Part shown: one piece after another, positions 1 to 64,000 of the stretch | Layout: every line of letters begins with the position of its first letter | Numbering within the stretch: the stretch's first letter is position 1 | Origin: Ulva prolifera | Taxonomy: Eukaryota > Chlorophyta > Ulvophyceae > Ulvales > Ulvaceae | Length of the DNA: 64,000 bases | Direction: 5' to 3' | NCBI GenBank assembly: GCA_023078555.1 | Contig: CM041197.1 | Location: forward strand, 2,762,501-2,826,500 | Program-made: the position numbers and the translations under genes | The notes under the pieces: model-generated | Seen by the model: only the letters and a program-made list of their open reading frames with translations | Databases searched by the model: none | What the model was told of the DNA's origin: nothing

Positions 1-34
1 ATTAAGGTTAAGCTTGATCTATGTGGCCGTGCAT

Positions 35-988
<954 letters not shown>

Positions 989-1070
989 CGTGGCCGTGCA
1001 TGACCACCGACGGCGGAACAAGAACGTTAACATGTTATAGCGCATACGGCTACTAATAGTATATCTCCAA

Positions 1071-1173
1071 AATCACAAAGCTGCATATATGCAGCTTTGT
1101 GATTCACTCGTTCGTTATATAGCTGAACGAGTGAATATATGAGCTACGAGAGGTTTGCTCACCCGTGGGTGAG
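1071..1173. repeat. Cluster of three palindromes
   Basis: A perfect 34-bp palindrome at 1071-1104 (arm AATCACAAAGCTGCATA) runs directly into a second inverted repeat with 12-bp arms (ATTCACTCGTTC at 1102-1113, its complement at 1125-1136). A perfect GCTCACCC-GT-GGGTGAGC palindrome follows at 1156-1173. No adjacent gene was identified. Confidence 0.85.
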
Positions 1174-1210
1174 CGACTTGGGTGAGCCGCAGATTCGTGA
1201 ACGGGTACTG

Positions 1211-1537
1211 GCTGTATCTGTGAGATGAAAAAAAAAACCAAAAAAAAATCGGAAAGGCGGGCCAAGTGGATGCGATCCTGCCGGGCTGAGGCACGGGCGC
1301 GGTTGTAGTGTACTTGTGCATACTATAGTATGTTGCTGTTGTTTCAGATGATATTCTTTTGTGGTGTTTGTGTCTTCTCCCGTTTACTCTTTACAATTTG
1401 TTACAAACAGTGAACGGGAGAAGACAAACACCACAACCGAATCTCATCCGAAGCAACAGCAACACATACACACACGATCACACTACAACCGCACCCACAC
1501 CTCAGTCCGGCAGGAGTTTTTACTCTTTTGTAATACA
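1211..1537 (+). mobile_element. Retroposon-like element (beta) with a nested inverted copy
   Basis: The 13-bp word TGAACGGGTACTG is present without mismatch at 1198-1210 and 1538-1550. Between the copies lies a plus-strand element ending in TACTCTTTTGTAATACA. It is interrupted at about 1393-1518 by an inverted copy of the same family, which is flanked by the 10-bp word TTTACTCTTT (1383-1392 and 1519-1528). The forward and inverted copies share the blocks GTGTTTGT-CTTCTCCCGTT and GTTGCTGTTG. This is best read as two successive insertions. Confidence 0.75.
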
Positions 1538-1550
1538 TGAACGGGTACTG

Positions 1551-3208
1551 CCAGTGCTGCAGAAGAGCCCGGCTGCGAGTGCCAGCCATCGCACTGCATG
1601 CAATTGCAATTGCACAACTGAAAAACTGCTGTTGTAATACGTATTGCAATTGCGCAACTGCAGTTCATGAAGGCGCTCCGGGACCCAAGAATTCATCGGT
1701 GCAAGGTGCATGCAGCCGCGTGTGGTGGCTTCGTCTTCAGCCTTTACCAACAGCCCCTCTTGTGGGGTGTTGGCTCAGGCCCGTTCACACTTCTGTTACA
1801 TTGTGTTTTGGCGTCGCGCGCCCGCCCCGCGCTCCATGGCCTGCACGCCTATCATATGAATAGTGCTAGCTAGCTCCGAGTCGCTGCCGCCAGCCCGTAC
1901 GTGTACACGAGTCATTTTCGCCGACGCCCTCACACTGTCCACTCCGAAACAGACTTTGATATGCTCTGCGCATGCGTGCTCAGCGCTGGAATGCGAGCGC
2001 TCGTTGTCGCTCTACTGCGCACCGCCCGCTTCCAAACTTCGCAGCCGACACGGATCCACCCGCATCCGCACGACCCTGTCGCCACGCTGCGCATGCATCT
2101 GTTCGAGACATCCGATGCCGCATACGGCACTCTCATTTCTGACGAATCGGTGCACCGCGGTGCGCTGCGGTCGCCGGCCTGAGGAGCTCCAAGTCCCACG
2201 CTAATACATGCATGCTACGTATACATGCAAGCAAAACATGCTACGTATACAGCACCCTCGCGATCGAGCGATCGCATGCATCATGATGGCACTCTGGCTA
2301 GCTGCACCTTCAGGCCATGGCCAACTGCGTGCACTCATGAGTTGCGAGGCCATTCTCTTCCAGTGCCACCCGTCCAGTGGACGGCATTCAGGTGTAGTGC
2401 ACCAGCTGGCCACATATAAGAGCTACGAGCGCAGCATACGGACACCAGCTCGAGCTGATCACTGTCCCAGTCATCTGCCACATCCCGCCTTCAGCGCTAC
2501 GCTCAACTTTCTATCACATCGTCTAGAGGCCATATCGCCAGCCAAGTCCCTGAAAGTCCTGAAGCACCAACTTCCCTGAAGCACAAGTTTAGTCCGGTTT
2601 ACGGCAGATCCACAGCGACAGGTACGCCCCATGGCCAGCAGGGAACATACACGAGTGACTGCCACTGGCAGCCGCAGCGTCTGCATGCGCAGAGGCACTG
2701 TTTCTTAAAATTTGGCGCTGTTTCTTTAAATTTGGCGTGGATATACATTGATAAACCATCTCTGGCCATGATGTACACATTCTTACATACAGCACCGCAT
2801 CGGAGCCGGATCAAAGGTTGCCTGTACATGGACGTCCACAAAGGCCACAGTGACTGAACAGGGACCAAGTTGCCGCCGCCGCGGCCTAGTACTAGTCCTT
2901 GCATCCTTAGTGCCCAGCCTGCCAGTGACTCACTCATAGGGTAGCTACATATTGTCTTACCCCGTGCACGTGTACATGTGTTACGGAGGCTCGATGCATT
3001 CCAAGTGCATTCCGATCGTCTTCCGAGCAATTGGACATACCGATATTCAGCTGCACGCGCACAATCGCGCCGATGTGCGAACAATTTGTATGCAACTTGT
3101 TGTCAATCCTGACACAATGCCTGCTTGAAGCAGCGCTCCAGGGGTCTTTGTCTTGACCATCGTGATCAATGGCGAGGCTGCAGGCGTTGGAATTCCACAG
3201 GCAGCGAT
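1551..3208. other. Intergenic stretch, no gene recognised
   Basis: Contains only short unconvincing reading frames on both strands, short tandem words (for example ATGCTACGTATACATGCA near 2210-2250) and a TATAAG-like word near 2413 that is about 800 bp from the next start codon. No protein similarity was recognised. Confidence 0.6.
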
Positions 3209-3396
3209 ATGATGAGCTCACGTAACAGCAACAAGGGGGCCCTGCGGGCGGCGGGCCTGGGGTCCCTGGCGATCGCGGCCAGTGCCCTCTCGGTGCAGGG
3301 CGCCCGCGTCTTCTGCCGCTTCGTCAGCGCCTCGCGGACCTCCATCCAGACCCAGGACGGCTACGCCGAAGCCCGTGCGCCCTCCCGCCCCCCGCC

Positions 3397-3484
<88 letters not shown>

Positions 3485-5916
3485 TCTCCTCTCTCTCTCT
3501 CTCTGTCTCCTCTCTCATCTCTCACGCATCTCTTCTCTCTCTCTCCTCTCTCTCTCTCTCGTCCTCTCTCTCTCTCTCTCTCTCTCTCTCCTCCGATCTC
3601 TCTCTCTCTTCTCGCTCTCTCTCCTCCTCTCTCTCTCTGATCATCTCCTCTTCTCTCTCTCTGCTCTGCTCTCGGTCTCTCATCTTCTCTCTCTCACCTC
3701 TCTTCTTCTCTCATCCTTCACTCTCTCCTTATCTTCTCCTCTCTCTCCTCTCTCTCTCTCTCTCTTTCTTCTCGAGAGATCTCTCTAGAGCACTCTGCTG
3801 CCCCTGCCTGCAGCCTGACGATGTTGCTGTCGATTACTACCATGTCCACGCAGTGTATCCAGTGTATCCACCCTGCCTGTCCACTTGTGCGCCAGGCCTG
3901 CGTCGCCGGAGCAGCTGCGTCGCCGGAGCACACCTGAGCGCGTGCTCCAGGCATGGCCCCGACCCGCTGCAGAAGCCTGCTGTGCACCCTATGTACATGA
4001 AGTCAGCCAATCTCGGCAGAGAGTATCCGTTGGGGCCCTCAGACACGTGGCCAATTATGAACGGCTGTGGCTGAGGTGGTGTGGCCGGCGTGCAGTGATC
4101 GACATCGCGGAGTCCATCTGTAACGAGGCCACCGGCCAGCCGGTCGTGGTGCCCATCAACGAGCGCGTCTCGGCGGTGGCCTTCGCACAGGCTGAGGCCG
4201 TGGCAGGGGTCATCGGCCAGTGCGCTGGCACTGGTACTGCGCAGCTGCAGGTCTCGGCGCGCAGCAACGCCGAGGCGCAGGCGATGGCGGTCGGCACCGC
4301 CTCGGCCAACATCATCGCCTCCTCCGGCGTCTGTGGCCTCTGCGAGACGGCCCTGGAGTCGTTCGCGGTCGCGGTCGAAACCCTCACCGCCACCGCCGTC
4401 GCCGAGGTTAATCTAGATGTGCGCTCCCGCCGTTCCTCCCGCGTTGCCCTCTGACATGGCTGCATGCATGCCAGTGCTGCCCACCGTGGATATCCGATTA
4501 TAATCAATTCAACGCTGTACCTCCTGCATGACAGACCAATGAGGCATCAACTCGCGTGATTGCGATCGCATGTTCAGCTGTGAGTGGCTCTGGCGCAGGC
4601 ATCATTCGAGTTCAACGGCGAGCCGCTGACAGTGGCTGTCGTGCAACAAGTCATCCAGACCGAGGTGGCCGATCTGCTGTCGACCATCACCGGCGAGGTG
4701 CGCAGCAGCGCAACCGACGGCTGCAGCGCCAACACCCTCGGCACCGCGCAAGCCGGAGCCGCCCGCGCCGAGTGCGACGTGTCCATCAGCGCGTCCCAGA
4801 TCGTCACCGAGATCGACGCGGTCGCGGACGCCGGCCTCGAGGTGCAGGCCCTCGGCTGCGACGGCGTGGACAGCTTTGTGGAGGTCGAGCTGCAGCTGCG
4901 CGAGGTCGCCGTGGCTGTGGCGCAGGCTGTCACCCAGGCCACGGCCTTCTGCGAGACCGCCGGCGGCCCCGGCACGATGGCGTGCGGGGTGAGCAGTGGC
5001 ACGGTCGACTCTGTCGCAACCGCCACCGTGCGCTCCTGCAGCTTGCGCGCGGCATCCTGTCCAATACTAATGCTGCAACGCAGGCGCACTTGGCTGCTCA
5101 GTCTTGAAGCTGCATCAGCATGCTGTCGATGTAGTTGACAAATGTCAACAACATGCATGTAGTAGCTGTTGGCATGGGTGCACTGCCTAGGTTTCGTCTC
5201 TCCGTTGCACGTATGCATCTGTTTCACATTTGATGCATGCCGCCGGTGGCCACAACGTCACGAGGCTAGCCTCAGGCTGTGACGGGGAGAGGAGGTACCA
5301 ACGCTAACGGTGTTGTAACTATGCAGGCCCAGGCCTTTGCCCTCGCCATCGGCGAGGCGTTCGGCCCGGAGTGCGACTGCGAGGTCGCAACGCGCCTCGA
5401 CGCTCAGCAGATGGCCACCATCATCGCTGAGGCCAGCGCCTCGTCCCTCGCCGAAGTCTGCATTGGTGCGCCCGCATGTCCCCCTCCCCCTGCCATGCTC
5501 GTCTCTATAGATGATATGCCTGTCCCATCTTCTGATATCTGTCCTGACGCTGTATTTGACATCGTCTTTGCAGTCGTATGTTCGGCAGTGGGCCCAATCA
5601 CCTGCAATGTGCATACGCATGCATCACGTCCGAATGCCGCCGTTGCAGCGGCAAGCACTCCTCAGCACGGCATGCACATCATGGCAACCGTCATGATGCC
5701 GTCAGCGCACCGCCTGAGCGCGCAAGAGTCACGTGAGGCGCATGTGCAGAGGGGACCGACTACGCCCGCGTCTTCGACTTCCAGAACGACGCACAGGAGC
5801 GGCTTGCGGAGGTCCTGGCGGAGTCTTTCGTGCAGGCCTTCTCCGGTGACATCGACTGCGGCGTCGCCTTTGGCCTCGTCGCCGAAGTCAACCCGCTGCC
5901 CTCGTTCCAGCCTTAG
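3209..5916 (+). CDS. Unrecognised cysteine-containing, Ala/Val-rich probable secreted protein, copy A
   Basis: Five exons: 3209-3374, 4096-4418, 4599-5027, 5327-5465 and 5750-5916, giving 407 residues and ending in TAG. The model is supported by the inverted paralogue at 13.97-16.38 kb, whose five exons have identical lengths and phases. All four introns begin GTGCGC. The N-terminus (MMSSRNSNKG, then a short hydrophobic stretch LGSLAIAASALSV ending VQGA) resembles a signal peptide. The mature part is predicted mostly helical, rich in Ala, Val and Glu, with 14 cysteines spread over all exons, for example GVCGLC and GPECDCEV. No known domain was recognised; a secreted or cell-surface role is inference. 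Intron 1 carries a large CT-rich tract. The start is the first of two consecutive ATG codons, where similarity with the paralogue begins. Confidence 0.8.
3400..3775 (+). repeat. CT-rich microsatellite in intron 1 of copy A
   Basis: About 375 bp of imperfect (CT)n with interspersed CC, TCTG and ATC interruptions. It lies in the first intron of the gene at 3.2-5.9 kb. The matching intron of the inverted paralogue lacks it, so it arose or expanded after the duplication. Confidence 0.95.
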
Positions 5917-7344
5917 GCAGCCGGGCTCGCCGGCACCTGCCGTCTCCGTATGCGACGGTGGGAGGCCAGGCTTTGCGCCTGGGCCATCGCTGTTGTGGGC
6001 ATGTACATAAACGCATGAAGGCTGAGCCCTGGGTGTACTCATCTGGTGGCGCTGGCCTGTCCTGCAGTTAAGGATCTGTTCGGCTAATGCCTGCGGCAGC
6101 TGCGATGTTCTGTGGAGGCCAAGGGGGCGTGCTGTGCGCAGCCGCGATCGAGATGTGGCAGGTCCGTGCACAATTTGGGTGCAGTGAATTGCAGCACACT
6201 TTCGAGAGGCGGTTGTTTCGGTGACTACACCGCTGGATGTGGGCCGCTGACAGCAGAGCGTGCTCTGCTGAAACAAGAACGTTGCTGTGATGGCTTGCAT
6301 ATGCATGGGAGGCCACTTTGATGCCTCCCGGTGTGAGCTGGAGCATCCTAATCCAGCCTTTCCACTTTCAGTCAGCTTTGAGGAGTACAGAGTTTCATCC
6401 TTGCGACGTGATGTGAGCTCCGGAATGAGAGCAGTTGGACAGCATGTTCTAGTGGGGAGCATAGTTTGCAAAGTTAGATTTAGTGTTACAAAATTGAAAT
6501 TCAGTAGTGTCAATGAAGCGGCGGGATTGCTGCTGAGAAGAGTCTCTAGCAATAGCTTGCAGGGTATCAGTATTTGTGGCTGGCCGGCCATCTACAGTTC
6601 TAGTGCAACTGTAACAGAATCTGAACAAGGACTCTGCAACAGAACCTCAATAATGACTCTGCAACACTGGCACACATCTCATATGGCATCTGCTTGTTAG
6701 TTTTCATTTGTCGCTGCATCCCATCGATGGTCATTGATCAATGATTCATGGGACCAATAGCTTTGTTATCCATTTTAGGGAATTGATGGTCAGCTGAGCT
6801 TATTGCATCTGTCCAACCACACATCAGAATTGTGATGCTCTGACGATCCCTAGGGATATTGGGTAAATCTGTGGTGGTCTGTCTCAACACACCAAATCGG
6901 GCAGACTCAATGGGAACTCCACCTCAGGGCACATCTTTATTCAAACACACTACATGAATGACATCAATGACATCACAGTCAGGAATTGTGGTGAGTCAAG
7001 AAGTTGTGAGGGAGAGGGGATGAGAGTTGGGGGGCTGCAGGTTCCATCCAACATCAGACAATCCTCACAACATGTCAGCAGCTGCTAGCATGGCCATATT
7101 GTTCAGCTGTGGGTGCATAGACACATCATTCCAGATCCAATTGGCAGGCCCTGCCTGCCTGTAGCGTTGTGTGCAGATTGTGATCATGAGGACACATCGT
7201 GGTCATCACAGCCAGCATTGCTATAGCTACAAGGACGTCATCACTTTCAAGCCAGAAGGCCGCGCAGCGCACCACACTGCATCATGGATCTAGAACACAG
7301 TCGTGCATGTATACAGGCCGAGGGCATCAATTCATCGCAGATAT

Positions 7345-7388
7345 GGCAGTCCCAGTGGTACAGCAGTCATATCACTGAATTGCCACAG
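7345..7388. repeat. Short palindromic element, copy 1
   Basis: Shares the core CCAGTGGTA-N-CAG/GC-N-CATATCACTG and the end TTGCCACAG with copies at 25.93 and 34.31 kb. This copy is the most diverged, so its inverted arms are imperfect. Confidence 0.55.
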
Positions 7389-8216
7389 CAGGCCGAAGGG
7401 CCAGGCGCTGATCTCCGGCAGATCTTAGCTCGCAGGACACATGTGTGATATATAAAAAAGTGCTTACAGCAATTATATAAATTCAGACCTCCTCCTGCAG
7501 TCTAGTGAGCTGCTGCCCACCAGTCCATGACCACTTCCACGGTACAGGTAATCATAGTCTGCTAGATATAATCTCAAGCAGCAGAGTCTCGCATCCACTG
7601 ATCTACAACTGTTCATGGATTGTGCTATAGCTAGATTCAGCAGCAGCATTTGTGGCTGTGATGTTGCAGTTTTGAAGCAAGATGGCTGCAATCAGCGAAG
7701 CAAGGACCAGCAGTCAACGATGTATTCATAATGTGATAAAACTGTACTGTGCCATGATGGTACATGTTTACGCACCTGTATCGCACACCTATCGCTGCGT
7801 GGCGAGCTCCTCCTGCAGCACCCGAGAGTGAGAGACGTGTGCGCAGGCTGGCTCGTTCGTGCGCAAATCAACGCTGAAGGCGCACCAAGAGCAGATCAAG
7901 ACGATGCAAGATAGATTCCACAGCATCAAGCACCACTGCTTCTGCATCCAGCGCCGGGAGGCCTCGGAGTACCGTTGCAGCAGCACCAGGATGACAACGA
8001 ATTGACCCCGAACAGAGCGGCTCCAGGCTCTTTGGGCTGATTTGTGCGCCACGCTGACGATGCATATGACCATGTGTTGTAACTATTGTGTCGAGGAATC
8101 CGCCATGGCGCGCCAGTGGGCTTGCTGAAGGGGTGGGTCGTGCGTTCGCATGAACATGCTGCTGTACGCCGAGGGTGACGAGCGTCGCGACGACGTCGGT
8201 TATGGGTGCCTGCTAC

Positions 8217-8375
8217 CATTACGCGTCATCGACAAAAGAGTGAGTGGAAGAAGACAAACACAAAAACCGAGGCTCATCCGAAACAACAGCAACACACACA
8301 CGATCACTTTCGCGGTGCTGCCCGCCTCGCCGCATTTATCCTTGTAACACACACGATCACACTACAACCGCGCCC
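8217..8375 (-). mobile_element. Retroposon-like element (beta) interrupted by an alpha insertion
   Basis: Bracketed by 15-bp words differing at one base: ATGGGTGCCTGCTAC (8202-8216) and ATGGGTGCATGCTAC (8376-8390). On the minus strand it shows the beta blocks GTTGTAGTGTGATCGTGTG, GTTGCTGTTG, GGATGAG and CACTCTTTTGT in order. Its CA tract is split by the separate 39-bp alpha insertion. Confidence 0.7.
8308..8346 (+). mobile_element. Nested 39-bp alpha insertion
   Basis: Flanked by a perfect 14-bp duplication ACACACACGATCAC (8294-8307 and 8347-8360). The insert starts TTTCGCGGTGCTGCCCGCC and ends CCTTGTA, matching only the 3' part of longer alpha copies, so it looks 5'-truncated. Confidence 0.75.
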
Positions 8376-8583
8376 ATGGGTGCATGCTACGCAGTTGTGC
8401 TGTACTGCCAGTGCTGAACTCTGTTGACGATTACGACAGAATGCAACAGAATCTGCAATTTGAGTTTAAATTCTCTCTGAGCTGCACACAGTCCATGAGC
8501 CATCTTCTGCGCGTGTGGGTGTGCTGTTTGTTCAAATCCCATGGCCAGCGTTTCATCTGGTTGCCGATTCGATGACACAAATC

Positions 8584-8607
8584 GGACGGCGTACCTTTGT
8601 TCTTGTA
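8584..8607 (+). mobile_element. Very short insertion ending TTCTTGTA
   Basis: 24 bp between perfect 9-bp copies of ACACAAATC (8575-8583 and 8608-8616). The 3' end resembles the alpha family; the rest is too short to assign. Confidence 0.45.
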
Positions 8608-9585
8608 ACACAAATCATTGTATTCGTTGGAGTACGTAACAGGCAGCAGCACCACGTCCCAGCATGTGCGTTTCCAACTCCTCTCCCATATCGCCGCAAA
8701 GAGATCACAATGGGCAGCTACGAGTTGTCGAAAGAAACGGCAATGATGTGTGCCAGTGCTGCGGCTTGCGGGGATCACCTTGGCTGCCGTGTCTCGCAAC
8801 ATTGTATGCTGACCCAGACAAGCCAGCAACGCAACACGAAACGTGGGCGTTACAGCGCATCCGCAATCCACATGTTCACCAGACATCAGTGATGTAACAT
8901 CACCCAAAACGTATTGCCTTGGGCTCTTGGCTTCGTGGACGAAGCAGCATGATGACATCAGGCTGTGCTGCATCTTGGTGAAGTGTGCACTCATCTCTGG
9001 GATCACGCAATAAAACGTGTCCCTGGCAATTGATGAATTTGGTGACATGTTTTTGCTATGCTACCGCTTTCTGACCTATGCACACCTCGTGGGGTGTGCC
9101 CATGCTTGGCACAGGCAAGGCCTGAAGCCACGAACTCCCTGCATGGGCGTGAGCTTGACAAGGTAGAGCACACCCAATGCGGAGTTGATGTGTTTCCATA
9201 TCATGCGATTCCATTTACATCACTCCAGCCTGCCACTGCATAAAGTAACTCTACAGCGGCCGCAATGGGACCATGTTTCACCCAGTAGGTACCCAGCAGC
9301 TCAAAATGTGCCATGATGTCTGAATGTTAACAATTGCAAATTCTCTCAAGCTCGCCTTGTCCTGTCCGGCCTGGCCACGGTGGACCACGGCTGCCCCTAT
9401 GACAGTGCACCTACGCTGAGGCAGATCACCGCCAGACTCCAATCGTGTCTCAAGTAATCGTCACCAGCATGGTTGAGGGTCACTCAGCCGACATCTGTAT
9501 AACTTCTGTTGCAAAAGCCCACAGTTTGGAGCTATGTATTTTGTTGTTAGGTGATGAATTACACACCCAGATTGCTTTGGGTGAA

Positions 9586-9660
9586 AGGATCATCCTAAAA
9601 GAAGGATCATCCTGAAATAGGATCATCCTAAAAGAAGGATCATCCTAAAAGAAGGATCCT
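9586..9660. repeat. Tandem array of AGGAT-C-ATCCT near-palindromes
   Basis: The 11-bp near-palindrome AGGATCATCCT starts at 9586, 9603, 9619 and 9636, with a truncated fifth copy at 9653. Periods of 16-17 bp are filled by AAAAGA-type spacers. Confidence 0.85.
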
Positions 9661-9704
9661 CTGGTGCAGTGCTATATAGACGTCAATGTGCACACATCTC
9701 CGAT

Positions 9705-9839
9705 CCTGTGTCTTTTGCTGCGCCGGTGATGGGTTTTTTTGGCGTGGTGGGTGTCGCGTGCGTGGGTGTCTGTGTGTTTGCTTCGTCTGTTTGCTTCTTT
9801 CGCGGTGCTGCCCGCCTTGCTGCCTTTGTCCTTGTAACA
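9705..9839 (+). mobile_element. Retroposon-like element (alpha), about 135 bp
   Basis: Flanked by a perfect 14-bp duplication CACACATCTCCGAT (9691-9704 and 9840-9853). The insert is G/T-rich at its 5' side and ends with the alpha 3' block CGCGGTGCTGCCCGCCTTG...CCTTGTAA. Confidence 0.8.
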
Positions 9840-10499
9840 CACACATCTCCGATAGCAGTCCTTGAGCTGGTCCTTGAGCTAGTCCTTGACATCCACACTC
9901 ATGAGCGTGACCAGTCACCGGGCCGTGTTCCTTCGGATGACGGCGGCTCTCGGACCAAGTGACCGCCGCCGGGCCTTACAGGCTATACTAGGTTAGTGCC
10001 CGCCGCTGCCTCGTGGCGAACATGTGGGCTCTGTCGTAAGCCTGTACGATACCATATGTGGGCATTGGCATCATCAAATGTGCTAAAGCACCGCAGCGGC
10101 GGCCCGCTGCTGGCCAGTGCAAGCCCGGCGGTTGTCAGGCAACCTTATACTTAGCTATCGACTCTGTAGACTCAGGGGCTCTGGCATGGGGGATACATCG
10201 TTGTTGTCCAGATCACTCCGAGCTGTCGCGTGAGATCTATGCCCCCGCCGCCTCCGATCTCCTGACTCCAGCTCCACAGGATCGCTGATGTGCGCACAAG
10301 CGATGCTGTGGACTCCTGGATCGGAGCTGGAGTCAGGAGATGGCCATGGCTGTGGGGGTCAGCCTGCTGGAGGCTGCGCCGGGTCATGCCACACGCAACC
10401 ACACCGCGGCGCATGATGGCATGAATACGCTGTGCGGTGACTCGCACTGCCGCCCCAGCGTCGATGCATTCCGCGTACACAGGCACACAGGCACACATG

Positions 10500-11130
10500 C
10501 ACAGCGTGCACAGCGTGTGCTTTCTTTCGGGGCTCTTGCGCCTGGCTGGTGGGCGGGGTTCGGGTGGGGGTGAGCGTGTGGATGTGCTTGTGGGTGTTGG
10601 GTGGGATGCTTGTGTGTGTTTGTGGGTGTGTGTTACAAAGGAAAAAGCCGGAAGGGCCGGTAGCACCGCCAGGACCAAAAGGGAGAGCACGAGAAACGCA
10701 ATGCGCACGTAGCAGGAGAGCAACAGCCAACGCCAAGGCACAACAAGCACCCACACACCCCCACACTCCTACACACCACCACACAAACCAACCCCCACAC
10801 GCACCTCCACACGCACCCACCCCCAAACGCCCCGACACACTGACACCCGACCCACGCGCCCACGCACCCGCACGCGGCCCAGACCCAACCCCCAACACAC
10901 ACACCCACGCGCCAATACGCTACACGTATTACGCTACAATACGCTACATGCTGGTGTGTGTTTGTGGGTGTGTGTGGCCGTGTGTGTGGCTGTGTGGCTG
11001 TGGCCGGCGCGAGTGCCGGCGGTGCGTGGGTGTGTTGGTGTGTGATGCGTGTGGCTTGTTGCGTGGTGTGCGGTTCCCCTGGCTGCTGCTCGCGGCGCTA
11101 CCTGCCTTGCTTGCTTTGTCCTTGTAACAA
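10500..11130. repeat. Cluster of alpha-type sequences in both orientations
   Basis: A plus-oriented G/T-rich piece (about 10500-10635) abuts an inverted alpha-like copy starting TTACAAAGG (about 10632-10900), followed by a long plus-oriented copy (about 10950-11129) ending GCTTTGTCCTTGTAACA. The last copy closely matches the element at 18109-18262. Exact ends and duplications could not be fixed. Confidence 0.5.
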
Positions 11131-11865
11131 ATGCACACAGGCACCCTCGGCATATCTGGTTTGGCCTTCCGACTCCAAACGAGTTCGTCGGCGCAGGGTG
11201 CCATACAATGGCCCGACCCATGTCATTGGTTACGGTTTGCCATTCATAGCATCATAGCTAAGTTGATGTTGATAAAAGTCAGTTGGAGCAGTTTGGACCA
11301 TCTCTCGTCCCGCGGGGCCGTGCGGCCGGAGCCGCATGCCCCGCCGCGCCCGTCCTCTTGGGGCGTGCATGCATGCATGTGTACGCCAGGCTGTGTGGCG
11401 GCTGTACCCTCGCGTCGGCTCCGCGCATCAGGGAGGAGCTTACCAGGGGCCTCAAGCTCATGGATGCATTGCGCTGGCGCACTTGCGCATCAGCAGCAAC
11501 TAGCGCCGAACTGAGTATAAGCACGTGCAGCCACCGGCAGCAGCCAATGGCCACTGATCGGTGCTGTGGTACTCATGCATGTCGCTTGACAGGCAGCGTA
11601 CTGCAGCACGCTGGCTGGCTGGTTGCAATTGGTGGGTGCTGGGATGGACGGCGGGAGGCAACCTGGATGGTGGTGCCCCCCCCTCTGTGGGCATATGCTT
11701 TCTGAATGGGCTGGCGTAGCCACGTGGCAGGGCGCCAGGAGCTGGGGTGCTGCGTAAATTATAGCAACTGTCAGGTAGGCAAGGGGCCTGGCAGAGGCCG
11801 GGTCGTGATCGCGCGCTCCGCCTCCTGGGGGCGACGGCCTGTCGGTGCGCGTTCCTCGCGCTGTA

Positions 11866-11888
11866 GGGGGGGGGGGGGGGGGGGGGGG
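11866..11888. repeat. Poly-G run of 23
   Basis: Uninterrupted G homopolymer in intergenic DNA, one of five G/C homopolymers longer than 20 bases in the window. Confidence 0.97.
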
Positions 11889-13236
11889 TATGGGTGTTGA
11901 CATGTTCACGGGGATCCGCGACGGGGCGATTGTGAGGGGCGGCTGTGCACAGTCATGCATGCTGCACGTGCATGTGGTCACATCCTTGCCAGAGTTGTGC
12001 ACACATCCAGTAGTGAAGTCAGAACCTGGAGCAACGCGGTGGTGTGGCAGCATTCGAGACCTGCTGGAGGTCGTCTGCATACGCATGCCTCCGTCGTTGT
12101 GCCCCATTGTGAGTGCCACACGTCGCGGAATTTAAGGGCAGTCCCGCGAGATGGAGACCGCCATCGTATACATGCGGCATGCTCGCAGGAAACAGGGACT
12201 TGATGCTGTACAGCGATTTGTTGCTGTACATGTGGTCATCTGGAGCTCCCACTACTGTCCCGGATGGGGATGATGAGCTCTTCTAAAGCTGATGTTACAA
12301 ACAGCCTGGACGACCAGCCGGCTTCAGCTTAGAAAGTTGGCCATAACATGGTGCCCACATGCCATGTGTTGAATTTGATACGCTGTCACGTGCACTTTTC
12401 ATCCTTTCACTGACCTGCACCATGGCACCGTGGGTTCGTTCCCATTGTGCACAGAGGGGCGAAATTTCTTTGCAGAACATGTGGACAAATCACCAGAGGT
12501 CAGGCCATTGCAATTGCATGGCAGAGAAGCAAAGCGTACTCACGCCAAGCAAGCATCAGTATCAACATGAAGAGCTTCTAGATCCACCTGATCCATGGAT
12601 TGTGTGTGCCTCGTCGGGTGATGTGTGCATGTGTGCCGGCCTAGTCCGATCGCGAGGAGTCCTATATATATAGCCTGTATATATAGCTACTCACACAAAA
12701 AGAACACCACAGTTGGCCCATGGGTATCCTGGACACACCAAAGGGACAGAAACACCCGACAAATTGAAGAATTGGTTGCCCTATCACAGGCTTTGGCGAT
12801 GTGGACTGAACACATATGCACATGTACCCAATGCATGTACCCAATGCGTTGATGTCTGTACATCGGACCACAATGCTGATGCTTTGGAAAACAAACGGCA
12901 ACAGGTGGTGCAACAGGCTGATCATGAGTGCATCATCGTGGTTCCATTCTACAAAGCAGCGCAGCAATCTATCCCAAACACTCTTCATGAGGTTCGATCA
13001 GTGTATGAAAACTTGCATAAGTGGATCCTGTCCTTCAGTGTTGAAGCATCACGGTACATGTGGAGCAGTAAAACAGTAATCCGTTACATTTACGCTAGAT
13101 CTTTCGCCCTGCAGATTACCTATCAGCTGACGCCGTGGCTCTGCAGACTGGTGCTACACTGTAGCTGACAGCTTTTCTGAGCAGCAATCCAGCCACTTCA
13201 GTAATAAGGGACCCTAAATTCTACTTCACCAACGAT

Positions 13237-13280
13237 TCGGTTTTGCTGTTTGTGTTCTTCCGTTCACTCTGTTGTAAATG
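13237..13280 (+). mobile_element. Short beta-type insertion, 44 bp
   Basis: Flanked by a perfect 14-bp duplication ACTTCACCAACGAT (13223-13236 and 13281-13294). The insert runs TCGGTTTTGCTGTTTGTG through CCGTTCACTCTGTTGTAAATG, the 3' part of beta. Confidence 0.8.
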
Positions 13281-13971
13281 ACTTCACCAACGATACTTCT
13301 GCTTTCACCGCGCACCAGCTCGAGATCTTGGAACACATCGTCTGGCTGCTCTAGACCTACTTCTCGCAGGCTAGCTCATGAGCTTCTGCAGGAGCTCCCA
13401 TCAAAACCATAAAACTGTTGGCTCCCAACAGCTGACTGAAAGTGGAAAGGCTGGGATGTGTTGCTCCAGCTCACACCGGGAGGCATCAAAGTGTCCTCCC
13501 ATGCATGCCATCCCAGCAACGTCCTTGTTTCAGCAGAGCACGCTCGAGAGCTCTGCTCACAACGGGGCACATCCAGCGGTGCAGGCATCGGAAAGGCTTG
13601 CAAACTTTGAAAGTGCACGTGTGCTGTAACGTGATGCAGTCGCGCACAGACGTGCCACACCTCCGAGGGCACGAAGTTGCCTCGGAGGCAACTTGAAGGC
13701 TAATACCGGCGGGCCCTTCAACTTGAAGTTGTATCCTTGGAACGTTATTGTAGCTGCAGCCTGAGGCATCAGCCAAAAAATCAACAGATCTTGACTATAC
13801 TATAGTAGCCTACTATAGTGAGGCCAGGCCGGCACCACCAGATGAGCACACCGAGAGCCCAGCCTGCCTGCGTTTATGTACATGCCGGCCCACAACATCG
13901 ATGGCCCAGGCACAAAGCCTGGCCTCCCACCGTCGCATACGGAGACGGCAGGTGCCGGCGAGCCCGGCTGC

Positions 13972-16376
13972 CTAAGGCTGGAACGAGGGTAGCGGGTTGA
14001 CTTCGGCGACGAGGCCAAAGGCGACGCCGCAGTCGATGTCACCGGAGAAGGCCTGCACGAAAGACTCCGCCAGGACCTCCGCAAGCCGCTCCTGTGCGTC
14101 GTTCTGGAAGTCGAAGACGCGGGCGAAGTCCGTCCCCTCTGCACATGCGCCTCACGTGACTCTTGCGCGCTCAGGCGGTGCGCTGACGGCATCATGACGG
14201 TTGCCATGATGTGCATGCCGTACTGAGGAGTGCTCGCCGCTGCAACGGCGGCATTCGGACGTGATGCATGCATATACGTATGCACATTGCAGGTGATTGG
14301 GCCCACTGCCGAACATACGACTGCAAAGACGGTGTCAAACACAGCGTCAGGACAGATATCGATCAGAAGATGGCACAGGCATATCATCTATAGAGACGAG
14401 CATGGCAGGGGGAGGGGGGGTGGGGGCGCACCGACGCAGACTTCGGCGAGGGACGAGACGCTGGCCTCAGCGATGATGGTGGCCATCTGCTGAGCGCCGA
14501 GGCGCGTTGCGACCTCGCAGTTGCACTCCGGGCCGTGCGCCTCGCCGATGGCGAGGGCAAAGGCCTGGGCCTGCATAGTTACAACACCGTTGGCACCTCC
14601 TCTCCCCGTCACAGGCTAGCCTCGTGACGTTGTGGCCACCGGCGGCATGCATCAAATGTAAAACAGATGCATACGTGCAACGGAGAGACGAAACCTAGGC
14701 AGTGCACCAACAGTTACTACATGCATGCGGTACTACATGCATGTTGTTGACATTTGTCAACTACATCGATAGCATTCAGATGCAGCTTCAAGACTGAGCA
14801 GCCAAGTGCGCCTGCGTTGCAGCATTGGACACGATGCATCAGGCATATGCCGCGCGCAAGCTGCAGGAGCGCACAGTGGCGGTTGCGACAGAGTCGATCG
14901 TGCCACTGGTCACCCCGCACGCCATCGTGCCGGGGCCGCCGGCGGTCTCGCAGAAGGCCGTGGCCTGGGTGACAGCCTGCGCCACAGCCACGGCGACCTC
15001 GCGCAGCTGCAGCTCGACCTCCACGAAGCTGTCCACGCCGTCGCAGCCGAGGGCCTGCACCTCGAGGCCGGCGTCCGCAACCGCGTCGATCTCGGTGACG
15101 ATCTGGGACGCGCTGATGGACACGTCGCACTCGGCGCGGGCGGCCCCGGCTTGCCCAACGCCGAAGGCGTTGGCGCTGCAGCCGTCGATCGCGCTGCTGC
15201 GCACCTCGCCGGTGATGGTCGACAGCAGCTCAGCTACCTCCCTCTCGACAGTCCGTTGCACTTCATTCACGGTCAGCGGCTCGCCATTGAATTGATATGT
15301 CGTCTGCATGCACCACAGCCAGTCACGGTTGGGACTGACGGAACAGCTGAATATGGGAATCAATCGTCCTCATTCATACACGTGCCTGGGCTTGTGACCT
15401 CTGCGGCGGGGGGGGGGGGGGGGGGGGGAGGCGTCAATGCAGCAGTCAGCGCAGGAGGACGTCAATGCAGCAGTCAGCGCGGGAGGACGTCAATGCAGCA
15501 GTCAGCGCAGGAGGACGTCAATGCAGCAGTCAGCGCGGGAGGACGTCAATGCAGCAGTCAGCGCGGGAGGGAATAAATGGTACGCGGGGGCGCACATCCA
15601 GGTCGACCACGGCGATGGCATTCGCCGTGAGGGTTTCAACCGCGACCGCAAAAGACGTCAGGGCCGTCTCGCAGAGGCCGCAGACACCGGAGGAGGCGAT
15701 GATGTTGGCCGAGGCGGTGCCGACCGCCATCGCCTGCGCCTCGGCGCGGCGGCGCGCCCGCACCTGCAGCTGCGCGTTGCCGTCGCCGGCGCACGTGCCG
15801 ACGACCGACGCGACAGCCTCGGCCTGCGCGAAGGCCACGGCCGAGATACGCTCGTTGATGGGCACCACGATCGGCTGGCCGGTGGCCTCGTTACAGATGG
15901 ACTCCGCAATGTCGATCACTGCATTCCACCCACACCACCTCAGCCGCAGCCATGCTGACTGGTCGGGCACGTGTCCGAGGGCACCACAGAGACCTCCCGT
16001 TGGGAGTGAACGGTTCCATGCCATGGGCACCACAGTGTGCATACGCATGTGAAGCGCGGCATCAATGCATTATGTGCAGCGTGTCCGGAAGCGCATGGAG
16101 CACGCGATCAGCTGCAGGCGCGATCCAGGTTGACACGTGTATACATACGTATACGGTCAGGTTGTCGGCAGGGTTGTCGAGCAGCGGGGGCGAGGGGCGG
16201 GAGGGCGCACGGGCTTCGGCGTAGCCGTCCTGAGTCTGGATGGAGGTTCGCGAGGCGCTGACGAAGCGGCAGAAGACGCGGGCGCCCTGCACCGAGAGGG
16301 CACTGCCCGCGATCGCCAGGCACCCCAGGCCCGCCGCCCGCAGGGCCCCCTTGTTACTGTTCCTTGAGCTCATCAT
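13972..16376 (-). CDS. Unrecognised cysteine-containing, Ala/Val-rich probable secreted protein, copy B
   Basis: Five exons on the minus strand: 16376-16211, 15918-15596, 15303-14875, 14570-14432 and 14138-13972. Each has the same length as its partner in copy A, giving 407 residues with an intact frame. All four introns start GTGCGC, and acceptors are TGCAG or GTGCAG. The signal-peptide-like N-terminus and all 14 cysteines are conserved; one extra cysteine replaces Ser19. Differences from copy A are clustered: 17 of the first 51 residues encoded by exon 3 differ, but only 2 of the following 92. It is convergent with copy A. Function is not recognised; conservation of both frames suggests both are expressed genes, which is inference. 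Confidence 0.8.
15408..15428. repeat. Poly-G run of 21 in intron 2 of copy B
   Basis: Uninterrupted G on the plus strand, so poly-C in the transcript. It lies about 105 bp before the acceptor of exon 3 and directly next to the 28-bp minisatellite. Confidence 0.97.
15433..15571. repeat. 28-bp minisatellite, five copies
   Basis: Unit GTCAATGCAGCAGTCAGCGC followed by R-GGAGGAC, with starts at 15433, 15461, 15489, 15517 and 15545. The only variation is A (copies 1, 3) versus G (copies 2, 4, 5) at one position and the frayed end of the last copy. It lies in intron 2 of copy B and is absent from copy A. Confidence 0.97.
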
Positions 16377-17677
16377 GTCTGCGTGTAGGATCGCTGCAGC
16401 CACGATAGCATGCCCGTCAGTGCTATTGTTTGCGACATCTGGCTCCATCAAGCGGACATCAGGTACTTCATGAGAAACAGCTCTATGAAAGTGAAACCGA
16501 CACGCTGCTGTGTACTACGGACTCAAGTGGGATCGCTGTCTATGCAAGTGCAAGAAGCAAACCAAGCTGCAGAGTAGCGCTAGCGAGCTCAGGGCAAAAC
16601 ATTGCAAAGCCTGATCAATGCAGCTAGCCTATAGGGCGGTCACCTAGGGCGGCAAGACATATTGCTGGGCCAAGCCCGAGGTGATCAGATCTTGAGAGCC
16701 TCCTTGCTCAGACCATCAATATCGGCAAGCAAAATCAGGCGGCGCTCGCAGCTGCAGAGCAGGCACAAGCTAGCAGTGACTGCAGCATCAAACTGTGATA
16801 TATATAGTACACCAGTAGTTGTGCAATGCACACGGCAGACCCTGGCACACATGTGTACAGCGCCGCGGGGCCGACTGGCTACTAGTAGTGGTGGCATGCT
16901 CTGGTCCGAGCAACATGATCAACATGCCTGCGCTGCTCAGTGCTGTTTGCGAGGCTAGCTACGTATACAGCTGACCTGGGTCATGCATACGCAGTCCGTG
17001 CACGCCCGGGCCGTGGAAGCGAACCTGGAGTGTTAGCTGCGTGGCTTGTCCTGCTCTGCACGTATGCACGCTATATATAGTTTATAAACACGCTAGAAAC
17101 GGTTTGCTGTCTGGGAGCAGGTGTGTAGATCTAGAGCGCCTGCTTGCGAGGGAGTTGTAGGTGGCAATTGCAAAGAGGCGGACTAGTGGTGCTGGCCGTG
17201 GTGTCCTGTCTCAATCCGCCATCGCCTTATATGTGTGTGCAAGCGCACCTGCAGGTTTCGTCCATGGCCGTGCAGGTCAACTTGGAACGGTAGCCTGGCT
17301 GGCCGCAGTGCTGGGAGGTGCCGCAGCGGTAGCATGCTCTCAGGACTGAGAGCTCCGGAGGCCGCGGCGGGGTGGCCTGCATGCGTGCGCTGGTTCGTCA
17401 GAAATGGGAGCGGCATGCATGGTGCGCTGCGGTGGGAGAGCCCGCCGTGGCGACAAGGTCACCCGTACCGCGAGAGCCATCAGCGCGAGATACGTACTAG
17501 CGCGGGACCCTGCGGGAGAGGTGTGCTGCGCGCGCGGGAGAGGCGTGCTGCGTATACCATGCGTGGCTCGCACTCTCTACGCATGTAGGGTGCACATGCC
17601 AGGTGAACATCGAGAGGACTCCGGGCAGCAACGGGCGCTAGCAGCTGCAGCAAGTAGCGAGCAGCTCCATCTTTCGG

Positions 17678-17722
17678 TTTTGGTGTTTGTCTTCTTCCGC
17701 CGGCGTTCACTCTTTTGTGAAA
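17678..17722 (+). mobile_element. Short beta-type insertion
   Basis: Flanked by CTCCATCTTTCGG (17665-17677) and CTCCATCGTTCGG (17723-17735), one mismatch in 13. The insert contains TTTTGGTGTTTGTCTTCTTCC and ends TTCACTCTTTTGTGAAA. Confidence 0.7.
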
Positions 17723-17763
17723 CTCCATCGTTCGGGACGACATGGCCACAGTTCGGAACTCCA

Positions 17764-17865
17764 GGTCCTCCAGGTCCAAGGCCACAGTGTGTTGCTGTTG
17801 ATTCGGATGAGATTCTTCTTTTGTGATCTTTGTCTTCTCCCGTTCCCTCTTTTGTACAGTTCGAA
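17764..17865 (+). mobile_element. Beta-type insertion, about 100 bp
   Basis: Flanked by a perfect 16-bp duplication ACAGTTCGGAACTCCA (17748-17763 and 17866-17881). The insert includes GTTGCTGTTGATTCGGATGA, GTCTTCTCCCGTTCCCTC and a 3' end at TTTTGTA. It sits 41 bp from the preceding insertion. Confidence 0.8.
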
Positions 17866-18108
17866 ACAGTTCGGAACTCCATGTCCGCTCCGTGTTTCCG
17901 CTCCGCTCCGTATCCCCGCTTAGGCGCATGTGCATGTGTGTGGCGCCATGTTCGCGCTCATTCTAGATCTGATATGTTGTCACGAATCGAACTCGTGGTG
18001 TCGGTGTTGCAGCAGTCTGCAGCGCGAACGGGTCGAAAGACACCACATCAATAACTCTCGAAACAATTCCTCGCACACAGCTACATCGCTAGCACACAGC
18101 TGCAGCAC

Positions 18109-18262
18109 GTGTGTGGCTGTGTGGCTGTGTGGCTGTGTCCGGCGAGGGTGCTGCCGTTGCGTGGGTGTTTTGGTGTGAGCTTCGTGTGGCTTGCTGCGTG
18201 GTGTGCGGTTCCCCTGGTTCTTGCTTGTGGTGCTACCTGCCTCGCTTGCTTTGTCCTTGTAA
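18109..18262 (+). mobile_element. Alpha-type insertion, about 154 bp
   Basis: Flanked by a perfect 16-bp duplication CACACAGCTGCAGCAC (18093-18108 and 18263-18278). The insert is a G/T-rich repeat followed by GGTGCTACCTGCCTCGCTTG and ends CCTTGTAA. It is nearly colinear with the copy at 10.95-11.13 kb. Confidence 0.85.
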
Positions 18263-18391
18263 CACACAGCTGCAGCACTGCACGAATCGACTCATGATGA
18301 GCTGGCGCCGCGCGTGCCTACCCCATGCGCATGCCCACACTGATTATGAGCCTGGCCATATGCATGCTCGAGGGAGCTACCTGCAGCTAGT

Positions 18392-18451
18392 CAATCTTTT
18401 TCTTTTGACTACCTGTACACGTTTAAACAAGCAAGTTTGCTCTTCTGTAAC
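18392..18451 (+). mobile_element. 60-bp insertion of a third type
   Basis: Flanked by a perfect 13-bp duplication ACCTGCAGCTAGT (18379-18391 and 18452-18464). The body does not match alpha or beta, but the 3' end (GCTCTTCTGTAAC) has the same TGTAAC terminus. Confidence 0.65.
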
Positions 18452-18719
18452 ACCTGCAGCTAGTGATCTACATCATGATGTGCCCATGCATGGGCGTGAG
18501 TGGATGCATGCATGGGTGTGAATGGATATGCGTAGTACTAGTGGGCTTCAGATGCTTGAGCATGCTGTACACGTCAGATGTTGGCGCCCATGCGCAGCAA
18601 GCAGAGAAGCTCTGTCCAGAGCATCATGCTCATATTAAATCATCCTTGCAAGGCTTGATGCCATCATGCCTGTCTCAGAGCACCAAACACGCGGCCGGCA
18701 CGCGGCCGGCACGGTGTGT

Positions 18720-18751
18720 TGCAAGGACAAAGGCAGCAAGGCGGGCAGCAC
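18720..18751 (-). mobile_element. 32-bp alpha insertion, minus orientation
   Basis: Flanked by a perfect 19-bp duplication CGCGGCCGGCACGGTGTGT (18701-18719 and 18752-18770). Read on the minus strand, the insert is GTGCTGCCCGCCTTGCTGCC followed by TTTGTCCTTGCA, the 3' end of alpha only. Confidence 0.8.
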
Positions 18752-19620
18752 CGCGGCCGGCACGGTGTGTGCATGTTCCACTAATATTATTCAAAGGCGT
18801 CACTGACATGTCGTTGTTCTGCAGAACGATATCATTAGTGCATGCATACGTATCCGGCAGGCAGAGTTCTCGTGATCGGTGGACATGTTTGGTACATTTC
18901 CGCCGCGGCCTGAGCTTGACTCTGCAGACATGTGCGCTGATCCACGCTGTGCATCTGAAGGCATATACATAACCTTGACTGGCCATATTTTATTGAGAAC
19001 AGCCCATATGCAGCTGCACGATAATGTACTTCCCAACTTTCATTAATCAATTGTCGGCCGCGGCCACACATCAGGCTTGCCAAGCGCAGGCTGCACCATG
19101 GTGCAGCCCCCTTCGAGGTCTCAATGCTGCTCAAGTAAGCTACTTGGCAAGCTCAAGCAAGGGGAAACATCCCGCTCATGGATGATCATCAGCAGAGACT
19201 CATGAGTCTCTGCTGGTGGGGTGCGTCCACAGTGCATCGCGCCTGCCGTATACGTATATACGTAGGCACATGTACATGGAACGAGTCGGCGACAGCAGCG
19301 TTGGCACGGACTCCTCGGAGGCCTGACCGGATCTCGAGATGTGATCAACTTGAAGATCGATCTTGATATCGATCGAGCCCCGGGGGGGATTGTACGGTTG
19401 TGGACGGGTCAAATGTTGCCTCCGAGAGTCTAGACTATAGATCTATAGAGCTCTTCTTCAAAATCATCACAAAGGATCACTGGAATCCAGCACTAAATTA
19501 CTTTTTTCTTGGCGCCACATGTACACTATAGTGCACTATAGTGTACACTAGTGTACTACAGCACAGTACGGCAGCCGAATCCATGTATGTGCCGTGAAAC
19601 GCATGTAGCCTTCTGTGGGT

Positions 19621-19665
19621 TACAAAAGAGTAAACGGGAAAAGACAAAAACCACAACAGAATCTC
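19621..19665 (-). mobile_element. Short beta insertion, minus orientation
   Basis: Flanked by 18-bp words with two mismatches (ATGTAGCCTTCTGTGGGT at 19603-19620 and ATGCAGCCTTCGGTGGGT at 19666-19683). The minus strand reads GAGATTCTGTTGTGGTTTTT...CCCGTTTACTCTTTTGTA. Confidence 0.7.
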
Positions 19666-20260
19666 ATGCAGCCTTCGGTGGGTGGTTGTATTAGCACATG
19701 CATGGTTTCAAGATTCGGAGTTCCGATCTGCTGCCAGTGTTCATGTTGCGGACGTTCGTCTCTCATTGCGTGCGCTGCTGTATCGTGGCTGCGCGTGTAT
19801 GGCTGCTGGTTAACATGTTGCTTCGGGAGAGATTATTTTGCTGTGTGTGTCTATCCCCATTCGCTCTTTTGTAATGTTCCCTGTTCACTGCTGCGTACGC
19901 AATGCGTTTGTTTTCCGTACTCAATGCGTTGACGCGCACGCTGCGCTGCACACGTCGGACGACGTCGGCCAGTCTACTAGTAGGCAGCCGCCATGTGCAG
20001 CCGCCACGTGAGCAGCTGCTGCGCACGCCAGCTGGCGCACCATGCGCCGTGCTAGCCTGCAGAACGAGCTTGAGCTGCCCTGCAGCGGAAGTGTCGACGT
20101 CAGCAGCCCGCTGATGGAGATCGCGATTATCAATGAGTGATCACCAGCGCTTGCAATATACTGACACCACACGCAGCAAGCTTGAGGACGCTCTCGATCG
20201 TACACTGCTCAATTGTATTGCAAAACTATAGCACCTGCACAGCGTTGATGCTGCCAGCAC

Positions 20261-20520
20261 GGCTTCATGGCGAGCTGCGCTACAGCCGCTGCCGGGCACA
20301 GCCCGGCACCTCGCTGCACCCAGCTCGCCATGAAGCCAGAGACGCTACACCAGAGTATCTCCCGCTCGCTGCGCCGCAGCCGCGGCCGGGCTGCGCCCGG
20401 CCCCTCGCTGCTCACAGCTCGCCTCTATAGCACAGCATCTTCCGCTCGCTGTGCTGCAGCGAGCAGCCGGGCTCCGCCCGGCCGCTCGCTGTGCACAGCT
20501 CGCTGCATCGGGGCTCCGCC
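20261..20520. repeat. Three GC-rich hairpin units
   Basis: A perfect 17-bp inverted repeat (GGCTTCATGGCGAGCTG, 20261-20277 and 20321-20337) encloses GCCGGGC-ACA-GCCCGGC. Two related downstream units repeat CTCGCTGYGC... and contain GGCCGGGC-TGC-GCCCGGCC (about 20390) and GCCGGGC-TCC-GCCCGGC (about 20468). The units look like an imperfect tandem array. Confidence 0.75.
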
Positions 20521-20647
20521 CAGGGCCCCAAAAATGCCGTGGGATCGACCCGCCGCCGCCACGAAAGCGTCGGCAAGGCCCGCAAAATGCGCACCACACA
20601 AAGGTACGAGCGCACTGTGCTGCGCGCTGGTTCGACGCCACGGCGGT

Positions 20648-20691
20648 TACAAAAGAGTGAACGGGAGAAGTAAAATGCTACAAACGAATCT
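20648..20691 (-). mobile_element. Short beta insertion, minus orientation
   Basis: Flanked by CACGGCGGT (20639-20647) and CACAGCGGT (20692-20700), one mismatch in 9. The minus strand ends CTCCCGTTCACTCTTTTGTA. Confidence 0.6.
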
Positions 20692-23600
20692 CACAGCGGT
20701 ACATCCACCCCTCACAGCTGTGCACAGTTTACAGTGGAATTCACCTGAGCTCGTAGCTAGGACGAGCACGAGTGTGCTCATATATGAATATGCATGTTCT
20801 GCAGTGCAGCCACAAGCGCTCCAGGCCCAGGGATGCCAATGCGGGCAGCACACCACAACAAGGCGTCCGCGAAGGTGTGAAACCACTTCAATATTGGTGG
20901 CCATGGTAGTACGTATACCGGTGAGCATACGCATGGCACTACCTTGAAGAAACGGTGACCGCGCGCATAGGTTCATGCCCTCGATCGGTCAGTCCTCCAG
21001 GAAGCATGTGCATGCATGATCTGGTGGTCGTCCTGCAGGATCATGGGCCCGTTTCCAAGACCAGTGAAAGGGCTGATCATCTTGCAATTCAGACAGGCCT
21101 GCGCGCCCAGCTATGTGCAGGGCAGTTGTGAAGACTTCCAAGTGTTTGTGTGCATATGTGATGTGATGTTTGAAACAGATTCGGCTCTAGATCTTTGGTC
21201 CAATTGCAGCTTGCATTTGCACAAGCTTAGGGCTCTGCAGCTGGTTTGTTCTCGAGATCCGCAGTGGCAAATGATTTCTGATCGGGCAGACCCCGGTTCC
21301 AGCCGGTGTGCAGCCTGCTGAGTCAGCAATCACCGGGGCAGCCGAATGACCCCCTCCAGGCATGACGATCGGGGTGAACATCGCTTGCAGTGTAAATCGT
21401 GATGTGTGCGTTTGGATCAATTGTTCCATTGCAGCATGTTCGGCATATAGTCCCGTTCATTCGGAGCTGTCAATGCCATCTACAGGACAAGGCTCTGTAA
21501 ATCCAGAATCACTTTATTACTTTGCGTACATCAAATAGATGGCCGAGTGGGCGCAGCACAGCCGCACACAGTAACATCCAGACAGCTGCAGGTCAGCTCT
21601 GGATACCAGGCACACAGGCTCTGGGTGTATCACACGTCTGAGAACAAGTCGTCTTAGCTATAGTCTCCCTGCCAGTGGTGGTGTAATTTTATATTTGCCA
21701 GTCATGTCACACGCTTGTGCAATGTGACCATCAGTGCCACTGGTTCCTGCAACACGGAGCTGGCATTAAACCAACTGTGATTTTTTGTCGGACGATTCAT
21801 GCCTAAAACCATGATGCACCGTGATTTCAATTCTTGTGACATTGAAAGATGAATCGGCTTCGATGCAGCATGTCAAGAATTCAACCTCAGGATCACCCAT
21901 CTGATTGCACATGAGCACATACGAGAAGGGGATTTGAGTCATCATCTTGATGTGACTGACACCTTGATGTGACAGCTACATCGCTGTCAGCTGGTCTGTT
22001 GTCCTCAGCCGGGGTCACAGGCTGGGGTTGAAGCTTCTCTCGGCCCCGAAGCCCGGAGGCCTTCACAAGCTTCTTGGGAAGCGGAACAGAACGCCGGCAA
22101 TCTTGCTCAGTTACGATGTCCGGAGGTGGATACGGCTGCCGTTCACCTCGTGCAACTATGCGCTCGTTTCCCTTGTGCTTCTTGGTGATGAGATGCCTGC
22201 TCAAATGATCAACAGACTGAGACCATAGATTGCACTTATTACAGAAAAATCATTTATGCGGCAGGGCTATGTATTCATCTGCAGCGGGCCGCTTGGACGT
22301 CATAGACAAACGAATCTCCGTTAGCGGTCTACAGATGCACGATCAAGTCATTGACACCGAACAGATAGAGATACGCGAACTGTGCACACTGAATGGCTGA
22401 GTGATGCGACATACACCCGGAATGCAGAGACAAGCATGCCCATTGCGAGAACAACAGTGGCGATGGTCAGCAAGGCACCCGCCATGCACTGCGAAACGGA
22501 ACTCGCTATCTCGGAGATACCGGCCAGCGCATCAATCAAGTGTGCGTGGCAACCTTTCAAATCTAGTGATGTCATTTTCTCGCGAGACTTTTTACCAACA
22601 ACCTACCAGAAGATGTGAAGTACTGCGCCATCATATTCGACGCTGTGCAACCCACCTGACGTTGCGCACCCATACGAGCGGCTCACCCACGGGGGTGAGC
22701 TTCCGATTCCGGGAGGTCACGTCGCAATACTATGAAGGCAAGCCACATTGTATCCCGCACGAACCAGTGCCGGCGCTGACTATTGGATCGTAGAGAACTT
22801 AACAATTGCCTCGCCGTGATGTCCCATCATGTCCCCGTTTCGCATGCCTCACCAGGCGGGAACTCACCCAAAACAATAGCTCACCCACCTGGTTGCGCCA
22901 TCAATGGATAACAATATGGATTTTGGCATCTTTGTCTCAGTCCGGACGGGCGGGGCTCACGTTTGATCAGATACAGCAGGAATCACGGCCATAGCATAGG
23001 AGCACATGAAGACAATGTAGTCATGTGAGATTGCCACACCCTCAGTATGATCACCCTTGGGTATTGCACACCCATCCGGGTGAGCCAGCACTGCACACCA
23101 GCGCACCAAACATGTAACAGAGCAAGCAGATTTGAGTTACAACAACTCGGAAAGGTCCAACAGCTATAGCAAGGTAACAGATCAGCCTTCAAAGCTTTAT
23201 TGAAGCATTTCCTGCAACTTTAGCTTGTGGCTCACCCTCCATTGGCGCACCCACCGGGACGGCTCACCCAGGTGAGGCAATGTCACCGTAGTCACATATG
23301 TATGTAGACATGTGCCGGTGCTCGCGTGGCCTCGGTCGCACCTTGACTATGTCAGCCGCGGATGTAGTATGTGCTCATGTGCAATCAGATGCCACGTGCA
23401 GCTGTACATGTGGAGCGGGATCAGTTCTGCGTGACATGTACACTGTCATGTCAGGCCAATGACCAGCCAGCCGGTTGCTCAGGAAATGCAATCCACCGCC
23501 CATACAACTTTGCCGCGTGCCTCTGCGGATCCTGCAGTGCTGGCATCCAGTGTTGGGTCGTCGGGCCCGATCATATGTAACGATTCCGATTATTCAGGTA

Positions 23601-24646
23601 TATTTTTTTGCGTGGCAGCCCTGGAAATCCTGCAAGGCAACCCAACACTGCTGGCATCGGCTTCGAAACTGTCCTTCTGACTCGATCCACACACAACGGG
23701 CAAGGCCGCCAGCACAATTCATAGCCTTGCACCACTGCACAAACACAACCGAGTGCACAGCGGAAACAACGCGGCAGAGCATGACCTGCGACACTTGTAC
23801 AGCACCCTGAGGGCTAGACAGCCCCTCAGCACCAAACTTTCCTCACCACTGAACCACTGAAACTTCGAGTTGAAGACAGTTACTCACCCCCTACAGCCTC
23901 GTCTGGGGCGTGGGCTACACACACACACGCGTACGCACACGCACACGGGCCACCGAGCCGAAGGCAGCATGTGCGCCTCGACACGAGTGTCAAATGTAAC
24001 GCACACTTCTCCTGGCAAGCACATTGCTATAGAGTAGAGCTCCTGCCGCAATAGAGCAGAGCTCCTGCAGCTATCGGGTAGAGCTCCTGCTCCTGCAAGA
24101 CCCAGAGTGAGCTACAGGCAGCTTCAGCCACACCGCCGCAGGCATTACATATACATTACATATACCGCAGTGTACTATCTGAGGTAGAAAAGTGCACTGT
24201 TTGTTGCTGCTTACATGACAGTCACGGACAGACACGGCATGTTGCGGCCTTGCCAAAGGGCCTCATCAGACGCCTAGGTGAGTTAAGCAAACAACATCGA
24301 TACCAGAAAGCATGTTTCTAATATGCAGCCCGTGAGAGAGATACTGCAGTGATATACATAGAGCTCATGTATGCAGAGCGTGGCCGGGCGAGCAGGCCCA
24401 ACGGCTGCTCAACTGCGTTTGTGAGGCACACAGCAAAATCGTGTGTGGTGGTGCTCACTCTCTGGAGGCACACCGCCAACACACACAGCGATATCAGCAC
24501 TTGAAAGATCCCCGTATGCATGAGGCGGCACCCCAGTGTACCCACTCCCGCCCCACCTCAGTCTGCGAATCTGCCGATTCTCCTGCATGCTTCAGAGGAA
24601 CACGGGATCGACCCTGCAGCATCGAGCGTCCCCCGGTAGTGTCACG

Positions 24647-27055
24647 TCAGACGGTGATCTCGAGGCCCCAGTCGCGGGCACGCTCCGCGATGCGGGCCTC
24701 GAGCTTGTCCTGATCGGCCGCAAAGCTCTCGATGCCCTGCGCGAGCTTTTCGGTGGCCATCGCGTCGGCCGCAAGCATCGCCCGGAACGTCTCCTCGTCG
24801 AGCTCCGGCAGCTCCTGCAGCCGCAGCAGCGCATTGCGGGACATGCCTCATATATCATGCATGATACATGTGAGCTCCATGCAAGCCAGGCATAGCTGTG
24901 TGGCTGCGTTCACAGCCAATGCCTTGCATGTGCAGGCAGTGCTACAACATGAAGGCCGAGCAGTTTGCCAGCGCACACGGCGGCCGCCCGCACCACCACA
25001 CATTCTGCCGGGAGTGCAAGAGCAGCAGCATGGAGCAGCGCGGCGCAGACTCCTGCACAGTGTGGGGCCGCTGTGACATTCGTGCCAATCACCGCAGCCT
25101 GCGGGCACAATGCGGACACAGCACGCAGCACGCAGCGCGCACCTCGTCCTCGCAGTTCGCGGCGGCCGCCTCCGGGCTGAGCATGCGCGGCAGGTCGCCG
25201 GAGGCCGCCGCAAGCTCGCCGAGCAGCGCCGGCGCGACGGTCAGCTTGTCGCAGCCGGCGAGCTGCTGGACCTCGCCGACGTTCCGGAAGCTCGCACCCA
25301 TGACGTCGGTGGCGACGCCGTGCGCCTTGTAGTAGTAGTAGATGCGGCGGACGGACAGGACGCCGGGGTCTTCCTCCGGGGCGTAGTCGCGGCCGTGGGT
25401 GGCCTTGTGCCAGTCGAGGATGCGGCCGACGAACGGGGAGATGAGGGCGGCTTTTGCGTCTGCGCAGCCCACCGCCTGCACGCGCCCCGCACATGTCAGA
25501 GAACATGCGGGTTGTGCTTAGACTGCACTGGTCCAGGCCTGGATGTTTGCCGATGGTGCTGTTTCGTGTGCGGGTGTTTTGTTTGTATGTATGCATGTAT
25601 GCACGATTACATCGCCGTATCCAACGGGACATTGACAACTCCGAAATCCGGGAAATTTGTAGTGTGAGGCTGCCCGAAGCAGCGGGAGGGTTGGCTAAGC
25701 AGGCTGGTCCGTGACGGAGGTCTGATGCTCTGCCACACACACGGCAGCTGCACAACACTCCGAGCGATAACACAAGGACACACAGCCACCATGTGGCACG
25801 GGGCTTCGGGACGTCCCTCAACGCCAACGGGTCCGTGACACCCGGATGCAAAGGCGCAGCAGGGAGAGCACATACGGACCTCTGGTGAAACCTCTGTGGG
25901 TGCCGTGTGAGATGTCGCTCTGGTCCCGGGATGGCAATCCAGTGGTATAGCGGCCATATCACTGGATTGCCACAGGGCCATGCGCTAGTTGGGGGACGTG
26001 CCTGGCAGAAGGAGAAGAGGAGCGTCATGTTGGTGCTGATGCCATCGGCCTCGAGCTGCTTGCACGCCTGGACGCCCTCCCACGTCGTCGCGATCTTGAT
26101 GTAGATACGGGACTTGTCGAAGCCTCGGGCCTTGTACAGGTCAATCAGGCGGCGCCCCTTGGCCACGGTGGCCTCGGTGTCGTACGCCAGGCGGGCATCA
26201 CACTCTGTGCTGACACGCCCGGGCACGATCTGGAGCAGCTCCTCTCCCACCCCGGTTGCAAAGCGGTCAACCGCGCCTGCAGGTAGCGCAAAGAGATGAG
26301 TGCCAATCGTTATAATGTGCTCAAAACAAGGTCTGCTGCTGGGATATGCTGTGGTGGAGTATGTCTATGCCAGGGAAGCGCCCGACGTACCCTTGACCAA
26401 GAAACTGAGTCAAGCGAGCCCACGTTCAAACACGAAATGATGCGTTTAGTATACAGCTGAGTAGGGCGCAGTGGCCTGTCGGTTTGTGTGAACAGGCGTT
26501 GTGCATAGCCAGACGATGCAAGGCAGGTTGGTCTACCTGAGTATGGTCTCTCTTTGTCGATGTTGTCAGGATCAGCGAGCTCTGCTTCTAACGCTTGCTT
26601 CAAAATGGGCTCATACGCTGGCAGGTCCACCACCTTGAATAGCAGAGACGGGTTTGTGGTGCAATCGATGGGCTTGTACTCCTTGATCTGTGAGACGTCT
26701 CCTGCATATCCACGACATGTCAGAGACACCCAAGCAGATAAGAACCACTTGACGCCAGCTCCAGATTGCAGCATGCCTGTATCTATCACAAAGACATTCT
26801 CACACGGAAGCAACTCTGGTCGAGGTGCCCAGGTCCGCCGCGATCGCCTCCCACTCAGGACACTGAAGCTGTACCTGTGTCGGCTACCACAACCGTCATC
26901 TCCTGAAGAGCTTCAAGCTGGTTGGATGGTTGGCCTCCCATGGCTGCTCCAACGTCTTGCCGCTCCGCGGTAGAGCGTGCCCTGATTGCCACCCGGTTGC
27001 CAGCCCGAATCCCGAACACGGGTCGCCGAACGGTTGGAGCTGTAGCAGTGAACAT
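24647..27055 (-). CDS. TAL: Transaldolase, plastid-type
   Basis: Exons 27055-26875, 26701-26537, 26276-26002, 25475-25143 and 24814-24647 give 373 residues. Transaldolase transfers a dihydroxyacetone unit between sugar phosphates in the non-oxidative pentose phosphate pathway. The mature part starts with VVADTG, whose Asp matches the catalytic Asp near the N-terminus, followed by DCTTNPSLL. The Schiff-base Lys lies in [12 protein letters not shown], then [24 protein letters not shown] and [11 protein letters not shown]. The C-terminus [15 protein letters not shown] is also typical. About 45 residues precede the conserved region and are rich in Ala, Arg, Ser and Thr, consistent with a plastid transit peptide (inference). 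Intron 3 has a GC donor (CAG|GCACGT); GT alternatives break the frame. Intron 3 also holds a palindromic element. Confidence 0.93.
25933..25978. repeat. Short palindromic element, copy 2
   Basis: Perfect 12-bp inverted arms GGCAATCCAGTG (25933-25944) and its complement (25960-25971) around a 15-bp centre GTATAGCGGCCATAT, followed by ACAG. It lies in intron 3 of the transaldolase gene. Confidence 0.8.
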
Positions 27056-28162
27056 CTGCCTGCAAGGTACCTTGCATCCTCGTGACACATGTGGACTGGC
27101 CACGTTGTTGGTGGCACCATACTCCGGGTAACTCGTCGGATGACGGGGCCGTGAACAAGTGTCTCCCTTCCCAGCAGCGCCAGGAAACATCTTGATCACC
27201 CACGACCACGCGAACGGCGCACTTACACGGACACGCATATTGACTACACTGTGTGTTCGTCTGTTGGACTACGCATTGAGCCGAAACTGTCGCTGGATAT
27301 TCCGACACGGTGAAACAAGCTGACGTGCACGCAGTCCACATCAGCGGAGCAAAGCGAACGTGATCAAGCACAGCGACCCAGTTCAGGGAGATGTCCCACG
27401 GTAGCTACGGCTCAATAATTGGGAACGACGGGGCCTTCTGCATTCTATGAACCAAGCAGCTCATCCAGATATCTAGCCAGCGTGCTGCTGTAGGGAGCAG
27501 GCGAGTTCGCACCGGGACGTGCCTGTGTGAGCAACTACGACAATGATCGGTGCTGTATGTATGCTAGACGATCTTTTCCGCAGCTGTTGCTGAACAGTGC
27601 AGGTGAAACGCGGGCGACGTCGAGCAAAAACGCACTGAGGGCGCGGAAGGCGATGGAATTCAGATACAATTATGCCGAGCATCTACAACACATCAACACG
27701 CTCAACACCATCCAGCTAAGTAGACACAGAATGCGGCACTTCTGGACGTGCGAGGTTCGGACAGCGAGGCGAAATTGGTGACGAGAGCGCTCACGCACTG
27801 AATTTCCGAGACTTCGCGGCATCTGAAGCCACAACTTCCATGTGCACATCCATGAGGTCAAGCTGTAGCAGGCGCGCCGCAGACAACATTCCAGGATCGG
27901 GAGACAACGCCCAGATGGCCTCGACGATTTTCACGTACAGCGGAATTACTGTGGTGAAAGGGCCTACTCATGCCTGTATCCCTCTCAGTGTCACGCTGCA
28001 AGCTAATCAAGTGCCAGTCTTTCCAGTGGAAAGGGGGGATTCCACTAGCGGCTCCACTAGCCATGGCTCAGGCCACATCTGCTGGAATGTCCACATCTGC
28101 TTCGACGCCCTCTGCTATGAGAGGCAGCCAAAGACAGTGCGGACACACGGGGCCCGCGGGCG

Positions 28163-31107
28163 TCACCACAGCAGCGGGAAGAGGGCCCTGCGGTGCGCCG
28201 GGTACAACGGAAAGGTCGCACGGTACCAGCGCTGTGCCTCGGCGGCACCGACGATCAGGTTTACCACCTGCACAGCACACAGCACACAGCATGAGACCTC
28301 CGGGCAAGGGCCGCACGCTATACCTCATCGCGGGGCACGCACGCCTACCGAGCCCCAGCCAGAACATGCCGCATGCATGCCAGCCTGTCAGCAGCCACCA
28401 GGGCGCAGCTCATACACTCGAAAGTGCTATCACAGCCTTGGGCCGGTGGCCAGTGGCGGGGGCGAAGGTGAGCGGCAGGGTTGTTCCAGGCCCCTTTTCT
28501 CTGGTACGGGCCCCCGTCACAGTCTGCCCTGTTCACAGGGATTCCCCCGGCGAACGTCGGCACAGCAGTTGGACATCCCGGGGATGAGCTGAATGTCTAC
28601 GGGGGTTCAGAACTTTTTGGCTGCGCCATCATCTACAGTGCGTGGCCATGGCGTCTGTCGCGTGCCTTTTCGATGTGACACAAGTCTGCGTAATAGGACA
28701 GCAGTCTAGATTCACAAGACCAGCTTCAAGTCAGTGCTTCTCATTGCTCACATGCACTCATCTGCCCTCAATCATGTTACCTCGCCCTCGTTGCAACGGA
28801 CAATACAGACAATTGTCCGTCGGGCTTCCCGTCAGCTGCTGCGCGGCTCAACGGGATTGTCCCGGTGAACGCAAAACAACTCTTGGGGACAACCCGGATG
28901 CCGGCTTCGCCGGCCCCGGGTTTCCCTAAAACATCGCCTTTTTTATCGGGCTTCCCGACGGGCGGTACAACCCTGGTGAGCGGCCTGGTGCGGCGGTGCG
29001 GCTGCATTGGTTCCCACCCCGCGGGGCCCACCTCTCTCCTGGCTGTGCTGGTTGTGAGCTACACTTGCGCACCTTTGAGAACCACCCAAAACGAACAACA
29101 AGCGAGTTTTGGGTGCATGATATCACATATCTGGTGGAGGGCCGCACAGCGTCGCAGGCGTGAGCGGCGGTGGAGAGGAAGCGTACCACCCACGCGAGCA
29201 CCAGGCCTGCCATGGGCGACCCCCGCAGCGCGACCCAGAAGCCACAGTAGATCACGATCTCGCCGAGGTAGTGCGGGCACGACACCCACTCAAACGCGCC
29301 TCCCCGCGGCACAACGTAGTGCGCCGATGCGGCCCCGCTGCCCCCGGCCGGCCGCGCCGCGGCGCCCGCGGCGGCATCAGCCGAAGCCTCCGCGGTGCCG
29401 CGGCGCCGGAGCGCCGGTTGCGCGGCGTTTGCGGGCGCTGGTTCGGCAGGGGCGTCAGATGCATGGGGCGCATGCGTGTCGGGTCGCGGTTTTGGTGCGA
29501 GGGAGGCGAGGAGGAGGTGGGAGTGGCCTTGCAGCACCTGCCCAGCGAGGGCAATGGCCGTGCCCTGCACCACCACGGGATCTGGGGTCAGTGGATGTAT
29601 GCCTGATCACATAGCTAGATGTTGTACCACCGATATCCCAGCGGTGTTGCTGGTGGGCACCTGTGTGTGCACAAGTTGAATGGCCTACCCATGCATGATT
29701 GCAAGAAAGACCCACGGAAGCCAAAGGGGCACACCAGCAGCAGCACGCGGTCTGAGGCCAGAGCACGCAGCGCGCCCTCCGCCACAGCCCCGGCAGCCCC
29801 CGCCGCCGCCGCCACCCCCGCACCCTCCACCCCGCAGCCCCCGTCCCCCGCGGCGCACACGTCTCGCGCCACGCACTCCTCTGCCAGTGCGCCGGGGCTG
29901 ATGGGGGCCTCCCTGCCGTCGATGGCGTGTGTGGGGAGGGCGGTGGTGGTGGCTGAGGGACCGCCGCCGCTGAGCAGCAGCGAGAGCGCAGCGCGGAGCA
30001 GGCGCGGCGGCAGGAAGGTGATGGAGAGGACCGCATAGTACGCGAGGCCGTACACGTATGCGAGCGCATGCATGCGCGCTCCGGCCGGGAACCTGCGCGC
30101 ATCGCGGTGTTCATGGTACACTATCTGCATATTGGCAGGTGGCAGCTGGAGATGGTTTGCATGGATGGCACCTGATTCGGAATAGGGGAAGATACGCGCT
30201 GCTACACGAGCCGCTGAGAAAATCCAACAGCGGCGCCCCTACGTTGCAGGCCGGGTATTGACGTGCTTGTGGTTGTGTGGGTAGCATGGACAGGGGTCAA
30301 CGTATGGTTGAGCTGGATGCCGGGGGTGTGTTGAGAGGGCAAAGGCGGTGAGACGGGTAGCTCCGTGAAAGCAGAGAGCATCACATTATTGGGGTGTGTG
30401 GCCTCAAGCAGACCGTGGACCATGGGTGTATGATCTCGCCAGGTCGATTCTGGTGAACTCGGCAGGCTGGAGTGCAGGTAGCAGTCGTGAGTGGGGCAGG
30501 GGGAGAGCCCAGAGGCGTGCCTCATGACCAGCAGCGTCTCTGCGAGCCGCCTGAAGAGGTGCGTGAGCAGCACCACGGACACCACGGCCGCGCTTGACAC
30601 CTCCACAGCGACGTCTGGCTCGCTTGCCGCGCTAGAGGTCAGTGCAGAAGCCAGGACGAGCGCCAGGGCTGCCAAGTTGGCGACAACACCGACCAGGTAG
30701 AAGTGCCAGAACCACTTGTGAGGCACAGATGCATCCTGTGCACAAAGAGTAATGTATGCACACGTTGGATCTTGGCCAGTGATAGAGAGCTCTGTATCTG
30801 CGCTGCACTTTGGCTGCAGTGCACCGTTGCGAAAAGGAAGGAAGCAAGCTGTGCGAGGGACGAGGACTCACAACGCTGGCACAATCGGCGGGGGGCTCGC
30901 TCGCACCCTCAGCCAGCCTAGAGCTGCAGGCTTTGAGTCCCATGTCTTACCTCTCGCTGCGGAGAGGCGGACTGCGGCCTTGAAGGCTTGCGGCACTGGC
31001 GCATCGAGGGCAGTGACCGCTGCGGCGAGAGTGCACAAGATCCAGAACGCCCACAACAGTGTGCGGATACAACTATACAGCAGGTCTACGTCGACAATCA
31101 ACTCCAT
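28163..31107 (-). CDS. Polyprenol reductase / steroid 5-alpha-reductase 3-like membrane enzyme
   Basis: Exons 31107-30907, 30735-30529, 30124-29824, 29581-29190 and 28267-28163, about 401 residues. The SRD5A3/polyprenol reductase family reduces polyprenol to dolichol in the ER membrane for protein N-glycosylation. Family signatures are seen in order: an N-terminal hydrophobic helix, VPHKWFWHFYLVG, FRRLAETLL, the hydrophobic segment with ARMHALAYVYGLAYYAVL, LQGHSHLLLASL, YVVPRGGAFEWVSCPHYLGE, and the C-terminal WYRATFPLYP-HRRALFPLLW before TGA. It is longer than the roughly 320 residues usual for the family because of Ala/Pro/Gly-rich inserts in exons 3 and 4. The exon 2 donor (CTG|GTCATG) and exon 3 donor (GAGG|GTGCGG) are the least certain junctions. 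It starts divergently from the DUF1995 gene, about 1.1-1.5 kb away. Confidence 0.85.
28480..29060. repeat. GC-hairpin-rich sequence in intron 4 of the reductase gene
   Basis: Contains several short perfect hairpins with TTC-type loops: GCCGGC-TTC-GCCGGC near 28900, TCGGG-CTT-CCCGA near 28950 and related GGGATT/CCCCGG words. The composition differs from neighbouring introns and resembles the hairpins at 20.3-20.5 kb. Confidence 0.5.
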
Positions 31108-32227
31108 TGCGAATGCGCTTGAAGAGAGAATTCACATCCTCACTCTAGCGTGAGCGCCATGGCTTCCACCACTCCAGCAGGATGTTGGCGCTTTGCACAC
31201 GACATCTGCGAGCTACCAATGTGATACATTGATACTTTTCTCAAGCTGCCTTTTGTTCAGCAACTTCATTCTGCTATCCTGTGCTTGGTCCGATCACAGT
31301 GCTGCGTGTCTTATAGTGCGTTTCGCGCTGCCACACCAAACGTGATTTCATACGCTAGCAACAGCACCGCTTCCGTCCCCTTACCGAGCAGCAGCGAATT
31401 CAGTTTCCATCTGAGAATATTTCTCTGCCTTCATTGGCACGAAATTCACCAGCGTGATGCCAGGGCGCTGCACTGAAGCAGCACAGAATCTAACACTCAC
31501 ACGGATAGACTACCGCCGTTGGGTCATCAACCCAAACGCTGTGGTACACTGAGCTAGCTTCGATCTGTTGCTGTTGTATATGATGACCACGGGCAGTACA
31601 CGCAGCCCGTCACAGCAAGCACGGTGCTGCACCTCCGCGGCAGCGCCCAGATACAGGCCATCGGCGCACGCGGGACGCCCATCTTTACAAGTGCGTACCA
31701 TGCAACGACCTCTCCATCGCTCTGCATCTGGAGTATGCCTGGTGGCTCTCCGCTCGCTGCCCCGGTCATGCACCAGCTGGACCGATCGCCCTTGTGGCGA
31801 TACAGCAGCCTGTCTCGTGGTGCTGGATACAAACATAAGATTTTCAGCCTCCTGACGGGTTAATCAGCCGTTTGTGTTGGTGTCACGTATGCTTGCAGCA
31901 GGGCGCCCTGACCCCTGCTTCGACAACATGTGAACAAGCATGCACCGCCATCACACATAGTCCCGCGATGCTACCGGCCACTCCGACTACTAAAGCTTTG
32001 ACCTTTTAACACACACAACCCCACATCACCGAGGCATGAGCAGCCCCACATCCACCGCCCACGTACATGATCATCACTGCTGATGCGGCCAAGCTCCGCG
32101 CAGGCGGTCCCGTGCCGCACTGGTGGCTTGCCAGGCGCCTGTCCAGCGAGACCGAGGCGCCCGCCGACGGAACGCGGCGGGCTCGGGCATCTTGTCGTGT
32201 AAACCAAACGCCCGCGCCCGGCGAGCC
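31108..32227. promoter_or_regulatory. Divergent intergenic region
   Basis: About 1.1 kb separates the start codon of the minus-strand reductase from the putative first exon of the plus-strand DUF1995 gene, so it presumably holds both promoters. No TATA box or other named element was convincing. Confidence 0.35.
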
Positions 32228-32657
32228 ATGGCCGCTACTGCCCCCACTGCCGCATGCCTCCCCTTGCCACCGACGCTGCTGTGCCGGGGGCATGCACGCC
32301 TCGGCAACGCACGGTGGCTGAGCCCAGTCTCAAACAGCTCAAGCCGTTCCCTCAGCTGCCGTGCCGGGGCACAGGGCAGGCTCACGTGCACAGCACCTCT
32401 CGGAAGACCCTTCTAGCCACGCGGCATCGCCCGGTGGGAAGGCCCTGCCAAGTCTTTGTCAAGCTAGCAAATTCGACACACACGCACTGCGCGTCCCGCG
32501 CCATCCTCCCATCGGCAACGTCCCAACAGGCTGCGTCCAGTGCTAGCAGACTATCGTATGTACACGTGAAGTCCTATTTGAAAACCGGATAACACTCAAA
32601 TTAGCTCAACGAATGTACGACTGTGAGCGCGAATGCAACATGCGCATCTGTGGGCAG

Positions 32658-34274
32658 GTGTGGGGCCTGCCGCGGTCGTATGAGGATGCGATCTCGGCGG
32701 CGCAGGCCGCGACGCGCGCCGCCGTCGCTGACGGCGTGCGGCTGCTGGAAGTCGAGTTCCCGACGGCCGGCCTCGACTCGGTGGCGGGCGACGCGGAGGG
32801 CCAGAACGAGATGACGTACAGCCTCGAGTTCCTGCGGCGCTACCTCGTCGTCTTCCAGCTGCAGGACTCCGCCGGCACGACTCGCGTCTTCTTCCCCGAT
32901 AAGGAGGTGCGCCCCGCTGCCCACCCCCCCTGCTGCCACACAACCCACTGTCCAAATCAAATTTTAATTAATTTCACAAAGGTTGATGTGCAAATGAATG
33001 CTATGGCCGCATTGCCTTGTAGATTGCTTTGGTGCTGTGTATTGCGACGGCCTGTATTTCTGTTGTTTGTTTTCTATCGTACGCTGCTGGCATGCACGAG
33101 ACGTGTTCAGTTAAAGCCCCTGTCACTCCCGTGTGACAACTCGACTCCGGCGGGCAGGAGATGAGGGTGGCGCAGCAGGGCCTGTCAGAGGACCCGAACA
33201 CGGGCCGCGTCGGCATGGACCCCATCTTCGAGAGCACGGCCTTCCAGCTCGACTACCTCACCGAGCCCACAGGCCTCCTCGACCTCGGCATCGACCTCAA
33301 GAAGGTCAAGACCGCCGAGCGCATCCGCGACTCCGACACCGCCTTCGTCATGGCGTACCCCCACTTCAACGTCAACGGTGCGGCCCCCGCCGCTTGTACT
33401 GCCACCACTCCGGCCGAGCCAGCACTGCGTTTGACAGGATGAAAAGAAGCATCGTGTCGCACACAAGCAGAAGCGTGTACATGCGTCCTGATGGCACTCG
33501 GGCAGAGTACACGCCGTGTTGGAGTGCTGCAATGCCGCCATGGCAGTGCCATGATGGCACGCCGTGGCTTGAAGCCCGAAACGCGAGGCGCGAGATGCCC
33601 AGGCAGCGGCGCTGGCAGCCTGCCGCCATGGCCACCTCTCCCGAGCTCCATCCGCTCATGCCGCCCACCCATGCATACCGGCGTCGTGGCTTCGATTGCA
33701 ATGATTGCAGTCTGCCTTGGTGCCCTGGCACAGTCTGGCCTGAGCGCCTGGGAGTACCTCCCCTACCCAATGGCAGCTCACACGCACAGCAGCAGCGTAC
33801 GTGGGCAAGAAGTGCTGGATTCGTCCGCCCCACATCACATAGAACAATCCCATGTATCTGGGTCTAACTTCCGGGTGGCAGCCCTGACAGTGCTGCGCAG
33901 GGCGACCCGACACTATGGTGCGTGCAGAGATGATCGAGGTCGCGGCGCTGTGGGACGCCGCGATCGCCGGCACCGACCGCCCGGTCGTCATCTTCAACGG
34001 CGAGCTCGACCGCCTGCGCTCCAACTACTACCCCCCCTTTGTGTACCCGAAGCTCTCGCGCGTCGGCCGGGAGTTTGTGCCGCAGGTGGAGGCCGCCTTC
34101 TACCTCCACAACTTCAAGGGCTCCCGCCCCGCGGCCCTCTGCCGCACGTACCCGGGGCCGTGGCAGCTGTGGCGGAAGGGCGGCGCGGCCGGGGAGGAGC
34201 TGCTGGTGCAGGAGTTTGAGGAGCGGCCGTCGCTGAGGGAGATCTCGCTCAACATACTACCCCGGGTCCGGTGA
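32658..34274 (+). CDS. DUF1995 (LPA3-type) plastid protein, 5' exon unresolved
   Basis: Three well-supported exons: 32658-32906, 33158-33377 and 33928-34274 (stop TGA), 271 residues. They begin VWGLPRSYEDAISAAQ and contain LLEVEFPTAGLDS, AYPHFNVNEMIEVAALWD, VVIFNGELDRLRSNYYPPF, EAAFYLHNFKG and CRTYPGPWQLWRK, all hallmarks of DUF1995. Arabidopsis LPA3 of this family assists photosystem II assembly in the chloroplast; the same role here is inference. Donors are GAG|GTGCGC and AACG|GTGCGG. An upstream frame starting ATG at 32228 (MAATAPTAACLPLPP, then Ser/Arg-rich) looks like a transit peptide, but its junction to 32658 could not be placed in phase, so an additional exon may exist. A short palindromic element lies 37 bp after the stop. 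Confidence 0.88.
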
Positions 34275-36751
34275 CGGGGGGGCCGTGCTGTGGTGCGTGT
34301 GGCCACCCAGGGTCCAGTGGTATAGCGGCCACATCACTGGGTTGCCACAGTGCGTGCTGTGGTGTGCCACAGCATGGTATGGGGCAGGGAGCTACATAGC
34401 TCGGCATTGCGAGGTGCCGTGGAGCGTGGTGAGGGCGCTGTGTGCCGGTCGCGCGTTTGGTGAGCGTGCCCTCAGAGTGTGAGTGGGCCGATGGCCACTC
34501 GCCGTGCCTTAGCACAGTGACCGGACTGCGTGACGTAACCCCTGATCGGTAACGCAGAGGAGGCAACCCCTCCCCCATGCATGGTATATCATGCATGGAT
34601 ACCATGCATTTGGGTGGGTGCGGCGCAGTCGTCGCGCTGCGTGGTGTGAAGCTCGCGCTGTGGCAGCCAGTGATCGCCCATGTCACCCCTCACCCTTCCC
34701 ATGTGCACCTCCAATCCGTTGGGGATTGGCGGGACTCCCAATGCATACAGTCTCTGTCCTCGTATCCTTGGGTGTGATGTGTATGCTCAAGGGTGGGATC
34801 TGCATGCTTCGAGGTGACTCGGCCACCACAGTGATCACATGGGAGGGGCGTGCCGAGTCTGGTGGGTTTAGTGGCATGCACCACAGATGGCGCTGTGGGC
34901 GGCTGCAGCTCCCGCTGTGGCGAGAGTCGAGGTGGCTGGCCACTGGGGTCTTCGTGCGTCCGCACAATCCGCACAGATCATGCGGACACAGTATGTGGTG
35001 TGGTGCTGCATGGCCACAGCAGGATCAGGTGGCGCCGCAGTCCTTACCGACAAATTCACCAAAGCTCTGCCTGCTCCCCTACACAAGTATAGCTGCGGCG
35101 TTTGGCACCGGGCCGCCGTAAGACGGGCTTGTGCAGGGGCTCAGGGGAGCTCAAAGCTGTAGGGTTTTCGCAGCAGGAACAAGGACAGGGAGCGTGGTGA
35201 GGGGTGATGAGGGGACAGCGCGTTCTCAGCAGTCAGCAGTGCAGGGTGGCATGCCGGCTGGATTCCTGTGCCCGTGAGCTGTGCGTCCGCCGGTAGCTTT
35301 GGCCGCTAGCTGCTAGGCCGCTAGCTTTGTACTGCACTGGAGCGAGTGGTGTAGCAACGGCTTCTTTTCAACCTTGTTCCCACAGATGCGGCAGGCTGCT
35401 GGGCATGTTGATGATGAGTTGGGGTCAGAGGTGTAGAGCCACCTGCTTTGAAAACAACCTGATTACCGTGACCGAGCGTGCCACAGCGCGGAGGATGAGG
35501 TGGGGTCTGTGCAGCCGATAGTATTGGGTGCATGTTCAAAGCCATTCGTGCGATGCACACTGGAACCTTGTGGGTGTGTAGCATGCGATGTGCCCTACAT
35601 GGCGACGGACACGATAATGCTCTTCAAGATGGCAGCCGCGACTGCTTTTGTCATGACATGCCTTGACAGCATTGGCCTGCGCAACATGATTGGTTTAGGG
35701 CATGTGTGATGTTATGGCTGCGAGCCAATCGTTGCGTCACACAACTTGAGCGAGTCACTGCTGCAGGTGTATACTGGCAGCGTTGCTTGGATACACCTGA
35801 CAAGGTATACACACCCTGGTTATTAGGGTGCACACACCCTGTGCACACTTGCTTGGACATTCGACAACCAATGGTGACTGTGAGACATTTCGTCATGCCA
35901 CACGCATCAGGGCAGCCAAAACACGTACACATCAAATACACATTACACTGTCTACTTGACTCGTCGCTTCCTACTCATCTACTCTGCTGGGGGCGCATCA
36001 AGGCTGCATATGCCTGTACCTTCACTCCTGTCAATGGGCATCTGTGTCAGCGCGGCACACCGCCGGGGCGACACGCGCCCGTGCACCGCATATCGCGAAA
36101 TCACGGCTGTGCGCGATCAGATCCACACCCTCACGCATCTGGTCAGACCCCAGACCGGCGACTGACAACATGGGCTCCAATCACATTCGACAAACACATC
36201 ACCCCTGCTTCACGCATACAGATCATCACATGCATGCCGCAGTAGGGATTGCAGAGTGACAGCAATCCCCACCGTCGCCGTGCGGCTACTTCAGCACACA
36301 CCGCGCCCGCCGCGGATGGCCTACAAAACCCTCTGTTCTGCCGCACCCCTCAGCCGCGCACAGCACTCCACGTGACAACAGCATTTCCACAAGGCAGTGG
36401 CCACGCCACACGACCGTCACAGCACGTGTGCGTTCTCTAATCCGCCATGGCAGCATGACCCGCCAGCATGCTCAGCATTGCCATGCATGATACATATCCA
36501 TTCGACACAACACAGCTGCAGTTGCAGGCGCCGCGACAGCCACAGATGCGGGCCTACAGGCAAGTGCGAGGGCGGGACTCTCGCGGCCTGGTGTTGCAAC
36601 AAAATTTGAACTGATTCAGCTTGGCTAACCTTCTTCTACTTTCGTGCCGGTGCTTGGGCACGGGGCGCTCTTGCAGTGCATGCATGCACATGTGCACGCT
36701 GCAGTGTGCTCACGGAGCGGAGGGGGGAGTAGCGGCGATGCTCCGGCAGAC
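34275..36751. other. Intergenic stretch between convergent genes
   Basis: About 2.5 kb between the stops of the DUF1995 gene (+) and the small plastid-type protein (-). It holds palindromic element copy 3 at 34311-34350 and a short palindrome CCATGCATGG-type cluster near 34575-34610. No gene was recognised. Confidence 0.6.
34311..34350. repeat. Short palindromic element, copy 3
   Basis: Core TCCAGTGGTATAGCGGCC, then ACATCACTGG and end GTTGCCACAG. The centre is nearly identical to copy 2; the left outer arm is diverged. Confidence 0.75.
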
Positions 36752-37817
36752 TCAGTCTTGCTTGCCGGTTTCTTTGTCGTCAGGAGTCATCTCCATCATT
36801 GCCGACAGGAACTCGTTGTAGAAGTAGCGGCCCGTGGGGAGGACCTGCGCATCGCGGCCCCGTCAATTTGAACATTGTGTCTGCGCCGGCCACCCGGCTC
36901 CAGAGATCTGTGACCTCTGCGCTGAGCAGCTGCCACGTGGCAGCGGCGAGGCCGCAGCCAACACAGAGCCGAAGAATGGTGCTGGTCCAGTCGGAAAACG
37001 CGTGCATGAGGACGAATCGTTGAAGTATATGAGCACACATCGCCATGTGTTTTTACACTTGTCTTCACAAGTTTTAGACTGGTGCGAGGTGTTGGAATCA
37101 AGGCGGTGTGGTAAGGCTGGGGCTGATGGAGTGGAGAGTGAGGGTGCTGGCGAAGGGGGAGGGCACCTGAAGCTTGCAGTGTTCCCGCACGTACCGCCCT
37201 CGCTGCAGCTTGTACTGTAGAATGAGTGATGTCACGACATACTCCTTCCCCTCAATCTGCAAGGCGACTTTCTAGTACTTGTGGTGGACTGCCACTGCAT
37301 GGAGCACGTTCTTCTCGAAGCAAACACGATGCTAGATGACTGTTGCACCACTGCTGCTGCAAGCGTGTAAATGCAGAACGGGTCCGGGACGCACAGAAAT
37401 GAGAATATAGACTGCTCATTTCGGGACCGTTAGGAAATGGTGTGCCAGCGATACATTGTGCAGCCCCGTCCGCACCTGCCCAGTCAGTGAGCAGCACCAA
37501 GCTACTCTCCAGCACAGTGATGGGTGCTAGAGCAGACAAATGCGGCTAAACTTAGCACGCACCGACAGCTGATCTCCGTTGTGGGTCTTGGGAGGTAGAG
37601 AGTGAATGCCCAAACTGTGCGGAGGTGGACTGACCTCCTCCACCTCGAACATGCCTGGTTTGCTAGCCTTACCGTATCTCCGACGTCGCCTGCCGGGCCC
37701 ATCACGATCATTACTTGAGCTTGCATAAGCTAGCGTCCGTAAACGCAAAGGGCGTGAGCTGCTAGTTCGACGCGGCCAGGCTCCTCCGCCTGCATTCCGG
37801 AATCGGTCAGCTAGCAC
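36752..37817 (-). CDS. Small plastid-type protein of unknown function, 5' end uncertain
   Basis: Exons 37817-37563, 37256-37167 and 36844-36752 join in phase to about 145 residues. The first exon is rich in Arg, Ser and Ala (PRRTSSSRPLRLRTLAYASS), transit-peptide-like, then KPGMFEVEEVSPPP and LPPKTHNGDQLS. It continues as IEGKEYVVTSLILQYKLQRG and VLPTGRYFYNEFL, and ends DDKETGKQD before TGA. Donors are TCG|GTGCGT and CAG|GTGCCC. The three pieces read smoothly across both junctions, which is the main evidence for a real gene. No ATG was found in frame before an upstream TGA, so an earlier exon or start is missing. I do not recognise the family. It is divergent from the GILT-like gene. Confidence 0.6.
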
Positions 37818-38684
37818 AGCTCGTCATGCCATGCAGCAATATTCTGCAGCGCATAAAAATCATGCACCACGAAATTGATACATTGTACTGCAGGAGCAAT
37901 TCACGCAGGCGTCTCGAGCCCTGCAGAACTCGGGATTCTTGCACCATGATGCTGCACAGAGCAGATTGAAATAATTTCGGGCTTGTATTCAGGAAATCCA
38001 GAGGCCAACCATGATGCTGCATGTCGTACCGGTATCAGCATCAATGCAGCACACTGCGCGGTCGGTTAAGGGCCGATCAGTCCTTGTAAACGGACGAAGC
38101 TGGGCGCCACAGGCCATAACGCGAGATTGAGCGCTCAGAAATGATACACTAGCCTGCTAATGATGACCACTACGATCTAATTGCGTGTACCATGCGTACT
38201 TCCTTAGGCCCGTTCTTGTACGTGGCTTCTGTCACGTCCACAGGTGTACAGCTGGTCGGACAGAGCTTCAATAATGACAGACACCTCCGAAGCACCACAT
38301 TTAGCAGAGCATTGATGCTGGCGCATCCAAGTCGATCAAAGTTGAACTGAGCGATGTGAAGCGAGAAGTTTTGCAGTATGGCTTGAGGTGCGATGAATTG
38401 CACGTGTCCCCGCGTCCGAAAGCGGTGATTACCGTGGCGATACGTAGCAGCTGGGGTTGCAGGTGGGACTCTCCTGTGCCTTGATATACATGCTGCACAT
38501 TGATGATTCATGCTGTTTGCATGTTGCTCTTTTACTTTGACGTGCCAGTCGCTCGGCTCGTACACCGCAGCTGAGGTGGCTCCAAGAAATATCGCCAGCG
38601 CATACTGCCAGTTGCTAGGCCTGCATAAATCGACTCTGAGCTCTGCATTATCGTGCATAAATATACTTTTACAGTTTCAGGCCG

Positions 38685-40926
38685 TTGCAGTGTTTGCGCC
38701 TGGTCGCCGTGATGCAGCCAACTGCCCTTCAAATCACTGTGTGCATGGCCATTGGGCTGCTGCTTATCGTCCTCTTCGCAGCTACGGAGATTAAGCTTAC
38801 ATCGACGACAACAGTATCTGTGAGCAGGCCTCGAATCGTCTCGACGACGACGCGAACGACCTCTCAGATCAGTCAGGTCCACGGCACATTCAGCAACCAC
38901 CAAGAATTCCTGAGAGGTAGCTCTCAAAGAATAGATGTGGCTGGCGTAGATTCGGTGGAGATTCCGCGGGTATCCGTCCGGGTGTATGTCGAGGCACTGT
39001 GTCCGGATTCGGCACGCTTTGTCGTGTACGATCTTGCAAGCGACCGCTTCCCCAGTCGTCTCTGGGATATTGTGGACATCAATTACATTTTCTGGGTGTG
39101 CTTCTGCCGGCTAGTTGTGTACGAAACTTTGTTTCTGTCACGCAGGTGCTCGTGGCATCATCACCGACGTGCCTGCGAATCTTGCGGAAAATCAAGCTTA
39201 TGATAGCGTTCGCATTGCAGGGCAATGTCCATGTATCGGAGGACGGTGCCGTTGAATGCCAGCACGGCGCGCATGAGTGCGAGGTTAACACTCTGCTCCA
39301 ATGCGCTCTCTCGATTGCAGCCTTCACACCGGCGCCAGCCCATGCGCCACCCGGGCAGCCTCCATTGACGCAATCACTGTTAGATTGCTTCTTTTCTCAG
39401 GAGCTGAGCTTGCACGGTCGGTATCCCGAGGTGAAAACGGCAGCTGACGCGTGTATTGCTGCTGCCGGTGCGACACCCATCGTGATGTTTGCGCACGAGC
39501 GTGACCTTGCTTCCGCCAGGCCGCGGCATCTATATCCAAATCTCTTGCAGCTCTCATGAGCTTCCTTGCTGCTGGGTCCGCGCCGACAATTTTAGTGAAC
39601 ATGAATTTGTCATATATGCAAGCACGCACTGACCACGATATCAACTCGATTACCTTCGAACGACACGCCCGCAGAAGCAGTCAATTATGAGTCATCCTGT
39701 TGCAAACGTGTTGAACAAATCGCTCGAGACTCTTGACTCTCGCTAAGGGTCTCGTCGCCAGCATATGCTTCTATGCGGAGTCGTGGGCGTCCAGTCGACA
39801 ATTGTTGCAAGGCCTTGGCGCGGCGCCACGGGGCACAGACAATGAAACTGTGCGCGGCGCCATCCTGATGGGCGGGCGCGCATGAGCTTTGCAACGCATC
39901 GGCATCTTGAAATTGATTTGCTCGACGCGTTCCACCATCGTGACTGGCTTGTCCCGCCTTCCAGCTGGTAGCCCTTGTCAACTGCTCTGATCGCCAGCTG
40001 CAACAGAGTACATGCCAGCGAAGCGAGGCTGTCAGCCTCTGCTGTGTGCGTATCTACCTGTAAACAACGGTTGTGGTGATGTGCGAATGGTGATGTTTTT
40101 GTTCAACTTCCTACTGCGTGGCATGGTGGTGGTGAACATCATGGTGTCGGTGGTGGTGGCAGTCTGAAGTTGTTACAAGGATAAGCCGACAAGGCGGGCA
40201 GCACCTCGATGCCAGCAAGCACAGTCTGAGAGTGTCCTGTATAGTGCAGCTGCTAAAGTGTGTCTGACCACAACTGATATGAGCCAGCCACTCCGCACTG
40301 GCAACACCAGCTCAAGATTCAATATTCTGTGCCGTGGGTGGCCTTAGATGTGAGTGTCAAATCGTTGCGCTACAATCATGCTGTTGCCATTCCGCTGTTG
40401 CAAGACACCACAGTGGTGCTGTGTCTGCAGGCCTGCCACGGCCTAAGATTGAGCAGTGCCTGTCAGAGGGCCTCGACTCGGATGCTGTGCGGTATGCCCG
40501 CGCCGCCACCGAGGCGCTCCAGCCGCCCCACACTTGGGTGCCCTGGGTGACAGTCGATGGCATCCCCATCAACTCAAAGCAGATGGGTGAGGCTGCGCAC
40601 ATCGCCCGAGCCGTCTGCCACGCCTACTCTGGGCCCACCTTGTGCGTTACTCCCCCCCCCCCCCCCCCCCCCCCTCCCCTTCTTGCGGCATAATGCATTG
40701 TGATGTCGAGGCCGGTCATGTTGGGCAGGCTGGCAACATAATTGGATACAACGTTCACACCAAAGTTCAATTGTGAGGCTGGCTTTGAAGCTTGGTTCAA
40801 CTACAGTTTGCTCTGTGGAGTGGGCTCATTCTGCCGTGGCTGCTCACTTAGTTAGCTGAGCTATGCAGGCCAGAGGGATGCCAGAACTTCGAGGCAGAGG
40901 TGATCGGGACCTACCAACAGGGCTGA
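38685..40926 (+). CDS. GILT-like (gamma-interferon-inducible lysosomal thiol reductase family) protein
   Basis: Exons 38685-39095, 39221-39467, 40431-40641 and 40869-40926 give 308 residues. GILT-family enzymes reduce disulfides in acidic secretory or lysosomal compartments. The defining signature is present (CQHGAHECEVNTLLQC), with the downstream hallmark EALQPPHTWVPWVTVDG and the C-terminal AVCHAYSGPTL-PEGC. The N-terminus has a hydrophobic segment (ITVCMAIGLLLIVLFAA) followed by a Ser/Thr-rich stem, suggesting a type II membrane anchor. A second in-frame ATG at 38712 is possible. The expected active-site CxxC is replaced by CPDS in VEALCPDSARF, so the resolving cysteine is missing. Donors are GTGTGC, GTGCGA and GTGCGT. 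The last intron contains a 23-base poly-C run. Confidence 0.88.
40652..40674. repeat. Poly-C run of 23 in the last GILT-like intron
   Basis: Uninterrupted C on the sense strand, starting 11 bases after the exon 3 end. Translated without splicing it would give a poly-proline tail; the GTGCGT donor and the phase-matched final exon argue for an intron. Confidence 0.97.
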
Positions 40927-43900
40927 GAAGCCCTGGCAGCGGGGCGCCGCGTGCTCAACGCCGGTCGCTCTCGGCTCAGCCACGCGGCAGCCCGGCGACT
41001 CACAGCGGACGGCGTCATCACGCGACCGGCTTTGTCTTTGAGCACAGCAGCCTGCCAGTGTAGCACTGCCGAGGCGGTTCCCACACATGCCCGCTGCGGC
41101 TCTCGGATCCCATTGCGGGCTGCGCGGTCGTCACATGGCATGGCGCCCTGCTGGGGCGCTGCGCTTGGGGGCTGGTTCCCGCAGCTGAGATGTCCGCCGG
41201 GGCAGGGCTTTCGTGCTCCTCTGCCTCTGCGCATGTGCAGTGGCTGCGCCGCCACGGTGCCGTCGCACGGGACAGCGCAGCCAGCAACTGTGGGCTGGTG
41301 ACCAGCGGGGGCCGCTCTGCCCAAGCACAATGAGTAGCCGGGGCCTGGACTCTTGTGTCTGGGGGCTTGCAGAGCTCGCGTCACTGGAGGAGAGCTGTGG
41401 CGTCAGGTATAACAGCCGGCTTGCTTGGGTGCGTATTGGGCGTGCGACCGCCAAGTTCTCTCAGGGGCACTTTGTGCCACTGCCATGTGTTTTATGTCTA
41501 ACCATATTTTTCATTGGTTGAGAGGCATTTTTCTTTTATTTGGGGGGGAGATGCATAGGTATGTCGGGTGTGGAGATGTGCTCGCGCGACTGATGTGGGG
41601 CGTCCTTGTGTGCCGCAGCCAGGTTCTCATCCGCTGCACTGTGTCGTGCAGCTGAGGGGCGGGAGTTGCTGAGGAATGTTAGACCGGGTCCGCATGAAAG
41701 TGTCAAAGCATGGGTTTTAGATGAGTCTTGAGTTTGCGGCTGGTGGAGCTGCGGGAGTTGGGTGGTATGTTGGGTGGTGATGTGTATGGATGATGGCGCC
41801 AGGATGGACAGTGACCGCGGCTACAGAGACGTAGAAGGTGACCCTTTGGCGTTTGAGTGTTCTCGTTCTACTGCTGCCACGCGAGTTGTGGATCTGGTTC
41901 AGGGTCTCCGAAGATCTGTCGGGGACGGGCGGCTGCGTGTGCAGAAAGGTGGCAGCGTCGGAGTCGTGTTTAGGCGACTTCGCTGGCATGGCGTGCCTCA
42001 GGGGCGCCCATGCCAGAGGCTTGCAAGGTGTTCTTTTACACAGCACCAGGAATGTGCTGGGTCTTATTTAAGCAGATGTATCGGAGCGATCATGAGAGGG
42101 TTTGTGATGGCGACCGCTTCGCCGGGCGTAATGCTGCTGCTTGCCTGGACGTGATGTGTTAGTGAGTTTTAGAGATTCAGGCATATCAATGGGATGTAAA
42201 CTCAGGTCATGAGTGGCTCATGATTCCACATCGATTTGCATCGGCCGAGGTGCTCTGCTCCTCCAGTCATTACACTTCATTCTCAATGGATGCGGAGCCC
42301 GGCGGCCCGTGACTTGCTTTCATGGCCTATCAGGTCTGCAGACAACCTGCCTCTGAGGCAGTGCCTCACCGGTGCTCCTCTGGCAATGCGATGCCTGTAT
42401 TTGTCGGGTCTGTTTGCGTCGTTGGCCCCCTGTTTCTCTGATATAGTACAGCGCGTGCACACACCGTCGTAGCTACACACGTGCAGCTACACAACTGGCT
42501 TCAAGCGTTGGCCGGTCACCATGATGCCTGGCAGCCTGGCAAGTCGCTGGCACAGGCAGGTAGTCATCACACGGATGAGAAGACTGTGATGCTGCTGGGA
42601 GCCCTGCTGGGCTTCCGAGGTGGCTATGCCAGCGCTCCCGGGCTCGTGCATGGCACATGCAGGACGCAAAGGTGGCCAAATGAGCACTAGTGGAGCATTG
42701 ATGATGTCTGCAGGTGGGTCGCACGGAGGCAGGCAGCGCAGCTTTGCCAGAACCGCCACGAACACGATGTCTCCATGTCAGTCACCTGGCCCACATCCAG
42801 GCCCGGTCCACCACCATGTGTGCCCGCCCACACACAATTGGCCACGGGCATGCATGCAAGCACTAGGCGCTTGACCCGCCAAGGGCAGCACTGATGGTCG
42901 TGCGCATCACGCATCACGCGCATGCATGGCTGCCACAAATGTTGTGTGTGCATGCATGCACATATGTACGTGTGGATGTGGATGTACGTGGAGGGATCCA
43001 ACCTGAATTCAGCACTTCGAACTGCTGAGGCGCGCCCCGGGGGCCTGCGGGGGGCCTGTGGGGGTAATTCTTGTGACCGGCTTCTGGCCCGAGCTTTTGT
43101 AGCTTGTCTTGTAAAGTAAATCCGAATTTACTGAGCCGTATCCTATAGCTAGCTATTGGACATTGACAACTCCGAGATCACGGGACCACACATGCCGAAG
43201 TCTTGGTGGAAGGCAATGCTCACGGCTGGAGGGTGGAGGCTATTACGGTGCACCATGAATTCCCCCTTTAAATTTGCTTGTGGGTGCAGTGGTCGTGTTC
43301 TTGTCGTGCGCGCTGTTCCTGTGGCTGTGGCATTTCCCGCCGATGGCTCTCCAATTGTAGACATCTTTCTTTTGCAAACTGCACCATATGGTTTCCCATG
43401 CGCACATGTGAGCCTCAAGGCTTGCTTGAGCTCCATGCTTTTCATCCACCGATGCGTTGCTCCGGAGGACACTGGCCTTGTTTCAGCGTGCTGCAGGAAG
43501 CCTGGATGTGCATATGTACACATGTGGTACATACGCACGACAGCGAAGCTGAACTCGTTTGTGCACGTGGTGCCACTTTGGCCATACCTGCTGATCGATT
43601 ATGTTGAGTCGGGTATTCATGTGCACTCTGAAACTGAATCCGTGCCCTGCGATGTTGTAGCCCATGCATGCTCATGTAGAGTGTTCACCTTTCTCTGTGC
43701 AACGTGGACTCATTTGCTCGAACATCACTGTGAAAACCCTGGGCAGGCTCTCACATCATGCATGCATCATGACTCATGAGTACCTCCGCATGCAGGGTGA
43801 AGTGGAAAGTGACCGGTGACGGTCACAATCCCTGGGGCTCATGCAATGCCGCATCAGCAACTGATGGGGTCTGGTGTACCTGTCGGCGAGGCAGACAGGA

Positions 43901-44604
43901 CCCCAGGAAGCCGCACAAGAACACAGCACAAGCCGGCCAGACAATCCAGACTATAGCTACAGATGGCTACCACACTCATGACCGAAGCCACGGACAACTA
44001 CACTTGGATGTCACGTATGTGCTGGCGCCGTATGACAGCTGCCTAGGTGAATTCGGATGCGGGCTGCGCGGCCTCGCGTCGTCAGGGCGCCTTCGGAATT
44101 GCCGCAATGCGTGAGACCACTGTTCGCGCTGTGCGGTGTTCCACATCGAGTCGACCTCGTTACTGTCGATCGTCACGTGCAAATTGTTCGTGTTCTGAAA
44201 GCGGCATGCACTCGGCATCGGTCCTCACCGCGGTGCACCGTGCGTGGACACGCCGTATTGGTTCTCGCACCTACGCAGAGAGTGCTAGCCATGAGTGTAA
44301 CGTCTGCTGCATTTTGTAGCTGGAGAATTCGTAGGACTTTCAACAGATACAAGCGCTGTTCGCAGCGACGGGGCAGCGGACGCGGCTACAGGTGGCTCCA
44401 GACACCAATTTGCATTGGACAGAGTGCAGCACACCCACGAAGTCCAGGCGGAGCCACGAAGTCGTGGTCAATGAAACGGAATATCAAATTGTCGGACGTG
44501 TGATGTAGCTGCAGCTCCTCGTTGTGGTCTGCCCGTACAACTGACGAAGCAGCAATGTAATCATGTGCCACTTATCCAGGCCCGGACGCTGCCAGTCATC
44601 TCCC
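40927..44604. other. 3.7-kb stretch without a confident gene
   Basis: Several frames of 100-200 codons exist (for example 41.76-42.15 and 43.16-43.78 kb on plus), but none shows a recognisable motif or splice-joined partner. A 30-bp word GGACATTGACAACTCCGAGA at 43158 also occurs at 25.63 kb. A possible minus-strand exon at 44.0-44.57 kb was considered but not supported. Confidence 0.55.
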
Positions 44605-47600
44605 ATGGAGATGCAGCAGAATCAGAGTGTTTTCTGCGTGTCTCATGGTCGAGTCTCAGTTTTGGGCGGGCCCATCGAGCGCGTTCTGCGCCGAGATGCC
44701 GTGATCAGAAGCCTGCTGCTAACCGATGTCGTCGCCTCTTGCAATCATCAGACGACAATCTTTTCTACTCCACTGCAACGCTTCAAGCTAGATGTCTGGA
44801 TCGCGTATGCGGGAGCTTCAAGCAAGACGAACTGGTCATTCGTAGAGCAGCTGGCTGATGGCCAGCTAGCAAATGCATTGGAGGCGCGCTCCACCTTCCG
44901 ACCAAACAAAAGCTGCCTTCAACACTTCTGTATGATGCGCTTCGGCGAGGCTGTGTGTGGCATGCCAGAGTCATCGCTGCGTGGTGGTGTTTCGGACTGC
45001 TGTGCCGTATTCCATCCTTTTTCGCTGATAGCACGCGAGCAACCTCACACCGGTTGCTGACCCGGCTGTCCATCCGGCTTGCGACAGCACAGGATCAGCC
45101 ACGCTCGTTTGGATCATAAGGGTAGGACTGCCGTCGCCCTCGCCGAGCGAGGTTGACTGCACGCGGTCCAGTCACGCTTGTGGTGCCGCGGCACGCTGCG
45201 CAACCTCGAACACATCACGTCTGTGAATTTATCGCATGTACGAGGGGGCTATACAAGCGCTGCAGCGGGTTTAGTTACGGTCGAATTCATCGTACAGGTG
45301 GCAGATTACCTGCGCGACGAACCCGGCATCGCAGACCTGGCCCATCGCCTCGGCAGCCTGTTGGGCCTCGTGGACGCGACCGGCGACGGGAACACATCCG
45401 GGCTACGAGGGATTAGCAGTCGTGCACGTGCCTGCGATGCCGGCGGAGCTCAAAAGGTGCGCGCCATGCCGCGGCAGTTGTGATGCTGCTGGCCATGACA
45501 GGCTATACATGCAGCTGCTCCAGTATCACCAGTTCCCGTCTAATCTTGCTGTTTTATCAACACAACACCATCTGTATCTAGTCAGAGGGAATGCTCCGAG
45601 GCCCTGGGGCTGTCTGAACTGTACCGAGCCTGAACCTCTCACTGGCAGTCTGCTGCAATTGTGATCGCATGTCAGCAGTCTAAAAACAGGCCAGTTCTAA
45701 GTTCCCTGGCAAGACATCCTTGTTCTGGGGCTGTGTTGCAGCTTACCTGTTGCTCACCTGTTGCATGCCGCCTGGTGCTGTAGTCAGCAACCGACTGGTC
45801 ACATCGTTGTGAGGAACCAGTGAAAGCAGCCACCATTCCTGGCCGCGCTCGTCAATGCCAACGACCGTCCACACTGGTCTGAGCCAGGTAGCGAGCTCAG
45901 TTGGCCGAGCGATAACACGCGCAGTCAGGCGCAGAACGAGCCATAGGCGCCATGCAGCGAGGCATCGGTCAGTGTGCCCTGCCGCACACAACCCCTTGTC
46001 TTGCGGCAAGACTCTTGCCCAGCCGCGTGTTTGCTCCGGAATTAGGGCGTTTCGTGAACCCAGGGCTGCATGCTCCTGATGAGATGCAGCCTCCCAGGTC
46101 ACCACGTCGAGGCCGCTGCACTCATGGCAGTCCTCCACACCTCGGAGACACGCTGCAATTGCATGCAGCTCCGTGCGGAACCTCGAGCTGGGTTCTGCTG
46201 TGTGCATCCCTCTGTCCAGCCTCAGCCAACCTCAGCCACACTGAGTTTGTCACCGCCTGATGGCCCCTCTGCACGTAGGGCTTGCTCACGTCCGCAGTCA
46301 TCCTTAGTCGGCCATCACTGAAGCGACTGTCATATGTTCACACATCAGCAGCATTAGCAGCAAGCCCTCAGAGAAACGACTGTACGCCCACTGTATGCCC
46401 ACGGCCAACCTGCTGGGATCTCGTGCTGCACACGCCATACTGCACCGACCCAACCACCCGCCTCTGCCGTTTCACCCCGTGCCGCACCGCGCTCACCACC
46501 CGCTTTCTCCAGTGTCCCCCGCACCATGCCCCCTGGTAGCTCCCTGCTGTAGCATGTACCCCAACAACAAACCTGTCAGACCCGTCACCCACACATGCTC
46601 GCTCCTCGGCCCCTGCGCACCCCCCGCCCCACCTGCATGGCCCGACCCCTGCTGCCCTGCACCGCGACACAGACCCCAGGCCTGCTGGCTTGACCGACTG
46701 CGCATGCATGTAGATCGTGGAGCTCCTCCCAGACCACCTCGCCGAGTCCGTGCTGCGTGCTGTGCCCCCTGCAGCCAGCACAGCAGGCCCCGCACAGGCT
46801 TCCGTGCTCGCGCACCTGCTGCACATCCTCCCGCCACCCCTACACCACCTCGCGCTGCGCGCCCGCTGCCCGTCTCTCGTCGCCAGCGGCGCCCTCACCC
46901 TCCCGCCCCTCCCGCCGCAACCCGGCACGCATGCCACACCCGCAGCCGCGGCGCTGCGTGCTGCGGCTGCGGTCGGCGGCTTGACACAGCTCTGCATTGA
47001 CGGCGCGAGAACGGACATCGCGCTGTGGGCGGCAGAGCTGCCGGCCCTGCGGACGCTGCGTGTGCTGCGCGTGCGGGCCGCCAGGCTTGACGGCCTCAGC
47101 ACGCATGTCGCGGCGCTGACAGAGCTGCAGTGCATGCACCTTCAAGGCAGCTTCGGGGACCCCACAGAGCTGGCTCGGGTCATGATGCGGCTGCGCGACC
47201 TCGGTGGCGTGACCGATTTGACACTAGACCTCGACCACGCGGGGGAGCCGATGAAAGGTTCTGCAGTGGCTACTGGTGACGGCTGTCGAGGCGTCTGGTC
47301 TCCTCGCAGATGGCGAGGCAGCACGCAGCATGCCGCGGTCCCGGTGCTGCTGCGGCGTCACTCATCAGCCGGCAAGCACACGCTTTCACGTGCAGCGCGC
47401 GCGCAGCACGCCTCGCAGCGCGCAGCACGCATGCAGAAGGCGGCTGGGGCCCCAGGGCCGGCCGACGTGGCAGCCCCGCGGTGCGGGCGGTCCCTTCATG
47501 CGCAACCCCCAGCACGCCAGCCGGAGGGCGCAGCAGCCGCGCTCGCGGCACTGCCGGGGCTGACGCGCCTCTCCGTCCACAGCCGGGTCGGCGGGGGGGA

Positions 47601-48459
47601 CTGCGAGCACCTGGCTGCGGCGATCGGGCAGCTGTCGGCGCTGCGCGATCTGCGGCTCGGCGGCCTGCGGTTCGGCCCGCAGGGAGCCGGAGCGGACTTC
47701 CGAGGCCTCGCGGCATCGATCGGCGGGCTACGAGAGCTGACGGCCTTGCGCCTGCGTGGTGTGAACGTAGATCCCGGCGGGAGTGATGGCGTGGCTGAGG
47801 GGGAGCAGCAGTGCGGGTGTCGGGCGGGGCTGTCACTGCGGGGTGTGCACATGGCGCGGTCATGGGCGGCACTGGGCGCGGCACTGCGCGGGCTGCTGCG
47901 GCTCCAGACCCTGAGACTGCGGCACTGCAATGTGTGTGAGTGCGGGCTGCGCAGCGTCGCTGCGGCGGCCGCGGCCGCGCCGGCACTGCACTCCCTCGAG
48001 CTGTGCGTCGGCACGCTGCCCCTTCACAGCGCGGTCGGTGTGCTGGGCGTGCTGGGCCTCCGTGGTGGCAGCGTGGAGGGGGGCCTGCGGTGGCTGCGGC
48101 TTGGCGCGAGCATGCCACAGGCAGCGCCCTGGTACGACGCGGAGGGCCCCCGGCTCTCGGCCGCCCTGGCGCCGCTGACGGGGCTCACACACCTGGCTCT
48201 GGATGCCGGCGGGCTGAGCGGGGCGGCCGCGGAGGGGGTGCTGCGGCGGCTTGCGGCGCTGCCTGTGCTGGAAGAACTGCATCTGGTTGGGTGCGCCCTG
48301 CACCTGTGTGCTATGGCCGCGCTCGCGCCACGCTTCTGTGCACTGCGGCGGATGGCAAATTTCAGAATTTCCAATGTGGCGGGTGTGCCTGTCGGGCAGT
48401 GGGTGGATGTGTGGGAACGACCGAGCTCTGAAGAGGCCATGCATGCTGCACATGCATGA
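44605..48459 (+). CDS. BTB/Skp1-like plus leucine-rich-repeat protein
   Basis: Exons 44605-44883, 45298-45456 and 46714-48459 join in phase to about 730 residues. The first part (CVSHGRVSVLGG..., AVIRSLLLTD, FSTPLQRFKLDVWIAYA, then VADYLRDEPGIADLAHRL) follows the order of a Skp1/BTB fold. The large exon opens with IVELLPDHLAESVLRAV, F-box-like, and continues with many LRR units such as LSALRDLRLGGLRFG and LRELTALRLRGVNV. Such proteins often act as substrate adaptors of ubiquitin ligases; that is inference. Intron 1 needs a GC donor (GAG|GCGCGC); intron 2 uses AAG|GTGCGC. The stretch 47.26-47.53 kb is Arg/Ala-rich, not LRR-like and may be an unspliced intron. The LRR part is much surer than the N-terminal exons. 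Confidence 0.6.
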
Positions 48460-49800
48460 TGAACCATGCTGATGAAGCCCGCATCGCGCAGGTCTGTTTT
48501 GGAGGTCTGCCAGTTGTGTTTATGCGTCTGTGGCAAGACTCGTAGGCTGTGTCGCAGGCGGGTTTTTTGTTTCCGATCGAGATAGAGTTGCAAGGAGATA
48601 GTCGTTTGCCGATGCTGCGCATCGGCAATTTTTAGAACAGGGGTCACATGCGAGCGCGGTGCTGTGGCCGTGTGGGTGTGTTTGGACAGCTTCTGCCGCA
48701 TGTCAATGTTTGAGGTGTGTTGCTGGTCTCATCCAAGGTGCGGTGCGCGCTGTGTGTGGCCACTGTTCAGAAGGTAGGTATCAGCTGGGGGAGCCGTCGT
48801 GGGGGGCAGCGGCGGCTTGTGCTGTGCGTCGCACACGATTCGTGCCGAGAGCATGAATTGCGCCCTTGATTTGCGTTATAGTTCTAGGCCTGTTTTTGCT
48901 TTTCAACTATGTCTTGTTTCCGTGTGTGTTGGGTGTCCGGGTAGCCATGTTCCGTGATGCCAATCTGATGTGTGTCCACAGTCTGACGGTGATGTGCGGG
49001 GGCACGAGTGCATCAGTGCGGCACTACCGGGAGCTGAGGTTCGAGCAGATGTGCGTGCATGGCGCACGTTTGTGCGCTGAGGAGGGTTTGGGGAGACTGC
49101 GCCTCGGTGGCTGAGATGATACGCAACTGTTGTATGCCTGAGGGCTACTGATGTAATCATGATGCATTGTGATACTGTGCGATGCTTTCGGCAAGAATTG
49201 CGATTCCGATCACACCCTTGCCTTGCCCTGTCACGGCGCCAAGCAGTGCACAGGTGCAAAAGTGTTAGGCCGCCATGTGCTGCGGAGGCCGATGCATGTT
49301 GACCTGCGCCTACTCACGTCACTTACACTGCTAGGCATCAGTTCTGTGTGGCTGATCACATGCCACAGCACGCATCTGTGGCGTGAACGGTACATGATTG
49401 CTGTCACGTTGAAGTCAGTCATGTACTGTTGGCTGCAGCGGCGCCAGTGCAAACATCAGCAACTACTGTCCTTCCCAGCCGGCCTACTCCTGCTCCCCCC
49501 CCCCCCCCCCCCCCCCCTTCTCCCCCTTCTCCCAACCCCAACTCCTCTGCCCCCTCCTTCACCCCAGCAAGGAGAGATATCACATACTGTCCACTATGCC
49601 AAAGCCTCCAGGCTGGCCCTCTGCAGCTGTGCGACTCTGGAAGTGCAAGCCCTTGCTAGGGCCATTGCATCTGGGATCTGCACATGCCCCCTGGGTCTCA
49701 GGAACATGAACATCAACCAGGGCGATCCCCACGGGCGACGGAACAGCATATGGACAAGCCGCATGAATGTCTGCGTGTATGGCAGACGGTGCCAATGATC
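48460..49800. other. 3' flank of the LRR gene
   Basis: About 1.3 kb with no gene recognised. A short frame at 48.95-49.11 kb ends GLGRLRLGG and may be an LRR remnant. The block around 49320-49450 resembles 50290-50400 (shared GAAGGTACATGATTG-like word and CAGTCAGTCA/TGTTGG context), hinting at a local duplication. Confidence 0.45.
49495..49517. repeat. Poly-C run of 23
   Basis: Uninterrupted C homopolymer followed by a T/C-rich tract, located between the LRR gene and its downstream relic. Confidence 0.97.
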
Positions 49801-49814
49801 CGCCCACACTATTC

Positions 49815-50040
49815 CAGTGTGCCTCGGCACACTGCCCTTGCTCAGCACAGTCGGCGTGCTGGCTGCGCTGGGGCGCCGCGGCGCGGCGCAGACCTCTAGA
49901 GGGGCGGCCTGCGGCGGCTGCGGCCCGGCGGGAGTCTCCCTCAGGCAGTGCCACGCTGCTATGTGGAGGGCCCTCGGCTCGCCACCGCGGCCTGGCGCAA
50001 CTGACATGTCTTCGGAGCCTGCTCCAGAGCGGCTGAAGTG
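49815..50040 (+). pseudogene. Relic duplicate of the LRR gene
   Basis: The block GTGTGCCTCGGCACACTGCC and its continuation match the LRR gene near 48000-48110 (coding LCVGTLPLHSAVGVLGVLG; here VCLGTLPLLSTVGVLAALG), but the reading frame degenerates afterwards and the upstream LRR exons are not found. It is a partial, decayed tandem duplicate. Confidence 0.65.
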
Positions 50041-51448
50041 ACATCGGGCTGTTGTGTGCCTGGAAGCAGCGCTGATGTGACGCTGGCGCGGTGTTCTGCT
50101 GTACAATGCTTGCGGTAAAACCTGCCAGCCCGTCTATGTCCTCGTCTGCACTGGCGCCACACTGTGGGGGGGCGCTTGCGCTACTGCTGAAGCGCTGGCC
50201 CGTTACATCGTCATGTGTACAGCAGTGGCAGATGCATGTTGAGCAAGGGGCGTTCACGGTGCAGCGTGAGAGTCACTGCTAGGTATCACCCTGATGTGGT
50301 ACCACATCACGGGTCTGTTGCGTGGAAGGTACATGATTGAAACCGCGATGTGCAGTCAGTCACTCACTGTTAGTTGCACAAGCACCGACACACGCCATTC
50401 TTGTCATCCCAAAGGATGTGCTCCTACAAAACCACGAGAACATGTGATCACAAGACAGTATTCAGCAACACCTGCGTATACCATAGCTATTCATGCAAAC
50501 TAACTGCTGACAGAAATATAACCCGGCTTGTCACCTGCTTGCCAGTTGCGCCAGTCTTGCTGCTATCAGTCTAGAAAGTCTGACGACAGCGAGGCAGAAG
50601 CACATGTTTTCCCCTCAACTCCTGACGGTGTACCCTCCTGCACCCTGACAGCACAGATCTTCAGTAACAGAGTTCAAATCTCCAGCGAGGAGCCACGCAG
50701 CTGGCCCATATCTGAGCTGCTAGCCCACGCAGCTGGAGCCCGTGTGCATCGCTCGCCCGTGCACGTGTTCCCCTCGAGGTCCGACAGGTTTGATCAAACC
50801 AGCGCCGCTTGTGTCCCCACCCACGACCATGAGCCCAAGCCTGGCCGCTGATCAGAAGCTACGGTACACCAAATTCACGAGCCAAATGCATGCATGCATA
50901 TAGAGCAGTGCGTATGCGCCTTCAGTGCTACATTGTATTCTTGCCATCTTGCATGCAAGCAGGCGCGACGTGGCAGAGGCATCGTTCCCCGCGTCCACAC
51001 GTCAACAAATGTCTGCACGTCAGCGTGTCGTCAGCACCAGCATCATGCATGACCAATCCCGTGGTCGCCAGAGCACCCCCCGCCTTGCCGCCTCCCCCGC
51101 CGCCACAGCCCGCGCCCCCCTGCTGTGGATGAGTGCGCCTCCACTGATTGCACCTCCGCAGCCGCCACTTGGCGCCACTGCTGCTCCGCGGCCTCGGTGC
51201 TCTGGCCCCCCGCCTTCATCATGTCGCACCCGGCCAGCGTCCCCCAGCCAGCTCTTAAGCAATTGCACACCAAATTCACGACCGGGACTTCTACGGCAGA
51301 GCACACCGCCAGAGTGATCATAGGTTGCCAACGTCCACCGAAGCGGCCCCAGGGGACAGCCGCACGTCGCCGCACCGGGTGAGCACACCGCATTGGCACT
51401 GCTGCTGGTGACTCTAGAGTCAGACGTGGCAGCAGTTGCCGACGGCTG

Positions 51449-53560
51449 TCACGTAAATGCGCCCCGTGCCTGCAGCTCCCGCAGCAGCCACGCTGTGTGC
51501 TCCGCGCTGCGGAGGTCAGCGGGCGCCTTGTCCATCACCGGCACGCAGAGCACGGCATAGCCCCACTCGCGCAGCTGCCAGTTGCGCAGGATGGTGGCCC
51601 CTGTCTCCCGTGCGGCGCGCCCGGCGGCGGCCTTCACGTAGTTCCCGCCAGGGCCCGTCGACCTCCACGGCGATGCGCACGCCGCGGCCCTGCAGCCGGA
51701 TGTCGACCCGCCTCGAGCCGTCCCCGACCGCCGCCTGCACGGCATGCGCGTGCCGCCCTGTGCACGAGCATGTGTCTGATCAGATCTGATCATATGATCG
51801 TATGAACGTCGCCTTGCTATTCATGCTGCGGTCAACCTGTTTGACTGACTCGGTGCCGATGTTGTGGCATGCACGCGAGACAAATTGGGACCGATGCATC
51901 AGCGTGGCACTTCTGCACTGTACACCACACGGTCCATGGTCAGAATGCACGACAGATATCATATCTGAGACATGCATAAACTTCGGGCAGCCGTGTGATA
52001 GCATGCTTGCGTGCTCATCAGTCAGTGGCTTAGGAATGCTGTCAAGTGCTAGCGTGTGAGAGCAACCGTCCGTCCGTGCGCCAGTGCATGCGCTGACGTG
52101 CCGCGCGGCCGCCACGCATGTTGTACACATGTGCTGCTTTAAACTTGTAAACTCAAATTTGTGAGTCATTGCAATGGATCACATAGCAGGACAATCTGCG
52201 CTGTAGATGCAGGGCCGAATGGCGCCGCACCACAGGCGTGATGGCAAATTTAAAGCCAGACACCTCTGGCAGAGGCCTCAGAGGTCTTCAAGAACCGCGG
52301 CATACATAGCACCGATGGCGCGTACCCGACTGGAACCACATCCCTCAGGCAATCCCCGAGCAGACGCAGCCTGGATGCTGGTGTCCAGGCACTCTTGCAG
52401 CAGGGACGAGGCCCGTGGTCCAAGCCGAGAAGCGCTGACAGCGAGTGCACCTGCAGCCACAAGTCATCAGATGGCAACGGCACAGCACAACGTGCACAAG
52501 TGGCTGCACGTGCCAGACACTGCCGAGGGTCAAGGTACGATCAAATACTATGCTATTCTGGTAATACACAGCACGCAAGATGCACCTGGACCAGCCCTTC
52601 GAGCTGCATGATCTCTCCGGCATCATGGAGCTGCAGCAGCCGCACTGACAGCTTTAAATTGAGACTGCCTTGTCATGCTCCAAAGCCCAGTCATTGCGTG
52701 CCCTTAGCCCCTGCACTGCCTGCACCCCAACCGCCCACAGAGTGTTGGCAGCAGCCTGCGGCGTCATAGCTGCAGCAGCCCGGACTGTGGCGGACCGAAG
52801 TGCATCAATCGTTTCAGCGGGGAGCGCCAGCCCCAGAGTCGCAAAAGACCACCAGATGTTGGCAGCAGCCTGCGGCCCCATGGCTGGGGCGACTTGGACT
52901 GTGGCGGACTGAAGTGTATCTTCCGTTGCAGCTGGGACCGCTCGCCCCATTGTCGCACATGCCCACCAGACAGTGCGTCCATCTTGGCGACCACCTCATG
53001 ATCCCGCGCTTGCAGAGCATGCCACATGCATTGCTGCAGAGTGCCTGATGGCCGTGGCGCACCAAATCTTTCATGCAGCGTTGTAGCAGCATGCACAACA
53101 TTGCTGAACTCCCTGGCAGGCAAGCCGCCTAGGCCCGAGCGCTCGGCCCTCGCCCTGAAGGCGCTGCCGCACAGGCCTGTGTGGTGGCCACCTGCGACAC
53201 ATCGATAGCATCAGAAAACAGCTTCGGATCGGCTGCAGTGAGCGAAAACAGGCCGGAGATGAGGCGCCGCAGCTCCCGGTCGCGGCGGAGCACATGACAG
53301 GTGTGGTCCCCTCCCTTAAGAATTCCCGAAGATCCCCTCTGCTGGCACCTTGATTTGCGGGGCCACACGGTGCGCCTAGCAGCATCGGCTCAGCGTACTG
53401 CTGCAGGAGCAACTTGTGGACAGACAAGAGTTTGAGGTGGTCAGTGGGGTTCACCCCACGCTGCGGCCAGCAGCAGGTATTGACCTGTACAAGTTCCACA
53501 ATGTATGTGGAATGAGGACTCAAAGGAGCCTGCGGTACTCCAGCATACACCGCCTGGGCA
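51449..53560 (-). pseudogene. OPR-RAP domain protein gene, apparently frame-disrupted
   Basis: Octotricopeptide-repeat units are clear on the minus strand at 52.98-52.70 kb: TVWWACATMG, PQAAANIWWSFATLG and PQAAANTLWA. More upstream pieces read EFSNVVHAATTLHERFG (53.1 kb) and ELRRLISGLFSLTAADP (53.3 kb). Downstream are DDLWLQVHSLSALLGLDHG (52.45 kb), SSLLQECLDTSIQAA (52.38 kb) and a C-terminal RAP domain (VDIRLQGRGVRIAVEVDGPW, then GATILRNWQLREWGYAVLCV). OPR-RAP proteins bind organelle RNAs in green algae. The pieces lie in different frames; introns may explain some changes, but single-base shifts near 51.65, 52.40 and 52.96 kb have no room for one. Either a pseudogene or assembly indels. Confidence 0.7.
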
Positions 53561-53599
53561 GGCATACATGTTGGTGCCCGCTATTGGTTGCTAGCATGA

Positions 53600-56500
53600 C
53601 CTAGGTGTAAGAGAGAGAGGAAAAAATTGACCGGTACGAGTGCCACAGTGCATGTGGTATGAGGACTTCAGGGAGCCTGTGCTTCTCCAGAATACCGCCT
53701 CGGCAATCAATCATGAAACAAACATACGTCAATTACTGGCGTGACCTCCATCTCAAGCTAGCCGTGTCATGTCTTTTTTCCAGTCAACAGGGACGTGTGA
53801 CGCCTGTGAGCACTTGACCATGTTCGGCCATATCCCGCATACGCAGAGCTATGCACAGGGAGTCAAATGTCACCACATAATCGCTGCGTGGTTTCGCTAT
53901 ATTTGCCAGGGACAGGAGGCATCGGTAGATGATGGGTCCACATCACACCCGATCGTTTAAGCATGCTCATTCGGGCTCTGGAGAAACATTCACGGCTACA
54001 ATCATATCGGATCGCAGTAAACTACACTATCTGGGGCGCAAGTTGCGCTGCTAGCCAGCTGCTGATGCTGACGGGTGCGAGCACTAGAGCACTACATGGC
54101 CCGGCGCAGCCTCGATCGCTCACGAGGAAGCCGCTGAACGTCTACCAGCGCTCAATCAGGGACCCACAGCTGCAGTTTACGACAGCTTGCGCTGCCGTGT
54201 AGCTGTCAGGCGCCCGTGGCTACCCAGAGAATTCCTCAGCGGATTCCTCACCCTCGATATGTGCGTTGGCGCCAGCAGCTTAGCTGACACGGCCGATCGT
54301 GCACGCGCGCTTCCGCCTCCTACAGATATTGGGCAGCAGGGGGCTCCCATGCATCACATCAGCATCGTCTTACAAGTCTGGTTTGTGCCTTAGCTGCGTG
54401 GGTCCTTGTCCATCAGCTCGTTCAGTACGGATCCTGGGGTTGCAGTTCAACAATCTGCTGGACCTGTCTCCCGAGTTTGAACGATCATGTCTCTATCAGG
54501 CCCGTGCATGTCCAAAGCCGCTCTGCCGCAGCCGTGCCGGGGCGTTGTTCGAGCCAGCAGCACGTCCTGCGCTGCGTCCAGAGATGACAACGCCAGCGGC
54601 TCAGACAGCTCCGACTCTGCGTGGGACGCCGCCCATATGCCTATACTACGTAAGAGAATCGCTCAGGTTGAGTCTCAAATGAAGATCGGGAGCCCTTCGT
54701 TTTCCGACGTGATTCCTATGCAAGGCAGAGGATCAGATTCACACAGGTGCACCTGCCCGTCCGCTGCACCGCGCGCCAGCCAACACGTTGCCCGAACCCC
54801 AATGTCTCTTCCTATCTGATTTGTTGTGTATGTCGTCTCCAGTGGGTCTTGGGCGTGCTGCGATGAGCAGGAGGCCTTCCCAGTGCTCATCACACTACAA
54901 GCGTACCCCCATGGGAAAGCGTGCGCGTAGACTGCCTGAGTGCCCAGCGCACGCACCCCGCACAACAACCGTCCTTGTTTGAGCTACATACGGTATAAAT
55001 ATTTGACCTCCGTGGTCTCGCTGTTCGAGCAAAGTTCCAGTACAGATATGCGCCCGAACGTCTGCACGTTGAGAAGCACGTGGCCGGGGCTGCCACATCA
55101 GCTGCCATCGTGTCACCTGAACACCACGGTGGCACTGTAGGGAAGCACACGACTTGTGCAAAACAGACTCACCTCCGACACACCTTCACTGCTGTTGATG
55201 CCATGTTTTTTCCTAACACTGCGTGTTTCAGAAGAGCATGCGTTTCACCGCGGCATCTGCAGAGCATCACACCGAGCGAATCTGATCACCGTGGTCAGTT
55301 CACACCCGCAAATACATGCAGGGCAGGAGTGCGCAATCTATTGCATCTACTCAGGTAGTGTTTGTTATATATGGCTCACACGGCTCGCACTGTGTGTTTC
55401 AGCATGACCACGCACGTACGCGTGTACACTTGCAGTGGCAGGGCCATGCATGCACAGCCAGGCCAGGCCAGGCGAGCCAGGCGCACCTGGTCCCCATGTG
55501 TAAGCTCTCACAGCCGTACTGCGTGGGAGTATGCGGCCAAGCGCCAGCATGTGCTTCCTGAGGCCCAATGGGGATACAAAAGCTTCTACTAGTCATGTCC
55601 GAAGGCTGCTTTTGCCCACTGCTGTGATGGCTACATGGCCAGCGCCGCCCCACATCCCCAGCCGCTATCCCGTGGAGAGTAGCACAGTCCACAGTGGCAT
55701 ATGCTGCAGTGCTGTCGCGCAACTGTGTGTTCTCAGGGCGCCTGATGCATGTGTGGAGGTGGCACTGCTGCTCTGCCTCAGCTGGGGCCATGGTCAGCCC
55801 GACACACACAATTGCAACGAACAACCTCAGCCGAGGAAAACCAAAAGTTTTCTGATTCAAGAAATCATCACAAAATTTGTGACTGCATCATGACAATGAG
55901 GTGCTTCGAATTGTTGCAGCAATGTTGCACCTGTGGCGCCCGGTCCTGTCCAGTTCGCCCTGTCTCCCTTCAGCCACTGCAGCACACCCGGCAACGCGTG
56001 ACTCGAGTGCAGCTGTTCTTTGCAGGTCTAGCAGCGGCACCTTCCCGCCGGTGTGGATGATGGCCGGTAGCAGTGGCGGCAGCGCAAAGCCGCACAGCTT
56101 CCGTGATGTCCCCTGGATGCGCCGCCGCTGGCACAGCCCCAGCGGCCGCCCCCAGATCCCGCACTTCCAGTCGGCGTGGGACCGGCCCCGCCGGGCCGCG
56201 GGCTCCGCGTCGGCCGCCAGCGCAGCCGCAGCCGCCGCAGGCTGCCCACAGCTCCCAATCGACCAGGATCTAACGCGGGTGTCCCAGGATGAATGGGCAA
56301 AGGTGCGGCAGGCCTGCTGCGCCGTTGAGCTGTGCTGTTGCATATCCGGGGAAGGTCTGTGTTCATAGAGTTCATCACGAACTACTGCAATTCAACCGCT
56401 GCCCTCCGCGCATTTTGCTTTTTGTGTACATGTGACTTCTGGGGCGGGGTAAAAAACAAAACCAGCAAGCCAGAGGTTGGAAATTGCGTGCCAGTGGCTT

Positions 56501-57836
56501 GAGGTCATGTGGGTGTGAGTGACGGAGGGGGGGGTGGTGTGCAGAAGTGCAACGAGATCGATGCGTGGCTAGCGGAGAAGTGGGCTGAGCTGGACTCTGA
56601 GGACTGTGGTCCCAACATGTGACTGCTGCTGTAGTCGCTGCCGAGCAGATCCGCTGTTGCGGGTGCTGCCAAGAACCTGCCCATCGTGAGGCTTGCAGCT
56701 GAGGTGTCTCCGGTATGTGCCGCACTTGGCGTACACCCTAGAGGCTCGAGGAGGTGCCGACGGAGGTTTGATTAGTTGATGATCTGTGAGAACGTATCCT
56801 GTGTTGTTGAGTTGTGTACGAGGCGAGTGATGACTGTGACCGGCTGCAGGCAAACGATTTAATAATTCTCTCATAGCGAGTCTGTAATTCTGTGTGAGTA
56901 GACCAGTGCCAGTACGGTGGTGCCAGGCTCTTGCACGGCGAATCTCCGACCGAAGTGTGACACAGCCGTCACCGTGGATGTTCACAGCAAGTTCGGCTTG
57001 CCTCCTCATCAACGCAGTGGTGTGAATGCTGAAGATCCCACAATCAAATCACTGGGAACAAGGTGGAACATTTCGATGGCACTCGTGAGCACTTCACACC
57101 AACACAAAGTTCCGCACAGACGACCGCCAGGACGCGCATGCGCGGAGGCTGTTACAAGGGCTCAGCCAGCACATGCCACAGCAACACATGCCACAGCTAC
57201 ACATGCCTGCTTCATGGCACCAGCCTGCAGCATCCACCCCCTCCTCATCGGACATGCTATGCAGTCTGTCCTGGTTTCTGCCATGCGATAGTACCACTTG
57301 GTTCCTCTGTACCTGACGAGGTCACAGCTTGCTGGATCTGCACGGCCGCATAGCATACACGCTCGCTGCTTTCGCCGAGAAACCCGCACAGCTGTGTCGA
57401 AAATGCACCAAACCCAGGAGGAATCTCATGGCCACAGCCGCCCCCGCAGGCAGCATCACACAGCGCGCCCTGTAGCCTCCCGCCCACCCGCTAGATCCAT
57501 GCAAATGGTGCTCCCTGTGGCTGTGTTTGGGCTGCGGCAGCTCCCTGTGCGTGCCGGTACGTGCGCGCTCGACAAAAGTGCACGCCAGCTGGTCACCCTG
57601 CTTCACGCCAACAGAGGCCAATCCAGCTGAAGCGACACGGCGCCCTGATGCTCTACTGCAACGCGCAGTGCCCCAACTTGGCTGAGCGCCATTGTGAGTG
57701 CCGCTGGCAGCCTCTGCCCGAAACTCCCCCGCAGCTCCTCAGGCTGCACTGACCGAATGCAAGCGGCCGGCTTCGGCTCTGCAGATCCCATCCCAGCAAC
57801 ACTGGGAGCGCTGCTCTGGCCACCCGGAGCGCGGCA
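53600..57836. other. 4.2-kb stretch without a confident gene
   Basis: Three plus-strand segments look exon-like but could not be joined or named: 54.49-54.72 kb (DDNASGSDSSDSAWDAAH), 55.04-55.18 kb (reading YAPERLHVEKHVAGAATSAA) and 56.03-56.37 kb (SAKPHSFRDVPWMRRRWHS). No motif from a known family was recognised. Confidence 0.4.
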
Positions 57837-59128
57837 TCAGACGGGGTGAGCACGGGGGTGGCACACGGTGGAGGCCCGCGCGAGCGCCTCCGCCTGCTGG
57901 TCGGCGGGGAGCGGCACGACGCGGATCTCGTACAGCTGCGCCCACCACTTGCCGGTCACGAAGAGGCGCTGGCGCTGCGCGTCGTAGGCGATGCCGTTGA
58001 GGACGTCCATGCGGCGGCCCGCGGCGGCGTTGTGCGGGCGCGTGCGGCCGTCGAGGCCCTCGAGGAGCACCCAGCCCGTGACCGCGGCGTCAGCGGGGTT
58101 GATGCGCGCGACGCAGGGGGTCATCCACACGTTGCCCCACACCTGGACTCCGGGGGCCGGGGGTGACGGTCATTCACATTTTGTGGGCACAAAGGTGTCG
58201 TGGTGGAGAAGTTCTGGGACGCTGTTTGAGGTGGGAGCATGCATTGATGTGTGTATTGCGGTTTGATAAGATGTCCCGAAGAAATTGCGGCCGGTACAGA
58301 TGATAAGAGGGTGCCTTGGCTGGCAACAGGGGCAGTCGCGCACGATCAGCTGGCGGTAATGGTGATGGGATGGCCCGTTCCCCACAGGTCAAGATGATCA
58401 TCTGCTGCAGAACATCCGTGACCGCTCAGCGCGAGCCGGCGACCGGCACACAGAGGATAGCACCCCACGAGGCCTCACTGTGCGTCCCATCAGCAACCCA
58501 GGTACCACACTGCTTGCGGTCTCACTCAGGTCATCACATCTGAGAGGTGCCGTTCAGTCTCAGCAGGGGGCTCACCTCGCCGTCGACCATCTCGAGCTCG
58601 TTCACCCACGGCAGCGGCCGCCCGCGATCCCGCACCACCGCGCTGCGCCGCGCCTGCAGCGTCTCCGGATCCAGCCACGTCATCGTCTCGCTCATGTCCG
58701 TCACCACCACCTCCCCCCGGGCCGCGTCATACGCCGCACCCCAGCCGTCGGTGAGCCCGGTGTCACGCTCCCGCACGAGGGCCGCCTCCTCGCCTCCCTC
58801 AGCGCGCAGCACGCGCGCCATGTCGGCCGGGAAGAGGCCGGCCACGTCGGCGTCGTGGAAGGTGTCGATGTTGGAGAAGTGCAGGGCACGGCCGGAGTGC
58901 CACGTCAGCTGCAAGAGGCTGTCGCCGACTCGCGTGAGGCCCTCCCCGAAGAGCGCAGGTGGGAGGTTCACGCTGCGCACAACCTCCCCGGTGTCCACGT
59001 CAACCTGCAGATGGGCTGGCGTGTGTGTAGCAGGATCCGCGCAGGGACGCTGTATTCATGGCGTCCTTGAGCGGCGTGAATTTGTTTCGGTGCGAGCCTG
59101 CGAGTGGTCCTTGGAGACACGTCCGGTT

Positions 59129-59159
<31 letters not shown>

Positions 59160-59950
59160 AGGCTGAATGTGCAGGGGGTGTCTACAGGACTGTGGGGCTG
59201 CACTGCGTGCGCGACTGCGCACAATCGCTCCTGCATGTCTTGAGAGGTGCAGGAGGGGGGGGGCAGCGGTGCCTGGCTGTGAAGGGGGCAAGAGTGATGT
59301 GCAATGCATGGCGATATGTACATACGCCAGGCCTGGCACACGGGCATCAACTTCAGCGCGTATTGGGGCATGCGCAGCAACCGGTTTCGCCACGCATCAC
59401 TGCAGCATTCCCGCAGCCACGGAGCCACTGGCCACCGCCGCACCGGCCTGCACCTGTGACCACCCGCGCCAAGCAGAACAGTCACCACACTCGATGCATG
59501 CGTCAACATGCATGCACGCGCGCGGAGCACCGCAGCACATCTCGCCCACCGGTCCAGGCCTGCATGCTCGTGGCCCTCTCGCACCTCCCGCACTTGCGAC
59601 TTGCCATAGTTCCCGGTGCTCTCCCAGAACACGTCCCGGCCCTTGTAGACACTGAATTCCAGCCCCTGCGTGAAGGCCTCCGGGTCGTGCGGCAGCTCTC
59701 TCACGATCTCGTACGTGTACACCGTGACGGCGCCGGGGTCAGCCGGGGGGCCTGCCGCGGCATGCCGAGGCGGCGCCGTCGCCGAGGGGGGGCTTTGTTT
59801 GGAGAGTGGCTGAGGGGTGGATGGTGCGGCAAAGTAGCGGTAGTGCAGGAGGGTGGCGACGGAGAGGATGCAGAGGGTGAGGGCGGTGAGGAGGATGGTG
59901 TAGGGGACGAAGGGGCGGCGCTGAGAGGCGGGCCTGCATGCCAAGCCAAT
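57837..59950 (-). CDS. Glutaminyl-peptide cyclotransferase, plant type
   Basis: Exons 59950-59585, 59004-58576 and 58142-57837 give 366 residues plus an unresolved start. The plant-type enzyme (PF05096, a beta-propeller) cyclises N-terminal glutamine to pyroglutamate on secretory-pathway proteins. Family hallmarks are in order: TYEIVRELPHDPEAFTQGLE, FWESTGNYGKSQVRE, VDVDTGEVVRSVNLP, GLTRVGDSLLQLTW, LTDGWG, PWVNELEMVDGE, VWGNVWMTPCVARI and VLNGIAYDAQRQRLFVTGK. A hydrophobic segment near the N-terminus (YTILLTALTLCILSVATLL) suggests a signal anchor. Donors are GAG|GTGCGA and GAG|GTGAGC, both phase 0. No ATG lies in frame before a stop upstream of the first exon, so a short 5' exon is missing. 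A 29-base poly-G run (poly-C in sense) lies in the first modelled intron. Confidence 0.92.
59131..59159. repeat. Poly-G run of 29 in a cyclotransferase intron
   Basis: Longest homopolymer in the window; poly-C in the sense of the minus-strand gene, about 125 bp before the acceptor at 59005. Confidence 0.97.
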
Positions 59951-61249
59951 CTGGATTCAGCACTGTCTGGAGCATACCAACCAGAAAAAAAAGCCAGAAC
60001 CAGCATTTTTTCTGGATTGAGTAACTCTGAATGGCTGTGAGTTAACCAAGATTTACACAGATCTGGATTAACTGTATCTGGACTGACTGAGGACATTGTC
60101 ACCTCGGCATATGTGAATGTGACGTCATATGGCTGCCACTCGCATCGCGGAAGCAGCTGGCAACTCTGGGAGTGAGTGTCGCAATGGGCCTGCCAGAAAC
60201 TTTGCAATCCCGAGGGCATCGAATGTGTGGACGTCACTTCATTGAGATACCGATCGAAACTCGTGAGTGAGCACGGCTGCTCCGCGATGTGGAAGGAGCG
60301 GTGTTTGGCGCTGCTGCTGAGGTCGCTGCTCAGGCTCCTTGCCCCACACAGAACGGGCCTGGCTGGGCTGGAGGACTGGTGGCCTCACTGCCACTACCTG
60401 AAGGATGGTGCTGGTGGTGCTTGGACAGCTGTCGGACATGTGGACAGGCTCACAGTCGCCGAGTCAGTTTGATCCTGGCTCTTTTGTGTAGAGAACAGGT
60501 GCAGGCGGAAGTGATTGGATGTGTTGTCGACGGTGTCATGTGAGGGGCCTTGTGCACACACCTCATCTTCCCTGGCTCCTCTACAGCGTTGCGTTTCTTG
60601 TTTGGCCGAGCTCCTTTCGCAGCACGCCTGCGCATGCGCTACTCCGCACCCAGAGGCTCCACACTCCTGCCTGAAAGCTTCAGGGCGATTGAACTTTGGC
60701 TGCAGTCATGTCTCGCGAGTGCTGGAGGAGACAGGGACCATGCACCAGGCGCCTGCACCGGTCAAAGCATTGCCCCCCGGCCTGATGCTCTGCCTTGCCA
60801 AACCGCGCTTACTTTCTGGAGTCTAGATCCTTGTTTAGGAGATCTAATGTCGCTGCAGCGTGCTGCTGTGATCGCAGGTGCGGGGGGATCACTTGAACAG
60901 CCTCGAGTGAAGCAGCTGCCTGCATCAATGGCATGTCGCTTGACCGTTCAGGCTCATCGCACTAAGCGCCCGTCTGAGCTCCGCGCAACACTTGAATCTA
61001 CCATGCATAGCACATGTTTGCAAGAACAGGTGACTCTTGGATGATGCGCTGCGGTCACTTCCCATGTGCACGTCTGGCCCATACACAGCATGCCACGACC
61101 GAATTCAAGACACGCCAGACATCGAGCAGGGATATATTCAGAGGAAATCGTGCGAGGACGTACGTGGGGCTGTGGTGGCGGTTGGCACAGCAAGATTACA
61201 CCAGAGCCGAGCACGGGACACGTCAAGAAGAAGGATACCTGCAGCACGG
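59951..61249. other. Stretch without a confident gene
   Basis: Probably includes the missing 5' exon and promoter of the cyclotransferase. A plus-strand frame at 60.55-61.04 kb contains FWSLDPCLGDLMSLQRAAVI, faintly like the helicase motif region of FANCJ/RTEL-type helicases, too weak to call. Confidence 0.4.
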
Positions 61250-61466
61250 CGCGTAGTCAACCAGATATTCCCCAGCATCAATCAAAGGTTTTACTGCACG
61301 TCGATAGGCGCCAAGATCGCGGATGGCTTGTATTAGGGCCACAGGAACACGAACACACTTTGAACGGCAGAGTCTGCTTCGTGCGGTAGAAGTATGTGCT
61401 GGCTGCGGCAATACACGTCCCTGCTGCTACAAGCGCGGTCTCGAATGGGCCAACTGGCATAGTCAC
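61250..61466 (-). CDS. Possible 5' part of an unrecognised membrane protein gene
   Basis: The minus strand opens at ATG 61466 with MTMPVGPFETALVAAGTCIA and a hydrophobic stretch, followed in another frame by RVPVALIQAIRDLGAYRRAV and LIDAGEYLVDYAPCC ending at a CAG|GTATCC donor. A frame change near 61.36 kb would need an intron that I cannot place. Divergent from the asparaginyl-tRNA synthetase start, 480 bp away. No function is suggested. Confidence 0.3.
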
Positions 61467-61947
61467 CGCTGCTTCGGAGCGCTCAATTCAGTCAGTCCAA
61501 TTTCTGAAGCAGCAAACACTTACAGATATCCCCAACAAGCACGGCTTTGCTCACGCATGGCGAAGATTTATCAGACATCTACTACGTCACCTGATCTGAA
61601 GGCTGCAGCGACCGTCAGGCGTTCGGGTCGTGGCACGGTGCGAGCACTCCACTGGTGTCTACAGGTACATAGCGACAGCAATTGTCAAGTTTATTGTCGG
61701 GGTGTCAAGGGAGACAACGCTTGCCGGCAGCCACAATCCAAAGGGAAGATGGCTGATGGCCGATGTGTGTGTCGTGAGGGTATGTTTACTCAAGTTGTGT
61801 AGTCCTCTGTTCAAGCCTTGGCGTTTCAGCGTGCACAGACCGATCGACCCGCGCGAAACAGACTGGTCGACCCGAGTGCGCCGGGGATAGGGCCAGATCG
61901 ACGCCTTAAGAGTAGGTACAACATCTGTTTCAGTGTAGCGCTTAGGT

Positions 61948-64000
61948 ATGGCTGAGAAGGCCGCGGAGGACCTCAGCCAGGTGCGTCGAAGCCGCATGCT
62001 GGTCGAGGAGAAGCAAGCCACACTTTCAGGATACTAGCGTTCAGCATGAGTGACAGGAATTTGCCGGCCAAAGCAATCCATAATGCTTTATGCTTTGCTA
62101 TACGTGCCAGACCTGCACGCCGAGCCCGCTGTGCTGCATGGCCGCACGTTCTTCATCAACAGGGCGCTGCTGCAAGCGACGCATTGGCGTGTCACGGAGA
62201 ATAGACGTGATGTAGGTCAACATTGCTGCTGAGGGGGGCATTCAAGTGCACAAGTACAGCTCCAGCTACAAACGATCAACCATCAGGGCAGTGCTAGAAG
62301 GCGGAGCAAAGAATATTGGTCAATCCGTCGTGGTTGGCGGATGGGTCAAGTCAGGCCGCGAGCAAGGCGGTGGAACTTTCTCATTCGTTCATCTGAACGA
62401 TGGCTCAATCTTCACTAACCTTCAGGTACGCTGCCACCCGTGCAAGCTCAAGATACTGTAGCACCATGCATTGCAGCCTGACATCATGTGCCAACAGCAA
62501 CAGTGCCATCCCCACTGAGACGGCCAGTCCAGCAATAAGTGCACAAGTCGAGCTTCGTGTTTTTCGGAATTATCTCAGTGTGAGCCATGTGTGCGGGCAG
62601 GAGTGACGTCCCACACTGCGTGCCCACATGCGGGAGTGGGTGATGTCTGGGTGGTGCCCATGCACGCCAGGCTAGGAGCAGCCGTACATCTCCGTAGGCA
62701 TGGATCGGGTGACACAGCAGTGCTGCCTGCCTCAGAGCCTCACTCGTTGCATCACACACACGCACTCCAGCCCACGCTCCGCCCGTCACCACCTGCACCA
62801 CTTCTGCTCAGGCGGGTCACCTGACTGAGCACCAGCACGAGGGAACGACAAGCCTCTCCTGTCATTATGTGGCCCTCTGCTGTGCATTGCAGCCAACTGC
62901 TATCGCCATCTGCGGGGGCACCTGCGCCGTGGCACATCCCGCGGTGCAGTGTGCTGTTGCCAGCCCTCCGCGTGCGTGCCTAGGCAGCCTCCCACTGCCC
63001 GCACCCCCTCCAAACAGCCTGCGCCAGTCGCCATGCAGCCGGGGCCCAACGCCCCGCATGTGCTCGTTCTGTTCTGACTCTGCTTAGCCTTCTCTGGCCA
63101 TTCCGCTCGCCTCGAATCTGAGATCGTTGCGCCAGGGCTGCACAGCAACGGCAGCCAGGTGGCTGCAGGTGTACATCCCGAAGGAGGTGAGCCAGGAGTA
63201 TGGCAAGGACATCCTCAAGACCGGCGCCTCCCTCCTCGTCCGCGGCACCCTCTCCGAGACCCCCGAAGGTGCGCTGCACGGTGCCCCTTGCGCCTCCCCT
63301 GCCCTCTTGCTGTTACACCAACCAGGCACCTGCGCTAGGGCCGTTGCGAGGCACAGAGCACCACCATACAGGCCACATCGTATGCCTCCCCTGCCCCGCG
63401 GTTGTGCTGAGACTCACTGTGGTGCCTACCGCGATGGCGGGGCGTTCACGGGGGCAATGCCCCGCTGCCAGCTGCCAGCTTCGCCCCACAACGCGTTGTT
63501 CTGGCCACTTTGCCGAGACAGCTGCGCCTGATGCACACAGCCTGTCTCGCACTTCCCAGGTGCCAACGTGTCGTTCGATGCCGTTCCCATCACAGCGTCT
63601 TGGTGGAATGGCACAGCAGCGCAGACAGCACGCGCTGTGCACAGCACAGCACAGCACAGCACAGCGTGCGCTCCTCGCGCCCCAGATTCGGGCGCTCTTG
63701 ATGCATGTTCTGTTGTGGTCTTCAGCCATGTCCGGGCGCCTGAGCCCGTCCGACGTGATCGCCGCGCCCGATCTCTGATGCCTGCGCGGTCTCTGCCTGC
63801 AGGCGCGGAGCAGGACGTCGAGGTGAAGGTCTCCGCCATCCTCCACTTCGGCACGTGCGACACCGCGAGCTACCCGCTCGCAAAGAAGAAGCACTCGATG
63901 GAGTTTGTGCGCGAGAAGGCGCACCTGCGGCCACGCACCAACACGATCGGCGCCGTCGCGCGCGTGCGCAACCAGCTCGCCTACGCCACCCACAACTTCT
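61948..64000 (+). CDS. NARS: Asparaginyl-tRNA synthetase, N-terminal part (cut by window end)
   Basis: Exons 61948-61980, 62234-62425 (an acceptor giving a start at 62216 is also in phase), 63169-63268 and 63803 to the window end. The enzyme charges tRNA-Asn with asparagine. The OB-fold anticodon-binding domain is visible: [49 protein letters not shown], then [13 protein letters not shown]. The start of the catalytic domain follows: [29 protein letters not shown] and LAYATHNF, characteristic of AsnRS rather than AspRS or LysRS. Donors are CAG|GTGCGT, CAG|GTACGC and GAAG|GTGCGC. The first exon encodes only [11 protein letters not shown] and is the least certain part. The remaining class II motifs lie beyond the window. 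Confidence 0.92.

Follow-up and report, generated by a model that had tools for sequence, protein, structure and literature searches.

Within a window of 64,000 nucleotides (the whole stretch of Ulva prolifera DNA that was analyzed) lie short insertions that share a 3' terminus, vary at the 5' end and are often bracketed by direct repeats. The earlier note read them as products of target-primed reverse transcription and, more specifically, as SINEs mobilized by a LINE; the question is whether they are distinct tiny elements or pieces of something larger. We conclude, with a probability of about 0.93, that they are copies, shortened at the 5' end, of a group of related non-LTR retrotransposons (LINEs), all of which terminate on the 3' side in TTGTAA or a close variant of it. 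The target-priming part of the earlier reading stands on the 3' ends, the duplications and a 5.4-kb LINE copy; the SINE part does not, as longer copies run into LINE reading frames.

Insertions and duplications in the window

Six tail sequences match 18 stretches of the window (none in a reversed control), and genome-wide the four main tails occur at 682, 846, 326 and 547 places (none in each reversed control). The tail first described as alpha comprises at least four related types (A1, A2, A3 and A4); beta is a second kind of tail, and TTGTAA or a near variant closes the 3' ends of all related LINE tails. Several inserts have additional letters, often of CA type, after TTGTAA and before the duplication; the RNA template may thus extend slightly beyond TTGTAA. 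Judged by eye, single-sequence folds gave no hairpin common to the alpha and beta tails.

Seven duplications were originally reported as perfect, and all of them hold. They flank a 39-bp A4-type tail at 8.31 kb (8308..8346, + strand; 14 bp, 8294-8307 / 8347-8360); a 135-bp A1 tail at 9.7 kb (9705..9839, +; 14 bp, 9691-9704 / 9840-9853); a 44-bp beta tail at 13.24 kb (13237..13280, +; 14 bp, 13223-13236 / 13281-13294); a 97-bp beta tail at 17.76 kb (17769..17865, +; 16 exact positions within a 21-bp repeat with one mismatch, 17748-17768 / 17866-17886); a 154-bp A2 tail at 18.1 kb (18109..18262, +; 16 bp, 18093-18108 / 18263-18278); a 60-bp insertion of a third body type at 18.4 kb, ending TTCTGTAAC (18392..18451, +; 13 bp, 18379-18391 / 18452-18464); and a 32-bp A1 tail at 18.7 kb (18720..18751, − strand; 19 bp, 18701-18719 / 18752-18770).

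The cases reported as near-perfect divide. Two are supported: a 45-bp beta tail at 17.7 kb (17678..17722, +) has a 13-bp repeat with one mismatch (17665-17677 / 17723-17735; score 9), and a 44-bp beta tail at 19.6 kb (19621..19664, −) has a 19-bp repeat with two mismatches (19602-19620 / 19665-19683; score 11). At 20.65 kb the repeat beside the beta tail (20646..20690, −) is weak, that is, 5 bp exact. At 8.2 kb, the repeat of a beta copy (8232..8372, −; 5' end approximate) is visible by eye only (automatic score 6), as GTAGCA[T/G]GCACCCAT on both sides, about 15 nt past the tail end. This beta copy is interrupted by the A4 insertion at 8.3 kb, removal of which restores a clean empty site.

The window holds further copies. 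A 24-bp insertion ending TCTTGTA (8584..8607, +) has a 9-bp repeat (8575-8583 / 8608-8616), and a diverged beta tail at 19.83 kb (19831..19874, +) is without a convincing duplication. The earlier note missed a 638-bp copy (10495..11132, +) with an A2 tail at 11087-11128 and a 12-bp duplication (10483-10494 / 11133-11144); nested in it is an antisense A3 tail at 10.63 kb (10632..10676, −), also without a convincing repeat. It likewise missed the tails outside its interval of 8202..20700: a beta tail (1353-1392, +) that adjoins a longer beta copy (1393-1518, −), where a 10-bp repeat resembles fragments of beta tail and is left out of the duplication count; a diverged A1-like tail (30336..30374, −) with a 9-bp CA-rich repeat; and, both without a convincing duplication, an A4-like tail at 40.2 kb (40172..40205, −) and a weak A2-like tail at 50.1 kb (50107..50145, +) with the lowest scan score.

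For 19 tail ends that we chose (17 of the 18 scan matches plus two others, namely the 24-bp insert near 8.6 kb and the 18.4-kb insertion of the third type), seven have a flanking repeat with a score of at least 12, compared with 12 of 570 swapped right flanks and 14 of 600 random positions; this confirms the described combination of shared 3' termini, varied 5' ends and flanking duplications. Among loci sampled from the genome, no repeat scoring at least 11 turned up in the stretch searched for 12 of the 31 alpha loci and 14 of the 24 beta loci. At one locus (L054) the longest-match repeat gives a 710-bp insert that is probably wrong; read by eye, the repeat is ACACACTGCAG and the insert measures about 137 bp.

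Short size and flanking duplications are also what DNA transposons or MITEs would offer, and those features alone speak for such elements. However, they would have two fixed ends, and here inserts of about 30 bp to 5.4 kb extend from a single fixed 3' end and the duplications vary from 11 to 25 bp; we give this alternative almost no credence.

LINE frames upstream of the tails

The earlier note had proposed a search for an autonomous LINE sharing this 3' end, and an apparently autonomous one was found: L075 is a copy of 5,399 bp with an intact frame of 1,463 aa, a 16-bp target-site duplication and an alpha (A1) tail at its 3' end. Other A1 copies extend beyond 1.2 kb, up to the complete LINE. 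Frames related to that of L075 close with the remaining alpha-type tails. The 3' regions of ten related LINE frames were fetched and eight end in an alpha-type tail; the other two (L099 and L101) have no sense tail at the expected position. In hand-picked lists, 12 frame-tail pairs lie on the same strand vs one on opposite strands. A separate search with the RVT_1 family gave 30 fetched loci, none of which carries the three tail patterns tried within 1.5-kb flanks.

A second LINE-like frame measures 1,199-1,201 aa, and beta corresponds to the final stretch of roughly 106 nt that follows its stop codon. We read the last 362 aa of this frame (the reverse transcriptase part would lie outside these). 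One locus (L083) joins a LINE-like body to a beta tail; it is unique at up to three mismatches, and its automatically called flanking repeat is doubtful. Since the longer copies run through the LINE 3' UTR into the LINE reading frame, we interpret both alpha and beta as 5'-truncated LINE tails, with their small size the result of truncation.

These longer copies also decide against SINEs, that is, small units that have a 5' end and a promoter of their own, borrow a LINE tail and are moved in trans by the LINE. Small size and common 3' ends fit such units, and nearly all matches to one beta copy (L090) began at one base, giving an apparent fixed 5' end; however, that base is the truncation point of L090 itself, and other copies continue upstream into the coding frame, so we dropped beta as a SINE. 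The A1 copies likewise continue to the complete LINE, and the 5' end varies from copy to copy among those that bear target-site duplications; a SINE with its own fixed 5' end was not found, and we consider this explanation very improbable. When one beta copy was compared with Rfam, no row exceeded the gathering score, and the many microRNA rows were judged to be matches to TG repeats. The third body type, whose parent element was not found, could be a SINE.

Truncated LINE copies therefore explain the shared 3' ends and the varied 5' ends, and target-primed reverse transcription as the mode of insertion is well supported: besides these ends there are duplications that differ in length, numerous copies across the genome and an apparently autonomous LINE that shares the 3' end. 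This is a known process on an unusually small scale, with many copies below 150 bp, and the tiny insertions do not form a class of their own.

Encoded proteins, target choice and a route of insertion

The C-termini of L075 and the beta LINE align with each other at E 1e-20 and have the same motif order. Both contain C-x-C-x8/9-H-x3-C, RH[ND], RGD and DV-VTH in order, an arrangement seen in none of 20,000 shuffles of each, with the spacing fitted after reading when a first spacing had failed. That motif order characterizes LINEs with a restriction-like endonuclease, so the endonuclease is probably of this type, as judged from motif set and order. L075 also has N-terminal zinc-finger-like motifs, an extended low-complexity insert that separates RHN from RGD, and a reverse transcriptase recognized by its motifs and by weak matches to R2 structures (best PDB matches; about 216 residues, E 0.009-0.018).

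An enzyme of another class, e.g., RTEX- or L1-like with an apurinic endonuclease, would leave the LINE interpretation intact. The (CTTGTAA)n and (CA)n 3' repeats listed for RTEX in a table of PMC3747384 are close to the tails here, and no curated domain model matched: Pfam returned nothing for L069 and only sub-threshold rows for L075 and L110, and NCBIfam gave one sub-threshold row and no model past its cut-off. We nevertheless regard this as unlikely, given the ordered C-terminal motifs and because, among retrotransposons, the PDB yielded matches to R2 proteins alone, with none for the C-terminal domain. Structure models were too poor for a fold search (mean pLDDT 41.7 for the L075 reverse transcriptase part from a single sequence and 39.0 for the beta-LINE C-terminus from three sequences).

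The A1 insertions have CA at +3/+4 in 24 of 30 sites, and 15 of 18 duplications start with ACAC or hold CACA in their first six positions, a count subject to pattern bias; beta shows no such preference (3 of 20). Two loci, L097 and L103, lie within runs of CA. The duplication sequences differ between copies and the places are dispersed genome-wide, unlike an R2-type fixed site.

In the route that we propose, the LINE protein, equipped with zinc-finger-like motifs, a reverse transcriptase, a CCHC motif and a putative C-terminal restriction-like endonuclease, would nick one strand; for A1 the nick would often fall at a CACA-type site. The LINE RNA would then be reverse-transcribed from its 3' end, in most cases for between a few dozen and a few hundred nucleotides, and this early stop would account for the short copies; a second-strand cut about 11-25 bp away would yield the duplications. 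A broader scheme is possible, and we offer it tentatively: several restriction-like-endonuclease LINE families (about 40% identity near the C-terminus) may keep a common UUGUAA RNA terminus, commonly followed by CA; their loose liking for CA-rich targets may make their own GT-rich 3' UTRs preferred antisense targets; and early stops may seed thousands of 24-150 bp insertions that are missed by ordinary repeat annotation.

Comparison with known systems

Much small, unique-looking intergenic sequence is accounted for as LINE debris, even tails of 24-60 bp can represent genuine insertions, and the duplications and nested insertions form a clean set for studying LINE target choice and priming. They also counsel caution: a stop codon should be sought just upstream before a short 3'-anchored repeat is named a SINE. 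A literature search confined to titles and abstract openings, with most subscription journals outside its reach, gave no apparent earlier description of these LINEs.

Mammalian L1 leaves 5'-truncated copies with a fixed 3' end and a target-site duplication; the outcome here is the same, with no poly(A) tail and with many copies below 150 bp. R2 inserts site-specifically in 28S rRNA genes, in contrast to the dispersed insertions here with duplications of 11-25 bp; R2 proteins (9nl3_A, 9dou_A) resemble L075 in the reverse transcriptase alignment, the N-terminal zinc-finger-like motifs and the C-terminal CCHC and endonuclease motif set, although that C-terminal domain is without a PDB match. PMC4640811 describes Utopia, NeSL, Togen and HERO as encoding one protein in which N-terminal zinc fingers and a reverse transcriptase are followed by a further zinc finger and a restriction-like endonuclease at the C-terminus, a layout like that proposed for the LINEs here; the groups from which it records Utopia are Amoebozoa, SAR and Opisthokonta. 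It also gives (TG)n as the target of Togen and microsatellites as targets of some HERO families, which recalls L097 and L103 in their CA runs; however, the targets here are partly CA-rich only, and beta lacks the preference. Among the green-algal LINEs, RTEX families have 3' repeats similar to the tails here (those cited above). By the table of PMC3747384, RTEX and RandI/Dualen, which occur with SINEX elements, belong to different LINE clades, and no SINE partner was found here.

Short insertions, their flanking repeats and an empty site

The window lies in an assembly of 88.9 Mb in 44 contigs. We scanned the window on both strands with the terminal 45 bases of six tails taken from fetched loci; at a threshold score of 18, this alignment scan identified 18 stretches, 13 of them at 8.2–20.7 kb, vs none in the reversed, uncomplemented window. 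Flanking repeats were evaluated at 19 hand-chosen tail ends, that is, 17 of the 18 stretches (1353–1392 was omitted) and two additions: an insert of 24 bp located at 8.6 kb and an insertion of the third body type (18392–18451), which has a third type of tail, ending TTCTGTAAC, and a 13-bp duplication. The best flanking repeat reached a score of 12 at seven of the 19 tail ends, whereas swapping the right flanks gave 12 of 570, and random positions 14 of 600. All seven perfect repeats claimed in the earlier note were recovered by this search of the window; of its four near-perfect repeats, those at 17.7 and 19.6 kb stood, as did, by eye, that at 8.2 kb (with ~15 nt between tail and repeat), while the repeat at 20.65 kb is a weak one. 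The note had overlooked a larger copy flanked by a 12-bp repeat (10,495–11,132).

The same tails occur across the genome: with at most two mismatches we located 682 places for the A1 tail (one of the alpha types, A1–A4) and 547 for the beta tail, and with at most three mismatches 846 for A2 and 326 for A3; each reversed control gave 0. In 30 A1 loci, the first-listed places with zero mismatches and so a sample that leans towards young copies, an exact repeat of at least 12 was present within 300 bp upstream in 10 (vs 0 of 600 swapped) and within 1,400 bp in 19 (vs 7 of 600 swapped). Repeats of at least 11 were present in 7 of 20 beta loci (250 bp searched; 0 of 400 in the control); those of long beta copies could not appear because these loci were fetched too short. 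A mismatch-tolerant pass gave a score of at least 11 for 19 of 31 alpha and 10 of 24 beta loci (L054 and L083 being doubtful), with no such repeat in the stretch searched for the remainder.

The 39-bp A4 insertion at 8308–8346 is located in an antisense beta copy, and this allows comparison with an empty site. Once the insertion is removed and its 14-bp repeat reduced to a single copy, the alignment with the beta copy at 1.4 kb of the window scores 133 instead of 115 and crosses the junction, leaving a 4-bp difference in the length of the TG run; with a second sequence (L084), the score improves little, from 116 to 120.5.

Parent LINEs of the alpha and beta tails

The longer A1 copies can be aligned over >1.2 kb, and in one (L069) a reading frame stops ~630 bp ahead of the tail end. 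L075 is a complete LINE copy: the element (340–5738; 5,399 bp) is bracketed by a 16-bp duplication (324–339 and 5739–5754) and contains a single frame of 1,463 aa, followed by 585 nt (a length that takes in the stop codon; G makes up 45% and T 27%) that close in the A1 tail. In ten related frames, eight of the 3' regions close in TTGTAA at the expected place (ATGTAA in L104), with tails of type A2 (L096), A3 (L097, L098, L100 and L103) or A4-like (L102 and L105); the other two (L099 and L101) have no sense tail at the expected place, and each has an antisense A3 tail. Pairing the coordinates of 49 frame matches with part of the tail places (those of A2 chosen by eye) gave 12 same-strand pairs with the tail downstream by at most 1.6 kb (by 681–748 bp in nine pairs), vs one opposite-strand pair. 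One A1 copy is present twice in a duplicated 9.4-kb segment (G000:C1:12305900-12315500 and C1:12396900-12406500; ~90 kb apart, 95% identity).

For beta, four fetched copies (L106–L109) have, to each copy's reach, a common upstream sequence reading ...LRYDAGLEDAILPD-stop, then ~106 nt to TTGTAA. In a search with the LRYDAGLEDAILPD peptide, the best 150 of 301 candidates were all identical to the query; the open frames that contain them range in length from 17 to 1,201 aa, with ten at 1,199–1,201 aa. The last 362 aa of the beta frame (L110), the part of the protein that we examined, were covered in full in 26 of 116 rows; 11 matches are in frames of 1,199–1,201 aa, one of which has a TAG inside it. 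Copy number thus decreases from 547 tail places to 347 with the stop-codon region, then to ~26 that include 1.1 kb of coding sequence, and finally to about ten complete frames; the gradient is rough because the searches were not equally strict and not all candidates were scored.

In L107 the terminal CTCTTTTGTAA is present twice in tandem, as if the enzyme had restarted or slipped. L083 (G000:C7:1998436-1998806), for which a genome search allowing three mismatches gave no second place, has a body like an A2-type LINE tail fused to a beta tail, possibly by a template switch.

The L075 protein contains GVRQGDPL and HDD, besides two C2H2-like motifs close to the N-terminus, and has, in order, C-x-C-x8-H-x3-C, RHN, RGDI and DVCVTH; the C-terminal set is also found in L110. 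The ordered set occurred in 0 of 20,000 shuffles of either protein, a lenient control because the motif spacing was adjusted once the proteins had been read, an initial spacing having failed. At their C-termini, alpha and beta are 40% identical across 140 aa (E 1e-20). In the PDB, L075 is matched best by two R2 proteins, across ~216 residues (E 0.014 and 0.018, or 0.009 and 0.012 without the N-terminus), the remaining rows being non-structural protein 3 chains (E ≥0.2); Pfam and NCBIfam searches gave no model above its cut-off. L075 also contains a long Ala/Pro/Ser-rich insert (~aa 1165–1310) between RHN and RGD that is missing in the beta LINE.

Insertion targets, mechanism and known elements

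The two bases beyond the CA that the A1 search pattern fixes directly 3' of TTGTAA are CA in 24 of 30 A1 loci (9% background), and 15 of 18 listed alpha duplications (L054 excluded) start ACAC or contain CACA in their first six letters, which the same pattern biases; the preference is not general, because CA occupies +3/+4 in only 3 of 20 beta loci. Several inserts have additional letters between TTGTAA and the repeat, which suggests a template extending past TTGTAA, slippage or added nucleotides. The LINE 3' ends in L097 and L103 are followed by CA runs like the dinucleotide array at 106–950 of the window (845 bp, 99% match). Antisense tails are nested in GT-rich LINE 3' UTRs in L053, L099, L101 and the window (10.5–11.1 kb), apparently a recurrent event with differing junctions.

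The data show that the insertions share their 3' ends, differ at their 5' ends, are flanked by duplications, have in one case an empty site, and have parent elements. By the mechanism that we propose, the C-terminal endonuclease would nick the target, reverse transcription would be primed at the RNA 3' end and halt early, and a second cut would follow 11–25 bp away. The short insertions that the earlier note regarded as SINE-like are real, and are explained as LINE tails.

None of the papers listed by our literature search, which drew on a partial library, seems to describe these LINE elements. Their interest is moderate and lies in the LINE families themselves, the very small insert sizes and the tendency of A1 copies towards CACA; the kind of element is already known. 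PMC4640811 names five clades of restriction-like-endonuclease LINEs, records Utopia in Amoebozoa, SAR and Opisthokonta, and describes Togen elements specific for (TG)n; PMC3747384 catalogues SINE/LINE pairs of Chlamydomonas and includes (CA)n and (CTTGTAA)n among the 3' repeats of green-algal LINEs.
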